Of a DNA stretch of 64,000 nucleotides, positions 1-64,000 are shown piece after piece. The position numbers and the translations under genes are program-made. This stretch comes from Aliikangiella coralliicola (GTDB lineage: Bacteria > Pseudomonadota > Gammaproteobacteria > Enterobacterales > Kangiellaceae), in assembly GCF_007004725.1 (NCBI RefSeq), contig NZ_ML660163.1, positions 328,915-392,914 on the forward strand, read 5' to 3'. Positions within the stretch are counted from its first letter, which is position 1. Every line of letters begins with the position of its first letter. A model generated the notes under the pieces. It did not search any database. It saw only the letters and a program-made list of their open reading frames with translations, and was not told the DNA's origin.

Positions 1-491
1 AGAACTGGATCACACTTTGCTTTACACCAGTTAGAATTGATAAATTGGAAGATAGGTAAAACACGATCTTTTAATTTAATAACGTCGTTTGATAAATATA
101 ATTCTCAATAACAATTGCTAATTTTTCGACTGCGTTTATTAACTGAACAGCGAAAAAAAATTCCGACTTAACTTTGAGAAAATAAAACCAAAGTCTGAAC
201 ATTTTCTGCTAACTCGCTACTTAACCACAAAGACAAGATCTTACTTTTCAAAAAGGTCTTACTTTTCAACAGTGTCTTTGTTGTCCTCACTACTGCAGGG
301 TGGTACGTCATTCTGGGGAATTTTGGGAGAGGGGAAAATGGTTTGGAATTTATACTAAATATTGAGTAAGTTTTCCCTCCCTCTAGCTCCCTCCCAAAGG
401 GAGGGAGAACATAGCTCTCCGAGGCAGTTAACTATAGCGTAACCAACATATAACGCTCAGACTTAAGCCGGAAGTGCCATTGATTAAACCA
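1..491. other. Gene-free left edge with small repeats
   Basis: No convincing coding region is seen. A 13-bp direct repeat (TCTTACTTTTCAA) lies at 239-251 and 257-269. It sits inside an inverted repeat ACAAAGACA (227-235) / TGTCTTTGT (273-281). A GC-rich hairpin occupies 387-407. The stretch lies downstream of the minus-strand peroxidase gene, so it may hold its 3' end signals. Confidence 0.5.
387..407. repeat. GC-rich 9-bp-stem hairpin
   Basis: CTCCCTCCC (387-395), loop AAA, GGGAGGGAG (399-407) is a perfect inverted repeat. It resembles the C-run/G-run hairpins at 13097-13117 and 13180-13200, so it looks like a dispersed intergenic palindrome. It lies downstream of the minus-strand peroxidase gene and could help end its transcript, but there is no clear T-tract next to it. 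Confidence 0.6.
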
Positions 492-1934
492 CTAATGAGC
501 TAATGGCAATCCACTCGGTAACTCGTCAGGAATACTGTCAAGTTTGTTAATCGATGACGGATCTGTCAACGCCGACAAGAACGCCATTAAATCTTGAATT
601 TCTCTTTCGCGCAATGGACGGCCATAAACTCTCAGATAAGGCGACACTGTGCTTAATAAAGCGTCAATTGTTTCAGGGTCATCCTGATATGTACCTCTAA
701 ACTCAGGCTCAACTTGAGAATCATCATAATTAGCTAACGATGTTGCAGGGTCAAGATGATGACGAACCGCATCTTCTAATCTCGCAAACGCGCCGTTATG
801 AAAATAAGGTGCCTCCAGTTCTATATTACGCAAAGAAGGTGTGCGAAATTTAAAATTATCATCAGGATTTCCATTAATTGCACCACGACCTAAATCCAAT
901 GGCGCGGCATCACCACGACCAGAACCTACCTGTGGCGCAGCAATATTATGGAAGTCAAAATCTGTCTGTAAACCACCGGAATGACAACTCGCACAATTGG
1001 CTCTCCCATAAAATAACAGCGCCCCTCGCTTCGCCCTTTTAGACATCGCATGATTGTCGCCTGCTAAATATTGATCAAAGGGAGAATTTAAAGCGGTAAA
1101 TTCATCAATCATAAAAGCACCAAGCGCTTCGGTGATATGTGTAATATTTAATTCACTTTCAGGAACACCTGGAAATGCGGCGGCAAGCATATCGTCGTAA
1201 GCAGGATGATTTGTCACTCTGGCGGTTACCAATGGCCATATCTCGGCAAAATCATCGTTAGTCAAATCGCTCATTTCATTTGGATTTCCGAGCGCATCAA
1301 GTTGCCCGGGGAAACCTCTCATTTCTTCATCGGGCGTAACCGGAATAATCGAAAATGCCGCTAAAGCACTAGTGAAGTTTTGTGGCGTGTCATCACCAGC
1401 TGGTGAAAAAAATCCATCTTCAGGATTCCCACCTAAGCGTCCATCCCAGAACATAACATCCCAACCTTTCACGCCTCGATTCCAGAGGCTCAAAGTATTA
1501 CGAGCAAGGAATTTGAAAAACTCGCCATCTTGACGTCTTGCAGCTCCCAAACCTGTGGCTCCCTGACCACGTGATTGACTTTGCGCATCGGCAGACCCCA
1601 GAACTGGGTTATGGCAGGTTGCACAGGAAATATTTCTGGTACCGGCAATTTCTTTTTCAAAAAAAAGATTACGCCCCAACTTTACCAGTGCAGGATCTTG
1701 AGCAGGCGGCGCTTGCACAGGCCCAACATTGTAATAAGAAAGTCTGGCACGTAACCGATGGTCAATCGACCTGCCATAATAGAATTGTGAGTTTTTTTTA
1801 GCCTGACTGTTTTTAGTTTGATTAGTCTTTTGTTCAAATTGGCTATCGATAGTTTCAGCCTGTATCTGACTGAACGAAAAAATGGAACATGATATCAAAC
1901 AAAAAAAGGCTGTTTTTTTTAGCTGCAAAACCAT
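492..1934 (-). CDS. Di-heme cytochrome c peroxidase / MauG-like protein
   Basis: This 480-residue exported protein belongs to the bacterial di-heme cytochrome c peroxidase/MauG family, which reduces hydrogen peroxide or oxidises protein or small-molecule substrates in the periplasm. Two CxxCH haem-attachment motifs are visible: CATCH (Cys104, Cys107, His108) and CASCH (Cys314, Cys317, His318), in the N- and C-terminal halves as expected for the family. An N-terminal hydrophobic stretch (about residues 8-26) looks like a Sec signal peptide, followed by a Gln/Asn/Lys-rich linker. The length is somewhat above the usual ~330-400 residues. The ATG has a GGAG-type ribosome site upstream. It stands alone; no substrate protein gene is adjacent, so the exact substrate is unknown. 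Confidence 0.88.
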   Translation of the reverse strand: MVLQLKKTAFFCLISCSIFSFSQIQAETIDSQFEQKTNQTKNSQAKKNSQFYYGRSIDHRLRARLSYYNVGPVQAPPAQDPALVKLGRNLFFEKEIAGTRNISCATCHNPVLGSADAQSQSRGQGATGLGAARRQDGEFFKFLARNTLSLWNRGVKGWDVMFWDGRLGGNPEDGFFSPAGDDTPQNFTSALAAFSIIPVTPDEEMRGFPGQLDALGNPNEMSDLTNDDFAEIWPLVTARVTNHPAYDDMLAAAFPGVPESELNITHITEALGAFMIDEFTALNSPFDQYLAGDNHAMSKRAKRGALLFYGRANCASCHSGGLQTDFDFHNIAAPQVGSGRGDAAPLDLGRGAINGNPDDNFKFRTPSLRNIELEAPYFHNGAFARLEDAVRHHLDPATSLANYDDSQVEPEFRGTYQDDPETIDALLSTVSPYLRVYGRPLREREIQDLMAFLSALTDPSSINKLDSIPDELPSGLPLAH

Positions 1935-2482
1935 AGCGACACTCTCCTCTTTAGTTGAACGCTAATGAAATAAACATCTAACTCAAACAAAATTCACACA
2001 TCCCTTTATTTTTCATTCGCCCCAGAACAAAAAATAAACTGATGTATATTGATTGATAAAATGTCGTTAAAAAACTTGCTTTACTTGATGATTAAAACCG
2101 GAAATTATCACGCGGATATCACAAAACTATCACAGAGGGCGTTAGCAAAAATATATCTTTGAAAATATCTCAGAGAGGGTAAAAATAATATTTCAAACCA
2201 CCAAAAATTATCGCAATTCAAGAATAAAGTTAGCCATTTTTTTTCAAAAGAAAAAATAAAAAATTGGCGAGCTTTACGGAGAAAATTATTGGCCGTTATT
2301 AGTTAACAATTGTTATGAGAATTAGTTAACAAATACTTTGTGAATATTTACAAAAAATTCGAAATGAGATTTTAACTTGAAAGTTTAGTTGTTCAAGGAA
2401 AGGACTAAGATTAAAGAAAAGTTTAGTTACTTAAAAAAATAAGAAGAGGGCCATTATGCCCTCTTCTTAACGCTGGCTAATT
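1935..2482. other. Intergenic region: leader of the peroxidase gene and 3' end of the protease gene
   Basis: This AT-rich stretch contains no supported gene. Its left part must hold the promoter of the minus-strand peroxidase gene; its right part holds a strong terminator (2441-2468) for the protease gene. No clear operator was identified. Confidence 0.5.
2441..2468 (-). terminator. Rho-independent terminator of the S1 protease gene
   Basis: AAGAAGAGGGC (2441-2451), loop CATTAT, GCCCTCTTCTT (2458-2468) is a perfect 11-bp stem. Read on the minus strand it is followed by ATTTTTTTAAG, the T-tract of an intrinsic terminator. It lies 14 bp past the stop of the protease gene. Confidence 0.93.
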
Positions 2483-4327
2483 TTAGTTATGAGAACCCAC
2501 TAAAGAAACATTTGAATAAGGCTGATAGGCCTTAACAACAATGTAATAAGTTCCAGCTTGAACATTAGGAATACTACAGGTTTCATTGTTTCCATTCAGA
2601 TAAGGACGGCAATCGTAACTGTTATTTGTTGGTGCAGAACCATACTTAACATAGAGATCTGCATCACCCGAACCACCTGAAATAGCAAATGATAAATTAC
2701 TTGAACCAGCCGGTACGTTCATCGTGTATGTTTTAGTCGCATCGGCGAAAACCGCAACACCATTAGACAACTCATTATCATTAGGCGGCGGAGTAACATC
2801 GTCATCATAGCTAGCCGTTAAAGTTGCACCAGAATAAGCCGCATAACCATTCAACATCACATGGTAAGTTCCCGCCTGAACATTGCTGATGGTACAGGTT
2901 TCATTATTACCATTTTGATAAGGTCGACAATCATAACTGGACGCAGTCGGTTTAGAGCCAAACTTAACAAACAAATCCAGGTCACCGGTGCCACCACTTG
3001 TCACAAATTTTAAATTGGTCGCGCCAGACGGAACCTGCAAAGTGTAATAAGTATTACTACCTTGTGCACCACTAACATTCACACTTTGGCCATTGGTTAA
3101 TTCAGAATCGCCTGGTGGGGGCGGCGGTGGTGTATCACCATCATAACTACCCGTTAATGTTGCACCTGAATAAGCCGAATAACCATTTAACATGACATGA
3201 TAAGTACCAGCCTGAATATTACTGATGGTACAGGTTTCATTATTACCATTTTGATAAGGCCGACAATCGTAACTTGATGACGTTGGCTGCGAACCAAACT
3301 TGACATACATATCCAGATCACCTGAACCACCGCTAGTTACAAATTTCAAATTGGTCGCGCCGGCGGGTACTGTCAATGTGTAATATTTGTTACTACCTTG
3401 CGCACCACTCACACTCACTCCGGTGCCATTAACTAACTCAGTATCACCAGGAGGGGGAGGTGGTGGTGTCCCACCAATTTTGTCATTAATCCAGTCCACA
3501 TAACTGAGTGTTCGAGTAAATGCTGTCGCTCCAGAACACGCTTTGCCCCAACTGACGGTACCAAAGCTATAAGCTATACCATTTTGTCTGGCGACAAAAG
3601 GTCCGCCGCTATCACCGTTACACGCAGATTTTCCGTTTGGCCCTCCGCCACAAATCACAGAATCATTAATTGCATTGTCTAACTGTTGTTTACATTGTTG
3701 AGTTGACAGGACAGGCAGATCAACTTCTAATAATACATTACTTGAGGGCCCGCCGTTATAGGTTCTACCCCACCCTGAAACAGTCACATTATCACCAACA
3801 CCAGCGATTGCATTTTGAATCGCCTGAGTTGGCAGCAACGCGCGAGTTAGATTTGATGCCGCAGGAGAACTTAACTTTAACAACGCAATATCATAGCCAT
3901 ACTGGATACCGCCTGAACCTTGCCAATTGGGATGAACAACCATTTGACTAACATTGTGTGAGGTACCGCTATTAACCGTGTGTGATCCCAAACGTACAGT
4001 CCAGGAACCGGCAGAACTATTGTCCAGACAATGCGCCGCTGTTAAAACCCAGCTATCAGCGATTAAAGTACCACCGCACCATTGCTGCCCATTTTTGACT
4101 AACATCGCCTGATAGGATCTTGAACCTGGCGTTGTTTCAGTGCCATTAACAATGTTCATTTCTACATCGGAAAGCCCAGAACTAGCAGACAAAGTTTCCG
4201 CATTTATTCCCAAGCTCAATCCGAGTAATCCGCAGCCAATTGCGGTACCGCGCAACAGCGTCTGCAATGAAGGGGGTTTATTTTTTACCTTGATATTATT
4301 AGTACTCTGATTATTTATTATTATCAT
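2483..4327 (-). CDS. Secreted trypsin-like serine protease (S1) with three PPC domains
   Basis: The 614-residue protein has a long N-region (about 25 residues) followed by a hydrophobic signal segment ending near residue 44. A chymotrypsin-fold S1 domain spans about residues 58-285, with the catalytic triad visible as His99 (TAAHC), Asp146 (DIALL) and Ser240 (GDSGGP). Three bacterial pre-peptidase C-terminal (PPC) domains follow at about 296-398, 406-505 and 515-614, each containing YDCRPY and GNNETC motifs and separated by Pro-rich linkers. In secreted proteases of this kind PPC domains are usually removed or help surface/substrate binding. PPC1 and PPC2 are nearly identical, indicating recent duplication. 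A GGAGG site lies 7 nt before the ATG. It is followed by its own terminator, so it is monocistronic. Confidence 0.93.
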   Translation of the reverse strand: MIIINNQSTNNIKVKNKPPSLQTLLRGTAIGCGLLGLSLGINAETLSASSGLSDVEMNIVNGTETTPGSRSYQAMLVKNGQQWCGGTLIADSWVLTAAHCLDNSSAGSWTVRLGSHTVNSGTSHNVSQMVVHPNWQGSGGIQYGYDIALLKLSSPAASNLTRALLPTQAIQNAIAGVGDNVTVSGWGRTYNGGPSSNVLLEVDLPVLSTQQCKQQLDNAINDSVICGGGPNGKSACNGDSGGPFVARQNGIAYSFGTVSWGKACSGATAFTRTLSYVDWINDKIGGTPPPPPPGDTELVNGTGVSVSGAQGSNKYYTLTVPAGATNLKFVTSGGSGDLDMYVKFGSQPTSSSYDCRPYQNGNNETCTISNIQAGTYHVMLNGYSAYSGATLTGSYDGDTPPPPPPGDSELTNGQSVNVSGAQGSNTYYTLQVPSGATNLKFVTSGGTGDLDLFVKFGSKPTASSYDCRPYQNGNNETCTISNVQAGTYHVMLNGYAAYSGATLTASYDDDVTPPPNDNELSNGVAVFADATKTYTMNVPAGSSNLSFAISGGSGDADLYVKYGSAPTNNSYDCRPYLNGNNETCSIPNVQAGTYYIVVKAYQPYSNVSLVGSHN

Positions 4328-4627
4328 ATTTGTGCCTCCGTTTATGGGTATTTGGATTGGCTTTTAACTTATTGATTTATATTTATTGAAGTCATATAAA
4401 AAGCCGACCACGTCATATCAGAGTGTCTATAATTTGTTTCCAAAAATTAAAGCCACTGCATCAGATACAATCTAAGATACACTCCTAGATACACCCTAGC
4501 ATTAGCCGATTGAGAGGGACAATGGTAAAATTTACGCAAAAAGATAGTAATTCACGTTAATCATGAACTAATAATTAGATTGAGATTGACAGATAATAAT
4601 CTAGAATCATTCAGCTTTTTCAGCCTG
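4328..4627. other. AT-rich intergenic region
   Basis: No gene seen. It contains a short cluster of AGATACA-type words around 4455-4495 with no recognised function. It should hold the protease promoter at its left end and the 3' end of the nuclease transcript at its right end. No clear terminator hairpin was found. Confidence 0.4.
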
Positions 4628-5503
4628 TTATCGCAATTCCAGCACCATGGGCATATGATCAGAACCTGTTCTGATTTTTATCTCGCGAGGATTGCGTACA
4701 TTGTATAAAGGTCGACACCCGTGAAATTGGTTAGGTACGTTAGTAACAGCATAATCAAGACATCGGCCTGAAATTCGTGTTGCTCCACCGGGATCGAGTA
4801 TATTGGCTCCGGGCACCCCTTGATGAATCAGATCATCAGGCTCCGCATTCAGATCACCGAAAAGCACAAATGCCGCTCCATGTGCATTAAGCGCATTATA
4901 AACCTGCGCCACAATTGCACCATTATTACCTGACGGCGCATGCCAAAAGCAAAAACGGACAGGCCCGGCTGTGCCAACAACGCTGACAGACTTAGGTACT
5001 CTCACCAAACCACCCAACGCTGCAGGTGGTGGAGCGCCGCACCATCCAGCCGTGATCGGGCAGTGAGTAAACGCAGAACTGGCACCATTAGCGTAGTAGG
5101 CGTAGCACAAATCACTACTTCCTGCAGCAGTAGCTCCGATTCTAGGAGAGCGTCTATCGCCATGGTTGTAGCCGACCTCACAGTAAAAAGCATGGTGAGC
5201 GGATGGTGGAAGATCTTCAGACAATTCGTACTTGTTTCGCATCGATTCCGCTTTATCTTCTTCAGCTTTCAGAAACCAAAAACTTCTCCGTTCGTTTCGA
5301 CTTTCACGGCTAAGAAATTTGCTCATGCTTTTTTTCTTAACTGAACTTCTGGTGACAGCTCGAGTCGCTTCATGTCCAACTTTCCTTGCTGCCTGTTTTT
5401 GAGCTGCGGTATAAGCACTTCGAGCGCGTTTTAGTGCCGCCCGGCTAAAAAAAAGTTGATTGGGAGAAAGTCGCTCGATATTCCAAAAAATAATTTTTTT
5501 CAT
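4628..5503 (-). CDS. DNase I/CdtB-like nuclease; candidate eCIS payload
   Basis: This 291-residue protein carries the motifs of the endonuclease/exonuclease/phosphatase (EEP) fold: FWNIE at the N-terminus, a Glu in FYCEVGY, His in FWHAPSG, Asp-Asn in GDLNAEPDD, Asp in LDYAV and the terminal GSDHMP. This is the complete catalytic set of DNase I-like enzymes such as CdtB. There is no signal peptide. Between the first strand and the catalytic Glu lies an unusually long (about 80 residues) Arg/Lys/Ser-rich insertion (about residues 20-100), which could be a loading or nuclear-entry signal; this is inference. An AAGGA ribosome site lies 9 nt before the ATG. It sits at the distal end of the minus-strand eCIS block, where PVC-type systems keep cargo genes. 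Its substrate could equally be a phosphoinositide or RNA. Confidence 0.75.
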   Translation of the reverse strand: MKKIIFWNIERLSPNQLFFSRAALKRARSAYTAAQKQAARKVGHEATRAVTRSSVKKKSMSKFLSRESRNERRSFWFLKAEEDKAESMRNKYELSEDLPPSAHHAFYCEVGYNHGDRRSPRIGATAAGSSDLCYAYYANGASSAFTHCPITAGWCGAPPPAALGGLVRVPKSVSVVGTAGPVRFCFWHAPSGNNGAIVAQVYNALNAHGAAFVLFGDLNAEPDDLIHQGVPGANILDPGGATRISGRCLDYAVTNVPNQFHGCRPLYNVRNPREIKIRTGSDHMPMVLELR

Positions 5504-5705
5504 CGGTTAATTTCCTTATTAAGGCCGAGGTAATAGTTAACTATTCTAATTCAAAATGTGAGACATTTTTGAAACCACTTAGTCATGAGAAAATTGCACT
5601 AGAAGAGTGTCCATCTTATGCCGTTAAAACAGCTAATTCAAATCGAATTGATTTTTTATTTCTGCAAGAGATTTTGTTTTATCAAGTGGGAAACTTCACA
5701 CTGAA

Positions 5706-5957
5706 TCAATTATCTTCCTTTATGGCTTCGGCCATTTCTTCAGCTTGCTTTTTTTTCTTTTTCTTACACGATACTCTTTTTTCAGGACGAGCAAAATTGC
5801 ATACAGAAAAACGCTCTTCTTCAGATGATGCAGCAATTGCCCTTGGAACATTGACCAAAACATTCACCCATGGGCTGGCATCTTCTAGCGTAATTGTCGA
5901 CTTGCTACTACAACCCAATAGTAAAGCCAATAAGAACACACTACAGAATAACTTCAT
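5706..5957 (-). CDS. Small lipoprotein
   Basis: The 83-residue product has a classical lipoprotein signal: a Lys start, a hydrophobic run and a lipobox LLGC with Cys16 as the lipidation site. The mature part is short, includes a run of six Lys (about residues 64-69) and ends in an acidic helix-like tail. No family is recognised. It lies between the HopA1-like gene and the EEP nuclease gene on the same strand, so it may be co-transcribed with them. A role as envelope-side inhibitor of a neighbouring toxin is conceivable but unsupported. The plus strand is also open here, but the lipobox makes the minus reading far more credible. Confidence 0.65.
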   Translation of the reverse strand: MKLFCSVFLLALLLGCSSKSTITLEDASPWVNVLVNVPRAIAASSEEERFSVCNFARPEKRVSCKKKKKKQAEEMAEAIKEDN

Positions 5958-6085
5958 CGCTCACTCATTATGACATCAATTAATTTTATATGATTTATCA
6001 GACTAACTTAAAAGTCGGCAGTTCCATTTTTTAAATGTTAAATTTTCTGAGATGAAATTTCAACTGGATTGGTTATCCAGACAAA

Positions 6086-7075
6086 CTAACCCCATCGGCG
6101 TTTCATATATTGAAATCTTGACTCCCAAGGCTTTTTGATTGGCGCGGTTCTTTGTTTAAGGCGTGCAGGGTTGTTGGCATTTAAACCCGCTCGCTTTAAT
6201 TTATACGAATAAACTTTATCAAAATTCGCTTGCGTCATATTGTTTCCATAGTGTTTGGCTGTGCTACGTATTGCCGCCTCAATAATGGTCGCGTGAGCAG
6301 TGCCGTGACTGGTGCTATACGCAGGTTTAGTCGGATCAACATGCTGAGGTCGCTGCGCCCAGGACACACCAGGTTTTATTCTATCCATCCCCTGAGGCGT
6401 GTAGTCAGTGGTTTGCACATTGCTGCGTATGCGCTTTGCCATTTTACGGCGTTGGTTCCAGCTTGGCTTACTATTAAAATAAACAATTGCGTCATCAGTC
6501 TTTTGACCTAACCTGTCAATGCCTTTCATCTTACTTTGAGTAACGAAGCTTTTTTTCGTCGCCGGATTAACTTCGTGTTCTAGTGCTTGCGCCAGTTGAA
6601 GCCCTTGATCCTGCCTGGAATTAATAGTAAATCTCCCGGTAGAACCTTGAGGATTAACCGGGTTAATTCGATAAGCAAATAAGTTTGAGGCTCGATTACC
6701 CAAGGGTGCTTCATTAGCCCAGGTGCCATTAGTTCTTTGCCTCTGGTGAGCATTATCGCGAATAAATGACGGCGTATCATTGTGTGCTCTTCCCTGGCCG
6801 TACACATTAACCGTTGGACTACTCAGGTGACTGATATTATCGAGCATCGTATCTTTAGCAGCTTGATTTAAGCGAGGTCCGGTATCAAGCCCAGGGTTAG
6901 TCGCCTGGTAGCTTCGATAAATATCTTTGACGCGCCTTCCCTTATTTGCCTGCCAAACAGTATCTTGAGTTGGAACGGTAAAACTGGTGGGAGCGATGTT
7001 TGACTTTCTTGCGTTAAACTCTCTTCTTGCCCAGGTGTCCAGTGACTTTCGGCTTCGAGTTTTCCAAAACGGCAT
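6086..7075 (-). CDS. Basic protein with HopA1-like features; candidate eCIS payload
   Basis: The chosen start is the ATG at 7075, which has AAGGA 10 nt upstream; a TTG 33 bp further upstream is open but lacks a site. The 329-residue product is basic, soluble and has no signal peptide. The second half contains DDAIVYF (about residues 214-220), then PGVSWAQRP and YSTSHGTAH, an order that recalls the HopA1 type III effector family (a Lys-rich strand, R/D-D-x-I-V-x-Y, PGVGxAxxP, S-x-G). This match is from memory of the family pattern and is not strong. A compact helical C-terminus follows. Its place between the eCIS genes and the EEP nuclease suggests an injected effector. If the HopA1 similarity fails, it should be treated as an unknown protein. 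Confidence 0.6.
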   Translation of the reverse strand: MPFWKTRSRKSLDTWARREFNARKSNIAPTSFTVPTQDTVWQANKGRRVKDIYRSYQATNPGLDTGPRLNQAAKDTMLDNISHLSSPTVNVYGQGRAHNDTPSFIRDNAHQRQRTNGTWANEAPLGNRASNLFAYRINPVNPQGSTGRFTINSRQDQGLQLAQALEHEVNPATKKSFVTQSKMKGIDRLGQKTDDAIVYFNSKPSWNQRRKMAKRIRSNVQTTDYTPQGMDRIKPGVSWAQRPQHVDPTKPAYSTSHGTAHATIIEAAIRSTAKHYGNNMTQANFDKVYSYKLKRAGLNANNPARLKQRTAPIKKPWESRFQYMKRRWG

Positions 7076-7277
7076 AATTAAAGTGTCCTTAAAGGGCGGA
7101 TTATTCAAAAGCTCTGGTTAAAGTTGCTACTTGAATGCTTTAACTTAAATCGCGCTGGTTAAATCACTAGTAATAATGCTAGAACGCCTTGTTTATTTAA
7201 ACAATATCAAAGCGAGATATAAAACGGGGGAAATCAATAAAAGTCAGACTTGTTTGATTCAAAAACTGTCGAAAATC

Positions 7278-7982
7278 CTATTTGGCAAATTTCTTTTTAA
7301 GCGCATCGCTGGTCAGGTGCTTTAAAACATCAAACGGCTCACACTTCCCACCATCTTCATTGAAATCAATCGGCCCCACCGCCTTTGCCACTTTAATCGC
7401 ACGCTCGTTTAATAATTTGTTACGCTTACCAATTCCCATTAACGCGCCGCCCATAGCGCATCGCATCGTCGGCGTTTCTTCCATGTTAAAAATCTTATCG
7501 TTAATTTTTTCGATCACATCAACAAAGTAGTCATCGGTTAAAGCTTTATTGCGCTTATTTTTTGATAATTCATACAACAAACCATAAGCACTTCGACGCT
7601 TCAAATCGTGATCAGTTTCAAGCCATTCATTGGCAAGGTCAAATGCGACAGGCGACTTTGCCAAAGTCGCATCGCAAGAACTAAAAACATGCGCTAACAA
7701 ACCGGCACCGAGTTCGTTCACCTGTTTTTCTGCTTGCGCTTTGGTGATTTGTTTCGGGTCATCAATTAATAATGCAATGGTCTTGGCGTCATAAATATCC
7801 GTTTCCCAAAGTTCGAGCGACAACTCCCGGTTGCGCCCTACCTGCTTTGCCAACTTTCGTAGCTGAGTTAATCCAATGCCAAAACTTTTAAGCCCAGCGG
7901 TGTTTTCCATTTTGGCCCAATTTTTAATACCGCGATCATTTTGGTTTTCTTTGAGTAACTTTATGACTTCAGATTTATTCAT
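7278..7982 (-). CDS. DNA alkylation repair protein, AlkD-like
   Basis: The 234-residue protein is of the length and all-helical HEAT-repeat character of the AlkD/COG4912 family. These glycosylases remove positively charged alkylated bases (3-methyl- and 7-methylpurines) from DNA without base flipping. Recognisable family features are the N-terminal WAKM...FGIG segment, the RRSAYGLL helix and the terminal CEPFDVLKHL segment. It lies between the eCIS structural genes and the putative payload genes on the same strand, but has its own ribosome site (AGGTGAG) and 140-200 bp spacers. It may be a housekeeping gene, or protection against a DNA-damaging cargo; the latter is speculation. Confidence 0.85.
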   Translation of the reverse strand: MNKSEVIKLLKENQNDRGIKNWAKMENTAGLKSFGIGLTQLRKLAKQVGRNRELSLELWETDIYDAKTIALLIDDPKQITKAQAEKQVNELGAGLLAHVFSSCDATLAKSPVAFDLANEWLETDHDLKRRSAYGLLYELSKNKRNKALTDDYFVDVIEKINDKIFNMEETPTMRCAMGGALMGIGKRNKLLNERAIKVAKAVGPIDFNEDGGKCEPFDVLKHLTSDALKKKFAK

Positions 7983-8123
7983 GGTAATAACTCACCTGGT
8001 AATGTAAAACAAACTATTGGATGGACATTTCTAGTATATATTAGCTACCACAAACGAAATCGGCAATATTATCGTTTTGGCAATTAATTCGCAGTTTAAC
8101 TTGACCAGGTGTCGCCACTCAAA

Positions 8124-9185
8124 CTACCGTTTGGACCTTTCCCGCCCAAAACAATACGCGCAAAAATCATAACCAAAACTTTCGCTTTCTTTTATCGACT
8201 TAAATCGCACGCAATGATCGCCTCTGATTTCATCAATTTGACAAGTTCCTTTTTCGTTTTTCAGATCGTGTAATTCTCGTGTCGCAGAATTCCCAAGGTA
8301 ACGAGATGCTCTCCGATTTTTATCAATATCGCTGACTAAGCCGGCGGCTCTATCCGTATCGAAAATCAGGTCTCGATAATTACAATTTCCAATTTTTGGC
8401 ACCATTAAAGTCGAATCAGCACACAAGGGATCGTCTTGCTTTCCATCCGGTGCAACCAACGCTCGTACAAAGACTGCAGTTTCTCGTCTGGTGTTAATTT
8501 GTAACTGCGCCGACGAATCGACATCATCAGCATTATCACTAACATTGGTATTAATCCGCAAACCAGAACCAGAGGCTAGATTATCGGAATCTTGATCTCC
8601 CTTTGCTGAACGCTTTGCTCTTTTACCGGCCGCAGCACTCTTTTTTGAGTCTCGCCCGCCACCACCAGTACTCGAATGTCCATCTTCTCTTAACACCTGA
8701 TCAATTCGCTCTTTGGATGCAGAATAACTAATCTGATAACGTCCTTGCTTGTCTGAGTGTGTTGGCGCAACCTGACTGACGGGTTTTCCGCTCTCGTCAT
8801 AAACGGCGACTTCCGCACCGGCGACTGGGCAACCTTTGCGATCATAAATTCGGCCCTTAACCGTCCAGGTTCTTTCATCACAGGCTTCTCTTGGCTCTCC
8901 TGCGCGGTTAGTTTCCATTCGCAAGCCGCTAATCGTATCAATGTTCGCAGAAAGTTTCGCGTCCACCGCTTGAACTCGCGAGTGCTGAGCGTCATATTTT
9001 GCCACCAGTCGCGTTTGCTCACGTGTTTGCATTTTGGCTTTGCTACGGCGAAAGCTGGAGAGTCCCGAAAGTCCATTGACCCGCAAATCATTATTTAATT
9101 GCAAGCCATCTTTCAATACCCGTGAAACTTCTGCTTTAGAAACTCGCTTGGGTGACGAACCATTTCCACCGACTGTTCTACTCAT
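8124..9185 (-). CDS. Carboxypeptidase-regulatory-like domain protein with Cys-rich C-terminal tag
   Basis: The 353-residue protein begins with a basic helical region (to about 100), followed by a beta-sandwich segment of carboxypeptidase regulatory-like type at about 105-165 (WTVKGRIYDRKGCPVAGAEV, then GRYQISY). A charged low-complexity linker leads to a C-terminal segment with the pattern YLGNSATRELHDL, Cys315, Cys325 and CAYC (Cys342/Cys345), plus His306, which looks like a small metal-binding tag. Similar terminal tags occur on proteins encoded near other eCIS-like clusters, as far as recalled. There is no signal peptide. AGGAG lies 8 nt before the ATG. It is the last gene of the structural block, after the fibre gene, and may be a fibre-associated or surface component. 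Confidence 0.65.
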   Translation of the reverse strand: MSRTVGGNGSSPKRVSKAEVSRVLKDGLQLNNDLRVNGLSGLSSFRRSKAKMQTREQTRLVAKYDAQHSRVQAVDAKLSANIDTISGLRMETNRAGEPREACDERTWTVKGRIYDRKGCPVAGAEVAVYDESGKPVSQVAPTHSDKQGRYQISYSASKERIDQVLREDGHSSTGGGGRDSKKSAAAGKRAKRSAKGDQDSDNLASGSGLRINTNVSDNADDVDSSAQLQINTRRETAVFVRALVAPDGKQDDPLCADSTLMVPKIGNCNYRDLIFDTDRAAGLVSDIDKNRRASRYLGNSATRELHDLKNEKGTCQIDEIRGDHCVRFKSIKESESFGYDFCAYCFGRERSKR

Positions 9186-9258
9186 TGTCTTTTCTCCTAA
9201 AACACATAATAGTTTTTCTGAAAACTACATTCCTGCCAATTAAGTAAGTGTAGCACTC

Positions 9259-9377
9259 GTAGGTTGGGTTGACGCAGGAAACCCAACAACATTCTCAACG
9301 ACAAAAACCTATTCCCAAATCAAACATATATTTTTTCTTTAACCATTTGTTGGGGTTCGTTTCTCTACCCAACCTAC
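9259..9377. repeat. REP/BIME-like element, copy 1
   Basis: A 119-bp element begins GTAGGTTGGGT and ends ACCCAACCTAC. Its left arm folds as GTTGGGTT (9263-9270) / AACCCAAC (9280-9287); its right arm is a mirrored hairpin. A near-identical copy lies at 21201-21317 and a 15-bp remnant at 42214-42228. It separates the fibre gene (ends 9401) from the carboxypeptidase-domain gene. Confidence 0.9.
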
Positions 9378-9400
9378 GTTATTTCGACATCTTTAAATTT

Positions 9401-12400
9401 TTAATCCAATAACCTCAATACACTTTGACCGCCACCGGTCGACTGCCCACCAAGGCTACTACCTCCTGCAGTTCCCTGATTAAATAAATTATCGCCACAG
9501 GCATTAAAGAAATCGAAAATCACATGGTTAGGTCCCTGAATTAAATTACTCGCCACCGCATTAAACGCACGAATACAATGGGTGCCCTGGTTGCGTGAAG
9601 TGATGTTGCCAAAAAGACCAAATGTTATCGCCGAAAATAACGCACCTAACATACTTTCTTTAAAGCGATTTCCATTCACGCGCAACGTCCATCCAAACAT
9701 TAAAGACTGCGAAATATAAATTTCATCCAGCACAAAGTCGAAACTAATATCACATTGATTATTCTGGAAACTCAGATCGTCCAGTGTGAAAATTCCAACC
9801 GACATAATGCCAATTTTAAAACCGGTTTGATCCGTTAAATCCAACATAACCTGGTTATCGTTAAACATCACATTGCCATTGCCGAGATAACCAAACAACC
9901 TTCTCGAATCCAAGCCCGGCTGCGAAATAATATAAAAGTCGTCGTCGGGCGGTGCGCTTACCGGCAGATCATCGAACTCTTCGCCACTATATAAGAGCTG
10001 TTGTAAATAAAGTTCATTAGAAATTCCAAGGTTAAAAATATACACCGACGAAACCAGGAACGACGGTGCATTAGAATCGAATACAAAACCTTGCGAAGTT
10101 AACTGATTACCTTCTACCGAGACAGGACCAAGCGCATTAATCGACAAGGCTCTTCCTAATGGTTGGGTAACGATATTATTATGAATTTTTACGGCCGGAA
10201 CACCATTTTGCCGAGGGTATAGTTGCTCCAAAGATTCCACGAAAACTTTCGGTGCAGTCGCAAATTCGATCCAGATCCCACCTCGCGCACCTCGGCTTGC
10301 ACCTTCCGCGGCCTGATCGGTTTTTGCGCCATTGTTGAGAATGCGATTATCGGAAATATCAACGCCTTCGCCGTGCAAGAGATAGATACCACAATTAGGC
10401 TCTAAATAATTATCGCCATTGTCAATGATATGATTTTCACGGATGACGCCATTTTCAACGTCAGCGAGACTGATCCCACCATAACCCATACTCGTCAACA
10501 TTTCGTCCGGCGTTTCCGCGAGTTGTCTGATTAAGCAATTCTCAATTTGATTTCCTGTAATTAATAAATCACTTACACTGATAAATTCATCGGTTCCCTC
10601 TAAATTAAAAAATGCTAAAACACCGATTCCATTGAGACCAAAATTCAAGATACGATTTCGTTCGATTGTGAGGTCATAAATTGTTCCTCTCGAACGATAG
10701 TCAGGTCCATCGCCACCGTTGACGATTACCGGTGGTGGAATGTAAATCGAACCAGGTGCGCAAGGATCGCAAGGGTCATTCAGATTAATGATCCAGCCAA
10801 TAAGATAAAATGGACTGTTCGGGTCACGATTGACATCCTCAACGCTACCTAAAGTAATTCCATTACTGATCCCGCCCTGAATCAGGTTATCAATTATTCT
10901 GACTCTCTCAGACGTTCCGCCAATGTGCAACCCACCTCTGGCGGCGCTGGCAAAACCACTCACTGATTGATTAGCCGCAATCCCTGCAACGGGATCAATC
11001 GTTCTGGCAACCAATAACTGGTTGTGTTCGATGAGTACATCGTCAGCAGTAATAAAAATAGAATGGAAATCGCTGGAAACATCTTCCATAATCACAAGGT
11101 TATCGACCACTTCAACAAATTGAGCGTGGTCAACTTGAATCGCACTTCGTGTGGCGCCATTGAGTATCAATTGTTTAAAAGATAAATGCCTGGAAATAAT
11201 TGGTTGTTCTTGTTGACTGGTCGTCACATGAACTCCAATGCCTTGCGCATGTGCAGTAATGGCAAAATGTTTCAGTTGAATTTGATTAACGTCTTCGATT
11301 AAAACCGCCGGGTCACTGGTTTGCGCAATCAACCGAGTTCGCTCACCACATCCTTCTATGGTGACTCCACTTTTATCAACGACGATATTTTCGTCAAACT
11401 CACCCGGTAACAAACAGATTTTTCCGCCGCTGGGCGGCAATGCATTAATTGCATCTTGAATGGTTTCAAAATGTCCATGACTGTTGGTGCCATCACCAAC
11501 AGTGTAAGTACAACAATTACGAATTCGGGTGAGTGGTCGATACGGTATGCGACAATCATGAATCAATTCTCCGGTTGTCACACCGCCAATTGTCGTCCAA
11601 CGGATTAAAGCGAGTGGCGCGCGGTAGTTTTTGACACCATACGCCAAAGCACCGTTTACTGCTTCCAATTCCCAGGGAACAACGATGTTGGGTGAACCTG
11701 TTCTTGCGGCAATTATCCAGAACAAATTACGACGTAACGGACCACTTTGAAAATTGACTTCCAATCCCGTATTACCCAATTGTCCATTAGCGATTGGAAT
11801 TTCTGCGGGAGAAACTAAATCATCACCGCGATTCCAAATTCTGACATAATAAAATCGCTCATCGGCCGTTCCATCAAAAAATTCATCAACATCATCCCTG
11901 GTTTCCCACTGAGTTCCAAAATCAGCAGGGACCGGTGTATCGATCAAAAAGCTCGCGTCTTCAGGATTATAAGAACTGGAAACTTTGGCAAACATGCCAT
12001 CTAATTCTGCAATTCTTTCGCCGTTGGGTAATGCAGCTGACCAGGGAATAATTTCAACTGTCTGATCTTGTAACGGCCAATGCATCGCATCTTTGGGTTC
12101 GTTCAATAGTTCAATTCGAATCAAAGCGCCATCAAATGTCACCACCCTTGCACGATATAAAAGTGAAGCGTTGTAAAAGCCCCAGGTAAAAGTTGCGCTA
12201 CTGGTCATTTGCACTCGAATCGCCTGGTTTTCATGATGCAAGTAGCCGCCACCAACCCCGGGAGAACAAAGATCGGCAGGCTCAGCCGGCGCGGTATAGG
12301 TGACCTGAATTCTCGCATCGGTTGCCAGTTCCATTTCATCGTTGATCAAACCATCAGCAACCCAGTCAGCCTGAATTTCCTGCCAGGCATCGGCACATTC

Positions 12401-12919
12401 ATCCAGCGTGACGTCAGTTCGGATCCCAACTCGGGTCATCGTTTTTACGCGCATGGAAGTATCAGGACCGCCAAGCGCGACTTCAAATAACTCGCTATCT
12501 TCGATTGCCGCCACCGGTTGTTGCCAGGCTTCCAGATAAGCCATATCAATTCGGCTTTCTCCCTCAGCCGGTGCGTCGGGCCAATCGTCAACAGGGTGGA
12601 AATTGATCCAGTCCTTTTGCAAATGAAATGCTTCATCTTGCTCAAGACTTAAATACAAACCACCAAGATAAGTTTCACCTGCTGATAATGTGAAAGTCGG
12701 TTTAGCATCGACAATCACAAAATCTTTTACCAGGAAACCATCATCTGGAGAGCCATAAACACCAATTGTATTCAGCCGAGTTCGCCGCATATCTTCTTCG
12801 ATAATGCGTGCCTGTTCATTGATGGTTTGGTCATCAAGTACGCGCCCTTGCTGCATGCGGATACTGTTGTAGTGTTTGCGAAAATCGGTCGCTTCCCGTG
12901 ATAAATCAATTGCAGACAT
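9401..12919 (-). CDS. Large beta-helix protein, probable eCIS tail fibre or baseplate appendage
   Basis: The 1172-residue protein starts with a segment of the kind found at the N-terminus of DUF6519-type phage/eCIS proteins (FRKHYNSIRMQQGRVLDDQ), presumably the particle-binding end. Residues about 1-460 are a beta-rich domain. From about 475 (TIQDAINALPPSGGKICLLP) to about 1100 the sequence turns into right-handed parallel beta-helix repeats (I-x-x-N-x-I patterns), as in pectate-lyase-like and phage tailspike proteins. The C-terminus is Gly/Ser/Gln-rich. GGGAG lies 5 nt before the ATG. It follows the tail-protein-I-like gene in the eCIS block, and so is the best candidate for receptor contact. 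Whether the beta-helix is enzymatic is unknown; no catalytic signature was recognised. Confidence 0.8.
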   Translation of the reverse strand: MSAIDLSREATDFRKHYNSIRMQQGRVLDDQTINEQARIIEEDMRRTRLNTIGVYGSPDDGFLVKDFVIVDAKPTFTLSAGETYLGGLYLSLEQDEAFHLQKDWINFHPVDDWPDAPAEGESRIDMAYLEAWQQPVAAIEDSELFEVALGGPDTSMRVKTMTRVGIRTDVTLDECADAWQEIQADWVADGLINDEMELATDARIQVTYTAPAEPADLCSPGVGGGYLHHENQAIRVQMTSSATFTWGFYNASLLYRARVVTFDGALIRIELLNEPKDAMHWPLQDQTVEIIPWSAALPNGERIAELDGMFAKVSSSYNPEDASFLIDTPVPADFGTQWETRDDVDEFFDGTADERFYYVRIWNRGDDLVSPAEIPIANGQLGNTGLEVNFQSGPLRRNLFWIIAARTGSPNIVVPWELEAVNGALAYGVKNYRAPLALIRWTTIGGVTTGELIHDCRIPYRPLTRIRNCCTYTVGDGTNSHGHFETIQDAINALPPSGGKICLLPGEFDENIVVDKSGVTIEGCGERTRLIAQTSDPAVLIEDVNQIQLKHFAITAHAQGIGVHVTTSQQEQPIISRHLSFKQLILNGATRSAIQVDHAQFVEVVDNLVIMEDVSSDFHSIFITADDVLIEHNQLLVARTIDPVAGIAANQSVSGFASAARGGLHIGGTSERVRIIDNLIQGGISNGITLGSVEDVNRDPNSPFYLIGWIINLNDPCDPCAPGSIYIPPPVIVNGGDGPDYRSRGTIYDLTIERNRILNFGLNGIGVLAFFNLEGTDEFISVSDLLITGNQIENCLIRQLAETPDEMLTSMGYGGISLADVENGVIRENHIIDNGDNYLEPNCGIYLLHGEGVDISDNRILNNGAKTDQAAEGASRGARGGIWIEFATAPKVFVESLEQLYPRQNGVPAVKIHNNIVTQPLGRALSINALGPVSVEGNQLTSQGFVFDSNAPSFLVSSVYIFNLGISNELYLQQLLYSGEEFDDLPVSAPPDDDFYIISQPGLDSRRLFGYLGNGNVMFNDNQVMLDLTDQTGFKIGIMSVGIFTLDDLSFQNNQCDISFDFVLDEIYISQSLMFGWTLRVNGNRFKESMLGALFSAITFGLFGNITSRNQGTHCIRAFNAVASNLIQGPNHVIFDFFNACGDNLFNQGTAGGSSLGGQSTGGGQSVLRLLD

Positions 12920-13009
12920 AATGACTCCCGTTACTTAACTAAGTATTCCCTCTTTTGAGAGAGAAGATTCTTTATATTCCCTTCCTTTTAATGCTCTCCC
13001 TCAAAAAGG

Positions 13010-13105
13010 AGAACCTAACTTCGTACTCCCCTCCCCCAGAAAGGAGAACCTAACTTCGTACTCCCCTCCCCCAGAAAGGAGAGCCTAACTTCATGCCCCC
13101 CTCCC
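13010..13105. repeat. 35-bp tandem repeat, two perfect units plus a partial third
   Basis: Units 13010-13044 and 13045-13079 are identical (beginning AGAACCTAACTTCG, ending CCAGAAAGG). A third, degenerate unit starts at 13080 (AGAGCCTAACTTCATG) and runs into the hairpin at 13097-13117. Confidence 0.9.
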
Positions 13106-13117
13106 TATGGGAGGGGG
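13097..13117. repeat. GC-rich hairpin
   Basis: CCCCCTCCC (13097-13105), loop TAT, GGGAGGGGG (13109-13117): a perfect 9-bp stem. Same style as the hairpin at 387-407. Confidence 0.8.
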
Positions 13118-13179
13118 CTGGGGGGAGGGAAAATGCTTAAGCTTTTTACGTACCTTCAAAAAACATTCCCTCTCCCTAA

Positions 13180-13200
13180 CCCTCTCCCAGCGGGAGAGGG
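13180..13200 (-). terminator. GC-rich hairpin downstream of the tail-protein-I-like gene
   Basis: CCCTCTCCC (13180-13188), loop AGC, GGGAGAGGG (13192-13200). It begins 22 bp past the stop of the upstream minus-strand gene. On the minus strand a T-run (GTTTTTT) follows only after about 17 bases, so it is a poor canonical terminator but may attenuate transcription or protect the 3' end. Confidence 0.5.
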
Positions 13201-13222
13201 GATCTTTATTTTCACCCTCAAA

Positions 13223-15520
13223 CTAATTCTCAATAATAAAATTTGGTGTCCGACCAAACGGTAAATATTCCATCACTTTTGTGTGTGCCCCACGTAACTT
13301 AATTTCATGAAGCACTTGATTAAATACCCCCATCTCAACTCCTTGTTCACCGCCGACTAATACTTGCGGATAAACCTGCGGCGTTAAGTGCGCATATTGA
13401 TGATCACCAAATCGCGTAGAAATAAACAATCCTGATATTTGTTGCAGAAAAACCGAGCGATAAGGTTTAGCCACCCGCGAACCACTCGCCGCAGCACTAA
13501 AACGAAAACATCCATTCTGATTATCAGTAACATCAACCAATCCAGCGACCAAAGTATCACTTGCATAAAGCCTTTCTACATCAACAGCCAGTTGAATTTC
13601 TGACGGTGTAATAATAGTGCTGCGCTCTATTCGAAGTTCGGCAGTTAATGCGTCGATCACGACACTCGCTGCATCTCGCGTTTGTAAAATAGAATCAATA
13701 ATTGTTATTTTTTCGATACTGGCGTCGGCACCATCCAGACGAATTATGCCGAGCATACTTTTTTCAATGATCAGGTTTTCAACAAACCCGCGAACAATTA
13801 AATCGACAGCCGGTAAAACCGAACCATCGGCAGCATCGCCCCCGGGATCAAAACTACAGTAACGAATTAGCACGCGTTCATAATTTCCATCGAGAATTAA
13901 ATGGTTTGGCGTGCGCGAACCTAGCCACAACCCATCCAACTCAAGCACAGCATCATCTTGCGCAGAAGTGAGCAGCCAGTCCTGGCGTAAAATAAAATAA
14001 GGGCGTTGTCCTTCTCTGGCTCGCACCCGGGTATTGATCACCGCCAGCTGATCTTGTGGTGATCCATAAGTACGACTATCAACAACTTCGGCGATACCAT
14101 CAGCAGGCGTTCCAGCCACCACAGAACTGTTTTGCCAGGTAACATCCGGCAATTCAATTGAGGCTTCACGAGAAAAGGCACCGGCACCAACAGGCGCCAA
14201 CATACCAACCTGGTAACTCACCCGAACCGACTGCGCAGTATTACCACCGCGGTTTAATACCAGTCGCCCGGTTTCGGGAGAAACAAATAAATCAACATCA
14301 GCAGGATTAGGCGGATTCCAGGCTTCAAGATTAGCGGCACGTGTTCTAGGTCTGCCAACGGGTTCGGCAACCCCGGCAAAACCAACGGTCAAAGCAGGTA
14401 ATCCATAAGCAGCATCTTGCGGATCATTTTGTACTGGCCAGGGAGCGTTATCTGCCCCGTTAGGTAACAGAGCTGCACTCCCACATGCGCGGACTAATGC
14501 TCGGGATAACAAACCAGCGAGTACACCCGGCGCCGTCAAAGTCACACTACTGGGCATGCCATTTAAAAGTCGAATCAATTCACGCCGATGATAAAAAGAT
14601 TCGCCGATTAATTTAGTTAAATCGATCGCAGCAGCTTCTCGTTGCGGTTGTCCGGCAATCGGCGCATCGGTCAACACCCAGGCCACTTCCTCTGCTGTTA
14701 TTTCAAAAATTTCTTCAGCAAGCAAACGGCAGCTAATCGGCCGTGGTAGTTCCCATTCTGCCGCTGTCTGCCAGCCGTTCCAATCCACTGGTAGTGCATT
14801 ACCGCTAAACAGCGCAATATCACGACCACTGGGGTCAAAGGTAGACTGATCGCGACCATCTGCCAACGCACCAAATCGGCGGGGTTGTACACCATTGAAA
14901 GTCACCGGCTGCAATCGATAAATATGATAACTGACGGTTTCAATGCCCCGTCTTCCTGTCAGTCCTGAAGGGTTTCTGGTTTCCGGTGTGTAATGAAATT
15001 CATCAAAAGCATCACAGGCTAATCTCGATCCACGAGGAGAACGAATATCGGCAATACCGCCTTTTGGCGTTTTAGTTAATCGGCCAACTGTTAACGGACA
15101 ATCTAACATGTGCCAGGTACGTGCAAGCCGTTTAAATTCTTCAACAACTTTAGAGTCCCAACCAGCAATGTCAGACACCAGTTGTTCCTGCACCATCAAG
15201 GTTCCTTTACGACGACGGTAATAAATCGTTTTTGCAGTATCAACACGTCGCCCACGTAGGTTAAGAGAAGACACCAGGCGAGTCGCTACAAGCTGACTGA
15301 TATATGGAATCGCCCAATCACTCGCCAACTCCACAAATACATCATCCCATAAACGATCTTGACTACGTTTAGCCACAGCGGCCTGCTCTGCAACTGCACG
15401 TAAAAATGCGCGTAAGCTGTCGCCCCCGTTCAGGGCATCTTGCTCGCGATAAACAGCAGGTAACCATTCCCAAAGTTTCTCGGCGTAATAATCAATATAT
15501 TGGTCGCGTGCGATTGCCAT
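13223..15520 (-). CDS. eCIS tail-protein-I-like baseplate protein
   Basis: The ATG at 15520 is preferred (GGAG 9 nt upstream, 1 nt after the stop of the preceding gene); a GTG at 15550 would add 10 residues. The 765-residue product starts with a segment typical of phage tail protein I (P2 gpI-like): an acidic helix with WLPAVYREQD and the conserved YRRRKGT motif near residue 100. The middle (about 180-480) is a mixed domain with no recognised family. The C-terminal part (about 480-740) has beta-solenoid-like repeats (LILDGNYERVLIRYC, LIIEKSMLGIIRLDG). In Afp/PVC-type particles proteins in this position connect the J-type wedge to the fibres. It lies directly after two J-type genes. Confidence 0.8.
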   Translation of the reverse strand: MAIARDQYIDYYAEKLWEWLPAVYREQDALNGGDSLRAFLRAVAEQAAVAKRSQDRLWDDVFVELASDWAIPYISQLVATRLVSSLNLRGRRVDTAKTIYYRRRKGTLMVQEQLVSDIAGWDSKVVEEFKRLARTWHMLDCPLTVGRLTKTPKGGIADIRSPRGSRLACDAFDEFHYTPETRNPSGLTGRRGIETVSYHIYRLQPVTFNGVQPRRFGALADGRDQSTFDPSGRDIALFSGNALPVDWNGWQTAAEWELPRPISCRLLAEEIFEITAEEVAWVLTDAPIAGQPQREAAAIDLTKLIGESFYHRRELIRLLNGMPSSVTLTAPGVLAGLLSRALVRACGSAALLPNGADNAPWPVQNDPQDAAYGLPALTVGFAGVAEPVGRPRTRAANLEAWNPPNPADVDLFVSPETGRLVLNRGGNTAQSVRVSYQVGMLAPVGAGAFSREASIELPDVTWQNSSVVAGTPADGIAEVVDSRTYGSPQDQLAVINTRVRAREGQRPYFILRQDWLLTSAQDDAVLELDGLWLGSRTPNHLILDGNYERVLIRYCSFDPGGDAADGSVLPAVDLIVRGFVENLIIEKSMLGIIRLDGADASIEKITIIDSILQTRDAASVVIDALTAELRIERSTIITPSEIQLAVDVERLYASDTLVAGLVDVTDNQNGCFRFSAAASGSRVAKPYRSVFLQQISGLFISTRFGDHQYAHLTPQVYPQVLVGGEQGVEMGVFNQVLHEIKLRGAHTKVMEYLPFGRTPNFIIEN

Positions 15521-15521
15521 T

Positions 15522-17858
15522 TTAGCTAACTCCGTTGATGGTGATGCCACTAGTGCCAGTGCCTAACTCGCCAAAATAAAAATAATGTTCTGCGGCGGGC
15601 GCAATTCCATAACCGGTAATCGCGCTGCCATTCAAGGTCATTGCCTTAATATTGCTGACACCAGCCACTTCCATGACAGCTTCCATAATTTGACTATGAT
15701 AAATAACCCCTTCAGGCCCAAGCACGGTTCGGTGTAACAATCCGCCGGGAAGAGACGGTTCAGACTGGCGGTAAAGAACGCTTTGCACTGCCGCGATCAC
15801 ATCGTCAGATTGATAGCGAGAATGGATTTCCAGATCAAGTTCGAGTGATGTTGTTTGTGGTAAAGCAAGTTTCACCTCAATGGCGGCCTCTGGTTCGCTC
15901 AAGGCTTGCAAGCGACTCAAGATGCTACTTTTAAGTTGACTGTCGCCAATAAAATAAATTACCGCACGTTTTTCAAATTTCAATTTATCCCAACGGAAAA
16001 TTCCTTTAACCGCTTCAACACCTGAAACTTCATGCGCCGCAGCTTCCAGGTCAGCAAGAGAAACAGCGCGCCCGAGAAGAAGCGCAGAATTGGGTGCATA
16101 ATGTTTTAGATCCTGTGGTGACTCAGCGTCACCACCGCCAAACGCCGGTAAAACATTTTTTACCGATTGTAATCCTGATATTGGCTTAGCAACCTGATTG
16201 ATTGAGCCGGCGGGTGGAACAGGGCTCCCTGCACCGAACCGATAGTTGGCATAAACCGGCGCGCCACTGGGTAACCGTGCACCGCCGCCAAAATGAATCA
16301 GTGTTTTTCCCATTTCATCGTGACGAACCAGATAAACCGGTTCATCATCTTTCACACCAAAAAAACTGGCGACTTCAAACCACTGCACGCCGCCGACATA
16401 AATAGTTAAAGTCGTTTTGTAACCTTGCTCATTTTCTGCAGGCACATAAGTTAACGGGCTATTTTTTAACTCAAAAACCTGCTCGTCCATACTGGCATCG
16501 CCCACACCAAGGAGTTCATCTTCAACACTTTCTCCACGGCTTCCTTTAAAGACATTGCCAAACAGATTAACCGGCGCCATCAAACTTTTATTCCACGCAG
16601 GGTCGGAGTCTATCGACGCGAGTTGCGTATCAGCATTTAAAGAACCCGTGCTATAAACACCTTCCTGATGAGTATCTTCCAATAGCAAATTAGTAACAGG
16701 CACTCTGGCTTCATCTATAAACGATCGCAAGTGAACCGGGTCAGTTTGTTGTAATTCATCTTTCTCAGGAATTAAAACTCTGGCTGCGTCTGATACGCTG
16801 AAATACATAGTAATTTTGTTTCTGTCCGATGAAGACCAGGATAATCCCGAACTTAATTGGAGCTGGCTGATCGAAGTTTTTACCTCCGGGCTTTCGAGGG
16901 TTGCAGTCACTTCATCAGAAGTATTTTTCACCGTGGTTGTTACTGCGGGTAATACCGTTTGCGAACTGATATTACTGGAATTCACTTTTCTGACTTTAAG
17001 ACTTCCCTGTTTTTCAAACACGACAAACTGACCCGTTCTAATCGGTGCTCGCGAATCTAATAAAACATTAACGCCGCTGAATGGGTTTGATCTTCGCCAT
17101 AAAGGCATTGAGTTGCCCATGGCAAAAATTCTGAGTTGTGAATATTTTGAGTTTGCCGGCACAGGTACTGCAGAGCTAAAACTAATTTCCACTGTCGGGC
17201 GTCTTGATCGCTGCGCAATCGTTTTTAACCCCGTCACATAGCGGGCTCTTAAGACGCCGTTAAAACTCAATACAACGATAGAACCTTTGCGCACTCGTAA
17301 ACTGTTAGGTGCCACTAAAACAGAGTTTAAATAGCTTCCAGGAATGTTGTCATCTTGAACGCGACTGACTGCGAGTTTATTTAAGCGCGGATCTAACCAT
17401 TTCGTTTTTTCCAGCTCAAAAACTTCCGGCGGATTGCCATCATATTCGCCACTTCGAAACGCCGTTTTCGCCGGTAACTCCACCAATCTTCTACCTTGCG
17501 CTTCCGCAGCAATCCACACTTGACTTGCCAGTGCGGGACGAGGAAGGTAACCGAGTAAACTCACCAACTTTCTCTCGGTCCCTGTCAATCGAGAAGTGGT
17601 TAAGTAACTGTCATTAGCAATGAGTGAATCATAAAAACTAATCACGTCGAGCAAGTAGGCGGACATTTCTACCAGCATCACACCAAAATCGGCTTCACCA
17701 CGCGCGCGCCAATGATTAAGGGTGGGCTGTCGACCGATAGCATCGAGTAACGCTAAGCGCCAATCTGGAAAAATTCCGAGGGCTCGAGGAATGTCTTTTA
17801 AACCGGCGTGGATTGCAAATTTTTGTGGAAAGTTGCTGTCATCGCAAGGACAAGTCAT
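15522..17858 (-). CDS. Baseplate J-type protein 2
   Basis: This 778-residue protein belongs to the phage baseplate J/gp47-like group of assembly proteins (Afp11/Afp12-like). The typical early motif is ADFGVMLVEMSAYLLDVISFYDS (core EMSAYLLD), followed by L...LLGYLPRPA, and a C-terminal J-like part with ALLLGRAVSLADLEAAA and VEAVKGIF. It begins by an ATGA overlap (17855-17858) with the preceding J-type gene, so translation is coupled. An internal Ser/Thr-rich stretch (about 280-350) may be an inserted domain. It is one of two adjacent J-type paralogues forming the wedge around the hub. Confidence 0.88.
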   Translation of the reverse strand: MTCPCDDSNFPQKFAIHAGLKDIPRALGIFPDWRLALLDAIGRQPTLNHWRARGEADFGVMLVEMSAYLLDVISFYDSLIANDSYLTTSRLTGTERKLVSLLGYLPRPALASQVWIAAEAQGRRLVELPAKTAFRSGEYDGNPPEVFELEKTKWLDPRLNKLAVSRVQDDNIPGSYLNSVLVAPNSLRVRKGSIVVLSFNGVLRARYVTGLKTIAQRSRRPTVEISFSSAVPVPANSKYSQLRIFAMGNSMPLWRRSNPFSGVNVLLDSRAPIRTGQFVVFEKQGSLKVRKVNSSNISSQTVLPAVTTTVKNTSDEVTATLESPEVKTSISQLQLSSGLSWSSSDRNKITMYFSVSDAARVLIPEKDELQQTDPVHLRSFIDEARVPVTNLLLEDTHQEGVYSTGSLNADTQLASIDSDPAWNKSLMAPVNLFGNVFKGSRGESVEDELLGVGDASMDEQVFELKNSPLTYVPAENEQGYKTTLTIYVGGVQWFEVASFFGVKDDEPVYLVRHDEMGKTLIHFGGGARLPSGAPVYANYRFGAGSPVPPAGSINQVAKPISGLQSVKNVLPAFGGGDAESPQDLKHYAPNSALLLGRAVSLADLEAAAHEVSGVEAVKGIFRWDKLKFEKRAVIYFIGDSQLKSSILSRLQALSEPEAAIEVKLALPQTTSLELDLEIHSRYQSDDVIAAVQSVLYRQSEPSLPGGLLHRTVLGPEGVIYHSQIMEAVMEVAGVSNIKAMTLNGSAITGYGIAPAAEHYFYFGELGTGTSGITINGVS

Positions 17859-20416
17859 GCGCCTCCCTCCATAATTAATCGAACTGCTCCCTGCTCCGGC
17901 AGCAGTGCGTTATTGGTAACCAGAATCAGTTCATTGACGGCAACCCGATAACAAAATTCAGAAAAGCTCCGCCAGTCGAACCAACCGCGACGTCGTATTC
18001 GAATACCATTAACGGCATGAACACCAGCGACTTGTTGAATGGCGGTAATTAAGGCCGCCCGAGACAGAGGCGTGCCAAAAGTGAAATTATCGGGGTGGAA
18101 AAACCAGGGAGGCGTGTCTTTTTTCAGAGTCCCGTTTTCTTGAATTCCATTTTTTTCGTTCAAGTACTCACCTTGCACGTTATCATTTCCGTTTCCAAAA
18201 AGCGCCAGCAACACTCTTTCTTTCACCTGACCGGGATAGGCTGTCACGTCAACACAAACTTTAATTTCCAGATCGATGTTGGCGTAAACTGGTTGCTTAA
18301 CACAGGTTTCACGCCCCACTTGTCGAACACGGTCGAGCAATTGATCCAGTTCGTTTTTTTGCTCAACAGTGATACCAACTTGATCAAAAGGATCAGGGGT
18401 CACAAAAACCGTCGGCCAGCTACCGGTCCATCGAAAATGCGTTCCAGCTTGTTGAACCCAATCGAGGCGTTCAGTAATTTCGGTGTAGTCCCCTGGTTGA
18501 ACTGCACGATAGGTAATCGCTTTATAAGCTTCCGGCGCATTCGTTTTTATTTGTGCTGAAGTTTCCGCATCTCGACCACCACTTGCTGCCAGAGGATTGG
18601 TGATCGCGTCAACGAAAGCCGGTCTGATCGGCGGGTCATCGAATTCAGATTTGAATCGAATAAGAGTGTCTGCACTCACATTTGATAATCGTCCATTACC
18701 CAGGCGGTAACGCAAAGCAAAAATATCACCGTCTCTTGGCGCCAGACCAAATTCACCGTCGCCAAACCTGACGCTAAATCCATCGCTGGTAGCGTAATCG
18801 TCAAAACTAAATTTTTCGCCGAAGCGTTCAACTGAAAATAATGCTCGATAAGTTCCTTCTTCTAATGTAAAAACTGCATCGGTAGGACCGGCAACTTCTT
18901 CACTGATCATTGAAGGCATCCACTGCCAGTCCTCGTTTGGTTCTCTTTGTAAAAGAACCTCTGGTCGCGTTAACAAACTAGATGATAAATTGCTTTCACT
19001 AGCCGAGGCGCCACCAGATAATGATCGATCCGTTGGCAACCAAACAAGCGGTGTTGTGTGAGAATCTGGTAAAGAAAAAACAAACTTAACCCGACCAGCT
19101 TCGTCTTGACGATTTGAATAACAGGTGTTCGCGCCCGCTCGTTCAATTGCCAATGGTAAATCAGCGTCAGGAGCGAAAGGATCATTGGCTGGACCAATTC
19201 GAAAACGTAACGCATTTTGATCCACCGGTGGAATTGTTTCACCCGAAGTAGCAGGCAATAAATTACCACGCACCACCAAAGTCGTTAAATCCAGTTCAAC
19301 TTGCGTTGGATTATCCCAAATAATTTCTGTGACCAAATCACCGGTAACTGGATCAATATCTTCATCGGTATCAACCACTCGCACCATTAAGCGACGTTCT
19401 GGCAGATCAGGTTCGGTGGGACGAGTTGCTAACAATACCCATTTACCAACCGGGTCAATATCAGAATCTGGTAAAAAATCCGCAGCGTGGTGTCCAGCAA
19501 TCGTTAAATAATCGCTGCCTCTTGGCAAGCAGGTATCATTTTCATCCCAGATATAAGCCATAAATTCATTTCGATCAGGAGAGACATTAAAATTCGTTCC
19601 TAAATCAGCCAATCCATTGCCAATTTCAAATACCTGCTGCGAATAAATATCAGTGAGCGCGGTGCCTGCGGCTAACGCGCCATTTGCATTCGCAGTCACA
19701 TCAATCCAGGTTGACGCACCACTGCCATTATCAATGGGGTAATCGACCAGTTGCGCAAAATGACGAAGTGTTCTGCGCTGAGTGGCATCGGCAAAATTAG
19801 TTTCTCGTTTAATTCGATCTTGTGCATAAGAAAACTCATCGCCCATTGCACTATATAATTCAACCAACATCATCCCCATATCGGCTTCTAACCGGTCTTG
19901 CCAGTCGGGATATCGCTGTGATGCAAAATCAGTTAACACTTGTCGAAAACTCCAGAAATCACGAGAACGATAGTCAACAGGAAAATCGTTACTGGGTTCA
20001 GGAGGGCATTCTGGCTTTTTTTGTTTGCAGTCAAATTCACTTTCGCAGCCAGCCTTAAAAGTAAATGGAATGTGATTAAAATAACTATCCAATGCCCCAT
20101 GAAAAATTGATAGTTGGTAATAGCCAAATCCCCCCGGTTGCTCTACTTGCAACCTCAGTGCGCGACGGTTATCAATCGTTGGGATCGGTGTAACGTGCTG
20201 CACGACTAAAACTTCCTCTGGCTCAATTTTGTTGAGCGCTGTAATACTAATTTCTTCGGCAGTAATCGTCGTGAGTGCAGCATCAAGTGGTGCAGGTAAT
20301 TCCAGATGATGTAAAAAAACGAACAACTCAAGTTGATCGTCAGATACCTGGATAAAATCAATTCCGGTAACAATATTTGATTGTCTGATTAGCTCGATAC
20401 GGTCAGGAAGATTCAT
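17855..20416 (-). CDS. Baseplate J-type protein 1 (gp47-like)
   Basis: The 853-residue protein is a putative baseplate assembly protein of the J/gp47 family. The hallmark segment is DFPVDYRSRDFWSFRQ followed by RLEADMGMMLVELYSAMGD and RRTLRHFAQLVDYPID (about 145-230). A second hallmark is FGDGEFGLAPRDGDIFALRYR (core GDGEFGLAP, about 545-570). The last part (about 610-850) holds the J C-terminal fold with YTEITERLDWVQ. An extra N-terminal domain of about 140 residues, ending with a cluster of Cys (CESEFDCKQKKPECPP), is unlike simple J proteins. It starts 2 nt after the stop of the gp25-like gene. Confidence 0.9.
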   Translation of the reverse strand: MNLPDRIELIRQSNIVTGIDFIQVSDDQLELFVFLHHLELPAPLDAALTTITAEEISITALNKIEPEEVLVVQHVTPIPTIDNRRALRLQVEQPGGFGYYQLSIFHGALDSYFNHIPFTFKAGCESEFDCKQKKPECPPEPSNDFPVDYRSRDFWSFRQVLTDFASQRYPDWQDRLEADMGMMLVELYSAMGDEFSYAQDRIKRETNFADATQRRTLRHFAQLVDYPIDNGSGASTWIDVTANANGALAAGTALTDIYSQQVFEIGNGLADLGTNFNVSPDRNEFMAYIWDENDTCLPRGSDYLTIAGHHAADFLPDSDIDPVGKWVLLATRPTEPDLPERRLMVRVVDTDEDIDPVTGDLVTEIIWDNPTQVELDLTTLVVRGNLLPATSGETIPPVDQNALRFRIGPANDPFAPDADLPLAIERAGANTCYSNRQDEAGRVKFVFSLPDSHTTPLVWLPTDRSLSGGASASESNLSSSLLTRPEVLLQREPNEDWQWMPSMISEEVAGPTDAVFTLEEGTYRALFSVERFGEKFSFDDYATSDGFSVRFGDGEFGLAPRDGDIFALRYRLGNGRLSNVSADTLIRFKSEFDDPPIRPAFVDAITNPLAASGGRDAETSAQIKTNAPEAYKAITYRAVQPGDYTEITERLDWVQQAGTHFRWTGSWPTVFVTPDPFDQVGITVEQKNELDQLLDRVRQVGRETCVKQPVYANIDLEIKVCVDVTAYPGQVKERVLLALFGNGNDNVQGEYLNEKNGIQENGTLKKDTPPWFFHPDNFTFGTPLSRAALITAIQQVAGVHAVNGIRIRRRGWFDWRSFSEFCYRVAVNELILVTNNALLPEQGAVRLIMEGGA

Positions 20417-20418
20417 AA

Positions 20419-20796
20419 TTACCCCGCCACCGTCAGGTTTAGATATTGATTGGTACCACGGGCGATCACCATGTATCCAATACGAATTTCCAGACTCGCT
20501 TCAACCGCTTGAACCGTCACCTCTTTTACTTTAATGACATTATTCAACCATCGATCGAGCGCTTGAAAAATTGTGGTTTGTGCCAATGTCGCTGCAACTT
20601 CTCCGCCGGGAGAAAAAACCAGGCGTTTTACGCCGCAACCAAACTCAGGTCTATTGATTCTTTCGCCTGGCGCGGTGAACAGCACCTGCAAAATAAGTTG
20701 CTTTACATGAGCATCATAATCTCGCTCTTGGGCGAGTTGTCCTTGTCCCTGATTAATCGCGAAGGGATAAGCCATGCTGATAAATTCTTCGCTCAT
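20419..20796 (-). CDS. gp25-like baseplate wedge protein
   Basis: At 125 residues this is the typical length of the T4 gp25/Afp9/Pvc9 family, the wedge protein that links the baseplate to the first sheath ring. Recognisable features are the RDYDAHVKQLILQVLFTAPGER helix and the NRPEFGCGVKRLVF motif (core RPEFGCGV), followed by the E/I-rich C-terminal strands. AGGA lies 8 nt before the ATG at 20796. It is followed after 2 nt by the first J-type gene. Confidence 0.93.
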   Translation of the reverse strand: MSEEFISMAYPFAINQGQGQLAQERDYDAHVKQLILQVLFTAPGERINRPEFGCGVKRLVFSPGGEVAATLAQTTIFQALDRWLNNVIKVKEVTVQAVEASLEIRIGYMVIARGTNQYLNLTVAG

Positions 20797-20830
20797 TGTG
20801 TTAATCCTATATCATCAGTTAGTTTTTTAA

Positions 20831-21175
20831 TCATTGTGTGCTTACCGTGGGTTGAGTCGACACAATCGATACCGGTCCCTGTGGAGCCTGAGTCGCCGCA
20901 AGACATAAACCAGTGCTTGTCGTTGAGACCGTCGGAATACCGTTAACATTGCTTTTTAAATCAGTCACTATCCATTGAACTTTGACGCAGGGGCTCGGCA
21001 CAGTTCCAGTTCCAACAGGAATTTGAAACGGGCAACCCGATATGGTGTAGATGTCCGTCGCCAACGCCAGCGTCATTCCATTTGTTGTAACTTTCGTGTT
21101 GGTCGAGCTAATCTGCACAGTACCACCATGGGGACATTGAAGTACCGATGTCGTGGTTAGTGCTTGTCCTGACAT
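20831..21175 (-). CDS. PAAR-like spike-tip protein
   Basis: The 114-residue protein resembles the PAAR-like tip proteins encoded beside the spike in eCIS clusters. It has a CPHGG motif near the N-terminus (Cys14, His16), then CPF, SPC and LC further on, consistent with metal coordination at the apex of a small beta-prism. The order is spike (gp5-like), then this gene, then gp25-like, as expected for a tip protein (Afp10/Pvc10 position). GAGGA lies 7-8 nt before the ATG. It is short and ends in a Thr/Ser/Gln-rich tail, with no extra effector domain. Confidence 0.75.
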   Translation of the reverse strand: MSGQALTTTSVLQCPHGGTVQISSTNTKVTTNGMTLALATDIYTISGCPFQIPVGTGTVPSPCVKVQWIVTDLKSNVNGIPTVSTTSTGLCLAATQAPQGPVSIVSTQPTVSTQ

Positions 21176-21200
21176 TTTGTTTTCCTCAGTTCATTCTCTC

Positions 21201-21317
21201 GTAGGTTGGGTTGACGCAGGAAACCCAACAACATTCTCAACGACACAGCTTTTTCCCAATTTCAACAACCGTTTTTCTTCAACCATTTGTTGGGTTTCGT
21301 TCCTCTACCCAACCTAC
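21201..21317. repeat. REP/BIME-like element, copy 2
   Basis: A 117-bp near-identical copy of the element at 9259-9377, with ends GTAGGTTGGG and CCCAACCTAC. It fills almost all of the gap between the PAAR-like gene (starts 21175) and the gp5-like gene (ends 21324). Confidence 0.92.
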
Positions 21318-21323
21318 AAGTTT

Positions 21324-21890
21324 TTACGTTACCTTAAATGCACCATTGTTAATGGTGACACCGGCTGGGCCAACTTCAACTTTTCCAGGTGTCGACTCTG
21401 AAACAACACCAACGGCGCCGACGGTATGAGTCGATGGTCCAACACTATCGCTAATATCTAAGCTCCAGGTGGTAGTCGCTCCCTGAGTGTTGGTCAGTTC
21501 AACATCTCCAATCAAATCATCAACTTTAAAATGTGTATTTTCCGTTTTTAAAATTCGTGTATCTGACGTTAGGATTTCGCTGGGTAGCTCGCCATCAGCC
21601 CAGAAGCAACCAGTCCAGATTGGATAGGAAGGATCGCCTCCTTCAAACTCTATCCAGACACCTGCACCAGTCGGCGGTAAAAAATAAAATCCAACATCTG
21701 AACCGGCATAAGGAACACAAGGCATCGCCCAAATTGCTTGGTCACCTAACACTGCGGGAACTTCAACTTTTAGTCGACCTTTTTGTCCCAGGATATCCAG
21801 GTTATCGACAACCGTACCGCGATACTTGCCGAAAAAATGCGTGCGTATCCAGGTTTCAACATCTTCGATGCGATTAAAATTCATTGGCAT
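21324..21890 (-). CDS. gp5/gpV-like spike protein
   Basis: The 188-residue protein is a baseplate-assembly V / VgrG gp5-like spike. It has the OB-fold segment (GKYRGTVVDN, GRLKVEVPAVLG, WAMPCVPYAG, PTGAGVWIEFEGGDPSYPIW at about 22-95) and then a short beta-helical needle (about 105-188) with Gly/Thr/Val-rich strands. In Afp8/Pvc8 this domain is fused to a gp27-like domain; here the two are separate genes, with the gp27-like gene just upstream. The ATG is preceded by GAAGAG. Confidence 0.9.
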   Translation of the reverse strand: MPMNFNRIEDVETWIRTHFFGKYRGTVVDNLDILGQKGRLKVEVPAVLGDQAIWAMPCVPYAGSDVGFYFLPPTGAGVWIEFEGGDPSYPIWTGCFWADGELPSEILTSDTRILKTENTHFKVDDLIGDVELTNTQGATTTWSLDISDSVGPSTHTVGAVGVVSESTPGKVEVGPAGVTINNGAFKVT

Positions 21891-21929
21891 TTCTCTTCAT
21901 TAGAAAGTAAAAATTACAGACACAGTTCA

Positions 21930-22988
21930 TTACCCATTCCATCCGTTTCGAATTAAATCGACGGTCATCATGTGATCTTCTTCGTTAATGTCATGGACCA
22001 CACGAGACACTAAATATTTTCCTGAATGGCGCGTACCAGCGCCGTCTAAATTGACCAATGTGTGCGCGCGTATAATGCCGTTCAGCCTCGATTGGCGAAC
22101 ATTAATTTGCGCGCGAACAAACCAGCCATTTTCCATCAATGCAGCATTCCCCCGCGATGACAGGTCGCCAGCATCATCGGCCGGAACAGCCAGGTGCATT
22201 TGGCGAGTACTGGGAGCAATGTCAGCAAGGTGTTGGTCGGCAAGGCCGGTAATACTTGATCGTTCACTACTGCCATCAATCGCACTTAAGTTACCGAGGT
22301 CTAATTGAGTCAAACTAGCCGAGACAGGCGCTTCACTATTCCAGTGCAAGGTCATCGAATCAATATTTGGTTCACTGATATTGATTCGGAGTTCTTGCTC
22401 CGGGCTTCCGTCCGTAGGCGGTAATTTAAAATGCCCAATGGTCACACCCGGCGCTTCTTCTGTTAACCAAAACCAAAAACCATTTCGCCTTGCAAGTCTG
22501 CGAATAAAACGTAAGTCGGTTTCACGCTGCACTAGTGGATGTTTCAAATCGGTGTGAAAAGTAGTTGTCACCGATACATCAGGAACAATGGCATAACCGG
22601 CCAGAATTTCCATTACTGCAGTCGAGTCGTTGATGTTAGATCGCACCACCGATTTGTTTTCTCGATCCATCGCTACGCTGGCATCCATTCCATGGACATC
22701 AACCTTCGAACCTTCGCCGCCGTGAGCAAAACTAATATCCTGACGCACAACCGGTCCACTCACTAATATGCTGGGAATTGGTTCGCCACGAATAACAACT
22801 GCCAAAATACTTTCCGGATCGAGCAATGAATTATTTAATATCGCTAAGTCACCATCTTCTATGTTAAGGCCAAACCTCAGGCGATATTGGGTTGCCTGAT
22901 TAACGGCTTCCACCACCTGGATTTCACTTGGCATCGGCATAGAAGGATCTGGCAATCCATTGGGTAATATGGCGGCACCGATCGTCAT
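21930..22988 (-). CDS. gp27/gpD-like hub protein
   Basis: The start at 22988 is chosen because GGAG lies about 10 nt upstream; a start 45 bp further up has no ribosome site. The 352-residue product is of the phage late-control D/gp27 type, forming the tube-like hub on which the spike sits. Characteristic features are GPVVRQDISFAHGGEGSKV, the VQRETDLRFIRRLARRNGFWFW segment (core DLRFIRRLARR) and a C-terminal DG..RHSGKYLVSRVVH region. It is encoded immediately before the gp5-like spike. Confidence 0.9.
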   Translation of the reverse strand: MTIGAAILPNGLPDPSMPMPSEIQVVEAVNQATQYRLRFGLNIEDGDLAILNNSLLDPESILAVVIRGEPIPSILVSGPVVRQDISFAHGGEGSKVDVHGMDASVAMDRENKSVVRSNINDSTAVMEILAGYAIVPDVSVTTTFHTDLKHPLVQRETDLRFIRRLARRNGFWFWLTEEAPGVTIGHFKLPPTDGSPEQELRINISEPNIDSMTLHWNSEAPVSASLTQLDLGNLSAIDGSSERSSITGLADQHLADIAPSTRQMHLAVPADDAGDLSSRGNAALMENGWFVRAQINVRQSRLNGIIRAHTLVNLDGAGTRHSGKYLVSRVVHDINEEDHMMTVDLIRNGWNG

Positions 22989-23093
22989 TAGTTTAAAAAC
23001 TCCGTGTATAATTTTTTTGATCTCATCGTACATTGCTCAAAATTCATAAAGTCTTCGCTAAAATATCTCACTAGATTTCGTTCCTTTATGCCT

Positions 23094-23375
23094 CTATTTC
23101 TCTAAATTTTTGTTCGGAATATCGATTTCTCTTTTTTCCGTTAACACTTCTGCAGTCATCGCATCAGCCATTTCCGCCAGACGCCAGTAACCAGTCGGAT
23201 CTGATAAATAAAACGCCGCCAAATGATCACTGCGTTCTCCTTGGCGCCGAACATGAATTCCTCGAAAGCTTTGCTGTGGCGCCTCGGCAAAAGGCGTCAC
23301 CTCAACTTCACGACCCCGTTCATCTTTCATCACGATTGGGTTTAATTTTGCGTAACGACTTTTCTTATCAAACAT
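23094..23375 (-). CDS. Small LysM/gp53-like baseplate protein
   Basis: The 93-residue protein has the look of the short tail-protein-X/gp53-like components of eCIS baseplates: SRYAKLN at the start, R-V near the middle (HVRRQGERSDHLAAFYLSD, core RSDHLAAFYL) and TGYWRLAEM, which matches the pattern D-x-L-A-x-x-Y-x-x-D-P-x-x-W-R-x-I. Its place between the Afp7-like adaptor and gp27-like hub genes fits. The ribosome site is weak. Confidence 0.75.
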   Translation of the reverse strand: MFDKKSRYAKLNPIVMKDERGREVEVTPFAEAPQQSFRGIHVRRQGERSDHLAAFYLSDPTGYWRLAEMADAMTAEVLTEKREIDIPNKNLEK

Positions 23376-23399
23376 TTTTAAATTCCAAATTGATCACAA

Positions 23400-24191
23400 T
23401 TAAATGGGTAACATACCAATAATAGATTCAACACTATTCGCCAGATTTGCAGTTGCTAAAACTTCTTTTTGTCCGCGAGTAAACTTATAACAAGCGGTGG
23501 CTATTTCAACAGCAGCGCCGCTCGCGGGATCACCGCTCACTTTCACCAGATCATCTAAATCAAGAACGCGTAGTCCAATAGTTGCTTTTGCCCGCGTAGG
23601 ATAAAGAATCGGTGAGTATTGCTGCTCTTCAATTGACAGACTAGTCACTCGAACCGGCACAATTCTTCCCGGCCCCCAGAAAAACAAAACAATAGGAACC
23701 TGTTTTCTTTCTAACGACTCGGCCACGCCATCCAGCGAACCACCAATGCTGACACCGCCGCCGGAAATAGAAACCGAACCACTGACTGAGCCAAGTAATC
23801 CGCCAAGCAAACTATCTCCCGGCGGATACATCAGCATTTCGATAGCCGCAATGCGGTCGGCGACACCGCTAATAAAAGCAACTGGATGAGTTTCTGGTTT
23901 TTCTAGTGCATCGGTTGCATCGAGCATCAACTCTAGAGAAAAAGTTTCTTCGGGATCATACGGCTGCGATAACGCTAGTTTTTGTTCGTTGGTTAGTGCT
24001 GCTCTTTGAATACGCCCTTCATCATTGACCGACACTTCACGAGTGGGTGGTTGCCAGGGTTTCAAAGTACGTGACATGGTTTCAGGGTTGTACTGAAAAA
24101 TAATAATATTCGGAATAGGGATCAGCATGGGCGCGCCGAAATAAATCAATGCGCCTTTCAAAATTGTTGGTGATCTCGAATAACCTGTCAT
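23400..24191 (-). CDS. CIS tube-baseplate adaptor (Afp7/Pvc7-like)
   Basis: The 263-residue protein matches the contractile-injection-system tube-adaptor family: early FQYNPETMSRTLKPW, then EEQQYSPILYPTRAKATIGLRV near the C-terminus (core YPTRAKATIGL). These proteins sit between the inner tube and the baseplate hub. A Gly/Ser-rich loop occupies about 130-155. No C-terminal LysM is fused; the separate 93-residue gene downstream appears to supply it. AGGTGAAGGA lies just before the ATG. Confidence 0.88.
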   Translation of the reverse strand: MTGYSRSPTILKGALIYFGAPMLIPIPNIIIFQYNPETMSRTLKPWQPPTREVSVNDEGRIQRAALTNEQKLALSQPYDPEETFSLELMLDATDALEKPETHPVAFISGVADRIAAIEMLMYPPGDSLLGGLLGSVSGSVSISGGGVSIGGSLDGVAESLERKQVPIVLFFWGPGRIVPVRVTSLSIEEQQYSPILYPTRAKATIGLRVLDLDDLVKVSGDPASGAAVEIATACYKFTRGQKEVLATANLANSVESIIGMLPI

Positions 24192-24291
24192 AATCCTTCA
24201 CCTGTCATCAAATTTTCTTTGTTAAAAGCAATTACTTTGTTAAAAAAATTGCGTTCCATATTTTCTTACTCAACACCTTTCGATTTGAATA

Positions 24292-27200
24292 TTAACTTCC
24301 CACCCAACCATACTTGCTCATTCCTTTATAACCTTTGCGTCCTTGATTATTGTGGCTCACAGCTTTAGCCCATATATCTTCCATATCTTTTGTCTTCATT
24401 GGTTTTTCAGTAGAGCTTGGATTCTTTGTAGCAAACAAATCGTTATAGTAATTTTTTTCGTTAGTGACCAAGCCTTTCTTCAATTGTCCCTGCATATAAT
24501 TTCGCATATATTTATAGGTTCCTTGCATCGCTCTATAAATCTGACCTTTCACTGTGCTCTCTTTATTTTTAATCAGCTTTTTCCAATCAGAATAAGGCGC
24601 ATTACCTGCTGCAACTTCCTGTTCCTTTTTTTTCAATGTCCCTGGCAAAAGGTTCGTGTATACATGATTGAGCGCCGCTCCCTGGGTTGAAATATTAGTA
24701 CCTTCAAAATCATCAGCCTTGGGATTAATATGGAGATTACCCCGTCTGTGCGTAGGACGGGCTAATAAAATAGTTGGCATCTTTTTTCCACGCCCATCTT
24801 CTAACTCAGAAATTTCAACTGTCTTGCTTCCCAAAAATTTTGTAGGCCGATTGTTCGCATCGACTTCTAATCCCGGATAGGCATCAGGATGCTTTTCCGC
24901 CAAGGGAAAACCTTTAATATTCTGATCTGCCGGCGGAGGACTCCCCGATGAGCCATTATGAAAATATTGCACCAGTAAATACTGAGTAATATGATGTGAC
25001 TCTCTTTCTCTGCCTTTTTGCTGCTTTGTTTTCTGCTCATAAGTGCCCAGGTGTAGTCGAATATTTCCAATTCCACCAGGCGTAACATCTTCGGTATCGG
25101 TATTTAGATAATCATTCTTGGGAGGCAAAGACGAAGCGTCTAGCCCCGGAGCTGACTTTAATTCTCCGAGTTTTTCTGCCGCAGTGTAAACATTATTTTT
25201 CAGTTGATAGTTATCGTCCCAAACTGAAACACTAGTTCCCAGATCTCTTAATACCGCACGAAGGTTTCTGCGCCATCGCCCTCTGACTTCATCAGTTTCA
25301 GAAGGAAATTTTTTCTTGAGCAAGTCCTTCCATAGTTTGTTGTTCCCATGAATTGCCGGTAAAAATACAAATCGGATCCTGGCCCATTTATAAGGTTTTC
25401 GAGTATCTTTAAAACGCTTCTTACTACCGCGGCCTGTAACGCTAGCGCCCAGATCCAGAAGAATACCGGTTTTACCTAAAATATATCTCTCCAGACGACG
25501 CGTGAAGTCTCCGACATCAAGTCCCATCGTTGGTGGCTTTCCATTTCGTGCTGGCCGAGCAATAAAACTGGCACGTATAGCGATATCTTCAATGGCATTA
25601 TCAATCGTTGCTTGACTTGCCTGAAGTTGTTTTTTAATTTGCGCATACTGCGTGTGAAACTTTTTTGTCATTGACTTTTTAATGGTTAATCCACCATTTT
25701 TCGATGGGCTTGCAAAAATGGCTTTTAGCCTTGCCCCCACACCGGCAACAGCATGACGCACATCTCGGCCAATCAGCCTGCCGTCATTTGTTGTACCGCT
25801 TGAGTCAATGTCAGCCACTTCGTCTTCAATTGAGCCGATGTCAGTTAACTGACGCAAAAAACGGATCCCGAATAACTCAATCATGCTCGGTTGTACTCCA
25901 ACACTATTTGGAGACAAAGTCACAGGTCTGGCATCACCTTTCATCGCTGCGGCTGCAACGGCATCTGCTTCCGCTTCTGCTTTTGGATCAAATTTGATCC
26001 CTTTTCGCGATGTGCCTAACTTCGGCATGCGCGTATTTTTTTTGCCCAAAGGGCGTGCCCCTGTTTGCTGAACCACATGGGCCAATTCGTGATACAAAAC
26101 ACGTTTGGTTTCGCTGTCACCATTTAAACGATCTGACATAAAAATATGACTGCCGCTGGTCAGAGCATTTGCCTGAATTGCTTTCATCATGTCAGTGAAA
26201 GCGGTAGAGTGATGAATTCTGACATCACTAAAATCTTGGCCAAACCGAGCTTCAATATCTTTTTTGAATTGATCAGATAAAGGTTCACCACCAAGGCCGG
26301 GTAAACGATTTAATAGTTGACCAGTCTGAGATTGATCCAACGATGATAAACCGGACTGTTTTAATCCTGTCTTAACGTCGCTTTCCAATGAGGGTTGAGA
26401 CATTGGACCTTCATTGGGATCTGCCGACGGAAACTCATTACCACGCAATCGAATTTTAGCTTCGGGCTCCGCTAAATCGAGATCAATATTGAAAAAACCA
26501 AAAAGTTCTTCAAGAACATCAGCAACCGTTTTTTGCCCCTTATTAATTTCAGTTTCAATTTTTGGTACAATTTTTTTACGCCACACAGGTAAAATCGTAT
26601 CAGTGATAGTGCTACCGCCAGTTGCTTTTGCAAATGCACTTTTAATTAAGTTAGAAATCCCGCCAACTATTTTGTCTGTCGCGCCAACAGCATCCAGTAA
26701 TGCTAATAAGATTCTGATTCCTAACTTATACTTCCCTCCTAATCGATGGCCCACGATATCGATCAGCGCGTGAATAATTTCTTCTAATGGTAAAATATCA
26801 GCCGGCAATTCTAAGCTGCCCATTTTGCCAATCATTTTATCCATTTTTTCTTTGATATCTTTTTCTGAAAAACTATTTTTTGCGCTGAGAAAATCCGTGT
26901 AACCCGAAATTTGGTTAAGCCTGGACAAGACACCAAGAACTTCATGGTAATGATCGGCGATAAACGCAATAATAAAGCTAGCGTGCGGCGAGTTTTGTAC
27001 TAAATGCTCAACGCCTTGACGCCTGTCCTGCACATTATCTTGAACCCGGGCAAAAATTCGGGTGACTCCTGCAACAATTCTTTGTAGCTTGCGAGCCAAA
27101 CGACGCCATCGACGACTGGAAGTCCCACCTCCACGTAGCGGTTTCGGCTTATTCTCCGAAATTTTCAGGCCAATGTTATTGTCGTTGCTGAAGATCAGGT

Positions 27201-30200
27201 ATTGAACAAGATTATCTACCGACAGCCGTGCTTCTAACTGCAGTTGAACTTTTTTCAATAATTCATGGGGATTTTTAACCAGGTCATCCATCATTTTGGG
27301 TAAATCAGATTTCATTAACTGGGTTGCTGCGCCAATCAAACGAGTCGCTGCTACCGCTTGCCCTGCAACAGGGAAAAATTCTGCGAGATCAAGCACCAGT
27401 TTACCGGCAAACTCTATCGCCTCAGCCAGGTCCTGAAGTTGTGCCACCGTCGCCTGCATATGCGCGGCCCAGGTGAGATCCGTTAAGATCCACTCGTGCT
27501 TATCAGCGTAAACAGGCAGTGGATTGACGCTGTCATCGCGACGAATGTACATCAACAGGGTATTAGGTCTGGTAGCGCCTTTTGAATACTCCTTGCCATC
27601 AATAAATAAAATCGACCCCGCGACTGAACCACTATTACTCAGACTACTTTTCAACGGAAATGCAGCCGGGTGAAAGCGAAATTTTTTCTTCACTTCCAGC
27701 ACTTCCCAACTAATGCCGTTAATAGTGAAAGAATAACCCCGCCCCATTTTACGACTCTCTCGACCTTTCGCGTGGATATGTCCGGTATTTTCAACAGTGC
27801 CATCACCTGGAGTCCCAATGATCCCCCACTCCATGATTTTTTCGCGCAAAACCTTGGTCATGTTTTTCAATACATCTTTAAGATGATTAACACGCTCGTT
27901 GTATAAATTACCTTTCCCTTCTTCTTCTCGTACAACATAAGTTTCACGAAACTGAACATCACCTCCTTTTTTGGTGTCCTGTGTCCAGGCGACTGCGACA
28001 TCAATAAGTGGCAGCCAGTCATGAATAACATTCAAGCTGTCCTCCCCACCTAGTTTATCTTTGATGGTTTCAGCCATTTCAAGCACAGCGAGTGCAGTAT
28101 GTCCTTCACGCTCTTCTGCGTTACCAATTCTGAATATCAAAAACGACAACCGAGAAGCTACTTCCTCGGCTAGTAATCGTTTAATAGTCACTCCTTTATC
28201 GCCGGGAATTCGATATTTATCAAATGAGGTATCTTTGTAATTTTCTAATGCTGGACGCAATCTTGTTTCAATGTGACGACGGCGCTCATGGGAAAGCGCT
28301 TTGCGTTCATCAAGCCTGAGCTGCTTAAACGCATCTTCTCTCTCCTGTTTAAGTTTTTTAATCAAATCAGTTGAAGTGATCGCATTTCTTAGCATTTTCA
28401 AAAATTTGGGGTCGCTGATAAAGAACAGGCTGGCCTTTACAAAATCGAGAATTTTCCACCACACCTCTAGTTTCAGTGCTTTTAATTGCTCACGGGTAAT
28501 AGTTTCAACTGTGGCATTTTTTTTAACACTATCTTTTGTTCCGTCCTTAAATCCTGTGCCAGACTTCAATTCATTTTGTATTGGAGGCAAATGCTTTAGA
28601 AGCTCGTTAATATTACTGAATTTCTTTTGATTTTTCGGATCGAGAATTAGCTGTAAACGAGAAATCAATAGATCATTGACGGCATCAATTTGTTGAATTC
28701 GCTCCAGCAAATTGATCGGCGATGGAATTAACCAGAGAACGCAAATAAATTTTTTCCTCTGACGGTCATAGGTTCTATTGGCCATCCAATAGAGCTTTTG
28801 AGGTACTTGTGCATTCCTTTCACTAAATCGTTTTCGGGTTAGTGGATGTTGTCCGATCAATACCCACGAAGGCGTAATATTTTTGTTTTTTATTTGCCCT
28901 TTTTCTATTTTATAAGGGCGCACCCAGTCAAACTCTGTAATGAGGTATCTTTCAGGGCGATAGTCTTTACGCGCTTTTTTGACCGCTTCATTCAGAAGGG
29001 GTTCTCCGATCAAGGGATAGTCTCCCTCTTTATTTTCAAGCTCCTTATTAATGTACCGACTGGTCTGACGGTAATCTTCGGCCATCAAGAAGGTAAATAA
29101 ATCTTGTTTGCCTAAAGGTTCAATACCGCCGATGCTTTCTCCCTTACGATTACTAAAATCGGCTCGAATAACGCCAACCTGCGCTATCTCATCTTTTTTC
29201 CAGTCACTCGCAAAGTAAATGGCTTCGCTGGAAATTTCATGGCCGTGAATAACATTTTCGGCGAGCATCGACCAGTCATTCCATCCAACTGACTGAGAAA
29301 TGTTATTGATCTTTTCCGCAAACCTTAATCGATAGATTTCACGAATATCCGCTGCCGACGCATTAGCGTCAAAACTTTTTTGAGACTTTGATATCTGCTT
29401 ATCTTTGGTAAGATTAAAGTCTTTCGCTTTTTCTAAAAGCTCCTGCGCGATAATAAATCCCCAGGCAACGACTCCCTGCACAGCAGTTGGCAATCTCTTT
29501 TCCGCAATTTTTGTATCAAATGAGAAATTCCGTCGTCCATCTTTGTTGGTCGGCAATGCGTCGAAAAATTTATCTGCCAGGTTTCTCTCAATTTTATTGA
29601 CCCCGGGCAACTTGATCTTATCCTGGGTTTTAATAACGCCCTTGGTAAAATCCTTGATTAGTTTTTTTCTTTTTAAGTCGAAAGCGACTGGTTCAAGTAG
29701 ACCATTATTTCCTTCTCTTTCAAGAATACCAAAAACAAAAGTGTTGATTGCAGCATAAAGCCCAGGCGCATACTTATTTAGAATTTTGATAACCTGTATA
29801 CCATCTAGCGCTAAATCTTTAAAATCGACATGATTAGCAATTTTTCGAACGTCGTACCCCGCTGTCCAGAAGCCATATGCGAATTTCACCATTCGTGCCA
29901 CAGCAGTCAGAAAGTCGTCAATTATCAGTAGCTCTGCTTCGATTGAAATTTCTTTTTTTCCAAACGTATGGGCACGATCTTTTTTAGCGAGAAATGTTGA
30001 GACTCGCGCTCGCTTATCCGCATTGTGTTTGATTAATTTTTTCTCCAAAGTTTTCAATATTGAAGCTTTAAGGTGCGCTCGATTTTTAAAATTAAACTCA
30101 GGTGCGAAGCGTGTTTCATTGTAGGCTTCTCGAAGCAGGTCATACCGGTATTCTTCGATTTCTGAGGCAATTAACACGGTCATAAAATAAAGTTCATTTT

Positions 30201-31335
30201 CTTTGGCATTAAAATCATGCCGCCGTTTTAATTCTTTTTCTGCTGTATCTTCAGTAAGCTTTTGCGTCGAATCAATGATTTGCCTCGAAAGTTTGGCTGC
30301 TGGATTCATTAAAAAAGCAAAGGTACGATCCAACATGAACCTGGGCGTAGCACGGCCAAACCATGCACTGGTGTACCAGAGTTTATAAAAGTGATCTTTA
30401 ATCGGTTGTAACTTAGTAATATTAAGTTCAATGAGGTGGTTGTAAGTTTCGGCGGAGAAATAAGTCGTTTTTACGTCAGGAAACTGGTTCAGAATTTTGG
30501 CCGCGGTCGAAAAATGATCTGCACGTTTCAGACCATCATACAACGCAGATAAAACTTCAATATCAGTGATATCTGAAAACTTCAAAGCAAAAACGGGGTC
30601 ATTGGTGTTATCAACCACATGATTTGCGCGCGCGTTCCAGAACTCTGGTATCTTCTTGTCTCTGATGGCCTGGCGGTGATTAATAAGTAGCCGATTTATT
30701 AACGTTTTGATTTTTCCGGCTGGAGCATTGTCATCATGGTACTTAAGAACCGCTTCAATATCAGGTAGATTTGGCGTTGTTTCTAATGGTATCGACCAGC
30801 ATTGTGGTATGCCGCTACCTTGAATGTCTGTCACTCGCTGGCGATAGTTTGAAACCTGAGTCACTCTTCCTGTTTGTTGAATACTGTGAGCAATCTCGTG
30901 AGCCAGCAACCGCTGTCCAGCAATTCCTGTTGGGTCAAACTGATGAGACCCAAAATAAATATGCGAACCGCTGGCAAAGGCACGAGCATTCATATTGTCT
31001 ACTACATTGTTGGCGACAAAGTCACGATGAACTCGAATTGCGGACAAGTCAGTGGCAAACGCACTTTCAAGATCATTTTGTAGTGTGGATGGTAAAAATT
31101 CTGCTCTACTAGCTGACACGGTCAAGGCTGATGGTTCAACTGGTGAGAGATGACTGGAAATATTCTGTTCACCGCGAACAAAGGCATTGGCAGAACGATC
31201 AGCTTGTTGTTCAAATTTATCAGCACGATTTCGATTGCCCATGATTAGACGACGCGTTTTATGTTGACGTGCGAAAACCTTCCGCACGTTATTACCGCGT
31301 GAAGCTTGTTTATTTTGGCAAACATTTTTATTCAT
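24292..31335 (-). CDS. Giant eCIS-core protein A: two DUF4157 domains and ESHH C-terminal domain
   Basis: The 2347-residue protein has a basic N-terminus and a first DUF4157 (eCIS core) domain at about 85-160 with HEIAH (146-150) inside LLAHEIAHSIQQTGR. A second DUF4157 domain lies about 1,600 residues later with HELAH (1749-1753) inside LYHELAHVVQQTG. The helical, Lys/Glu-rich region between them is unrecognised. The C-terminal domain (about 2060-2347) has RESHHITQYLL (His2114, His2115) and a later HRRGNLHI. DUF4157 is a metalloprotease-like family tightly linked to eCIS loci. The order of motifs and shared mid-region landmarks show it is a full-length paralogue of the adjacent gene. Roles as particle-loaded toxin, or tape measure/scaffold, are both open. 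Confidence 0.85.
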   Translation of the reverse strand: MNKNVCQNKQASRGNNVRKVFARQHKTRRLIMGNRNRADKFEQQADRSANAFVRGEQNISSHLSPVEPSALTVSASRAEFLPSTLQNDLESAFATDLSAIRVHRDFVANNVVDNMNARAFASGSHIYFGSHQFDPTGIAGQRLLAHEIAHSIQQTGRVTQVSNYRQRVTDIQGSGIPQCWSIPLETTPNLPDIEAVLKYHDDNAPAGKIKTLINRLLINHRQAIRDKKIPEFWNARANHVVDNTNDPVFALKFSDITDIEVLSALYDGLKRADHFSTAAKILNQFPDVKTTYFSAETYNHLIELNITKLQPIKDHFYKLWYTSAWFGRATPRFMLDRTFAFLMNPAAKLSRQIIDSTQKLTEDTAEKELKRRHDFNAKENELYFMTVLIASEIEEYRYDLLREAYNETRFAPEFNFKNRAHLKASILKTLEKKLIKHNADKRARVSTFLAKKDRAHTFGKKEISIEAELLIIDDFLTAVARMVKFAYGFWTAGYDVRKIANHVDFKDLALDGIQVIKILNKYAPGLYAAINTFVFGILEREGNNGLLEPVAFDLKRKKLIKDFTKGVIKTQDKIKLPGVNKIERNLADKFFDALPTNKDGRRNFSFDTKIAEKRLPTAVQGVVAWGFIIAQELLEKAKDFNLTKDKQISKSQKSFDANASAADIREIYRLRFAEKINNISQSVGWNDWSMLAENVIHGHEISSEAIYFASDWKKDEIAQVGVIRADFSNRKGESIGGIEPLGKQDLFTFLMAEDYRQTSRYINKELENKEGDYPLIGEPLLNEAVKKARKDYRPERYLITEFDWVRPYKIEKGQIKNKNITPSWVLIGQHPLTRKRFSERNAQVPQKLYWMANRTYDRQRKKFICVLWLIPSPINLLERIQQIDAVNDLLISRLQLILDPKNQKKFSNINELLKHLPPIQNELKSGTGFKDGTKDSVKKNATVETITREQLKALKLEVWWKILDFVKASLFFISDPKFLKMLRNAITSTDLIKKLKQEREDAFKQLRLDERKALSHERRRHIETRLRPALENYKDTSFDKYRIPGDKGVTIKRLLAEEVASRLSFLIFRIGNAEEREGHTALAVLEMAETIKDKLGGEDSLNVIHDWLPLIDVAVAWTQDTKKGGDVQFRETYVVREEEGKGNLYNERVNHLKDVLKNMTKVLREKIMEWGIIGTPGDGTVENTGHIHAKGRESRKMGRGYSFTINGISWEVLEVKKKFRFHPAAFPLKSSLSNSGSVAGSILFIDGKEYSKGATRPNTLLMYIRRDDSVNPLPVYADKHEWILTDLTWAAHMQATVAQLQDLAEAIEFAGKLVLDLAEFFPVAGQAVAATRLIGAATQLMKSDLPKMMDDLVKNPHELLKKVQLQLEARLSVDNLVQYLIFSNDNNIGLKISENKPKPLRGGGTSSRRWRRLARKLQRIVAGVTRIFARVQDNVQDRRQGVEHLVQNSPHASFIIAFIADHYHEVLGVLSRLNQISGYTDFLSAKNSFSEKDIKEKMDKMIGKMGSLELPADILPLEEIIHALIDIVGHRLGGKYKLGIRILLALLDAVGATDKIVGGISNLIKSAFAKATGGSTITDTILPVWRKKIVPKIETEINKGQKTVADVLEELFGFFNIDLDLAEPEAKIRLRGNEFPSADPNEGPMSQPSLESDVKTGLKQSGLSSLDQSQTGQLLNRLPGLGGEPLSDQFKKDIEARFGQDFSDVRIHHSTAFTDMMKAIQANALTSGSHIFMSDRLNGDSETKRVLYHELAHVVQQTGARPLGKKNTRMPKLGTSRKGIKFDPKAEAEADAVAAAAMKGDARPVTLSPNSVGVQPSMIELFGIRFLRQLTDIGSIEDEVADIDSSGTTNDGRLIGRDVRHAVAGVGARLKAIFASPSKNGGLTIKKSMTKKFHTQYAQIKKQLQASQATIDNAIEDIAIRASFIARPARNGKPPTMGLDVGDFTRRLERYILGKTGILLDLGASVTGRGSKKRFKDTRKPYKWARIRFVFLPAIHGNNKLWKDLLKKKFPSETDEVRGRWRRNLRAVLRDLGTSVSVWDDNYQLKNNVYTAAEKLGELKSAPGLDASSLPPKNDYLNTDTEDVTPGGIGNIRLHLGTYEQKTKQQKGRERESHHITQYLLVQYFHNGSSGSPPPADQNIKGFPLAEKHPDAYPGLEVDANNRPTKFLGSKTVEISELEDGRGKKMPTILLARPTHRRGNLHINPKADDFEGTNISTQGAALNHVYTNLLPGTLKKKEQEVAAGNAPYSDWKKLIKNKESTVKGQIYRAMQGTYKYMRNYMQGQLKKGLVTNEKNYYNDLFATKNPSSTEKPMKTKDMEDIWAKAVSHNNQGRKGYKGMSKYGWVGS

Positions 31336-31421
31336 AATTGATGATTCAAATTTTTACTCTCAATATTTAAAACTCCTGATTTTTAATTTCTAATTCATCG
31401 TTAATCAATCACAACTTTCCG

Positions 31422-34400
31422 CTAAGGTGTGGGCCAGCCTTTTCTACTCATCACTTGATCATTATTTCTTTTAGCAGCTCGAAAAACCTGGTTCAGATCA
31501 GTCTCTCGTAAATTGTAAGCAGCCTCTAAACCGGGATCATCTGAATCTGGATTTAGCGAATGATTGATTGCGGCTATACTTCGATAATAAGCTAACTCTT
31601 CTGTTTTCAGTCCATTGCGCAATGCCGGAATCATTCTGTTATACATCCAGTGATAAGTGGCTACAGTCGCATCATAAAAAGCCCGATTTGCGCCTGCCAT
31701 ATTGGTATTAAGCTGATGTTCAAATCTTTGTCGGTGTGCTTCCGAACCATCTCGGGTGCGCAAGGCAACAGGAAGGTTTCGGTTGAAAGTATTCTGAATT
31801 GCCAAACCTTGCGACGACGAGTTATCAGTATCAAATCCCATGGTCGCATTATCATTCCAGACAGATTCACTGAGCACATGCAATTTACCGCGTTGATGAG
31901 TTCGAGCTGACAATAAAACTGCCGGCATTTCATCGCCACGCCCCGATGTAGGGTCGAGTGCAGTAATTTTAATTTCGCTTCTACCTGGCGCATCAATCGA
32001 ATTGACCACACCACCAGTCTGAGTAGTGTTGGCAAACTTAACCGCTGTTGGATAACGCGAATGATGTGCGGGAAAAGCTTTTCGAGTTCCGTGCTTATTG
32101 CTAAAAAATTCTGCGAGCAAATATTGAGTAGTATGGTGAGATTCCCGGTTAAAGGTACCAATCGAACGACCACGGGTTAAACGTCCGTGAGTAGAAACCG
32201 CTAAACTATCTCCGCGGTTGTTGGTAGTATCTTTGTAATTTGCAACAGTTGGTACATCCGTTAAGTTACCGCGTAATGCTTGCTCGCGAATTTCAACAAA
32301 TTCTGTGACAAAATGATTAGAAAATTTAAATTCGTTACTATCCCAGATCCTCGCCTGAGGCCCCATAGCTCTGAGCCTTTGCCGAACGCCATTTTGTAAC
32401 CGGGCATCAATTGGTATTCTTCTGCCGGTAAATCCCGCAGTCACTGCAATTTTCCATAAACGGCTTCGGCCACCAATACGCTCCAACGCGACGTTAATCA
32501 CTTTAACATTTTGGATTGTTCTCGGCTCAGTACGCGACACTGAAATTTGTAAGCCAATACCTTTTTCAGCAAATATAAAATTTTCTAATAGATTAACAAA
32601 CCGACTAACCTTTAACTCGCTTTGTGGCTGGTTGCGATCAGTTTGACGTATTGGTTTCTGTGCTAAAGTTGCGATTCCAGTAATAGCCTGATCACCAAAG
32701 CTTCTGCTGCGGGTTAAATGGGTCTTAATTTTATCTCTTACATTTGCCGGTGTTATTCCCGGAATCGGCACATTGGGATCTTGCGTAAATCGAGCAAAGT
32801 CATCATTACTACCAGTGTTTAAATTGCCTAATTTGGTCCACACTTCGCCCCACAAGCGACGCGCAATTTCGATGCCAGGAACCGGTCCTGTTGAGTCTGC
32901 TGTAAAGTCTTGTTCGGCATCAGCGTCATAACCCACTTCCGTCAGGGTTTCGATAATGCTGCTCATGGTTCTGTCGGTGATACTCGGCTGCACGCCATCA
33001 TCAGAATAATTTGTGTAACCCATGTTCAGGTGACCCGATGAAAAAGACTGTGACACTCGGTCAGCCTGTTGCTCACGTTGATGGTCAAAACGTAATGTTC
33101 CCGAGCGCCCCCATTTAGGCTGGGGCGCTGTTCCACTTAACGGATGTGAACCAGTTTGTTGCACTACATGAGTTAACTCATGGGCTAAAGTCGGTTGCAC
33201 ACCAGGAGAATTCAGACTGAGCTTAGGATTAAGAAAGATATGGCTTCCACTGGTGACTGCGTTGGCACCGATAGGTGTAGTAGCAGGTACAGCTGCATTA
33301 CCATGATGTAATCTGACATGAGAAAAATTCTGGCCAAACTTCTGTTCATATGGCTGACGTAAACTCGACGAAAATGGTATTCCTGATTGACGTGGCAAAT
33401 GCCAGCCACAACTCGACAAATTAACGCTCTGATTAGAAATTCCGGGTTGAAGTGAAGCCTCGGTTTCGAGTGTTTCGGGTATTACTTCCGTGGAAGGCAA
33501 GCTATCAGTTTCGGGACGCTCAAGCGGTGCCTGGCCCAAAGTACTCAAAAAACGATTAATCGTTCGATATAAATCATTAACGAATTGATCTCGCAATTCT
33601 ACAAATTCATTACCGATTAACGGTAACACATCTTCTCGCCAATAACGGTTGGGATCTAAAGCAGTATCACGCCAGATATCTCCAATCTGCTCCGCCATGT
33701 AGGTATACAAAGATTTAAAGCCGGTAAAACGACCTTGCCGATCCTGTGGCACAGGAATCAATTCTAATGCCCTTCTGACAATTCTCGCTTTAGCACCGAA
33801 TCGATCGGCTACCAGCATCACAATGAGTTCAGTCGCTAAAGTCAAATCGATTAACTCTCCGGGCAATTCAATGGCTTCGATCGCTGTTAAAATTTCCAAT
33901 GTATTACGGCGTAAATCAGTCGTGATATCTTCAATGCTTTCGCCAACCGCATCTCGAATAGCGTCAGGTGTAACCGGAACATCCCCCCGCGCAATTGCTT
34001 CACCAACCTCTGGTGGAATAAGATCATTTAATGCTCTTAGCACAGTTATTGCTCTTCGCATTACCCAGGAAAGTGTTGGGCGCATAGCCAGATTACCCTG
34101 TACTGACCGAATCGGGCCACGAGCGCGGGAGCGCAGTCGATTGATCGCATTATGAAAACGCGTTCCCAAGAGTCGCAAAGAGCGAACGACTCTACCGATT
34201 CGTGTTCTTGGTGGTGGTGCAGGTCTGGCGTTTCGAGTGCTTCTTAAGTTCAACAGCCCACTGAGAGGATTCCGATGCTGTCCCGCCAACAATAAAAATT
34301 TCCAGATATTTTCTGGCGTCAGCAGTTCATTTTGAATTCTCTCTACCAACTGCTCGGCCACACTCCAGGGGTCATCCTGAAGTTGTCGAACCATTTCTTC

Positions 34401-37400
34401 CAGGTCACCGCTGGAAACAAATTGAAGCGTTTGCGCAATGACCTGTGGAATGACCAAACCGGTTGCCATAGCGACAGCGTCCATTAGTAATTCCATTGAC
34501 GCTTGCGTAACCGCCGCCAGATTTTCCATATGGATCTGAAAACCACGCCACAAAAACATATCGTTGTAACGGGTCATCAGAGCAGGGTCATCATCGGCGA
34601 AAACAACTCGCGCCGTAGTTCCTTCACCAATTTGAATGGAAAACAACTGGTCGTGTGGAATCGGCCTTCCGGTCATTCCGCCAAAAGTTTCTCCTTCACT
34701 ATTTTTATACAGAGGTGGAATGTAAGGCCCATACCCCTGGCTGCCAACTGCCGGCCTGTATTCAAAATGCCTGGCAACATTCGTTACTCTGACAACATTA
34801 CCGCTTCCTTCCTGAATGTGTCCGGTATTGTCAGCGGTCATACCAATATGCCATTGGTGCATTGGGTCAGGATTCGTTTCACTAGTGGGATAAATCGGAC
34901 CCGAACGAAAAGCCATTGAACGAATGACAGTGGTGCCATCGTGATCGGCTCCCTCAAAACCAATTTGACTTTGTGCTTCAGCAAAGTTTTCTGTAATGGT
35001 TCGCTGAGCGTTTCTCAGGTGTGCACGAGCACGAAGAAGGTTTCTGTTGATGTAGGCGATTCTGCCACCAAGCTCATCATACACATTGGTAATGCGACGC
35101 AATTTCTGAAGGTTCTCAGCATTACCCGGAGTACTAAATTGCAACGTCTCTTCAAACAACTGATAGTAATCACGAGCCACTGCGTTTTCTTGATCTCGGC
35201 GAGAAAAAAGACGGTCGAATTCTGCAGCCATTGTCAACACCAGCAAAGCAATCTGGGCATCAGCTTCATCACGCGGTCTGGCGTTGGACCGAAACCGCGA
35301 GATATCCCTTATCGTGGTTATTGGTGCTTGAATTCTGGCACCGGCTTCTTCATCAGTCTCATCTTCTAATCTGGCGGTCACTCTTCTTTCGGTTAAATAA
35401 CCTGCAAAACGCCGCTTGAGTTGCATTGTTAAAATTCGGCGTTGCAAAGTGGTAAACCGACGCCACAAATCAGGCATCTCACGATTAATGGGTCGGATAA
35501 GCCCGAGTAGCGCCGAGTTGATCCTTTCGTTAACAAAATCCCATTCGGAATAGTCGATATTGTCGCGGTGTATTGCGTTTAGAAAAGTTCCCAGATTCGC
35601 CGCCTGAGATCCAGCAACCTGGCGCAACGAAGGTAAATCACGAGCCAGATTAACCAGCCCCTGCAATGAGGGTAAAATCCATAAAAATACTCGCTGCTCT
35701 ACCCGACGCGGTACTATCGCAAAGTGAAACGCACCGCTATTTTTATGACGAACGATTGACGCTTGCGTTTTCGGATGCTGATAAATCATATCATCCCAAC
35801 GCGCGTCACTATTTGGTGGAATTAGCGCGTCCCAATCAGTCACTTTAAATCGTTGCGGCATGTTCAACTGAAAAATACTTGCCGCATCACCCCGAGCCCG
35901 CGCTTCAAATTCCGCCTCTGCATTTGCCAGGAAATTGGCCTGTACTGCCGATGGGTCCTGGCGCAAATTATTGATCGCGGCGAAATCAATTTCAGTGTTC
36001 GCCGAAGCCGTTGACTCACTCGCCAGATAACCTAACAACGCGCTTCGCAAACGGCGTTTTAAACTTAACCGAAACCAACGAATAATATGTAGTAAAGTAA
36101 AAGGAACCTCACTAATAAAAGGTTCATTCAATAAGCTTGGAAAATCTTGTCGTAACTTCCTTAAAGACGTGTCTGTATCAACTCGCCATTCATCACGGAT
36201 CCAAAGTTGCGGTAAGTGTAAACCCGTTCCAGCTGACAACGCTTCTTTAGTTGCGTCAACAATATCCTGCCATCCCATCCAGCGGGCAAACCATAAAAAA
36301 GTTCTCGCCAGTTGCAGTCGGTGGAAACCTAACTCATCAACAAAATTAGGCGTGGCCTCATCACCTTGCTGGTTGTAACGCTGCGATTGCCACACCAGCA
36401 TATCGGTAAACCATGACATCAAAGCCAGACCACGAACGAGTTCTTCGTTTCGTCTTCTCTGTAATGCACGGCGTCTTAAAGAACGATCAATTTGCTCAAA
36501 TAGCGATGGTAAAGTTCGATTACCTGAGCGAGTAGATTGTTCCATCGCGTTGATAAATGCGGTGAGTCTTTGCTGATAATCTTCCGGCGACGGCAATCCT
36601 TCACCGAGTGCAGCACCTTGCGCGCTAGCATCATCGGGCCCCGCTCGAACGCTGCCGACGCTTTCTGCGAAAATTGCCTGAGCATGTTCCAACACCACAG
36701 CATGCAATTGATTGACAAAAGGTTCTCGGTGGCCTCTTGCAGGAAACCTCGGCAATTGAACGCTAGTTCGCTCATCTTCACCAACAAACGTTCTTCTGGT
36801 CGATGGATCGAGCAGTTGAGCAATAGTGAAGGCGCCGAATTCGGCCCTGACGTGTGCAATATCTTCCTGTAATCTTTGCCATAATGGATCGATATCACGT
36901 TCGATCATCTGCAATAAACTCTCGGCAAGGTTTTTTCGCCACGCCGGCTCAGTGTCAGAATCGAGAATCTCTCTTTCTCGATTTTTTACATTGGTAATTC
37001 CATTTATTAACCTCTCGGTCGGCGTAAAGTCGGAGTAAACTCGATTGACTTCGCCACGGATCGCCTGACAATCCAGTAGGCGCTGACGATCGATTTCAAC
37101 TAAAGCATCCCATGCGATGACCACGCGTTCCTGTGGTAACACAGTCATATTCTGGTTTTGCGTCGTTCTTTGCGTAACAGCCTCATTGCGTGCAGTTTGA
37201 ATTCGGCTATTTGCAGCCGGCGGTGGGGCATGGGGTGTTAAGAAAAAAGAACGATAATCAGAAATAATGGTGTGAGGCCAATAGCGTTGAAAATCTCGAA
37301 ACCATAAAGCACCGGCAGCCCAATTGAATACATCATTCTGGCTGCGCAAAAAACCAATAAAAGCAGACGAATGAACAATCACTGTCGCCTCAAGTCGCCC

Positions 37401-38180
37401 ATCCCAATCAATTAAATATTTCGCCGCGGGGAAAAATCCTAAAATTTTCAAACAATCAATGACAAAACCTTTTGACTGACCCGAACGGTTGTTAAATTGA
37501 GTGGCAAGAACCGCGTTCACCAGCGGCATCGCAAACCTGGGCCGAGTTGGGTTGGCAACAAGTCCATGTTCAACCAAATCACCGACTTCAATCATGGTAT
37601 TTTCCAAGTCACCCGCTTGTTCACCTCGTTGGTAGGCATCAATCAAGGCGTTAAATATCGATTCATCGGGTTCGTCATCAGATAACTCTGGTTCTCCCTG
37701 ATGTTGAACCGGACCACTCCCCGTCGCGCCAGGAATAATTTCCAAATTATCCTCAGCAACTTTTCGACCTGTTTGTTGCAAAACATGAGTCACTTCATGA
37801 GCGATCAATTCGCGACCGCTCATCGTATCCGGCTGATACTGATTGGCACCGAAATAAATATGCACTCCACTAGCAAAAGCTCGCGAGTTTTCCATTTGGA
37901 CTGCTCGTTGAGCACGACTGTCATGGTGGACTCTTATTGGCGTTAAATCAGCTCCAAAAGCAATCCCTAACTCTTCCTTTAATGCCGTTGGCAATTGCTC
38001 GGAAGCCGATCCAGGCAAATGAAAGTTCGCTGCCCGGGCAGGATTAACAAAACGGGATAATCGAATATCACCTTGAACAAAACGAGAGGCGGCTTTGTTA
38101 GCGTTTTTTTCGGCTAAACGATTCACTTCATTTCGATGTCGATAACGCCTTCTGGCTCGCATGGCTCGGTTAACTTTCAT
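31422..38180 (-). CDS. Giant eCIS-core protein B: two DUF4157 domains and ESHH C-terminal domain
   Basis: The 2252-residue protein has an Arg-rich N-terminus (RARRRYRHR). Its first DUF4157 domain is at about 65-140 with HEVTH (128-132) in LIAHEVTHVLQQTGRK; its second has HELTH (1667-1671) in LAHELTHVVQQTG. The C-terminal domain carries RESHHTTQYLL (His2015, His2016) and HQRGKLHV. The intervening region is largely helical and Arg/Gln-rich, in contrast to the Lys/Glu-rich middle of protein A, but shared landmarks (such as NTGHI, W/F..HM...A..Q, and a proline-started YW/VWR helix before the second domain) indicate collinearity. Its ATG overlaps the stop of the AAA+ gene (ATGA, 38177-38180), so it is translationally coupled to assembly genes. 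Confidence 0.85.
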   Translation of the reverse strand: MKVNRAMRARRRYRHRNEVNRLAEKNANKAASRFVQGDIRLSRFVNPARAANFHLPGSASEQLPTALKEELGIAFGADLTPIRVHHDSRAQRAVQMENSRAFASGVHIYFGANQYQPDTMSGRELIAHEVTHVLQQTGRKVAEDNLEIIPGATGSGPVQHQGEPELSDDEPDESIFNALIDAYQRGEQAGDLENTMIEVGDLVEHGLVANPTRPRFAMPLVNAVLATQFNNRSGQSKGFVIDCLKILGFFPAAKYLIDWDGRLEATVIVHSSAFIGFLRSQNDVFNWAAGALWFRDFQRYWPHTIISDYRSFFLTPHAPPPAANSRIQTARNEAVTQRTTQNQNMTVLPQERVVIAWDALVEIDRQRLLDCQAIRGEVNRVYSDFTPTERLINGITNVKNREREILDSDTEPAWRKNLAESLLQMIERDIDPLWQRLQEDIAHVRAEFGAFTIAQLLDPSTRRTFVGEDERTSVQLPRFPARGHREPFVNQLHAVVLEHAQAIFAESVGSVRAGPDDASAQGAALGEGLPSPEDYQQRLTAFINAMEQSTRSGNRTLPSLFEQIDRSLRRRALQRRRNEELVRGLALMSWFTDMLVWQSQRYNQQGDEATPNFVDELGFHRLQLARTFLWFARWMGWQDIVDATKEALSAGTGLHLPQLWIRDEWRVDTDTSLRKLRQDFPSLLNEPFISEVPFTLLHIIRWFRLSLKRRLRSALLGYLASESTASANTEIDFAAINNLRQDPSAVQANFLANAEAEFEARARGDAASIFQLNMPQRFKVTDWDALIPPNSDARWDDMIYQHPKTQASIVRHKNSGAFHFAIVPRRVEQRVFLWILPSLQGLVNLARDLPSLRQVAGSQAANLGTFLNAIHRDNIDYSEWDFVNERINSALLGLIRPINREMPDLWRRFTTLQRRILTMQLKRRFAGYLTERRVTARLEDETDEEAGARIQAPITTIRDISRFRSNARPRDEADAQIALLVLTMAAEFDRLFSRRDQENAVARDYYQLFEETLQFSTPGNAENLQKLRRITNVYDELGGRIAYINRNLLRARAHLRNAQRTITENFAEAQSQIGFEGADHDGTTVIRSMAFRSGPIYPTSETNPDPMHQWHIGMTADNTGHIQEGSGNVVRVTNVARHFEYRPAVGSQGYGPYIPPLYKNSEGETFGGMTGRPIPHDQLFSIQIGEGTTARVVFADDDPALMTRYNDMFLWRGFQIHMENLAAVTQASMELLMDAVAMATGLVIPQVIAQTLQFVSSGDLEEMVRQLQDDPWSVAEQLVERIQNELLTPENIWKFLLLAGQHRNPLSGLLNLRSTRNARPAPPPRTRIGRVVRSLRLLGTRFHNAINRLRSRARGPIRSVQGNLAMRPTLSWVMRRAITVLRALNDLIPPEVGEAIARGDVPVTPDAIRDAVGESIEDITTDLRRNTLEILTAIEAIELPGELIDLTLATELIVMLVADRFGAKARIVRRALELIPVPQDRQGRFTGFKSLYTYMAEQIGDIWRDTALDPNRYWREDVLPLIGNEFVELRDQFVNDLYRTINRFLSTLGQAPLERPETDSLPSTEVIPETLETEASLQPGISNQSVNLSSCGWHLPRQSGIPFSSSLRQPYEQKFGQNFSHVRLHHGNAAVPATTPIGANAVTSGSHIFLNPKLSLNSPGVQPTLAHELTHVVQQTGSHPLSGTAPQPKWGRSGTLRFDHQREQQADRVSQSFSSGHLNMGYTNYSDDGVQPSITDRTMSSIIETLTEVGYDADAEQDFTADSTGPVPGIEIARRLWGEVWTKLGNLNTGSNDDFARFTQDPNVPIPGITPANVRDKIKTHLTRSRSFGDQAITGIATLAQKPIRQTDRNQPQSELKVSRFVNLLENFIFAEKGIGLQISVSRTEPRTIQNVKVINVALERIGGRSRLWKIAVTAGFTGRRIPIDARLQNGVRQRLRAMGPQARIWDSNEFKFSNHFVTEFVEIREQALRGNLTDVPTVANYKDTTNNRGDSLAVSTHGRLTRGRSIGTFNRESHHTTQYLLAEFFSNKHGTRKAFPAHHSRYPTAVKFANTTQTGGVVNSIDAPGRSEIKITALDPTSGRGDEMPAVLLSARTHQRGKLHVLSESVWNDNATMGFDTDNSSSQGLAIQNTFNRNLPVALRTRDGSEAHRQRFEHQLNTNMAGANRAFYDATVATYHWMYNRMIPALRNGLKTEELAYYRSIAAINHSLNPDSDDPGLEAAYNLRETDLNQVFRAAKRNNDQVMSRKGWPTP

Positions 38181-40075
38181 TGTCGCGAACCCGTTAAAAT
38201 CTGATCTAGTTCACGTTCCGATAATCCCCGACCATCTTTGGATAATTCTCGACACAACATTTCGCCCAGCAACTGGATCGACAGCGGTATCTTATGGCGT
38301 TTTATGGAAAAAATACTGGAAAGTACTGCGCTTTTTATTTGCGCGCCGGTAGCTTCAATTTTTGCCAGATTAACAATATCGCCGGCTAGGCTTTTCACGG
38401 TCGGCTCATCAAATAATGCGCCAATGACGCTTAGCCAGATTCTCTCGCGCGCCTGTACCGTCGGTTTAGAAAACTCTACCGTGTGGCGAATGCGGCGAAT
38501 AAACGCAGCGTCGATATTAGCTTTTAAATTAGTCGCCATTAACACGATACCGTCAAAATTTTCCAGCGCGACCATCAAGTGTCCGCTGTCCATGTTGACG
38601 TAGCGATCATTGGCATCCTTTATATCGTTAACCCGTTTCCCATAAATTGAATCTGCTTCATCAAAAAATAAAACCGATTGCTGACTGATTTTCGCAGAAA
38701 GAATTTTTTGTAAATTCTGCGTGGTTTCTCCCACCCACTTGCTAACAACTGCGGAAAGGTCAATACGTAATAAATCAAGCCCTAGCTCATTAGCAATCAC
38801 TTGCGCGGCCATCGTTTTGCCCGAGCCGGGCGGTCCAGAAAATAAGGCGACTAATCCTCTCCCATGAGGAAATAGCCGACGAGCTTCAGGATCAGACCAA
38901 ATTCGATTTCGCTCACGCGCTTCGAACACAACTTCTTGTAACCTGTCTTCCAAATCCTTCGGCACCACCAAATCTTGCCAGTTAAACTGGCTGTTCACCG
39001 GCTGTGCCAAACCATCTAAATCATTGTGCCTGGTGCTCCGAATATACTCTGTCACCTGTTTTAGCTGTTTGGGTTGCTTAGCACCGATGCGAATAATTTC
39101 AGTGGCATTGTGATGTGATCGCCAAATCAAATCATCAACATGTTTTTTCGGCCATTTGGTAATGTTCGGTAGTGCATATTGCCAAATCACTTTTCGGTCC
39201 TGATTGGTCAGTTCAGGAATTTCAATCACGACATCTTTAATATCCTGTTTCAGGTTCCAGGCCTGTGGCGTTCCAACCACAAACTGTAATGGGAAAACAG
39301 CGATACCATTAGGTTGACTTAATGCCTGCTGATTTTGAAAAAACATTGGCGCACAGCGGTCAAGAAATGACTGCCTTTGAACTCTCATTGAAAAACGATA
39401 ACTCAGTTCTGGTGATAAATTGTCAATATCGTATTTAGCAACAACAATACCCAACTGTTGTGCTAGTTCTGTCGCAAAAGCCTGCGCCAGTAATTCATCA
39501 TCAGTATCGAGATAAATTCGACAAGATTGATTTTTTTTAAGGTGGGCAGAAATCTTTTTTTTGTAACGGTTGAGCGACCAACTTTTTAATTGAAAACTCG
39601 GTGTGAGTAAATTGACGCGACTAACCAACCAATGATCAAGATCGTTATTCCCTTCTAACCAGGAAACGATATGTGGATCAATTGCCAGGGTAACCGATCC
39701 ATCCACTAATTCCTGTTCACGTATCATTTCCCAAATAACAAGCGGCGACTCGGTGCTCAACCTGTACACGGGATCCAATTGGAAAACACGCGCAACCAAT
39801 AATGGCGAAAGTACCGGAACAACGGGGTCAAAAGTCATTAAATGGTTTCGCAGTTCTGGTGAATAAGCACACACCCATAAAGTTGCGACCAGTTTTTTTT
39901 CAAACTCATTAAGGCCAAACATATGTGATAACAATGTTAGACGCGACGCTTTAGGCTCATTAGCTAGCGGTGTTTTTCGATCACTAAGGACATTAGCGAG
40001 CAGCTGTGACCAATAATCACGTTCACCACCGGACAGCGACTCTTTCTGGTTAATTGACTCAGCAGCGATGCTCAT
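38177..40075 (-). CDS. AAA+ ATPase of the eCIS (Afp15/Pvc15-like)
   Basis: The 632-residue protein has a C-terminal AAA+ module (about 375-560) with Walker A GPPGSGKT (414-421), Walker B VLFFDEAD (about 468-475) and an arginine-finger-type RRIRHTVEF segment. The N-terminal ~370 residues are unrecognised and helical. A class-defining AAA+ ATPase of this type is present in Afp, PVC and related eCIS and is needed for particle assembly or cargo loading. It is coupled on both sides by ATGA overlaps: 40072-40075 with the DUF4255 gene and 38177-38180 with giant gene B. Confidence 0.93.
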   Translation of the reverse strand: MSIAAESINQKESLSGGERDYWSQLLANVLSDRKTPLANEPKASRLTLLSHMFGLNEFEKKLVATLWVCAYSPELRNHLMTFDPVVPVLSPLLVARVFQLDPVYRLSTESPLVIWEMIREQELVDGSVTLAIDPHIVSWLEGNNDLDHWLVSRVNLLTPSFQLKSWSLNRYKKKISAHLKKNQSCRIYLDTDDELLAQAFATELAQQLGIVVAKYDIDNLSPELSYRFSMRVQRQSFLDRCAPMFFQNQQALSQPNGIAVFPLQFVVGTPQAWNLKQDIKDVVIEIPELTNQDRKVIWQYALPNITKWPKKHVDDLIWRSHHNATEIIRIGAKQPKQLKQVTEYIRSTRHNDLDGLAQPVNSQFNWQDLVVPKDLEDRLQEVVFEARERNRIWSDPEARRLFPHGRGLVALFSGPPGSGKTMAAQVIANELGLDLLRIDLSAVVSKWVGETTQNLQKILSAKISQQSVLFFDEADSIYGKRVNDIKDANDRYVNMDSGHLMVALENFDGIVLMATNLKANIDAAFIRRIRHTVEFSKPTVQARERIWLSVIGALFDEPTVKSLAGDIVNLAKIEATGAQIKSAVLSSIFSIKRHKIPLSIQLLGEMLCRELSKDGRGLSERELDQILTGSRQ

Positions 40076-41376
40076 GGTGCTTCTATCCAGTGCGGTCCAG
40101 ATTCCGCGCCTCGTACGACCAAACGAACCATCATCTGCGAGCCGGGCGCAATGCCCGCTGGTAATCGAAAGATCACTTTATCAGTGTCCACCGGCGGCGC
40201 AGCAGGCGCCACAAATTCTCCTTGTGGCGGCGGGTTTACATTGGTGCGTTGCAATCGATGTTGTCCGACAAAAAGTAAGATTTCATCATTCGCCAACAAG
40301 TGAGGCTCAAATCCCTGAACTTGAATGACAAATTCGGTGGCAACCAGATTAATGTTGAGAATGCTCGGCGTAATGGCGAAAGCAACCTGATTGGACAAAC
40401 GATCAAAATCTCGATAGCGCCCATCAGGTAATCGTCGCCGATCAGTGGTACGAATGATTGCCCCATAAACTCCAGGCAAAATAGCCTGTGCGCCAGCCGC
40501 CGCCTGAACAGTCACCGTCACTGAACTACCATTGGTTTCCAGTGACCAGGCAGCGTCCACTTCTACTGCGTCAATAAAATCGCGATGGGCGAGCAACAAC
40601 GCGGTTGCTGAGTCCCCTTTTAAATCGCTACCAAAAATTTCCAGAGTGTTACCGAGACTGACTTCCGCCGGTGAAAATTCGAGACTTCTCGGTTCTGGGT
40701 CGCCGGGAATAGTAATCGTTAAACTGCTTTTTGTGCCAATAATTTGTGGTTGATTACGAATAAAAGTATGTATGCCCACCGCAAAAACTCGACCGCCGCC
40801 AGACTGAAGTTGCTCTGGCTCTAACAGCGTTGCTTCCACTTCATAATAAGCCGAAAGCCGCGCCGATAAAGTACCGGCTTGCCAATATTCAGAAGCTTCG
40901 TTGGCTGGCGTTGAACGCAATGTGATACGCAACCGGTTATCTCTGCCTCGCATTGCCAAGGGCATAACAATTACCGGTCCGCCGGTGGAGTTAACGGTGG
41001 TTGTATCATCAATAATGGGAGTTTCGTGTAACGTTTTTAAAGCTAGCCCCATAGTCAGTTGATCAGCGTAAGCGCGGTCTTCCAGATCGACAATATTGCT
41101 TCGCGGCGTCATGATGTAATAGAGGGTCAGTCCCATTGATTTAAAAGCCTGCGGCACCTGTGTATTGCTGGCTTGCCAATCTTGATTTTTCGTGTGAGCA
41201 GCTTCTTTAATGTGATAAAGATAAAAGCTGATGGCATGGTTAGCGCCGACTGAATCCGGTGCAGCCGGGGAAACCGTTAATGGTGTCGCCATCGGCCAAT
41301 CAGAAAAACTGGGCAGACGCGATTGCAATGCGCTGACAAAAGTTTGAGTGACCTGACTGATATCTAATAAAGCCAT
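40072..41376 (-). CDS. DUF4255 tail-terminator/cap protein (Afp16/Pvc16-like) with Ig-like extension
   Basis: The N-terminal ~200 residues match the DUF4255 family (ALLDISQVTQTFVSAL, then SFYLYHIKEA and LTLYYIMTPRS), found in Afp16/Pvc16, which caps the tube and sets its end. The rest (about 205-434) looks like two or more beta-sandwich domains of IPT/Ig type (RSLEFSPAEVSLGNTLEIFG, then a second similar segment), an extension beyond the minimal family. It lies upstream of, and overlaps by ATGA, the AAA+ gene, the standard pairing in eCIS operons. The ribosome site is weak. Confidence 0.88.
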   Translation of the reverse strand: MALLDISQVTQTFVSALQSRLPSFSDWPMATPLTVSPAAPDSVGANHAISFYLYHIKEAAHTKNQDWQASNTQVPQAFKSMGLTLYYIMTPRSNIVDLEDRAYADQLTMGLALKTLHETPIIDDTTTVNSTGGPVIVMPLAMRGRDNRLRITLRSTPANEASEYWQAGTLSARLSAYYEVEATLLEPEQLQSGGGRVFAVGIHTFIRNQPQIIGTKSSLTITIPGDPEPRSLEFSPAEVSLGNTLEIFGSDLKGDSATALLLAHRDFIDAVEVDAAWSLETNGSSVTVTVQAAAGAQAILPGVYGAIIRTTDRRRLPDGRYRDFDRLSNQVAFAITPSILNINLVATEFVIQVQGFEPHLLANDEILLFVGQHRLQRTNVNPPPQGEFVAPAAPPVDTDKVIFRLPAGIAPGSQMMVRLVVRGAESGPHWIEAP

Positions 41377-41383
41377 AAGCTGC

Positions 41384-42193
41384 TCACAATTGACCTATAC
41401 CAATATGGGGAGAACCGCCCCCCGTTGATTTTCGCTCTCCGGTTTGAGTGGTGGTGCGATTGACAATCACAACCTGCTCTTGCGGTGCATTGGGCTTTTT
41501 GTTTTGGGTGTTTTGAGTTAGTTTTTGTTCAACTTCTTGAATTCTTTTCTCGACTACTTCGGCAATCAACGCTTGTTTATCAGCCTCTATTTTTTTTGGC
41601 TGAGGAGTTTTAGATGTTAACTTTTGAGTTATTGGCTGAATGACATTATCAGCTGTTACTGCTTTTTTTTTCTGTGTTTGAATATGCTCAGTGTTATTAT
41701 TCGGCTCAGTTTTTTTGTTTACTTTCTGAGGAGGCTTTACTGACTTTTTTTCTTCTGGCTTTGCTTTTTTATCGACAGCTTTAAAAGACTCAATATAGGG
41801 TTCCATTATCTGGTCGATGATCGCAATCCCTGGCGTTTTATTCAAAATATTGGGGTTATTTTCCTCAGGCTGAGGTGTAAGTTTTTTATCACTTTGAATA
41901 TCAGAAACATCTTGAGCTGGCACCACAGTTTTATGATTCTCTTTTACTTCTGTTAAATGAGTTTCTGATTGGTATTCCGTCGTTTTTTTCTGGGTTTGAA
42001 CTTTGGCTTCGTCAGTTTGAACTGGCGACAGAGGACTAGCCATTTTTTTGTTATCGACTTCTTTCGTAACCGATTGACTTTGCGGCCATTGAACTGGGTC
42101 ATGGGCAGTTTTAGCAAAAGGGTCGAAAAGCGAGCTTTGCGAACCAGCTGCTTGTGCTTTTGCTCTTTTGATCAATCGTTGGAAATAGTTCAT
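41384..42193 (-). CDS. Low-complexity Lys/Gln/Pro-rich protein of the eCIS block
   Basis: The start at 42193 is preferred: the longer open frame to 42241 runs into a REP-like remnant (42214-42228) and the upstream gene. The 269-residue product starts with a short amphipathic helix (MNYFQRLIKRAKAQAA) and then is almost entirely Lys, Gln, Thr, Glu and Pro without hydrophobic core, so it is probably disordered with coiled-coil tendency near the end (VVEKRIQEVEQKLTQ). The C-terminus is Gly-rich. No family is recognised. Its fixed place between the gp26-like and DUF4255 genes suggests a structural linker or assembly chaperone. Confidence 0.6.
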   Translation of the reverse strand: MNYFQRLIKRAKAQAAGSQSSLFDPFAKTAHDPVQWPQSQSVTKEVDNKKMASPLSPVQTDEAKVQTQKKTTEYQSETHLTEVKENHKTVVPAQDVSDIQSDKKLTPQPEENNPNILNKTPGIAIIDQIMEPYIESFKAVDKKAKPEEKKSVKPPQKVNKKTEPNNNTEHIQTQKKKAVTADNVIQPITQKLTSKTPQPKKIEADKQALIAEVVEKRIQEVEQKLTQNTQNKKPNAPQEQVVIVNRTTTQTGERKSTGGGSPHIGIGQL

Positions 42194-42213
42194 GTTTTTG
42201 TCTCTTTCATACC

Positions 42214-42228
42214 CTCTACCCAACCTAC
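42214..42228. repeat. Remnant of the REP-like element
   Basis: CTCTACCCAACCTAC is identical to the right terminal arm of the elements at 9259-9377 and 21201-21317. Only this arm is present here, overlapping the 3' end of the gp26-like gene. Confidence 0.7.
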
Positions 42229-43067
42229 AAGCTTTGCTCAATTAAATCGGCTATCGACTTTCGCGTCTTGCGCGGCAAACTTAAAATTTCCTGTAACGAC
42301 CAGCCATAATTTAATGCGATCAAATGAACTTCAGCTAACAATCGTTCTTTCTCATTTAACAATCGTTGCAACACAAATGATTGAATATCAAAGGATGCTT
42401 GATGTTGTCGATTGCAATCCGGGCAGGTGGCATCGAGATCCAGATCAAGAATAGGTGCGACCTGCTCTAACTCGGCAGCGATTGATTCAACCTTGCTGTC
42501 TGATAGCTTCTTTGATAAGTCTTCCACTTTGTCATTTGTATTTTCTCCGATACCACCGTCGGCCCCATCATCGAAATCGCAACAAGTTTTGAGCAACTGA
42601 TTCAAACCTTCACTTTCTGGCAGATTTCCAAGCACAGTTTCTTGTGATGAAACAGGAATCGAAAGATGGTGCTGATCAACCTGAACCGTTGCATTTTTCA
42701 CAACAGTTTGCTGAAAGTTTTTTTCTGATTGTTGGGAAAGCAAGTGACGTTGTAATTCGGACAGAGTGAACGACAAATCAAAAAAATCATCGCAATCTTC
42801 GCAATAAAGCGATGAAACAATTTTGTCTCCCCAGCATTCGCGATGTAAAGCCGCTAACACACCATCCCTGTCAGAGGCAGTGAGGAGGTCAACTTTGATG
42901 CCATTCGCATCCTCTTTAAACAATTGCTGCACAAGTGAGACAGCGCACTGAGTATCAACACCGTTTGTCGATAGCTCGTGCTGTCCTGTTAATTCTGGCA
43001 ACCGAATCGAAAACGGCGGTCGATGGCGCTCGTCTCGATAAAACTGTAAGGCGACGCGTTGAGACAT
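42225..43067 (-). CDS. gp26-like/DUF6760-type baseplate or assembly protein with Cys pairs
   Basis: The 280-residue protein ends with a segment typical of the T4 gp26-like family of eCIS loci: a helix with LIALNYGWSLQEILSLPRKTR. Two CxxC pairs occur, CEDC (about residue 78) and CPDC (about 213), each followed by F-D-I/L strands, consistent with zinc ribbons binding one target or two copies of one fold. The middle (about 110-200) is acidic and Gln/Ser-rich. The function (baseplate hub or tube chaperone) is inferred from family and place between tube and the low-complexity gene. GGGAG lies 9 nt before the ATG. Confidence 0.75.
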   Translation of the reverse strand: MSQRVALQFYRDERHRPPFSIRLPELTGQHELSTNGVDTQCAVSLVQQLFKEDANGIKVDLLTASDRDGVLAALHRECWGDKIVSSLYCEDCDDFFDLSFTLSELQRHLLSQQSEKNFQQTVVKNATVQVDQHHLSIPVSSQETVLGNLPESEGLNQLLKTCCDFDDGADGGIGENTNDKVEDLSKKLSDSKVESIAAELEQVAPILDLDLDATCPDCNRQHQASFDIQSFVLQRLLNEKERLLAEVHLIALNYGWSLQEILSLPRKTRKSIADLIEQSL

Positions 43068-43088
43068 TAAATTGCACTCCCAGCAGCA

Positions 43089-43589
43089 TTAAGTCTCAGT
43101 GGGTTCAGCGACGTCAGTATCTCTCCCCCACCCTTCGTTTTGCAGAACCATCGACTCGATTGCGATCACGTTTCCGTTGGCATCGAGCTCAGGGATAGCC
43201 TGATATTCAGACACCCAGCAGCGATAAACCTTGTATGCTTTAGCGACATTACCTTGCTCATTTAAAAGCTCGATGATGAGATCTTTTCGAAAGTTTTTAA
43301 GCGACATCGCCGCATCGCCGTCGGTATGATTGACCGAGTTAGCCCAGGCTTCAAACTCTGGGTCGTGAGTAACACCGCGCTCCAAAGTAATTGCTTCATG
43401 CTTTGATGTACCGGGGCTACGTCTGGGTGTACTTGGGTCACCGCCTTCGCGATGTTCAACAACTTCTGTGGTGCGTTTTAACGCAGAAATTTTTGAAACA
43501 CCCGCCACATATTGACCATCCCACTTGATCAGAAACTTCATGTTTTTGTAGGGATCGAAACGATGGGTATTAACCGTAAATTGAGCCAT
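43089..43589 (-). CDS. Inner tube protein (gp19-like, Afp1/5-like)
   Basis: The 166-residue protein belongs to the phage T4-like tail tube family. It shows DPYKNMKFLIKWDGQYVAGVSK (core FLIKWDGQYVAG), the EVVEHREGGDPS segment and ERGVTHDPEFEAWAN (core LERGVTHD), typical of eCIS tube proteins. It forms the inner tube inside the sheath. Only one tube paralogue is visible, whereas Afp and PVC have two or more. AAAGGAG lies 7 nt before the ATG, the strongest ribosome site in the block, fitting a highly produced structural protein. Confidence 0.95.
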   Translation of the reverse strand: MAQFTVNTHRFDPYKNMKFLIKWDGQYVAGVSKISALKRTTEVVEHREGGDPSTPRRSPGTSKHEAITLERGVTHDPEFEAWANSVNHTDGDAAMSLKNFRKDLIIELLNEQGNVAKAYKVYRCWVSEYQAIPELDANGNVIAIESMVLQNEGWGRDTDVAEPTET

Positions 43590-43606
43590 GGTTTGTCTCC
43601 TTTAAA

Positions 43607-46072
43607 TTAAACCTGAACCTGACCGGCTAGCTGTTGTAAATGTAAGACCACAAATTCGGCTGGCTTCAGTGGCGCAAACCCGACATAAATATTCACAATG
43701 CCCAGGTTACGATCATTTTGAGTCGTAGTGGTTGCATCACATTGCACTGAATACGCTTCCTTAGGTGTCGCTCCCTGAAACGCCCCCTGGCGGAAAAGGT
43801 TGTGCATGAATGCACCGACATTAAGTCGAATTTGTGACCATAAAGGTTCGTCGTTCGGCTCAAAGACTGCCCATTTCAAACCTCGATATAAAGACTCCTC
43901 AATGTAGAGCGCAGTGCGAACGATGGGGATATATTTCCATTCCGATCCAAAACCATCATCGCCGTCCATGGTGCGAGCTCCCCAGCTGACAATTCCATTG
44001 GGAAAGAGTCGGATAGTATTCACCGCTTTTGGGTTGAGGACGCCATTTTGATCGTCTGAAAATTTATGTTCGACACCAAGTACACCACGTAAATCGGCTT
44101 CAACACCGGCAGGCGCTTTCCACACACCCCGAGCTCCATCAACGCGCGCCATTAAACCAGCAATGGCTCCACTTGCACCGACATAAACTTCTTTACTATT
44201 GTCGAGCACCTGAACTTTTGGATAAAAAACTGCAGACCGGTTTTTTACTAATCCGACACGCAATGAATTGACACCAATGGCAGCGCTTGTCGCTGCTTGC
44301 GGAGTGGTCCAGTCATCAGGTGGATCCATTAACAGAAATGCTCTTCGTTTTTGGCAAAACACAGACGCCGGGCCCCACAGTCGGCGAGTTTCCGCGTCAG
44401 AATTATCGTGATCTCTGGGTAAAATCAGCAAATTGAAAAGATCGATTTCGTTATCAATAATTCGATAGGCATTTTCATAATCGATAGCGAGAGGTTTTCC
44501 ACCATCATTACCGGGTAAGCCGGGAGTTTGAAACTGTGCCAGACCAGAGTTACCAAGTGCGTAGTAGCGAGTGTTATCGATTGCATTTGCTGAAATATTT
44601 GGACCTGCCCCACCACCGCTTTCAGTGGTGACAACAACAATCTGATTATCGCCACCGGCAGTCGCTTTAATTGAAAGACGATTGCCCCACACTGCAGCTT
44701 CATATTGGAATCCTGGATCAGACAATGCGTGATCGTTAATCGCCGCAGCAAGTATCGCCAGCTTTTCCTGAACGCCACCACGACCATCATTTTGGTCCGT
44801 TGCGGTTGCATCCTGATACATTCGCGCACCGACAACACCACCACCTGTTGTATTGATATCGTGAGCGCCACCAGCGACAGAAATCGATGTTCCGTCAACA
44901 ACAATGTGATCGAAATCTGATTGCAACATACTACCAAAAGCGACCAAATCATCCATGGAAGTGACGTAACCACTTGGCGCCGGACGACGCGGTGCATGTT
45001 GGCCAACTTCAACGCCGCCTTGCCCGGTTCCTAACATTAAAGAAACGGCTAAATCTTCAGTGGTCGCAGGCTCAATCGTCACATCACCATTGGCTGAACT
45101 AATTCTCAGAAAGCTGGTGAATTCATTGTCCTGTCCAACGGGCCCCGCCGGGCCAACAGGATCAGCAGGGTACGTATAAGGTCCGCCGCCAACGGCAGGG
45201 ATTTCCACAGTAACACTCGCCCCCGTGCCGGATAGCACGTCATTGTTAATCACATCCTGAATTCGTTGTGCTAGATTTGCCACAGTATTGGCTGGCGTTG
45301 TTAGCGGTAACGGATGGGTTCCATCGGTGAAATCAAGGCTGCTTAAGTTCACTTCGCGGGCGGCAATCCCATCGACGCTGATCATAAAACGATTGGTCGA
45401 AACGCCAGCGCCCAGCGTTGCCATCCATTGGTTACGATAAATAGTATTAGTCCGCGCTGAGACGGCAAAACCTGATTGAGAATAACCATCTCCCAACACA
45501 CCGGCAGTCAGGTCAGTGGCATCAACCAAGGCTGAATCTCGATTAATTACGTCGGGAGCGTAACGCGAGCTGTTGGAATCCATAGAAAGGTTAACGTGGG
45601 TTTCCAACAAGGTCTGCTGAAGCACACCAGAAGAATTTTGCTCCCAGCGAAAAAGCGTCACATTAAATGTCGTTTCGGGTAGCGCTGTATCGTAATCAAC
45701 ATGGGCGCGTATGCTATCACCGAATAATCCTTCGGATTTCGCGTCAAGTTGCAAAGTGTCAATATTGCCTTCATTTTGTAAGGCAACACTAGAGGCTCTG
45801 GCTGTTGTCATGTCGGCAATTCGCATCACATAACAGCGATTACCGCCATTACTAAAAAATAGTTTTACTGAACGAGCTAAATCACTATCCGCGAATGTCG
45901 ACGAAAATGTTCGTTCGAAATCTTCAAAACTCAAACAGAGAATTGGTTTATTCAACTGGCCTTGTTTTGCGCGACCGAGAAACATGGCGATGGAAGTGCT
46001 GACACCAGCGATGGTGCGAACGCCACTGGGCACTTCCTTTATATAAACACCTGGATACGTTAAATTAGACAT
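43607..46072 (-). CDS. Contractile sheath protein
   Basis: The 821-residue protein is a tail sheath of the subtilisin-like sheath family. The N-terminus (TYPGVYIKEVPSGVRTIAGVSTSIA) and the C-terminus (GLKWAVFEPNDEPLWSQIR, then NIYVGFAPLKPAEFVVLH) are the conserved core that makes the extended and contracted states. The large central part (about 110-520) is a domain insertion well beyond the ~350-480-residue minimal sheaths, including a GPAGPVG stretch. It is the only sheath gene seen, whereas Afp/PVC have three. AAGGAG lies 10 nt before the ATG. Confidence 0.95.
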   Translation of the reverse strand: MSNLTYPGVYIKEVPSGVRTIAGVSTSIAMFLGRAKQGQLNKPILCLSFEDFERTFSSTFADSDLARSVKLFFSNGGNRCYVMRIADMTTARASSVALQNEGNIDTLQLDAKSEGLFGDSIRAHVDYDTALPETTFNVTLFRWEQNSSGVLQQTLLETHVNLSMDSNSSRYAPDVINRDSALVDATDLTAGVLGDGYSQSGFAVSARTNTIYRNQWMATLGAGVSTNRFMISVDGIAAREVNLSSLDFTDGTHPLPLTTPANTVANLAQRIQDVINNDVLSGTGASVTVEIPAVGGGPYTYPADPVGPAGPVGQDNEFTSFLRISSANGDVTIEPATTEDLAVSLMLGTGQGGVEVGQHAPRRPAPSGYVTSMDDLVAFGSMLQSDFDHIVVDGTSISVAGGAHDINTTGGGVVGARMYQDATATDQNDGRGGVQEKLAILAAAINDHALSDPGFQYEAAVWGNRLSIKATAGGDNQIVVVTTESGGGAGPNISANAIDNTRYYALGNSGLAQFQTPGLPGNDGGKPLAIDYENAYRIIDNEIDLFNLLILPRDHDNSDAETRRLWGPASVFCQKRRAFLLMDPPDDWTTPQAATSAAIGVNSLRVGLVKNRSAVFYPKVQVLDNSKEVYVGASGAIAGLMARVDGARGVWKAPAGVEADLRGVLGVEHKFSDDQNGVLNPKAVNTIRLFPNGIVSWGARTMDGDDGFGSEWKYIPIVRTALYIEESLYRGLKWAVFEPNDEPLWSQIRLNVGAFMHNLFRQGAFQGATPKEAYSVQCDATTTTQNDRNLGIVNIYVGFAPLKPAEFVVLHLQQLAGQVQV

Positions 46073-46153
46073 TGAAGTGAGGCTCCTTACGGTCCATGAC
46101 TTTCATAAACTGTTGGTCAAGCTTTTGATGAATAATCACTCAGCTTTTTGAAT

Positions 46154-46283
46154 TTATACGCATTGAAAATCAGCGCTTTGAAAACTAATGCTTGGAAAAT
46201 TAGTATTTTGAAAACTAGTATTTTTGAAATCCTCTTGCTTAAATTCGAACTGCAGTTTCTGCTCAGTTGCATTACGCAAAAAT
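46154..46283 (-). pseudogene. Pentapeptide-repeat remnant beside the pseudo-receiver gene
   Basis: Between the sheath and pseudo-receiver genes lies a five-unit 15-bp tandem repeat (46157-46231) that is open on the minus strand in a frame different from the pseudo-receiver. It reads as pentapeptides with central Phe (DFKNT, SFQNT, NFPSI, SFQSA, DFQCV), the pattern of pentapeptide-repeat proteins. The open frame reaches up to 46369 inside the pseudo-receiver gene and has no ribosome site. It may be a frameshifted C-terminal extension of that gene or an unrelated relic. Confidence 0.5.
46157..46231 (-). repeat. Five-unit 15-bp tandem repeat
   Basis: On the minus strand five head-to-tail 15-bp units read (R)RTTTTCAAARYRCT: 46217-46231, 46202-46216, 46187-46201, 46172-46186 and 46157-46171. 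The period is exact and divergence is mostly at the last five bases, which is codon-like divergence. Confidence 0.9.
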
Positions 46284-46637
46284 CTATTCGTTTTTCGACA
46301 CTCCCATCTCGATGGCTTGAATAAGCCCTTTGGGAGATAAATCGTCGAACTCAAACCGGTTAATTTCAACCTTCATCATTTCTCCGGTTCTTGCACTATC
46401 GGATAGATTAATAATGACAGAAGTAGGATGTCTGAATAAGAATTCGTCAATCACTTCACTTTGACTATCTTCCATTGACGTAATAAGTACATCGATCCCG
46501 GCAAGCTTTTGCTCAGCTTGCGATAGAAACTCAAAACTCGCTGACAACGTCATATTTTTCTGCGCATCAAGCGTATGACTCACGATTTCTGAGAGAAGAT
46601 TAGGTAACCCGACGGTAGCCACGCAAACTAATTTCAA
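46284..46637 (-). CDS. Stand-alone pseudo-receiver protein, first gene of the eCIS block
   Basis: The 117-residue product has the layout of a response-regulator receiver domain: an initial strand with LVCVATVGLPNLLSEIVSHTL, a third strand GIDVLITSM, and a closing RFEFDDLSPKGLIQAIE helix resembling the end of NarL/LuxR-type receivers. The acidic pocket after strand 1 is missing, and the phospho-acceptor Asp position (normally DVVLLDxxMP) is Thr/Ser here. It should therefore not be phosphorylated in the normal way. No HTH follows. The start is TTG at 46637 with GGGAAGG upstream. It precedes the sheath by about 210 bp and may be a regulator or assembly protein. Confidence 0.6.
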   Translation of the reverse strand: MKLVCVATVGLPNLLSEIVSHTLDAQKNMTLSASFEFLSQAEQKLAGIDVLITSMEDSQSEVIDEFLFRHPTSVIINLSDSARTGEMMKVEINRFEFDDLSPKGLIQAIEMGVSKNE

Positions 46638-46643
46638 ATAACC

Positions 46644-46690
46644 TTCCCACCAGTCATTTAGACTTATCAGCCTATATGAGCGGGTGGGAA
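46644..46690 (-). promoter_or_regulatory. Inverted repeat overlapping the ribosome site of the pseudo-receiver gene
   Basis: TTCCCACC (46644-46651) and GGTGGGAA (46683-46690) are a perfect 8-bp inverted repeat with 31 bp between. On the minus strand the second arm is GGTGGGAA, directly joined to GGTTAT and the TTG start, so the GGGAAGG ribosome site lies in the stem. It could be an mRNA structure controlling translation or an operator pair. Confidence 0.5.
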
Positions 46691-46722
46691 AAATGAATGG
46701 ATAGGGAGATCTAGAAAGGGGA

Positions 46723-46971
46723 CTAGTTCTTTTTTAGATCTTTGGATCTAACTTTAGGATCTACTACAGCTTGAAATAAGTCGGAGAATAAATCGAAAAT
46801 TTCCTGAAAGGGGATTTTGCGTGTCATTGGGAAATAGGCAGTTAAGTGCCATTGGCTGCCTGTCAGGCATTTGTATATTAGATATTGATTTTTCTCATTA
46901 GCGGACAGTCGGAATGTTTTGCTCACACCCTTGTTTTGCGGAGAGCAATTGGTTACGCAGTTTATTTCCAA
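46723..46971 (-). CDS. Small unknown protein overlapping the AbiGi-like gene
   Basis: The 82-residue open frame begins at a TTG inside the last codons of the AbiGi-like gene (10-bp overlap) and has no good ribosome site, so it depends on coupling or on a later start. The protein is mixed alpha/beta in appearance (KNQYLIYKCL, WHLTAYFPM, FQEIFDLFSDLFQAV) and ends in a basic tail. It is not recognised. It might be a partner or inhibitor of the upstream product, or a C-terminal part reached by frameshift. Confidence 0.4.
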   Translation of the reverse strand: MEINCVTNCSPQNKGVSKTFRLSANEKNQYLIYKCLTGSQWHLTAYFPMTRKIPFQEIFDLFSDLFQAVVDPKVRSKDLKKN

Positions 46972-47633
46972 GTGGCCAACTTGATTTGAGAGGAAAAATG
47001 ACTGTATTGGTTAGTTATTTTGGTTTTTTGCTCCTCGTTTTGAACGTATATAGCAACGACATCGGAATGCTCAAATTTTAATGGAAATGAAGTCAATCTA
47101 TTATTGTATTTCTCTTTATTCTTCAAAAAGGTGCTTTTATTCAAAGATATATAGTTTTGCCCAATTTGCTTTTTTGTTGGAACATAGCGCCATTCATTCT
47201 CACTTTTGAAACAATAGTTATCTTCTTCAAGGTAGCTATTGTATCCAGTTTCATGTTTGGTGAAACACTTTACTTGCATTATCGGTAAACGCAAATTCTT
47301 AGGTATTGCATCTTTACCATGTTTTTGTCGCGCTTTAAGTAATGCTGCTATACCAGTAGCTGCTTGTGAGTTTTTCTCTACATATAAAACGGGGCTTAGC
47401 CCTTTATTTCTTGCCCAATCTTTTGACAGCGCAACGGCAAAGCCACCATAGGTAATGTTACTGGATTTAAGTTCTGGTTCCGAATATTCGCTAAAGCATA
47501 CCATCGGATGTGCAGCACTAGAGATAATTTGCTCTTTTTTACCAAAGTATTCTGTACAATACCCAAGTCTAAAGGAGCTTGAATGTAATATTGACTCAAG
47601 GGTAGTCAGATATTTTGTGAAATGTAAAAGCAT
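46962..47633 (-). CDS. AbiGi-like protein (phage abortive infection family)
   Basis: The 223-residue protein matches the layout of the AbiGi family: LHFTKYLTTLESILHSSSF at the start (core HFTKY), an early YCTEYFG, PMVCFSEY, then YGGFAVALSKDWARNKGLSPVLYV (core SKDWARNKGLSPVLYV). AbiGi proteins were described as part of an abortive-infection phage defence; later the family was related to small ADP-ribosyl-transferase-like or antitoxin-like folds, which is not settled here. A strong AAGGTGG site precedes the ATG at 47633. The neighbour is an 82-residue unknown ORF, not the large AbiGii, so its partner is unclear. Confidence 0.75.
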   Translation of the reverse strand: MLLHFTKYLTTLESILHSSSFRLGYCTEYFGKKEQIISSAAHPMVCFSEYSEPELKSSNITYGGFAVALSKDWARNKGLSPVLYVEKNSQAATGIAALLKARQKHGKDAIPKNLRLPIMQVKCFTKHETGYNSYLEEDNYCFKSENEWRYVPTKKQIGQNYISLNKSTFLKNKEKYNNRLTSFPLKFEHSDVVAIYVQNEEQKTKITNQYSHFSSQIKLATWK

Positions 47634-47728
47634 AGTACCACCTTACTGCCGCTTAACACCTGTAGTTGACGTGCTTTAATTGTAGTGACGTAGGAGCAAC
47701 TTTTACAACATCGAACAACCAACTCTTG

Positions 47729-48586
47729 TTAAGCAACTGAACCGCAACAATTTTTAAATTTCGATTGACTACCGCATGGACAGTTTGAGTTTCTTGTTGG
47801 TGCAAGCCGACCTGTTTCCTCATTGAATATGAGCTTTTGTTCTATGATCTCAGAAATTAAAAATGGTTTCCAAACTCTGCCTATCTCAGAATCTCTACTT
47901 ATCCTCCCTGCATAAACGCCGAGAAAACGGGTGTTTACACCTGCCGCAATCGCATAATTCCCATTTAATCGCTGAAAGCTATCAGCTCTCATTACTACAG
48001 GCGAACCGGACATGCTGGCTCGTGTTGTTGCATCAATAAGGAATGCTGGCTTATCTTTTACAAAGTCTAAATCGTGATCAGAAGCAATGTGCCCAGTTTT
48101 CCATATAGGCCACTTCCCGCCTATTGATAAGCCAAGAGGATAACCTATTATCGATACAGGCATTGCAACTAGAGGAGCCATATCAGTATCTTTAAGTGAG
48201 AAATCAATCGGAAAAAAATCTATCTCGTCAGTTTCTATAATTGGTATGGCAATGACATCGATTAGATTAGATAGAGGATGTTCAATCCACAACGGAGTTC
48301 CATCTTCATCTAGTAGCTGGATTTCTTTCTCCAGCCACTGACCAAGTTCCCCTTTTTTGTGGAAAGACACAAGTAACTTATTTGGAATCGAACAGTGTTT
48401 TTTGTCCAAGCATTCTCGAGTGTCCGCATCCCTTCCAGCAACAACATGCCAGTTTGTAATGAGATAGTATTTTTCATCATATTTCAGCACAAATGCTGTT
48501 GCAGTAGAGATCTTTACGTCATTAAAGTACAACTCGATATACAAAGATGTGGCTGAAAGTGGGTCTACGTATTTCATCTTAGGCAA
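47729..48586 (-). CDS. Trypsin-like serine protease with C-terminal SEC-C zinc motif
   Basis: The 285-residue protein has a trypsin-like fold with His47 (TNWHVV), Asp110 (LIDVIAI) and Ser193 (SMSGSP) as the catalytic triad. It lacks a signal peptide, so it acts in the cytoplasm. The C-terminal 17 residues form a SEC-C zinc-binding motif (CPCG...CCG: Cys269, Cys271, Cys280, Cys281), the motif found at the end of SecA and in many nucleic-acid- or ribosome-associated proteins. Cytoplasmic trypsin-like proteases of this kind are frequent in defence contexts. The start is TTG at 48586 (AGGGG 8 nt upstream); an ATG three codons later is the alternative. Confidence 0.85.
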   Translation of the reverse strand: MPKMKYVDPLSATSLYIELYFNDVKISTATAFVLKYDEKYYLITNWHVVAGRDADTRECLDKKHCSIPNKLLVSFHKKGELGQWLEKEIQLLDEDGTPLWIEHPLSNLIDVIAIPIIETDEIDFFPIDFSLKDTDMAPLVAMPVSIIGYPLGLSIGGKWPIWKTGHIASDHDLDFVKDKPAFLIDATTRASMSGSPVVMRADSFQRLNGNYAIAAGVNTRFLGVYAGRISRDSEIGRVWKPFLISEIIEQKLIFNEETGRLAPTRNSNCPCGSQSKFKNCCGSVA

Positions 48587-48964
48587 TGACTAAACCCCTT
48601 TTTTGCTTAACAGTGATTCTACTCTGGAAAAACATAAAACTAATTTGTTAGAAACTTCGTTATACCAAATTATTTTTATATTTCGAAGGTTTACTTAATT
48701 TTCACCATTTTAACAGAACTGTTTTTTTGTTTTTACTCAATAAAGACAATTTATTCGACTGTACAACAACTAATGAACACTTTTATCCTTGGTTAGAGTT
48801 GAGAGTGTGATCCTCAACGTCTGTTTTTCGAATTTTTTGCGCCCATCAGGGTGAAGCTAACGATAGACAGTTAAGGGTCAAAAGAGCCCTCTAACTAAAT
48901 TATATCAAAACAGCCCGAAGTGGGCATTGGGTCAAATAATTTTCGCATCCCACTCCCACACCTC
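48587..48964. other. Intergenic region between the SEC-C protease and SDR genes
   Basis: No gene seen. A weak stem (GTTAAGGG at about 48870 with CCCTCTAAC about 10 bases on) might end the SDR transcript. The stretch must carry the promoter for the protease on the minus strand. Confidence 0.4.
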
Positions 48965-49879
48965 TTATTTGATAAACCTGTGAATCGCTGCGTTAGCGTT
49001 ATCCTGAAATATCTCACTGTTCAAATCTGAAAATATCGTTCCCTGATCTGCGATAGGACCAGTAAGCCCGGATTTGCTCGCATAAAAAACGCCACTTTTA
49101 AACGACTCATTTTGAACACCGTCTACGAACCGTTTGGCACCGACTTCTAACTTATGCACTTTCCCCAACAACAACATTACTCTCATCATGCCTTTCATAA
49201 TGTACTGTTTAACAGGAGAAAGCGTGTTAAACCCTTCGGTTCCAGTAGTAGCGCCGGGGCTCATAGTGACAAATCTGATTTCTGGATACTGTCGAGCAAT
49301 TGACGACATCCACAAAGCCGCCATGTATTTTATTGGCCCATAAGGTTTGGTCGCGTCTTTAGTATTACCAAAAAATATGCCATTACAAATAGAAGTAAAT
49401 TCGTCTACTGAAGATGATTTCAGGTCTGGCCTTTTCATCCCCATTTCCTTAACACCTCTTGCCGCTTCAGAACCAGCATACAATGTTACTTTTGTTAACT
49501 TTTCAGCTTTCAATAACGCTTCAGTCAAAACCACATGACCTAACAGATTCACAGCAAAGATTTGGGTTACGCCGTCTTTAGTCTTTTCGTAGAATCTTTT
49601 TCCGCCGGTTCCTCCCGCGTTCATAATCAACCCTTCAATGGGTTCTTTCAATGACTCAACGGCAGCTCTGACAGAATTCAAATCAGCAACATCGATAAGA
49701 ACAATTTCAAAAATAGATTTTCCTGTTGACCTTTCTAGCTCTAATTTAGCAGCCTTCGCTTTGTCAAGGTTTCTGCATCCAAGATAAATCTTTTCCATCC
49801 CCTTTTGTAGTGCTAATTGCCTTGCTGCCTCTTTACCCAATCCTGCATTTGCGCCTGTGATCAATATACTTTTCAACAT
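48965..49879 (-). CDS. Short-chain dehydrogenase/reductase
   Basis: The 304-residue protein is a classical SDR. It has the nucleotide-binding TGANAGLG (residues 8-15), the NAGG motif near 87-90, Ser137 in AGSEAA, and the YxxxK catalytic pair Tyr180/Lys184. The length and sequence resemble the protochlorophyllide-reductase-like / retinol-dehydrogenase-like SDRs of bacteria. Substrate unknown. GCAAAGGTGAAGG precedes the ATG. It is divergent from the DUF4345 gene. Confidence 0.88.
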   Translation of the reverse strand: MLKSILITGANAGLGKEAARQLALQKGMEKIYLGCRNLDKAKAAKLELERSTGKSIFEIVLIDVADLNSVRAAVESLKEPIEGLIMNAGGTGGKRFYEKTKDGVTQIFAVNLLGHVVLTEALLKAEKLTKVTLYAGSEAARGVKEMGMKRPDLKSSSVDEFTSICNGIFFGNTKDATKPYGPIKYMAALWMSSIARQYPEIRFVTMSPGATTGTEGFNTLSPVKQYIMKGMMRVMLLLGKVHKLEVGAKRFVDGVQNESFKSGVFYASKSGLTGPIADQGTIFSDLNSEIFQDNANAAIHRFIK

Positions 49880-50224
49880 GCCTTCACCTTTGCTTATTCA
49901 ATATTTAAGTTAAATTCAAAAGTGCAGTGCTAAATCACTAGCTTAAAACATCGATTTCGGCTGCACTCGATTGTGATGAGGCAAATATAATTGAATTCAA
50001 AATCCAGTATTTGATATTTCTTGCTGTCTTACGAACAGTATGAACTTCACATGATTCAATTCAAGATTCTTACGCACTATAGATTTCAGGTATGAGGTTT
50101 TGAATAGTAGTGCTTATATCAAGATAACTGAGCGACAGAAAAATACCGCAAGAAATATCAAAAAACTCAATTGGCCTTTCGATAAGATGGAGTAACCAAT
50201 CGACAAACAGACAAGAGTTTTAAA
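49880..50224. other. Divergent promoter region with a repeated 15-bp word
   Basis: This lies between the minus-strand SDR and the plus-strand DUF4345 genes and must carry both promoters. It contains an inverted pair of GCAAGAAATATCAAA: reverse at 50010-50024 and forward at 50148-50162. A third copy follows the DUF4345 gene. Confidence 0.6.
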
Positions 50225-50713
50225 ATGAGTCAATTTAATCTGGTTGAAAAAAGAATATTTCAAGTGTTAGTAGTAATCCTCGCCATCATTTGTTTTATAC
50301 CCGGCGGAGGCGGCGCATTTGGTGGACTTAACGTGAGTTCATCCATGGCAGGCGGCGAGCTATTATTTACGTCCGAGAGTAACTTAAGAGGCTTTGTAGA
50401 CAACCAATATCGATTTGGATTTGGCGTCTTTTTTACCCAGGGCCTGGTTTTATTATTTTTCTTAAGAAACATTCAACAACATGCCAACCTGTTTCGTTTT
50501 GCTGCACTTTCGCTATTTATCGGCGGATTTGCCAGAGCGACCAATATTATCGAATTTGGCATAGTGGATAGCGCCGTTGTTGCTCCCACGGTCATTGAAC
50601 TTGGCGTAATTCCATTATTACTACTTTGGCACCAACGCCTCATTAAAAAGCTGAATCTGAGAGAATATTAATGGTTATCACTGGTAAGTTAAAAGAGAGC
50701 AAGAAATATCAAA
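50010..50713. repeat. Three copies of GCAAGAAATATCAAA around the DUF4345 gene
   Basis: Perfect 15-bp copies: 50010-50024 (reverse), 50148-50162 (forward) and 50699-50713 (forward). Copies 2 and 3 bracket the DUF4345 gene as a direct repeat; copies 1 and 2 form an inverted repeat in its leader. Confidence 0.9.
50225..50671 (+). CDS. DUF4345 membrane protein
   Basis: The 148-residue protein has four hydrophobic segments (about 11-30, 57-80, 90-107 and 117-136) and the features of the DUF4345 family, including the glycine-rich segment GGGGAFGG after helix 1 and NQYRFGFGVFF. Function in the family is unknown; it is a small inner-membrane protein. The SD is weak. It is bracketed by the repeated word described at 50148 and 50699. 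Confidence 0.8.
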   Translation: MSQFNLVEKRIFQVLVVILAIICFIPGGGGAFGGLNVSSSMAGGELLFTSESNLRGFVDNQYRFGFGVFFTQGLVLLFFLRNIQQHANLFRFAALSLFIGGFARATNIIEFGIVDSAVVAPTVIELGVIPLLLLWHQRLIKKLNLREY

Positions 50714-50815
50714 AATGACTCGCTTGAATTATTTATATTACTTTCAGATCCGAAAGAACAGTCCGGCGTATCAGGCCTTTGAGCCAATAATCAATCACTA
50801 TTTTTGGAGAACCCC

Positions 50816-51124
50816 ATGACAATGCCCATTTTTTTACATATTGAAGCTACCCCAAACCCTAATCAACAAGATTCTTTGCAAGCTTATTTAAGCCAGGCGC
50901 CATCAATCCTCAAACAACATGGTGGTGTACCAATTGCAACTTACGATGTTGAAGCGGCGCTCGATGGTAAAGACGCTCCCGCAATTTTCATAGTGGTTTC
51001 TTTTCCAAACAGAGAGGCTATCTCCGCATTTTTTGACGATCCATCTTATCTCGCCATTATACCATTGCGGGATCGTGGTTTTAGCCATATCAGGTTTTAT
51101 GTGACCAACGAGCGAATTAATTAA
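50816..51124 (+). CDS. DUF1330-like small protein
   Basis: The start at ATG 50816 is chosen because GGAG lies 6-7 nt upstream; a TTG four codons earlier contains that site itself. The 102-residue product has a ferredoxin-like dimeric alpha+beta layout with PAIFIVVSFPNREAISAFFDDPSY, the DUF1330 pattern (core FPNREAISAFFDDPSY). Function in the family is unknown. Confidence 0.75.
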   Translation: MTMPIFLHIEATPNPNQQDSLQAYLSQAPSILKQHGGVPIATYDVEAALDGKDAPAIFIVVSFPNREAISAFFDDPSYLAIIPLRDRGFSHIRFYVTNERIN

Positions 51125-51358
51125 CGGTTACTGAGCAAAATCCAGATGATAAGAGCGAGCAGCTTTATCTGTTGTCCACAATTACTTTAGCGACTGAAGT
51201 CACTTCTACAGTTCGCTAACTCGCGGATACCAAAAAGTCACAACATTCTATAACATCATTGCAACCAGAAAGTTAAAAGTTTTTGTAAACTCGTTACTAA
51301 TATGGACCACTTTTAGTTTAACTTGGTTTACAATATATACCACTATGGAGGTCTTAAA

Positions 51359-52210
51359 ATGCAGCGATTTTTTAAAAGTATTGATTTTATTGAGCAACAT
51401 TTATATGACAAAATATCAGTGCATGAAATTGCTGCTGCTTCTCATTATTCTACTTACCATTTCAGCCGAATATTTAAAGCGTTAGTCGGCGATACTCCAA
51501 AAGAGTATTTACGGAAACGGCGATTAACTGTAGCAGCTAAAAGGCTGCTCAGCGAAAATATCGGTATTCTAGATTTGGCACTCGACTGCCAGTTCGATTC
51601 TCAGGAAGCTTTTACACGCGCATTTAAAACGTTGTTTAATATCACGCCAGCCCAGTACCGCAAACAAAACGATCCTTTTCGACTACTTTACAAAGATCAG
51701 TTCAGCCCGAATATGTTGCGTTTTTTACAAGACGAACTTTCTATGGAACCTGAAATTATTTCCAGACCGGCACTCAAGTTAGTTGGAATAGCAAAACAAT
51801 ACGACAACGCCAATCTCAGCCTACCGATGCTGTGGTCAGCGTTTAGACCTTACAAAGATAAAATAAAAAACCGGATTGGTGACGATTCATTCGGAATTTA
51901 TGAATCTTATGAAGAAGAAGGCGATGAGGTTAAATTTAGTTATGTGTGCACCGCCTCAGTATCAAACTTTGATCATATTCCAGAAGGCATGACTGCGAGA
52001 GAACTGCCGCAACAAATGTACGCAAAATTTACCCATAGAGGCTCGATAACCAATCTTGAGCAAACGCTCAAGTACATTTGGGGAAGTTGGCTACCGAAAT
52101 CTAATTATGACTATATTGAAAAACCTGACTTTGAACTCTATCCGTCAGGGTACAATGTAGCAGATCCAAAAAGTGAAATGTATTTGCACATACCGATTCA
52201 GGCAAAGTAG
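51359..52210 (+). CDS. AraC-family regulator with GyrI-like ligand-binding domain
   Basis: The ATG at 51359 has GGAGGT 6-7 nt upstream, so it is preferred to a TTG 36 bp earlier. The 283-residue protein starts with two AraC helix-turn-helix motifs (about 1-105), typified by HEIAAASHYSTYHFSRIFK and the DLALDCQFDSQEAFTRAFK second HTH (core FDSQEAFTRAFK). The C-terminal domain (about 125-283) is of GyrI/Rob type, which binds small amphipathic ligands. Such regulators are activators of drug or stress response. No clear target operon adjoins. Confidence 0.92.
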   Translation: MQRFFKSIDFIEQHLYDKISVHEIAAASHYSTYHFSRIFKALVGDTPKEYLRKRRLTVAAKRLLSENIGILDLALDCQFDSQEAFTRAFKTLFNITPAQYRKQNDPFRLLYKDQFSPNMLRFLQDELSMEPEIISRPALKLVGIAKQYDNANLSLPMLWSAFRPYKDKIKNRIGDDSFGIYESYEEEGDEVKFSYVCTASVSNFDHIPEGMTARELPQQMYAKFTHRGSITNLEQTLKYIWGSWLPKSNYDYIEKPDFELYPSGYNVADPKSEMYLHIPIQAK

Positions 52211-52234
52211 GATTACCAAATTATTATGGTGCTC

Positions 52235-52264
52235 AATTCAGTGCAAATCCACAAACACTGAATT
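52235..52264. terminator. Bidirectional terminator-like hairpin
   Basis: AATTCAGTG (52235-52243), a 12-nt loop, CACTGAATT (52256-52264). It is a perfect 9-bp stem between the ends of the convergent AraC-type and desulfhydrase genes. It is AT-rich with no T-tract, so only moderately convincing. Confidence 0.5.
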
Positions 52265-52270
52265 AATCAG

Positions 52271-53326
52271 TTATGACGATGGAGACTCAAGCCAACCATC
52301 AAGCTCATCTAATATAGGCTGAACGTCGCCGATGTTTTCCGCGACCCAACCAGGATTATAATAAGTATCGAGGTAACGCTCTCCACTATCGCACATCAAG
52401 GTGACAATTGAGCCTTTTTGCCCATTACGCATCATTTCTTCGGCAACTTTCAATGCGCCCCAAAGATTAGTACCAGTTGACGCGCCAGCTTTGCGACCAA
52501 TCAATTTTTCCAACCACAAAATAGTTGCAACACTAGCCGTGTCATTAATTTTCATCATTCGATTGATAACATCCGGTTGAAACGAAAGCTCCACTTTGGG
52601 CCGCCCAATTCCTTCAATACGGCTAGATTTATCAATTTTAATGTCTCGATCACCGCTCATGTAACTATCATAAAAAACTGAGTTTTCCGGATCAACTACA
52701 ACCAGCTCAGTGTCATAACCTTTATATAAAATGTAACGACCTAGCGTTGCCGACGTGCCACCGGTTCCTGCGCTCATAACAATTTTGGTCGGCACGCAGT
52801 GAGGTTCGTATTCCATCTGTCTGAATATACTTTCAGCGATATTGTTATTACCACGCCAATCGGTTGCTCTTTCGGCATAGGTAAATTGATCCATAAAATA
52901 GCCGCCAATTGATTCAGCTAATCTCACCGATTCATCATGCATTTGCGTGGCGGAGTCAACGAAGTGGCACTGACCACCGTATAACTCAATTTGTTTGATT
53001 TTACTTTGTGCCGTTCGCTTAGGCATGACAGCGATGAAGGGTACACCTATCATTCTGGCAAAATAAGCTTCAGACACCGCAGTGCTACCCGATGATGCCT
53101 CAATAATGGTGGTTTCTTCACTAATTTTTCCGTTACATAGAGCATATAAAAATAGCGAGCGGGCTAATCGATGTTTTAGACTTCCTGTGGGATGAGTGCT
53201 TTCATCCTTGAGATAGATATTTACATCTTTTAATTTAGGCACGTTCAGTTTAAACAAGTGAGTGTCAGCTGATCGATGGGCATCAGCCTCAATTCGTTTA
53301 ACCGATTGTCTAATCCAACTATTCAT
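52271..53326 (-). CDS. cds1: PLP-dependent L-cysteine desulfhydrase, Cds1-like
   Basis: The 351-residue protein is of the cysteine synthase/beta-family of PLP enzymes. The PLP Lys is Lys51 in PTGSLKHRLA, with SSGSTAVSEA and a Gly-rich AGTGGTSATLG phosphate-binding loop. The sequence tracks the Cds1 type of L-cysteine desulfhydrase closely (RSADTHL, LKDESTHPTGSLKHRLA, ERATDWRGNNNIAES), which degrades cysteine to H2S, ammonia and pyruvate. It is followed upstream by a ClpP-like gene at 40 bp on the same strand. GGCGGGA precedes the ATG. Confidence 0.88.
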   Translation of the reverse strand: MNSWIRQSVKRIEADAHRSADTHLFKLNVPKLKDVNIYLKDESTHPTGSLKHRLARSLFLYALCNGKISEETTIIEASSGSTAVSEAYFARMIGVPFIAVMPKRTAQSKIKQIELYGGQCHFVDSATQMHDESVRLAESIGGYFMDQFTYAERATDWRGNNNIAESIFRQMEYEPHCVPTKIVMSAGTGGTSATLGRYILYKGYDTELVVVDPENSVFYDSYMSGDRDIKIDKSSRIEGIGRPKVELSFQPDVINRMMKINDTASVATILWLEKLIGRKAGASTGTNLWGALKVAEEMMRNGQKGSIVTLMCDSGERYLDTYYNPGWVAENIGDVQPILDELDGWLESPSS

Positions 53327-53365
53327 AATTTTCCCGCCTAACTATTTTTGTCTGTTTTTGTTTTA

Positions 53366-53941
53366 TCAAATATCTGACTTGGTCTGAATTACCCGGGAAA
53401 TGATACCGTATTTTTCAGCTTCACTACAGTCCATCCAAAAATCTCTTTCAATATCTTTTAAAACCTTGTCAATGGGATTTGAAGTTGCTTTTGCGATATG
53501 CTCAGCAATTCTTTTTTTCATTTTTAGCACTTGCTCGGTTTGAATCAAAATATCTTCAGTTGAACCTTGTGCTCCGCCGCTGGGTTGATGGATGAGAAAT
53601 CGAGTGTTAGGTAGCGCGACTCTATCTTCTTTAGGTGCCGCTAAAAAGATGTGAGTTCCGGCACTGGCCACCCAACCACTGCCAATCATGGTTATTGGCG
53701 TCTCGATATATTGAATAATATCGTGAATGGAATCGCCCGACTCTACATGCCCGCCAGGCGATGAAATAATAATTTTAATCCGTTCATTTGACTCAGCTGC
53801 CAACGCGAGCAAAATCGAACAAGTACGTTGCGCAAGTTGATGATTAATTTCTCCATAAATCAAAACCGTTCTCGATTTTAGAGCAAGCTTTTCAGCGAGA
53901 CCTAATCCGCCTTTCTCACTTTCTTTCGTTTCATCAAACAT
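53366..53941 (-). CDS. ClpP-like serine protease subunit
   Basis: The 191-residue protein has the ClpP fold features: SSPGGHVESGDSI, nucleophile Ser93 in GWVASAGTH, His118 in FLIHQPSGG, and Asp167 in IERDFWMD, the complete catalytic triad. The region around the nucleophile is GSGWVASAGT rather than the common MGQAASMGA, so it is a second ClpP type, probably partner to another ClpP and a Clp ATPase encoded elsewhere. It starts 40 bp before the Cds1-like gene and is probably co-transcribed with it. Confidence 0.88.
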   Translation of the reverse strand: MFDETKESEKGGLGLAEKLALKSRTVLIYGEINHQLAQRTCSILLALAAESNERIKIIISSPGGHVESGDSIHDIIQYIETPITMIGSGWVASAGTHIFLAAPKEDRVALPNTRFLIHQPSGGAQGSTEDILIQTEQVLKMKKRIAEHIAKATSNPIDKVLKDIERDFWMDCSEAEKYGIISRVIQTKSDI

Positions 53942-54152
53942 TTTACTTTCTCGTCTTAAAAATTAAATCAGATGTCAAAAAGTTGATACAAATAACACAT
54001 AACACCAACCTGGAAATCAAGCCAAATTCAGTGTAGCTCAACAATTATATATCAATAAACGCTATCTCACCGAAACATTAACGCCGAACATCTCTTGCTG
54101 AAATTAATTTCAATGGTTATTCAATAACGGGATTGATTGGAGAACAATGAGA

Positions 54153-55241
54153 TCAAGGCACAATTACCTTGATGAGTGGCACTTGACGAAACAGAACAAC
54201 GACTAGGTAAGAGCTCAGATAAACTGCGACGGCAGTCAGTGGAATATAAAGTATTGCACTGCCCTGCACAGCATCAAGTGTAAATCCAAACATCCCTTTG
54301 TGAAAAGCATATAGAAACAACGCATGCACCAGGTAGATCCCAAAAGTACAATGGCTAAGTTGAATAGTCGCACGCTTAAACCAAGACAACTGCGAGCCAC
54401 TTTGGCACTCAATTAAATAACGCAAAATAAGGTAACTTGAAACTGCCATAGTTGGAATCGCCGGACCCGCAGTATAGAAAAAGAAACTAAGTACGTCGGT
54501 TGTACTCAACCACCAGGTGCCAACTGCAGTAATAATGACACTGACAACGTAGAGCGGTAACATCCAGAAAAATAGTTTTTTGGTAATAGTTATTGTACCA
54601 AGCAGATAGCCGAGTAACAGGTAACCAATGTTTCCAGTAACCATTCCTAGCTCGATGGAAAGTAATACCTTCGCTTGCACGACAACTGGAAAAATAACGC
54701 TCGCAACACCCCAAGCAATTATAAAGTACCAAAGCAGTTGGCGTTCCGCATTTTGTACCAACACTCTCAATAAAGGAATGCAAAAATAAAGTCCGATTAG
54801 TGTGTATAGAAACCACAGATGATAGTAGGCAGGACCGAATAAAAACCGAAATAGTGAAACAGGAAAATTGGTAAGGAGATTTTCAGAAATCTCTATTGAA
54901 AGTGGCGAAATTGGTGACGGGTTATGCCGCTCAACCAGTACCAGCCAACTCGCATAAATGCCAGTCCAGGCAACTAGTGGGACTACCACCTTAATCAATC
55001 GTTTGCGGAAAAAAAGTGTTATGGTTTCTGACTTATTAAGCAATAAAAAACCTGTCAGCATAAACAACAAAGGAACACACATACGCGTAGCGGAATCAAT
55101 AACGTTAGCAATCCACCAGTCAGTTGAGCCATAGGTAACGTCAAGTTGTAACACCTGAGCTGCAGAATGCAAAAGGACGACGCATATGACCGAAATCACT
55201 CTGATAAGATGAACCCAAAAAATATCACCGTTTTGCGCCAT
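54153..55241 (-). CDS. Acyltransferase 3 family membrane protein
   Basis: The 362-residue protein has about ten hydrophobic segments and the acyltransferase-3 signature: first helix with HLIRVISVICVVLLHSAAQ (His in LHS), then CVPLLFMLTGFLLL and RKRLIKVVVPL. Such proteins O-acetylate or otherwise acylate surface polysaccharides or lipids at the inner membrane (WecH/OafA-type). The substrate is not identifiable. GGAG is present upstream of the ATG. Confidence 0.88.
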   Translation of the reverse strand: MAQNGDIFWVHLIRVISVICVVLLHSAAQVLQLDVTYGSTDWWIANVIDSATRMCVPLLFMLTGFLLLNKSETITLFFRKRLIKVVVPLVAWTGIYASWLVLVERHNPSPISPLSIEISENLLTNFPVSLFRFLFGPAYYHLWFLYTLIGLYFCIPLLRVLVQNAERQLLWYFIIAWGVASVIFPVVVQAKVLLSIELGMVTGNIGYLLLGYLLGTITITKKLFFWMLPLYVVSVIITAVGTWWLSTTDVLSFFFYTAGPAIPTMAVSSYLILRYLIECQSGSQLSWFKRATIQLSHCTFGIYLVHALFLYAFHKGMFGFTLDAVQGSAILYIPLTAVAVYLSSYLVVVLFRQVPLIKVIVP

Positions 55242-55654
55242 CGTAATCTCCAGTTAGAGTTTCTTCTATCAAATTGAATGCGCGTCATTAGAAAAATCTT
55301 GGCCCTCCATGCTTCTCAAATAGCAGTTAACAACAGAAAGGTCACTGAATAACAGAAAAAATAAGATCCCCAAAAACTTTTAAACAACTTTGAAAATAGT
55401 CCAAGTTTTCCGCTATGTCGATGATTTTTTTAGAGTATTTCCAACTGACAATCCCACCCATGGTCCGAGTCCTCTGGAAGCAGACTCCGAATTGGAGATT
55501 AATGTAGGCACCAACCAGAGTTTTTACGCCAACTTTTAATCAAGATATATCAAATGGACTATAATTATGAGATAGGTTTTGAATTTACGACAAAATTCAA
55601 GTAATTCCAGCAGTTGAATTGGCAGGTGAAAGTCGGGGATATGGGTAGTCACAG
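55242..55654. other. Divergent intergenic region
   Basis: No gene seen in these 413 bp. It must carry the divergent promoters of the minus-strand acyltransferase and the plus-strand GGDEF/EAL gene. No strong repeat or operator was identified. Confidence 0.4.
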
Positions 55655-58591
55655 ATGAGAATGTCAAGAATATCGTGTTTACTTGTCTCGATAACTTTCT
55701 GTCTGATAGCTCCTGCCATAAAACTTACCGCAGCTCCATTGACTCCCGCACCTCTACAAATTGACGACTTAAATCCAGTTTATCCAGCCGGTCACATCTA
55801 CTATTACGAAGATCTTGAAAACAGGTTAACCGAAAAACAGATAGCACAACTTCCCTCTGAACAATGGACCAGAGTGAGTGAAGATCAAATCAATTTTGGT
55901 ATGACACCTAATACTTTCTGGTATTACTTATCCGTTAAAAACATTACCAATGAAAAACAATCTCTTTACCTTCACATTGATTATGCATTACTTGATGAAA
56001 TTGAACTCTTTGTGATCGAAAATAATTCCGTTTCGCCAGTTTTCCTAACGGGTGATCAACTCCCCTTTATGAGTCGCCCTGAAAAGTATACGACTTACCT
56101 TTTTCCAATGACGATTAAGTCAACCCAAAAGAAAAACATGTTAATTCGAGTTAACACGCAAGGCCCAATGAAGGTCCCTATTTCTATTTGGAGACAAAAA
56201 AGCTTTTTCGCGGAGCAATTACCCGATTTTATCTTATATGGAATATTTCTCGGGATCTTGCTGATTATGACTGGCTACCATCTTTTCTTATTTTTTTCTA
56301 TTAGAGATCCCAGTTATCTGTATTACAGCTTATTTACTTTATCAATCGTCGGCTACTTTTCCTCACTTTATGGCGTCGCCTACCAATGGCTATGGCCTGA
56401 ATCAGTTTACTGGCACAACAAATCAACCCTGTTTTTTAACGCAACCGGTGCACTAGCACTCAATATTTTTACCGTCCAGTTTTTTCAGCTCAAAAAGTTC
56501 CCCACTTTAAAAAAGTTAGTCACCGCATTAATTGCGAGTTCACTAATTATGCTTATCTTGACGTTTTCTGTCTCTTACTTAATAGCAGCGAAAATTCATG
56601 CTGCGGGTATTATCACAACGGCAGTCGGCACATTCTTAATTGGTTTAACCCTAGTCATTAATCGTGTGAAAGCGGCGAGGTTTTTCCTGTTATCCTGGTC
56701 TGCTTTTTTATTCGGAACGCTACTCAGTGCGCTCAGTACGCTAGGACTATTGGCCTCCTCGGCCTACACTGAGAACTCAGGAATAATCGGTGCTATTGTC
56801 GGTGTTTTGTTATTGTCTTTAGCGATGGCAGATAGAATTAAGGAAGAACAAAGCGAAAAAGAAAAAGCACAAAATAATGCCATTAATAATCTTGAAAGAT
56901 ACCACCAACTTTACGAAAACGCGTTAGAAGGAATATTTACCATCAATGGAAATGGTAAAATCATTAGCGCTAATCCAAAACTCGTTAATTCTCTAGGCTT
57001 TATAAACCTGGAATCTCTTAAAAACAAAATTGCGCATATCAATCAACTGACAACGAATCCATCTGATATGCGTAAGCTCATTAAACAGATATTTAGCCAG
57101 AAACAGGTAATCGACTACGAAATTCAGTTAATCAGCCAAGATTATCGGCCTTTTTGGGGCTCTGTCACCGCCAGAGTAGCCTTTGATGAACAGAGTAACA
57201 AAAGATATGTTGAAGGTTCCCTCATCGATATTAGTGCGAGAAAGATTTCTGAGGAGAGACTTAAATATCTCGCTCGACACGACCCACTCACGGAGTTGTT
57301 CAACCGCAGAGAGTTTGAACGACAACTAAAAGTGGCGATGGAAAAGATACGTCAGGAAAAAATAAAATATACCATGCTGTATCTTGACCTTGACCAATTT
57401 AAACTCGTTAACGATACCTGTGGCCACACTGCAGGCGATCACTTGTTAAAACTACTGACAGGACGACTTCTTAAAGTATTAGATGGAGAGCATTTACTTG
57501 CCCGCCTGGGCGGTGACGAGTTTGGTGTACTTCTGAAAGATTGTGGTGAGAAGGAAGCGATGAAAGTTGCTGAACAATTAAAGAGCGCGATTGAGAGCTT
57601 TCTATTTCGTTGGAAGGAACAAAACTTTACTTTGGGTGCCAGTATCGGCCTGGTTGAACTTAGCCCACTGCAAACATCGATTGAAAGAATTTTAAGTATG
57701 GCAGACACGGCCTGTTTTATGGCAAAAGACCAGGGAAGAAATCGAATTTGTGTATTTACAGAGTCAGATAAAGATATCCAGCTCAGGCAACATGAAATGC
57801 ATTGGATCTCTACTTTGACCAAAGCCCTTAAGTCAGGTAGTTTTTTTCTGAGCTACCAAAAAATACACAATAACATCAGACCTAATGCACCTTTACATTA
57901 TGAAATTTTGCTCAGGATGAAAGCACAAGATGGAAGAATTGTTAGCCCCGCCAGCTTTTTACCAGCGGCGGAAAGATATAATCTGGCTCCTAGTATTGAT
58001 CGCTGGGTGATTATCACTTATTTTCAATGGTTATCTAGCCATCCTCAGCATATGCAAAAGTTAGAAGTCGCCAGTATTAATTTGAGCGTTTCCTCCATTG
58101 AAGAAAAATCATTTAAAGATTTTCTTATTCATGCATTCAATGAGTATGCGATTGCGCCTGATAAAATTTGTTTTGAAATTACTGAAAGTATGGCGATAAC
58201 TCGCTTAGACAATACGATAAAATTTATTAAAACATTTAAGTCAATGGGATGTCATTTTGCACTTGACGATTTTGGAACAGGCTTTTCTTCGTATGCCTAC
58301 CTAAAAGATTTGCCAGTAGACTACGTGAAGATCGATGGTTTTTTTGTCAGAAATATTGTGAATGACGCAGTTGACCTGGTGATGGTTAAATCTATCAATG
58401 AAGTTGCGCAAACAATTGGCATTAAAACCGTTGCTGAATATGTCGAATCTTATGAAGTTCAAAAATTATTGCAAGCAACAGGCATTGAATATTCTCAAGG
58501 CTATTACATTCATAAGCCAATGATTCTGGATGATCTTATCGAATCAACACAACGCTCTAATCAGTTTGGTCATACAAGTGGGATTATTTAA
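55655..58591 (+). CDS. DISM sensor-PAS-GGDEF-EAL c-di-GMP enzyme
   Basis: The 978-residue membrane protein has a signal peptide (about 1-27), a periplasmic 7TMR-DISMED2-like domain (about 40-185), a 7TMR-DISM membrane domain of seven helices (about 190-395), a short coiled coil and a PAS domain (about 410-530). A GGDEF domain follows with GGDEF at 619-623 (LARLGGDEFGVLL), so it is probably an active diguanylate cyclase. The EAL domain (about 725-965) has EIL at 750-752 in place of EAL; the catalytic Glu and the DDFGTGFSS and KIDG motifs remain, so phosphodiesterase activity is possible. This is a dual c-di-GMP enzyme controlling attachment or motility. Confidence 0.93.
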   Translation: MRMSRISCLLVSITFCLIAPAIKLTAAPLTPAPLQIDDLNPVYPAGHIYYYEDLENRLTEKQIAQLPSEQWTRVSEDQINFGMTPNTFWYYLSVKNITNEKQSLYLHIDYALLDEIELFVIENNSVSPVFLTGDQLPFMSRPEKYTTYLFPMTIKSTQKKNMLIRVNTQGPMKVPISIWRQKSFFAEQLPDFILYGIFLGILLIMTGYHLFLFFSIRDPSYLYYSLFTLSIVGYFSSLYGVAYQWLWPESVYWHNKSTLFFNATGALALNIFTVQFFQLKKFPTLKKLVTALIASSLIMLILTFSVSYLIAAKIHAAGIITTAVGTFLIGLTLVINRVKAARFFLLSWSAFLFGTLLSALSTLGLLASSAYTENSGIIGAIVGVLLLSLAMADRIKEEQSEKEKAQNNAINNLERYHQLYENALEGIFTINGNGKIISANPKLVNSLGFINLESLKNKIAHINQLTTNPSDMRKLIKQIFSQKQVIDYEIQLISQDYRPFWGSVTARVAFDEQSNKRYVEGSLIDISARKISEERLKYLARHDPLTELFNRREFERQLKVAMEKIRQEKIKYTMLYLDLDQFKLVNDTCGHTAGDHLLKLLTGRLLKVLDGEHLLARLGGDEFGVLLKDCGEKEAMKVAEQLKSAIESFLFRWKEQNFTLGASIGLVELSPLQTSIERILSMADTACFMAKDQGRNRICVFTESDKDIQLRQHEMHWISTLTKALKSGSFFLSYQKIHNNIRPNAPLHYEILLRMKAQDGRIVSPASFLPAAERYNLAPSIDRWVIITYFQWLSSHPQHMQKLEVASINLSVSSIEEKSFKDFLIHAFNEYAIAPDKICFEITESMAITRLDNTIKFIKTFKSMGCHFALDDFGTGFSSYAYLKDLPVDYVKIDGFFVRNIVNDAVDLVMVKSINEVAQTIGIKTVAEYVESYEVQKLLQATGIEYSQGYYIHKPMILDDLIESTQRSNQFGHTSGII

Positions 58592-58977
58592 TTTAACTTA
58601 TCTCAACCATCATCATTACTCTTTAGCTTAAATTCTATTAGATTAATTCTAGCTTAACTTCTTACTCTTTTTCCTTTTCGACTATTGAATGCTTGCATAG
58701 ACTTCCATTTCATTCCTTGGGAAGCATTCAGCTGTATGGCCCTTTTAAATCTGGCTTTAATGCCTTAACAAAGGAGACACGTATAGCATGTTAATAATAT
58801 AACTTTGAAACCAAGTATCGCCTGACAAGATAATAAATCATTTAGTTTTCAATCGCGGCTTTCAAAACTTGACGACTGTTTATCGCTATTCTTATTATTA
58901 ACCACGTCAGGCGACTACAAGACTTAATTTTTATTTAACAGGATTCGATTGGACAAAACGATAAAGGAACTAACAGA
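58592..58977. other. Leader region of the secreted protein gene
   Basis: No gene seen. An inverted repeat TCGCCTGAC (58818-58826) / GTCAGGCGA (58906-58914) with 79 bp between lies 60-160 bp upstream of the secreted-protein gene and may be a regulator site or a remnant of an element. Confidence 0.5.
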
Positions 58978-60117
58978 ATGAAAAAGTTAATATTCGCAAG
59001 TCTCGCCATACTCTTCTTAATTAATATCAACATTAGCGATGCCGCTCGCCCTCACAACGACGAGTATTTTATGGTGTGCAAAAACTGCAGCCACACCCAG
59101 GCCAGAACCAAAGCTCGCAACAAAATGGAGGCCAATTACAACCAATGGTATGTGACTGGCCCTAAATTTTATGTGTTTACTGATACCAGTAGTAACTATG
59201 GTTATACCTTTGACGGAGTCAAAGAAGAAAACTTTGTCATTATGTCTCCAGGGACGCCCAGCAAAAAAGGCCGAGATTATCTGCGACAGATGCACGAATA
59301 TCTGGTGGCTTATCGCAAGATGATATCTAACGCGCAAAAAGAAATGGACAACCATTTTTTAGCAGAGAAAGGCTACTCCGTTTCAAAAATATCTCCGCGC
59401 AGTATCAATGACGATGACGAATTGACCGGTGAATGTAGTAGTACATCTGGCGGCGGTGGCACGCCATTTACTTATTTTTCCGGGAATAACAGAATGGAAA
59501 TCAACGGACAACTGAACGTAGCTTTGTCAAACTGGTCACCGGGAGTCAGCTACGCCTTTAATTCAATTTCTGTCACCATTGGTAAAACGCCCAACGTTCA
59601 AATTGGACTTGCGTTAAGTAACGAAAGCCGAGCACTTGAAATGTACTATTCTAATGGAGGCCGTTTACGTTTTGACGTCATTAAAGACGGAGGAGCTTGG
59701 ACAACTCGACTAGCATTGGATGGAAGTATGATCGGAAATGGGATGAGCAGAAGAGATGATTACCCTAGCGGCTACGGACCAAGTTTAAGTCAGTTTGTCG
59801 GTCGCGACTCGAAAGGGAATTATTATATAAAAGATATGAGCAATGTAACTTTCGAAAACAACTGCATGGAGCAGGATTTTAAAGCGATGGTTCAAGCCTT
59901 AGGTGCTAAAATTGTCAATGATCCCAGTAGCGAAGGTAACCACGATGACCCATTCGGCCCCGTTTGTGACACAGCCACCCAAACGAGCACTACCTACTAT
60001 TGGCGCGAATGGGTTCAGACCAGCAGTTTTCGCAATGGCGTTATCACAATCGGCGGCTATTGGGATACTCGTTCGGTAACCATAACACCTGGCTCATCAC
60101 ACCCTTGCAGACCGTAA
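58978..60117 (+). CDS. Unknown secreted protein
   Basis: The 379-residue protein has a clear Sec signal peptide (Lys-Lys, hydrophobic core, cleavage near Ala22/Ala23). The mature part starts with CKNCS (two Cys) and a helical basic stretch (about 30-140), has a Gly/Ser linker (TSGGGGTPF), then a beta-rich domain (about 165-379) with CDTATQTSTTYYW and a C-terminal HPCRP. No family is recognised. AAAGGA lies about 9 nt before the ATG. It is monocistronic, with a hairpin after the stop. Confidence 0.75.
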   Translation: MKKLIFASLAILFLININISDAARPHNDEYFMVCKNCSHTQARTKARNKMEANYNQWYVTGPKFYVFTDTSSNYGYTFDGVKEENFVIMSPGTPSKKGRDYLRQMHEYLVAYRKMISNAQKEMDNHFLAEKGYSVSKISPRSINDDDELTGECSSTSGGGGTPFTYFSGNNRMEINGQLNVALSNWSPGVSYAFNSISVTIGKTPNVQIGLALSNESRALEMYYSNGGRLRFDVIKDGGAWTTRLALDGSMIGNGMSRRDDYPSGYGPSLSQFVGRDSKGNYYIKDMSNVTFENNCMEQDFKAMVQALGAKIVNDPSSEGNHDDPFGPVCDTATQTSTTYYWREWVQTSSFRNGVITIGGYWDTRSVTITPGSSHPCRP

Positions 60118-60129
60118 ATACAAAGTATT

Positions 60130-60163
60130 TATCAAGCACTCTGGTTAATAGGAGTGTTTGATA
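60130..60163 (+). terminator. Hairpin after the secreted protein gene
   Basis: TATCAAGCACTC (60130-60141), a 10-nt loop, GAGTGTTTGATA (60152-60163): a 12-bp stem with one G-U pair, 12 bp after the stop. It lacks a T-tract on the plus strand, so it may be a weak terminator or 3' stabiliser. Confidence 0.6.
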
Positions 60164-60273
60164 TCGAAATTAAAACTCAAAAGCCTGTGATTTTTGATGC
60201 TCTCATTAGGTCAACACAATATTCAAGTCAGCTTACCTTTTAAATCGAGACGACTTAACCAGAACTCAAACAT

Positions 60274-60894
60274 TTAAGCATCCCTTAACTTTTCAACTAA
60301 TTTCACTGCCAACTCGCTCACCAAACCTCGCATTTGCCTAACCGCGTGAGGATACCCATCATTTTGCAATACTTTCTCTATGTAAAATGCCTGACTTTGT
60401 GAAGACGAAACATTATCAAATCCTGTTAACCAGTATTTTCCAGAGATAATTACTTTAGAGCGATCATCGGGGTAAAAATGATCGATTTGCAATGTGATAG
60501 ATTTACGACCATCAAATGCTTGCTCTCGTTCAACAAAATGGTAAAGATGCTTATCAGTTGTACCTTGTTCAACAGAGTGAGCTGATTTTTTCATTTCAAA
60601 CACTAATGCTTTAGTGATTGCAGGTTGTAAATTTTCTGCCCATAAATGATAACGAGCGTAGTGCAACCGATGTTCGCCCATTTGAATAACGAGGTTGGGC
60701 TGCATTAAATATTCTGGTAGTCTAATTTTAATTAATACCGCTTCACTAGATTGACTTTGAGCAATATTCTCTGTAAGTGAGCCGCCCGTAACATGATTAT
60801 TCAACAGGTAATAATGCGTGTCTTTTTTCGGTGCAGAACTACAGGCGCTAAGCATCAAAACTAAACACAAACTTAAAATATTATAATTATTCAT
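60274..60894 (-). CDS. pqiC: PqiC-like outer-membrane lipoprotein
   Basis: The 206-residue protein has a lipobox (LSAC, Cys17) and belongs to the ABC-transport auxiliary/PqiC family: YYLLN early, then VLIKIRLPEYLMQPNLVIQ and the LHYARYHLWAENL segment (core RYHLWAENL). It works in the outer membrane with the MCE tunnel protein PqiB to carry lipids across the periplasm. It starts 14 bp after the stop of pqiB, with AGGAAG upstream. Confidence 0.88.
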   Translation of the reverse strand: MNNYNILSLCLVLMLSACSSAPKKDTHYYLLNNHVTGGSLTENIAQSQSSEAVLIKIRLPEYLMQPNLVIQMGEHRLHYARYHLWAENLQPAITKALVFEMKKSAHSVEQGTTDKHLYHFVEREQAFDGRKSITLQIDHFYPDDRSKVIISGKYWLTGFDNVSSSQSQAFYIEKVLQNDGYPHAVRQMRGLVSELAVKLVEKLRDA

Positions 60895-60908
60895 TGATTA
60901 CTTCCTGT

Positions 60909-62579
60909 TTAGTTTGAAGGTTCCGGTGTTTCTGATTGGCTTTTCTTAGGTTCAATCGTTTCATCTTGCTCACTACTGAAAATTAAACTATTCGGTTTGT
61001 TTTTCAACTGTTGCAACACTGGTTTCAATTCGTGCATGGTTGCTTGTAGCACTCTTAATGAACGAGTCAGTTCTTCGTAGCCTGCTGAGTCAGCGGAAAA
61101 GTCCTTTGTCGTTAAAGTTATTTGCTCTAACGCTTGCTGGATTTGTTTTGGGATATCTTGTTGGTTAGTATTTTCCAATAATTGAGTTAGTCCCTTACTT
61201 GCATTTTTAAATTCTTTCACTGTTGACGTTAATTCAGCAATCAATTGATTGGCATTTCCTGAAAGCTCATCTAAGGGTAACTTACTCAAGTTATCAACTA
61301 ACACCGAAGCACTTTTGGCAATTTGCGAAAACTCATCCTCTACCGTTGGAATAATCGGGAAGTCCATAAACCTCTCAATTTCATCAATCGGACTATCATC
61401 GTAATGTTGAAGATCAACATAAAGACTGCCAGTTAATAAATTTCCAGTTTTCAAACTGGCTTTTAACCCATTTTTTATCCAGTATTGTGTTTGTGCAACC
61501 ATGCCGCGCAAACCGTCATCAGTGTCAGGAAGTCCAACCCGCCCTGGTTGCATACTAATCAGTACAGGAATTTTAATATCTTCCTGTAACAACACAGTAT
61601 GATCAGCCTCATGAATATTAGTCGCTGCAACGCGGCCAATATTGACACCTCGATATTCAACCGGAGCACCGACATTTAGCCCTCTGATTGAATCGCTCAC
61701 CAACACCACATATTCAACAGAACGTCTGAAACGCTGTAAATTTGCTTCTTCATAACTGCCATAAATGGTGAAGAAATCTCGCTCAGTGATCGACTTTCCA
61801 TGAGGCATTCCTTCCGGCACGCCAAAGGTCACACCGTTAGTTAGCAGCGTCTCGACATTTCCAGTTTGCAAAGTAATACCGTCAGCCTTGAGATCAATGC
61901 GTACCCCACTCACATTCCAGAAACGCGTGTTTTCGGTCACAAGTTCATGATAAGGCGCGCGAATAAATGCATTGTAATAAACAATGCGCTCTTCAAAATT
62001 AAAATAAACATCTTCAAACCTGCCAACGGTTAACCCTTTATAGATAATAGGGTCGCCGACTTCAAAAGCAAACTCATCATCACTGTCTAAAGTGATATGA
62101 ATGCCGGGTGTTCCGATTGGCGTTACCGGCGGACTTTCCAAACCGACAAATTCAGTGCGCGATTCATCTGAAGTTCCCGGTGATAATTCAATATAAGCGC
62201 CCGATAAAATAGTATTCAGTCCAGATATTCCTGCCGCTCCAATACGAGGTTTAGCGACCCAGAAACTGGTATCTTCTTTGAGCAACTCTTCAGTATTTTT
62301 GTCCAGCCTGGCAGTAACTTCAATACCTTTAAAATCATCAGTCAGCTTAAGATCAATCACTTCACCGATAGTAATATCACGGAGTTTAACTTTGGTTGAG
62401 TTTATTTCTAAACCTTCCGCGGTTTCAAAGGTGATCATAATAGCCGGCCCCTGATTACTCCAGGTGTAATACACCATCCAAACGCCGATTAATAAAGCCG
62501 CAATTGGAATAAACCAGATTTTTGAAACGTGTTTTACTGGTTTAATTTCGGCTTGTGGTATTTCTTCTTCGTCCAACAT
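60909..62579 (-). CDS. pqiB: PqiB-like MCE tunnel protein
   Basis: The 556-residue protein has one N-terminal membrane helix (about 22-41) and three MCE/MlaD domains (about 46-140, 165-235 and 290-385; GLEINSTKVKLRDITIGEV, DPIIYKGLTVGRFEDVYF, GAPVEYRGVNIGRVAATNI). The C-terminal 150 residues are a helical coiled region. This is the E. coli PqiB architecture, a needle-like hexamer that bridges inner and outer membrane for lipid transport. It is encoded between pqiA-type genes and pqiC. Confidence 0.93.
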   Translation of the reverse strand: MLDEEEIPQAEIKPVKHVSKIWFIPIAALLIGVWMVYYTWSNQGPAIMITFETAEGLEINSTKVKLRDITIGEVIDLKLTDDFKGIEVTARLDKNTEELLKEDTSFWVAKPRIGAAGISGLNTILSGAYIELSPGTSDESRTEFVGLESPPVTPIGTPGIHITLDSDDEFAFEVGDPIIYKGLTVGRFEDVYFNFEERIVYYNAFIRAPYHELVTENTRFWNVSGVRIDLKADGITLQTGNVETLLTNGVTFGVPEGMPHGKSITERDFFTIYGSYEEANLQRFRRSVEYVVLVSDSIRGLNVGAPVEYRGVNIGRVAATNIHEADHTVLLQEDIKIPVLISMQPGRVGLPDTDDGLRGMVAQTQYWIKNGLKASLKTGNLLTGSLYVDLQHYDDSPIDEIERFMDFPIIPTVEDEFSQIAKSASVLVDNLSKLPLDELSGNANQLIAELTSTVKEFKNASKGLTQLLENTNQQDIPKQIQQALEQITLTTKDFSADSAGYEELTRSLRVLQATMHELKPVLQQLKNKPNSLIFSSEQDETIEPKKSQSETPEPSN

Positions 62580-62708
62580 ATTTTTCTCAAAGCTTTTTGT
62601 TTTCTTGGGCTAAATTGAATCCCGAACTATTTTACAGTTTAGACTTATCACTCGTTGAGCAATGATTATTCACTATTTACTCAATAAGTCGATTAACATT
62701 AATTAGCT

Positions 62709-63359
62709 TTATTCTCGATTAAGTGGGTCCCAGATTAATCGAGAGTCAAATGTAATCGCGGCAATCATGGTAACAACCACCATGCCGCCAAAGGCGATAA
62801 CCGCCGCTCCTGGATAAATACTCATCACATTTCCCATTTGAATTAACGCCACCAGAATTGCCACCACAAAAACATCAACCATAGACCATCGACCGATAAA
62901 TTCGGTCATTCGATAAAGCTGATGGCTTTTTTCATGAGAGCGAATTTTCGATGTCGCCACACCAATACACAACCAGAACAGCGCAATAATTTTACCAATG
63001 GGAACTAATACGCTGGCAACAAAAATAACGATAGCAATAGGATAAGAACCGCTTTGCCACAACGAAATAACGCCTCCCAAAATCGTATTAGCTGTTTTTT
63101 GTCCAAGTACGTTCGTGTACATGATAGGTAATACATTAGCAGGAATGTACAATACAACGCTAGTAATCAACAAAGCAATTGTATTTTGTAAACTATGTTT
63201 AATTCTTGAATGTAACTTTGCGCCACAGGACTGACAACGAGAATGAATAAATTTGTTCAAAGTGAGGCAAACATGACAACCTTGCATATTTTTAAATGAC
63301 GCCGAAATATCATGCTTCGCATCACTCATTGGTTTGCTCACCGTTATTTCTGTTTTCAT
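62709..63359 (-). CDS. pqiA: PqiA C-terminal-half protein (separate gene)
   Basis: The 216-residue protein corresponds to the second half of E. coli PqiA: a CxxC-CxxC zinc ribbon (CHVC...CQSC, about 28-47) and four membrane helices, with IPANVLPIM and the GRWSMVDVFVVAILVALIQ motif (core RWSMVDVFVVA). It is an inner-membrane partner of PqiB. It overlaps the preceding gene by 38 bp, so the two are translationally coupled halves. Confidence 0.88.
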   Translation of the reverse strand: MKTEITVSKPMSDAKHDISASFKNMQGCHVCLTLNKFIHSRCQSCGAKLHSRIKHSLQNTIALLITSVVLYIPANVLPIMYTNVLGQKTANTILGGVISLWQSGSYPIAIVIFVASVLVPIGKIIALFWLCIGVATSKIRSHEKSHQLYRMTEFIGRWSMVDVFVVAILVALIQMGNVMSIYPGAAVIAFGGMVVVTMIAAITFDSRLIWDPLNRE

Positions 63360-64000
63360 TCATTGCTTTTCTCTCACCGTCTCTAACCCATTGCCAAACC
63401 TGAAGCCTGTCAAGAAAAGTGACAGTCAGGGCCAAGCTTACTATAAATAAAGTATAGAAAATAAATGACGGTCCTAGCGCGACTTTTGCCAGAGACGCAA
63501 TTTTTATGAAGCTGACTAAAATACCCACCAAAAATATTTCCGCCATATTCCAGGGTAATAGAGCAAAAATAAACTTTAAAATTGGCTGTGTGTACGGCAA
63601 AGGCACCCTACTTTTCAACGAAATAAAAATATAGATAACCCCCAATAAAAATACGCCAGGAATTAATACGGTGGTTAAAAAAATTAAAACGGCGACGCTG
63701 CTATAATCAGCAGACACGACACTTTGAATACTTTCGAGCAGAGTTAACACTCGCTCAGTACCCTTTGCACTAAATGATAAAAATGGGAACGGCAGTGAAA
63801 ATATCAAAAAAATTAACGAAGTTAACGAGAATGCCAGTATTTTGCGTTTAGTATCGCGAAAGTTTCGCGTTAATACGTAACCACATCTGGGACAAGATGC
63901 TTTATGTCCAACTGACAATGGCGGTAACGAAACCAACAAATCACACTCGTGACAAGCAATTATTTGCTGTGCTCCGGGGTGCTTCCCCGAATGATGTGAC
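63322..64000 (-). CDS. pqiA: PqiA N-terminal-half protein, 5' truncated by the window edge
   Basis: The frame stays open to the window end, where residues ACHECDLLVSLPPLS precede the TTG sometimes read as start, so the true start is outside. The visible ~225 residues comprise a CxxC...CPRC zinc ribbon and four membrane helices with FPFLSFSA and LPWNMAEIFLVGILVSFIK (core WNMAEIFLVG). It is the first half of the PqiA fold. Its last 38 bp overlap the second-half gene. Confidence 0.88.
   Translation of the reverse strand, partial: SHHSGKHPGAQQIIACHECDLLVSLPPLSVGHKASCPRCGYVLTRNFRDTKRKILAFSLTSLIFLIFSLPFPFLSFSAKGTERVLTLLESIQSVVSADYSSVAVLIFLTTVLIPGVFLLGVIYIFISLKSRVPLPYTQPILKFIFALLPWNMAEIFLVGILVSFIKIASLAKVALGPSFIFYTLFIVSLALTVTFLDRLQVWQWVRDGERKAMNENRNNGEQTNE

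Follow-up and report, generated by a model that had tools for sequence, protein, structure and literature searches.

What DUF4157, the signature metalloprotease-like domain of the phage-tail-like bacterial injection machines called eCIS, does there is described as open in the literature, and an operon of Aliikangiella coralliicola raises the question of what one protein might do with two such domains. The window (the whole stretch of DNA analysed, 64,000 nucleotides) carries two giant ORFs on the same strand, both stop-free internally and 86 bases apart, here called giant A and giant B. An earlier note had given each of them two DUF4157 (eCIS_core) domains and had suggested that they are tandem paralogues that have specialised, with four protease-like cores between them. 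Here we consider what these proteins are and whether they are better read as effectors.

Results

Two eCIS_core Domains in Each Giant

The double assignment was borne out by the PF13699 profile, with which all four domains scored above the curated cut-off in a whole-genome search (E = 2.1e-24 and 5.3e-22 in giant A, 8.3e-24 and 1.1e-21 in giant B), and the second HExxH segments proved to be true eCIS_core. All HExxH motifs were intact where the note had placed them, at residues 128-132 and 1667-1671 of giant A and 146-150 and 1749-1753 of giant B. The features are as follows.

31422..38180, (-), giant A, 2252 aa; core 1 at residues 62-138, core 2 at ~1600-1677, Ntox14 at 1932-2102
37767..37997 (contig C4 366681-366911), (-), eCIS_core 1 of giant A, PF13699
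33150..33374, (-), eCIS_core 2 of giant A, PF13699
24292..31335, (-), giant B, 2347 aa; core 1 at residues 81-156, Ntox14 at 2026-2205
30868..31095, (-), eCIS_core 1 of giant B, PF13699
26056..26283, (-), eCIS_core 2 of giant B, PF13699, HExxH at residues 1749-1753

The HExxH motif was kept in core 1 of 12/12 giants and in core 2 of 11/11, if a truncated protein and a fragment read in another frame are counted in. These 12 also have an E-x-x-A helix upstream of their core 1, and these 11 have one downstream of their core 2; this conserved helix may offer the Glu that would act as third zinc ligand. In the structure model the upstream helix packs into the core-1 domain, which is modelled with confidence over residues 21-150 (block pLDDT 78-92). 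Across the fetched loci, HExxH was present in all 165 cores detected, a count to be read with the fact that the rows behind the profile themselves bear HExxH. In G009, G022, G433, G434 and the Cupriavidus plasmid record, the two cores of the giant were the sole PF13699 matches. In a tree of 166 cores (78 columns, L109 left out), the core-1 and core-2 rows formed two separate groups with modest support (SH-aLRT 89 and 92). By sequence, core 1 and core 2 appear to descend from separate DUF4157 lineages. That one core was duplicated within the protein is not favoured, because the two sets of rows fall apart in the tree.

A Conserved Ntox14 Domain at the C-Terminus

The shared C-terminal "ESHH" domain of the earlier note was confirmed and is Ntox14 (PF15522; E = 1.1e-16, 61.3 bits in giant A; E = 1.8e-14, 54.2 bits in giant B; cut-off 25 bits). 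Pfam found it in 4/4 giants scanned, and its motif R-x-SHH...RG...P...H...H was present in all 11 giants with a C-terminal part. Ntox14 is listed among predicted RNase toxins, together with PVC-metallopeptidase and with Imm22 as the partner immunity family, in the part of the survey available to us (PMC3482391). The giants are predicted, from sequence, to end in a nucleic-acid-cutting toxin. The SHH motif resembles an HNH/AHH nuclease by eye; this relationship was rejected, as profile comparison gave a probability of 0.1-0.2%, equal to that of the controls (0.1-0.2%). The constancy of the toxin family in 11/11 giants, unlike the varying C-terminus of typical polymorphic toxins, counts against a reading as cargo. 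So does the lack of room for an immunity gene in the 100 bases between giant B and the next gene; the 86 bases between the giants leave none either.

Divergent Middle Regions

Giants A and B are homologues with 22-23% identity, and NCBIfam gave zero matches for the four giants searched. Their middle regions do differ in composition. Giant A is Arg/Gln-rich as had been noted (R/K 10.2/1.2% in giant A, 6.1/9.4% in giant B; Q 5.5% vs. 3.3%); the description of giant B as Lys/Glu-rich was half right, since Glu is 6.7% in both. GC3 values of 39.0 and 37.4 gave no clear foreign signature. The middle of giant A was mostly helical (residues 170-1072 70% helical in the model, at low confidence), and the structure models, with mean pLDDT of 59.9 and 55.7, were weak outside core 1. 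A fold search with the C-terminal half returned no match under E 0.001, which says nothing because the model is weak there. The nine complete giants span 2184-2347 aa (CV 2.3%) at a middle identity of ~20%.

The tape-measure families of PHROGs were matched by 0/4 giants (hmmscan, E 0.1, less sensitive than profile-profile comparison), and a solved-structure search of the giants gave no meaningful match; both blanks count against the cargo reading. CIS_TMP (PF19268) had no match in the giants at E 1 and none in the nine giant-carrying genomes or records. Its one match in the source genome, on C5 in a second, probable eCIS cluster, served as the positive control, which the search of the nine records, having no match at all, did not supply from within.

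The Surrounding Operon

The operon is an eCIS, with the following genes around the giants.

9401..12919, (-), DUF6519/beta-helix protein, probable fibre
13223..15550, (-), conserved operon protein, 775 aa, without Pfam match
15522..17858, (-), Baseplate_J-like protein, 778 aa, Pfam match below cut-off
17855..20416, (-), conserved operon protein, 853 aa, without Pfam match; putative baseplate protein by position
20419..20796, (-), gp25-like baseplate protein
20831..21175, (-), PAAR-like/DUF4280 tip protein, weak match below cut-off
21324..21890, (-), Phage_base_V spike protein
21930..23033, (-), Phage_GPD-like spike hub, below cut-off
23400..24191, (-), CIS_tube-like protein, next gene downstream of giant B, Pfam match below cut-off
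38177..40075, (-), AAA+ ATPase, putatively Pvc15-like by position
40072..41376, (-), Pvc16_N protein, which we take to be the tail terminator
41384..42241, (-), protein of 285 aa, function unassigned, without Pfam match
42225..43067, (-), T4_baseplate-family protein
43089..43589, (-), tail tube (gp19 family)
43607..46072, (-), tail sheath, 821 aa

Giant A is coupled to the gene of the AAA+ ATPase, a probable cargo loader, by a 4-base overlap, in agreement with the earlier note. The N-terminal part of the ATPase was considered as a region that might track the giant: identity between the window and G022 is 26-39% over its first 390 residues and 64% over the ATPase part. This link was not established, because between two Andreprevotia the first 390 residues are conserved (55-64%) while the giants differ (25%). 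The CIS_tube-like protein is 51-83% identical among the giant loci where it was seen. A phage or provirus origin was rejected, as giant A and the CIS_tube-like protein had no match in 50,697 phage records and the giants had no relatives in viral contigs.

Relatives and Phylogeny

The searches brought up ten further loci with a relative of the giants (Pseudomonadota, Myxococcota, Chloroflexota, Desulfobulbus and a Cupriavidus megaplasmid), one per locus and mostly adjoining the AAA+ gene, with AAA+ and CIS_tube on either side in 6/10; among these loci only the window has two. The architecture had been called unusual, and this was supported by a survey of 398 genomes of the phylum, for most of which no more than 13 candidates were scored; there the source genome alone had two cores in one frame. 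The two-core arrangement looks rare but common to several distant bacteria. In related chassis the slot of the giant holds only an 88-aa ORF (Streptomyces anthocyanicus plasmid), nothing (Mycobacterium sp. OTB74), a single-core protein of 478 aa (Nostoc plasmid) or a run of four frames with one core each (Tahibacter soli).

The giants of the window and G022 are 24% identical, whereas seven chassis proteins average 75%; between the two Andreprevotia, two chassis proteins average 72% against the 25% of their giants. Such fast divergence beside a conserved machine is as expected of cargo. The place of giant A in the tree is unsure (long branch). Giant B and the giant of Andreprevotia lacus are sisters at 100/100 with 38% identity, so the term "paralogues" needs care, as giant B is closer to that protein than to giant A. 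That the pair arose by ordinary recent tandem duplication, as adjacency on one strand with the same architecture might suggest, is very improbable and was rejected on these identities (22% vs. 38%) and the sister placement. The proteins are homologous and diverged, as the earlier note had held, but giant B belongs to another sublineage than giant A. Simple specialised tandem paralogy is not supported: the family is conserved and otherwise single-copy in the loci seen, the core lineages seem to differ and the C-termini are predicted toxins, and the giants therefore read better as effectors.

Discussion

Tme, the tapemeasure-related effector of the Streptomyces davawensis CIS, has been described as a giant protein with an N-terminal DUF4157 and a C-terminal EndA-like nuclease (PMC11126660). 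The available part of that report gives it a C-terminal fragment ending at residue 2247 and coiled-coil, hydrophobic and basic middle stretches, makes it the largest ORF of its cluster, just before the baseplate genes, and places its sheath clade in Actinobacteria, Proteobacteria and Chloroflexota. The giants share the size, the N-terminal DUF4157 and, as long ORFs, a conserved place in a syntenic CIS cluster, and they too end in a domain predicted to be a toxin. They differ in having two cores, Ntox14 and two genes, where Tme is described with one DUF4157, an EndA-like nuclease and one gene; of the other features used to recognise Tme-like proteins, the PHROGs search gave no remote middle homology to phage tape measures, and in place of EndA stands Ntox14 (0.2% in the AHH nuclease comparison). 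The middle-region likeness to Tme is by description.

Other DUF4157 proteins share parts of this anatomy, as far as the available text of each source describes them. PVC-metallopeptidase toxins have DUF4157 followed by a C-terminal toxin, and second domain copies have been noted at the very C-terminal end, where the toxin would stand, whereas in the giants the second copy precedes Ntox14 (Zhang et al., 2012, PMC3482391). AlgoCIS has two DUF4157 cargo genes in one cluster, Cgo1 and Cgo2, both shown to fill the tube lumen, and the C-terminal domain of Cgo1 contains another putative HExxH motif; each has one central DUF4157, a predicted disordered N-terminus and other C-terminal domains (PMC8894135). 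DUF4157 effectors have an N-terminal DUF4157, a linker sometimes >1000 aa and a C-terminal toxin, but a single N-terminal DUF4157 (Geller et al., 2021, PMC8213781). In Streptomyces lividans a DUF4157 protein is likewise paired with a tape-measure-like cargo (Sle2 and Sle1), as two separate proteins, the cargo itself being described without DUF4157 (PMC13277306).

Considering domain anatomy, conservation, gene position, cargo-like divergence and the zero CIS_TMP matches, we think that the giants are probably Tme-like, alternative or co-loaded effector cargos with an Ntox14 warhead, in an eCIS without a recognised tape-measure gene. From these observations we infer their particle role, protease activity and toxicity. 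Core 1 would be the module by which the giant is docked and loaded, with the spike end and the AAA+ loader as its partners, and the long, mostly helical middle would lie along the tube lumen. Firing would expel the giant; core 2, ~250 residues before the toxin, might then cut to release Ntox14 or act as a second dock, and Ntox14 would attack nucleic acid in the target.

How far proteolysis enters this scheme is debatable. It is possible, though not what we would expect, that both cores are structural docking modules only, for the spike end and another partner, and carry out no proteolysis. Stand-alone Sle2 bound the N-terminal region of the Sle1 cargo, with a potential interaction with SlpT2, the tube initiator (PMC13277306), and Cgo1 toxicity was independent of its HExxH motifs (PMC8894135), which argues against protease activity being essential in that case. 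The 165 intact motifs suggest instead that HExxH has a function, although the profile rows all bear HExxH and a structural zinc also fits. Conversely, core 2 might itself be a metalloprotease toxin, giving two toxins per giant. Its HExxH with the downstream E-x-x-A helix in 11/11 is consistent with this, as are the toxin versions of the domain proposed at extreme C-termini in the available part of Zhang et al. (2012, PMC3482391); we find it improbable, as core 2 is not C-terminal and Ntox14 comes after it in each of the 11 giants whose C-terminal end is present.

A different question is whether the giant is tape measure and cargo at once, its length setting that of the tube while the toxin rides on the ruler's end. 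The zero CIS_TMP matches beside the source-genome control, the place of the gene just before the baseplate genes, the narrow length range despite the low middle identity and the modelled helicity would all fit. We nevertheless regard it as unlikely, since related chassis fill the slot with the short, single-core or missing products named above, the giants diverge faster than the chassis, the window carries two of unequal length, and PHROGs gave no tape-measure match; S. lividans particles without Sle1 and Sle2 were also structurally normal, apparently, in the available text (PMC13277306). Quite unlikely as well is a self-measuring cargo, in which, in an eCIS branch lacking a tape measure, one protein would set tube length, hold the lumen at two points via two unrelated eCIS_core modules and carry the toxin, so that the machine of the window may choose or mix two rulers.

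Under the preferred reading as effector cargo, the two cores, apparently of two lineages and with both motifs intact, make docking and toxin release separable by mutating one core at a time. Furthermore, the giant family can be used to test directly what sets the length of eCIS in which no tape-measure gene is recognised.

Domain architecture of the giants

The two giant open reading frames were present as the earlier note had described them, and the operon around them is an eCIS, a phage-tail-like injection machine. The features in and beside it are as follows.

24292-31335 (-), giant B, 2347 aa
31422-38180 (-), giant A, 2252 aa
38177-40075 (-), AAA+ ATPase
eCIS operon, first half: sheath, tube, T4_baseplate, 285-aa protein, Pvc16_N, AAA+, giants
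eCIS operon, after the giants: CIS_tube-like, GPD-like hub, baseplate V, PAAR-like, gp25
eCIS operon, end: large baseplate-type proteins, 775-aa protein, beta-helix protein
6086-7108 (-), HopA1-family protein (PF17914, E 1.7e-11), slightly downstream of the eCIS operon and possibly another effector
46962-47633 (-), AbiGi antitoxin-family protein (PF10899, E 1.6e-47), upstream of the sheath gene

Several Pfam matches in the operon were below the cut-off, and those assignments rest on synteny. The proposed coupling of giant A to the AAA+ gene was found as a 4-base overlap. Giant B is separated from giant A by 86 bases and from the CIS_tube-like gene by 100 bases, so that no space exists there for immunity genes.

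A profile search of the whole genome recovered six PF13699 (eCIS_core, DUF4157) domains, four of which lie in the giants, two per protein, all above the cut-off and without inner stops; the second HExxH segments, previously suggested to be DUF4157, are thus true eCIS_core domains. The HExxH motifs of the N-terminal domain (core 1) and the pre-toxin domain (core 2) are at residues 128 and 1667 in giant A and at 146 and 1749 in giant B, and the C-terminal domain common to both proteins is Ntox14 (PF15522).

Mean pairwise identity across 11 aligned giants was 48% in core 1, 44% in core 2, 30% in Ntox14 and 20% in the middle. Nine complete giants were 2184-2347 aa long (CV 2.3%), some start codons being uncertain, that of the L109 giant most of all, and the distance from HExxH to HExxH was 1511 ± 54 in ten giants. 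An E-x-x-A helix precedes core 1 and follows core 2 in every giant with that part present. By a loose pattern, 165 cores of the fetched loci (giants counted) had this motif upstream only in 77, downstream only in 43, on both sides in 13 and on neither in 32; both layouts occur among them, and each giant pairs one with the other. In a tree of 166 cores, ten core-2 rows formed one group (SH-aLRT 92), and ten core-1 rows formed a separate group (SH-aLRT 89) with two further rows, the giant of L037 and the second L030 entry. As the tree has 78 columns, this split is only suggestive; it would fit a single joining of two different modules. AlphaFold2 modelled core 1 and its upstream helix confidently (residues 21-150, block pLDDT 78-92) and was poor elsewhere, including residues 170-1072, modelled as 70% helix. 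Hydrophobic peaks near giant A residue 1240 recur in 8 of 11 giants, and the most basic 60-residue stretch is near 1330 in 7 of 11; both features are missing from giant B. Core 1 is followed by a Gly-rich stretch that ends in Q in all 12 giants with that part, and the core 2 helix by a G-x-Q-P-like motif in 8 of 11, both being possible module ends.

Distribution and gene position

The double-core architecture is real and conserved, and apparently rare. PF13699 matched in 35 of 398 genomes of the phylum, with at most 13 candidates scored in most genomes, and two matches in one frame occurred only in the window genome, which was also the single genome with Ntox14, there only in the giants. A relatives search of 41 genomes found two cores in one frame in three (G009, G022 and G000, which is the window genome). 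A contig scan, which selected for giant relatives and is not a census, yielded 105 relatives, from which 79 loci were retained; the double-core giant was in one frame in six (L031 to L036, L031 being the G022 locus with the same ORFs), and three more (L058, L102 and L060, the last with a weaker second core) had two cores in one frame at other spacing. A further two of the 79 loci, L030 and L037, carry an interrupted double-core giant and one truncated at the contig end, respectively. A plasmid search added the giant of Cupriavidus sp. P-10 pMTS1, which brings the other giant loci to ten: G009, G022, L030, L032 to L037 and L109. In the draft assemblies of L030 and L035 the giant is broken, in the N-terminal part and near the C-end, respectively, which may reflect assembly error or decay. 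PF13699 matches were tabulated for nine genomes or records with a giant, all but the genome of L037, and none showed a second giant of the double-core kind; the Myxococcota member was judged from this table alone. That member (G431, genome of L030) has 43 eCIS_core matches, including closely spaced pairs of cores in frames of 883 and 658 aa (contigs C489 and C592). Other long open frames of 2407-3179 aa have a single core (L105, 9623-16867, with a RelA_SpoT match near its end; L054; L077; L088).

Six of the ten other giant loci have the giant placed between AAA+ and CIS_tube (G009, where a 95-aa ORF precedes it, G022, L032, L033, L035 and L109). In L036 it follows AAA+ and precedes the GPD hub, with no CIS_tube appearing after ORF filtering; in L037 it follows AAA+ and runs off the contig; in L034 Pvc16 was the only gene seen upstream of it, and little of the contig remains downstream; and the L030 locus is rearranged. 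Sheath ORFs were 802-853 aa in giant-carrying loci where a sheath was seen, and 542 and 552 aa in L112 and L118, two actinobacterial chassis whose slot lacks a giant.

Chassis means exclude AAA+ and cover one to eight proteins per pair. The giants of the window and G022 were 24% identical versus an average of 75% for seven chassis proteins, and those of two Andreprevotia species 25% versus 72% for Pvc16 and the 853-aa-type baseplate protein. Giant B was closest to the A. lacus giant (38%; four chassis proteins, 62%) and its sister in the tree (100/100), while the position of giant A is unsure because of long branches. From these comparisons, the giants look like exchanged or fast-changing cargo, not a co-evolving structural part.

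Possible function

According to the cited papers, DUF4157 marks eCIS effectors, where it often sits N-terminally, separated by a long linker from a toxin at the C-terminus (PMC8213781, PMC11297309); AlgoCIS has two DUF4157 cargos that fill its tube lumen, and the toxicity of one of them, Cgo1, is independent of its own HExxH motifs (PMC8894135). Tme of Streptomyces davawensis is a giant DUF4157 effector ending in a nuclease (PMC11126660), and the DUF4157 protein Sle2 binds its own cargo Sle1 and is a potential interaction partner of the tube initiator (PMC13277306). Lineage II eCIS are often without pvc14, labelled tape measure (PMC11495950). Zhang et al. put forward release by autoproteolysis, observed additional copies of the domain at C-termini, and placed Ntox14 among predicted RNase toxins with the partner Imm22 (PMC3482391). 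From these papers and the anatomy of the giants, we infer that they are Tme-like luminal effectors, in which core 1 would act as a dock and core 2 would release the toxin or act as a second dock. The double-core giants would be a new variant among DUF4157 giant effectors; a literature search covering openly accessible main texts found no account of a protein with one DUF4157 at the N-terminus and another before the toxin.

Alternatively, the giant could be the tape measure. No tape-measure gene was recognised in the window operon. This reading is weakened by more distant chassis in which the position of the giant is vacant or taken by small cargos: the slot is empty in Mycobacterium sp. OTB74, holds only an 88-aa ORF on the S. 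anthocyanicus plasmid (where a 2456-aa protein without Pfam match stands at the operon end) and a 478-aa single-core protein with small ORFs on a Nostoc plasmid. It is weakened further by particles lacking Sle1 and Sle2, whose structure looked normal (PMC13277306). In Tahibacter soli (L056), also a more distant chassis, the slot contains four core-bearing frames in a row.

The sole match of the genome to the tape-measure family CIS_TMP (PF19268), a 716-aa protein, is in a second cluster.

C5:497000-516500, second cluster (L001) of G000

The CIS_TMP gene adjoins a further AAA+ gene and the genes of two DUF4157 proteins with one core apiece (540 and 1568 aa); the 1568-aa protein matches HHH_3 and, just under the cut-off, Endonuclea_NS_2. 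No sheath or tube genes were seen within the C5 stretch examined, and the cluster probably represents another eCIS, built to a different design.
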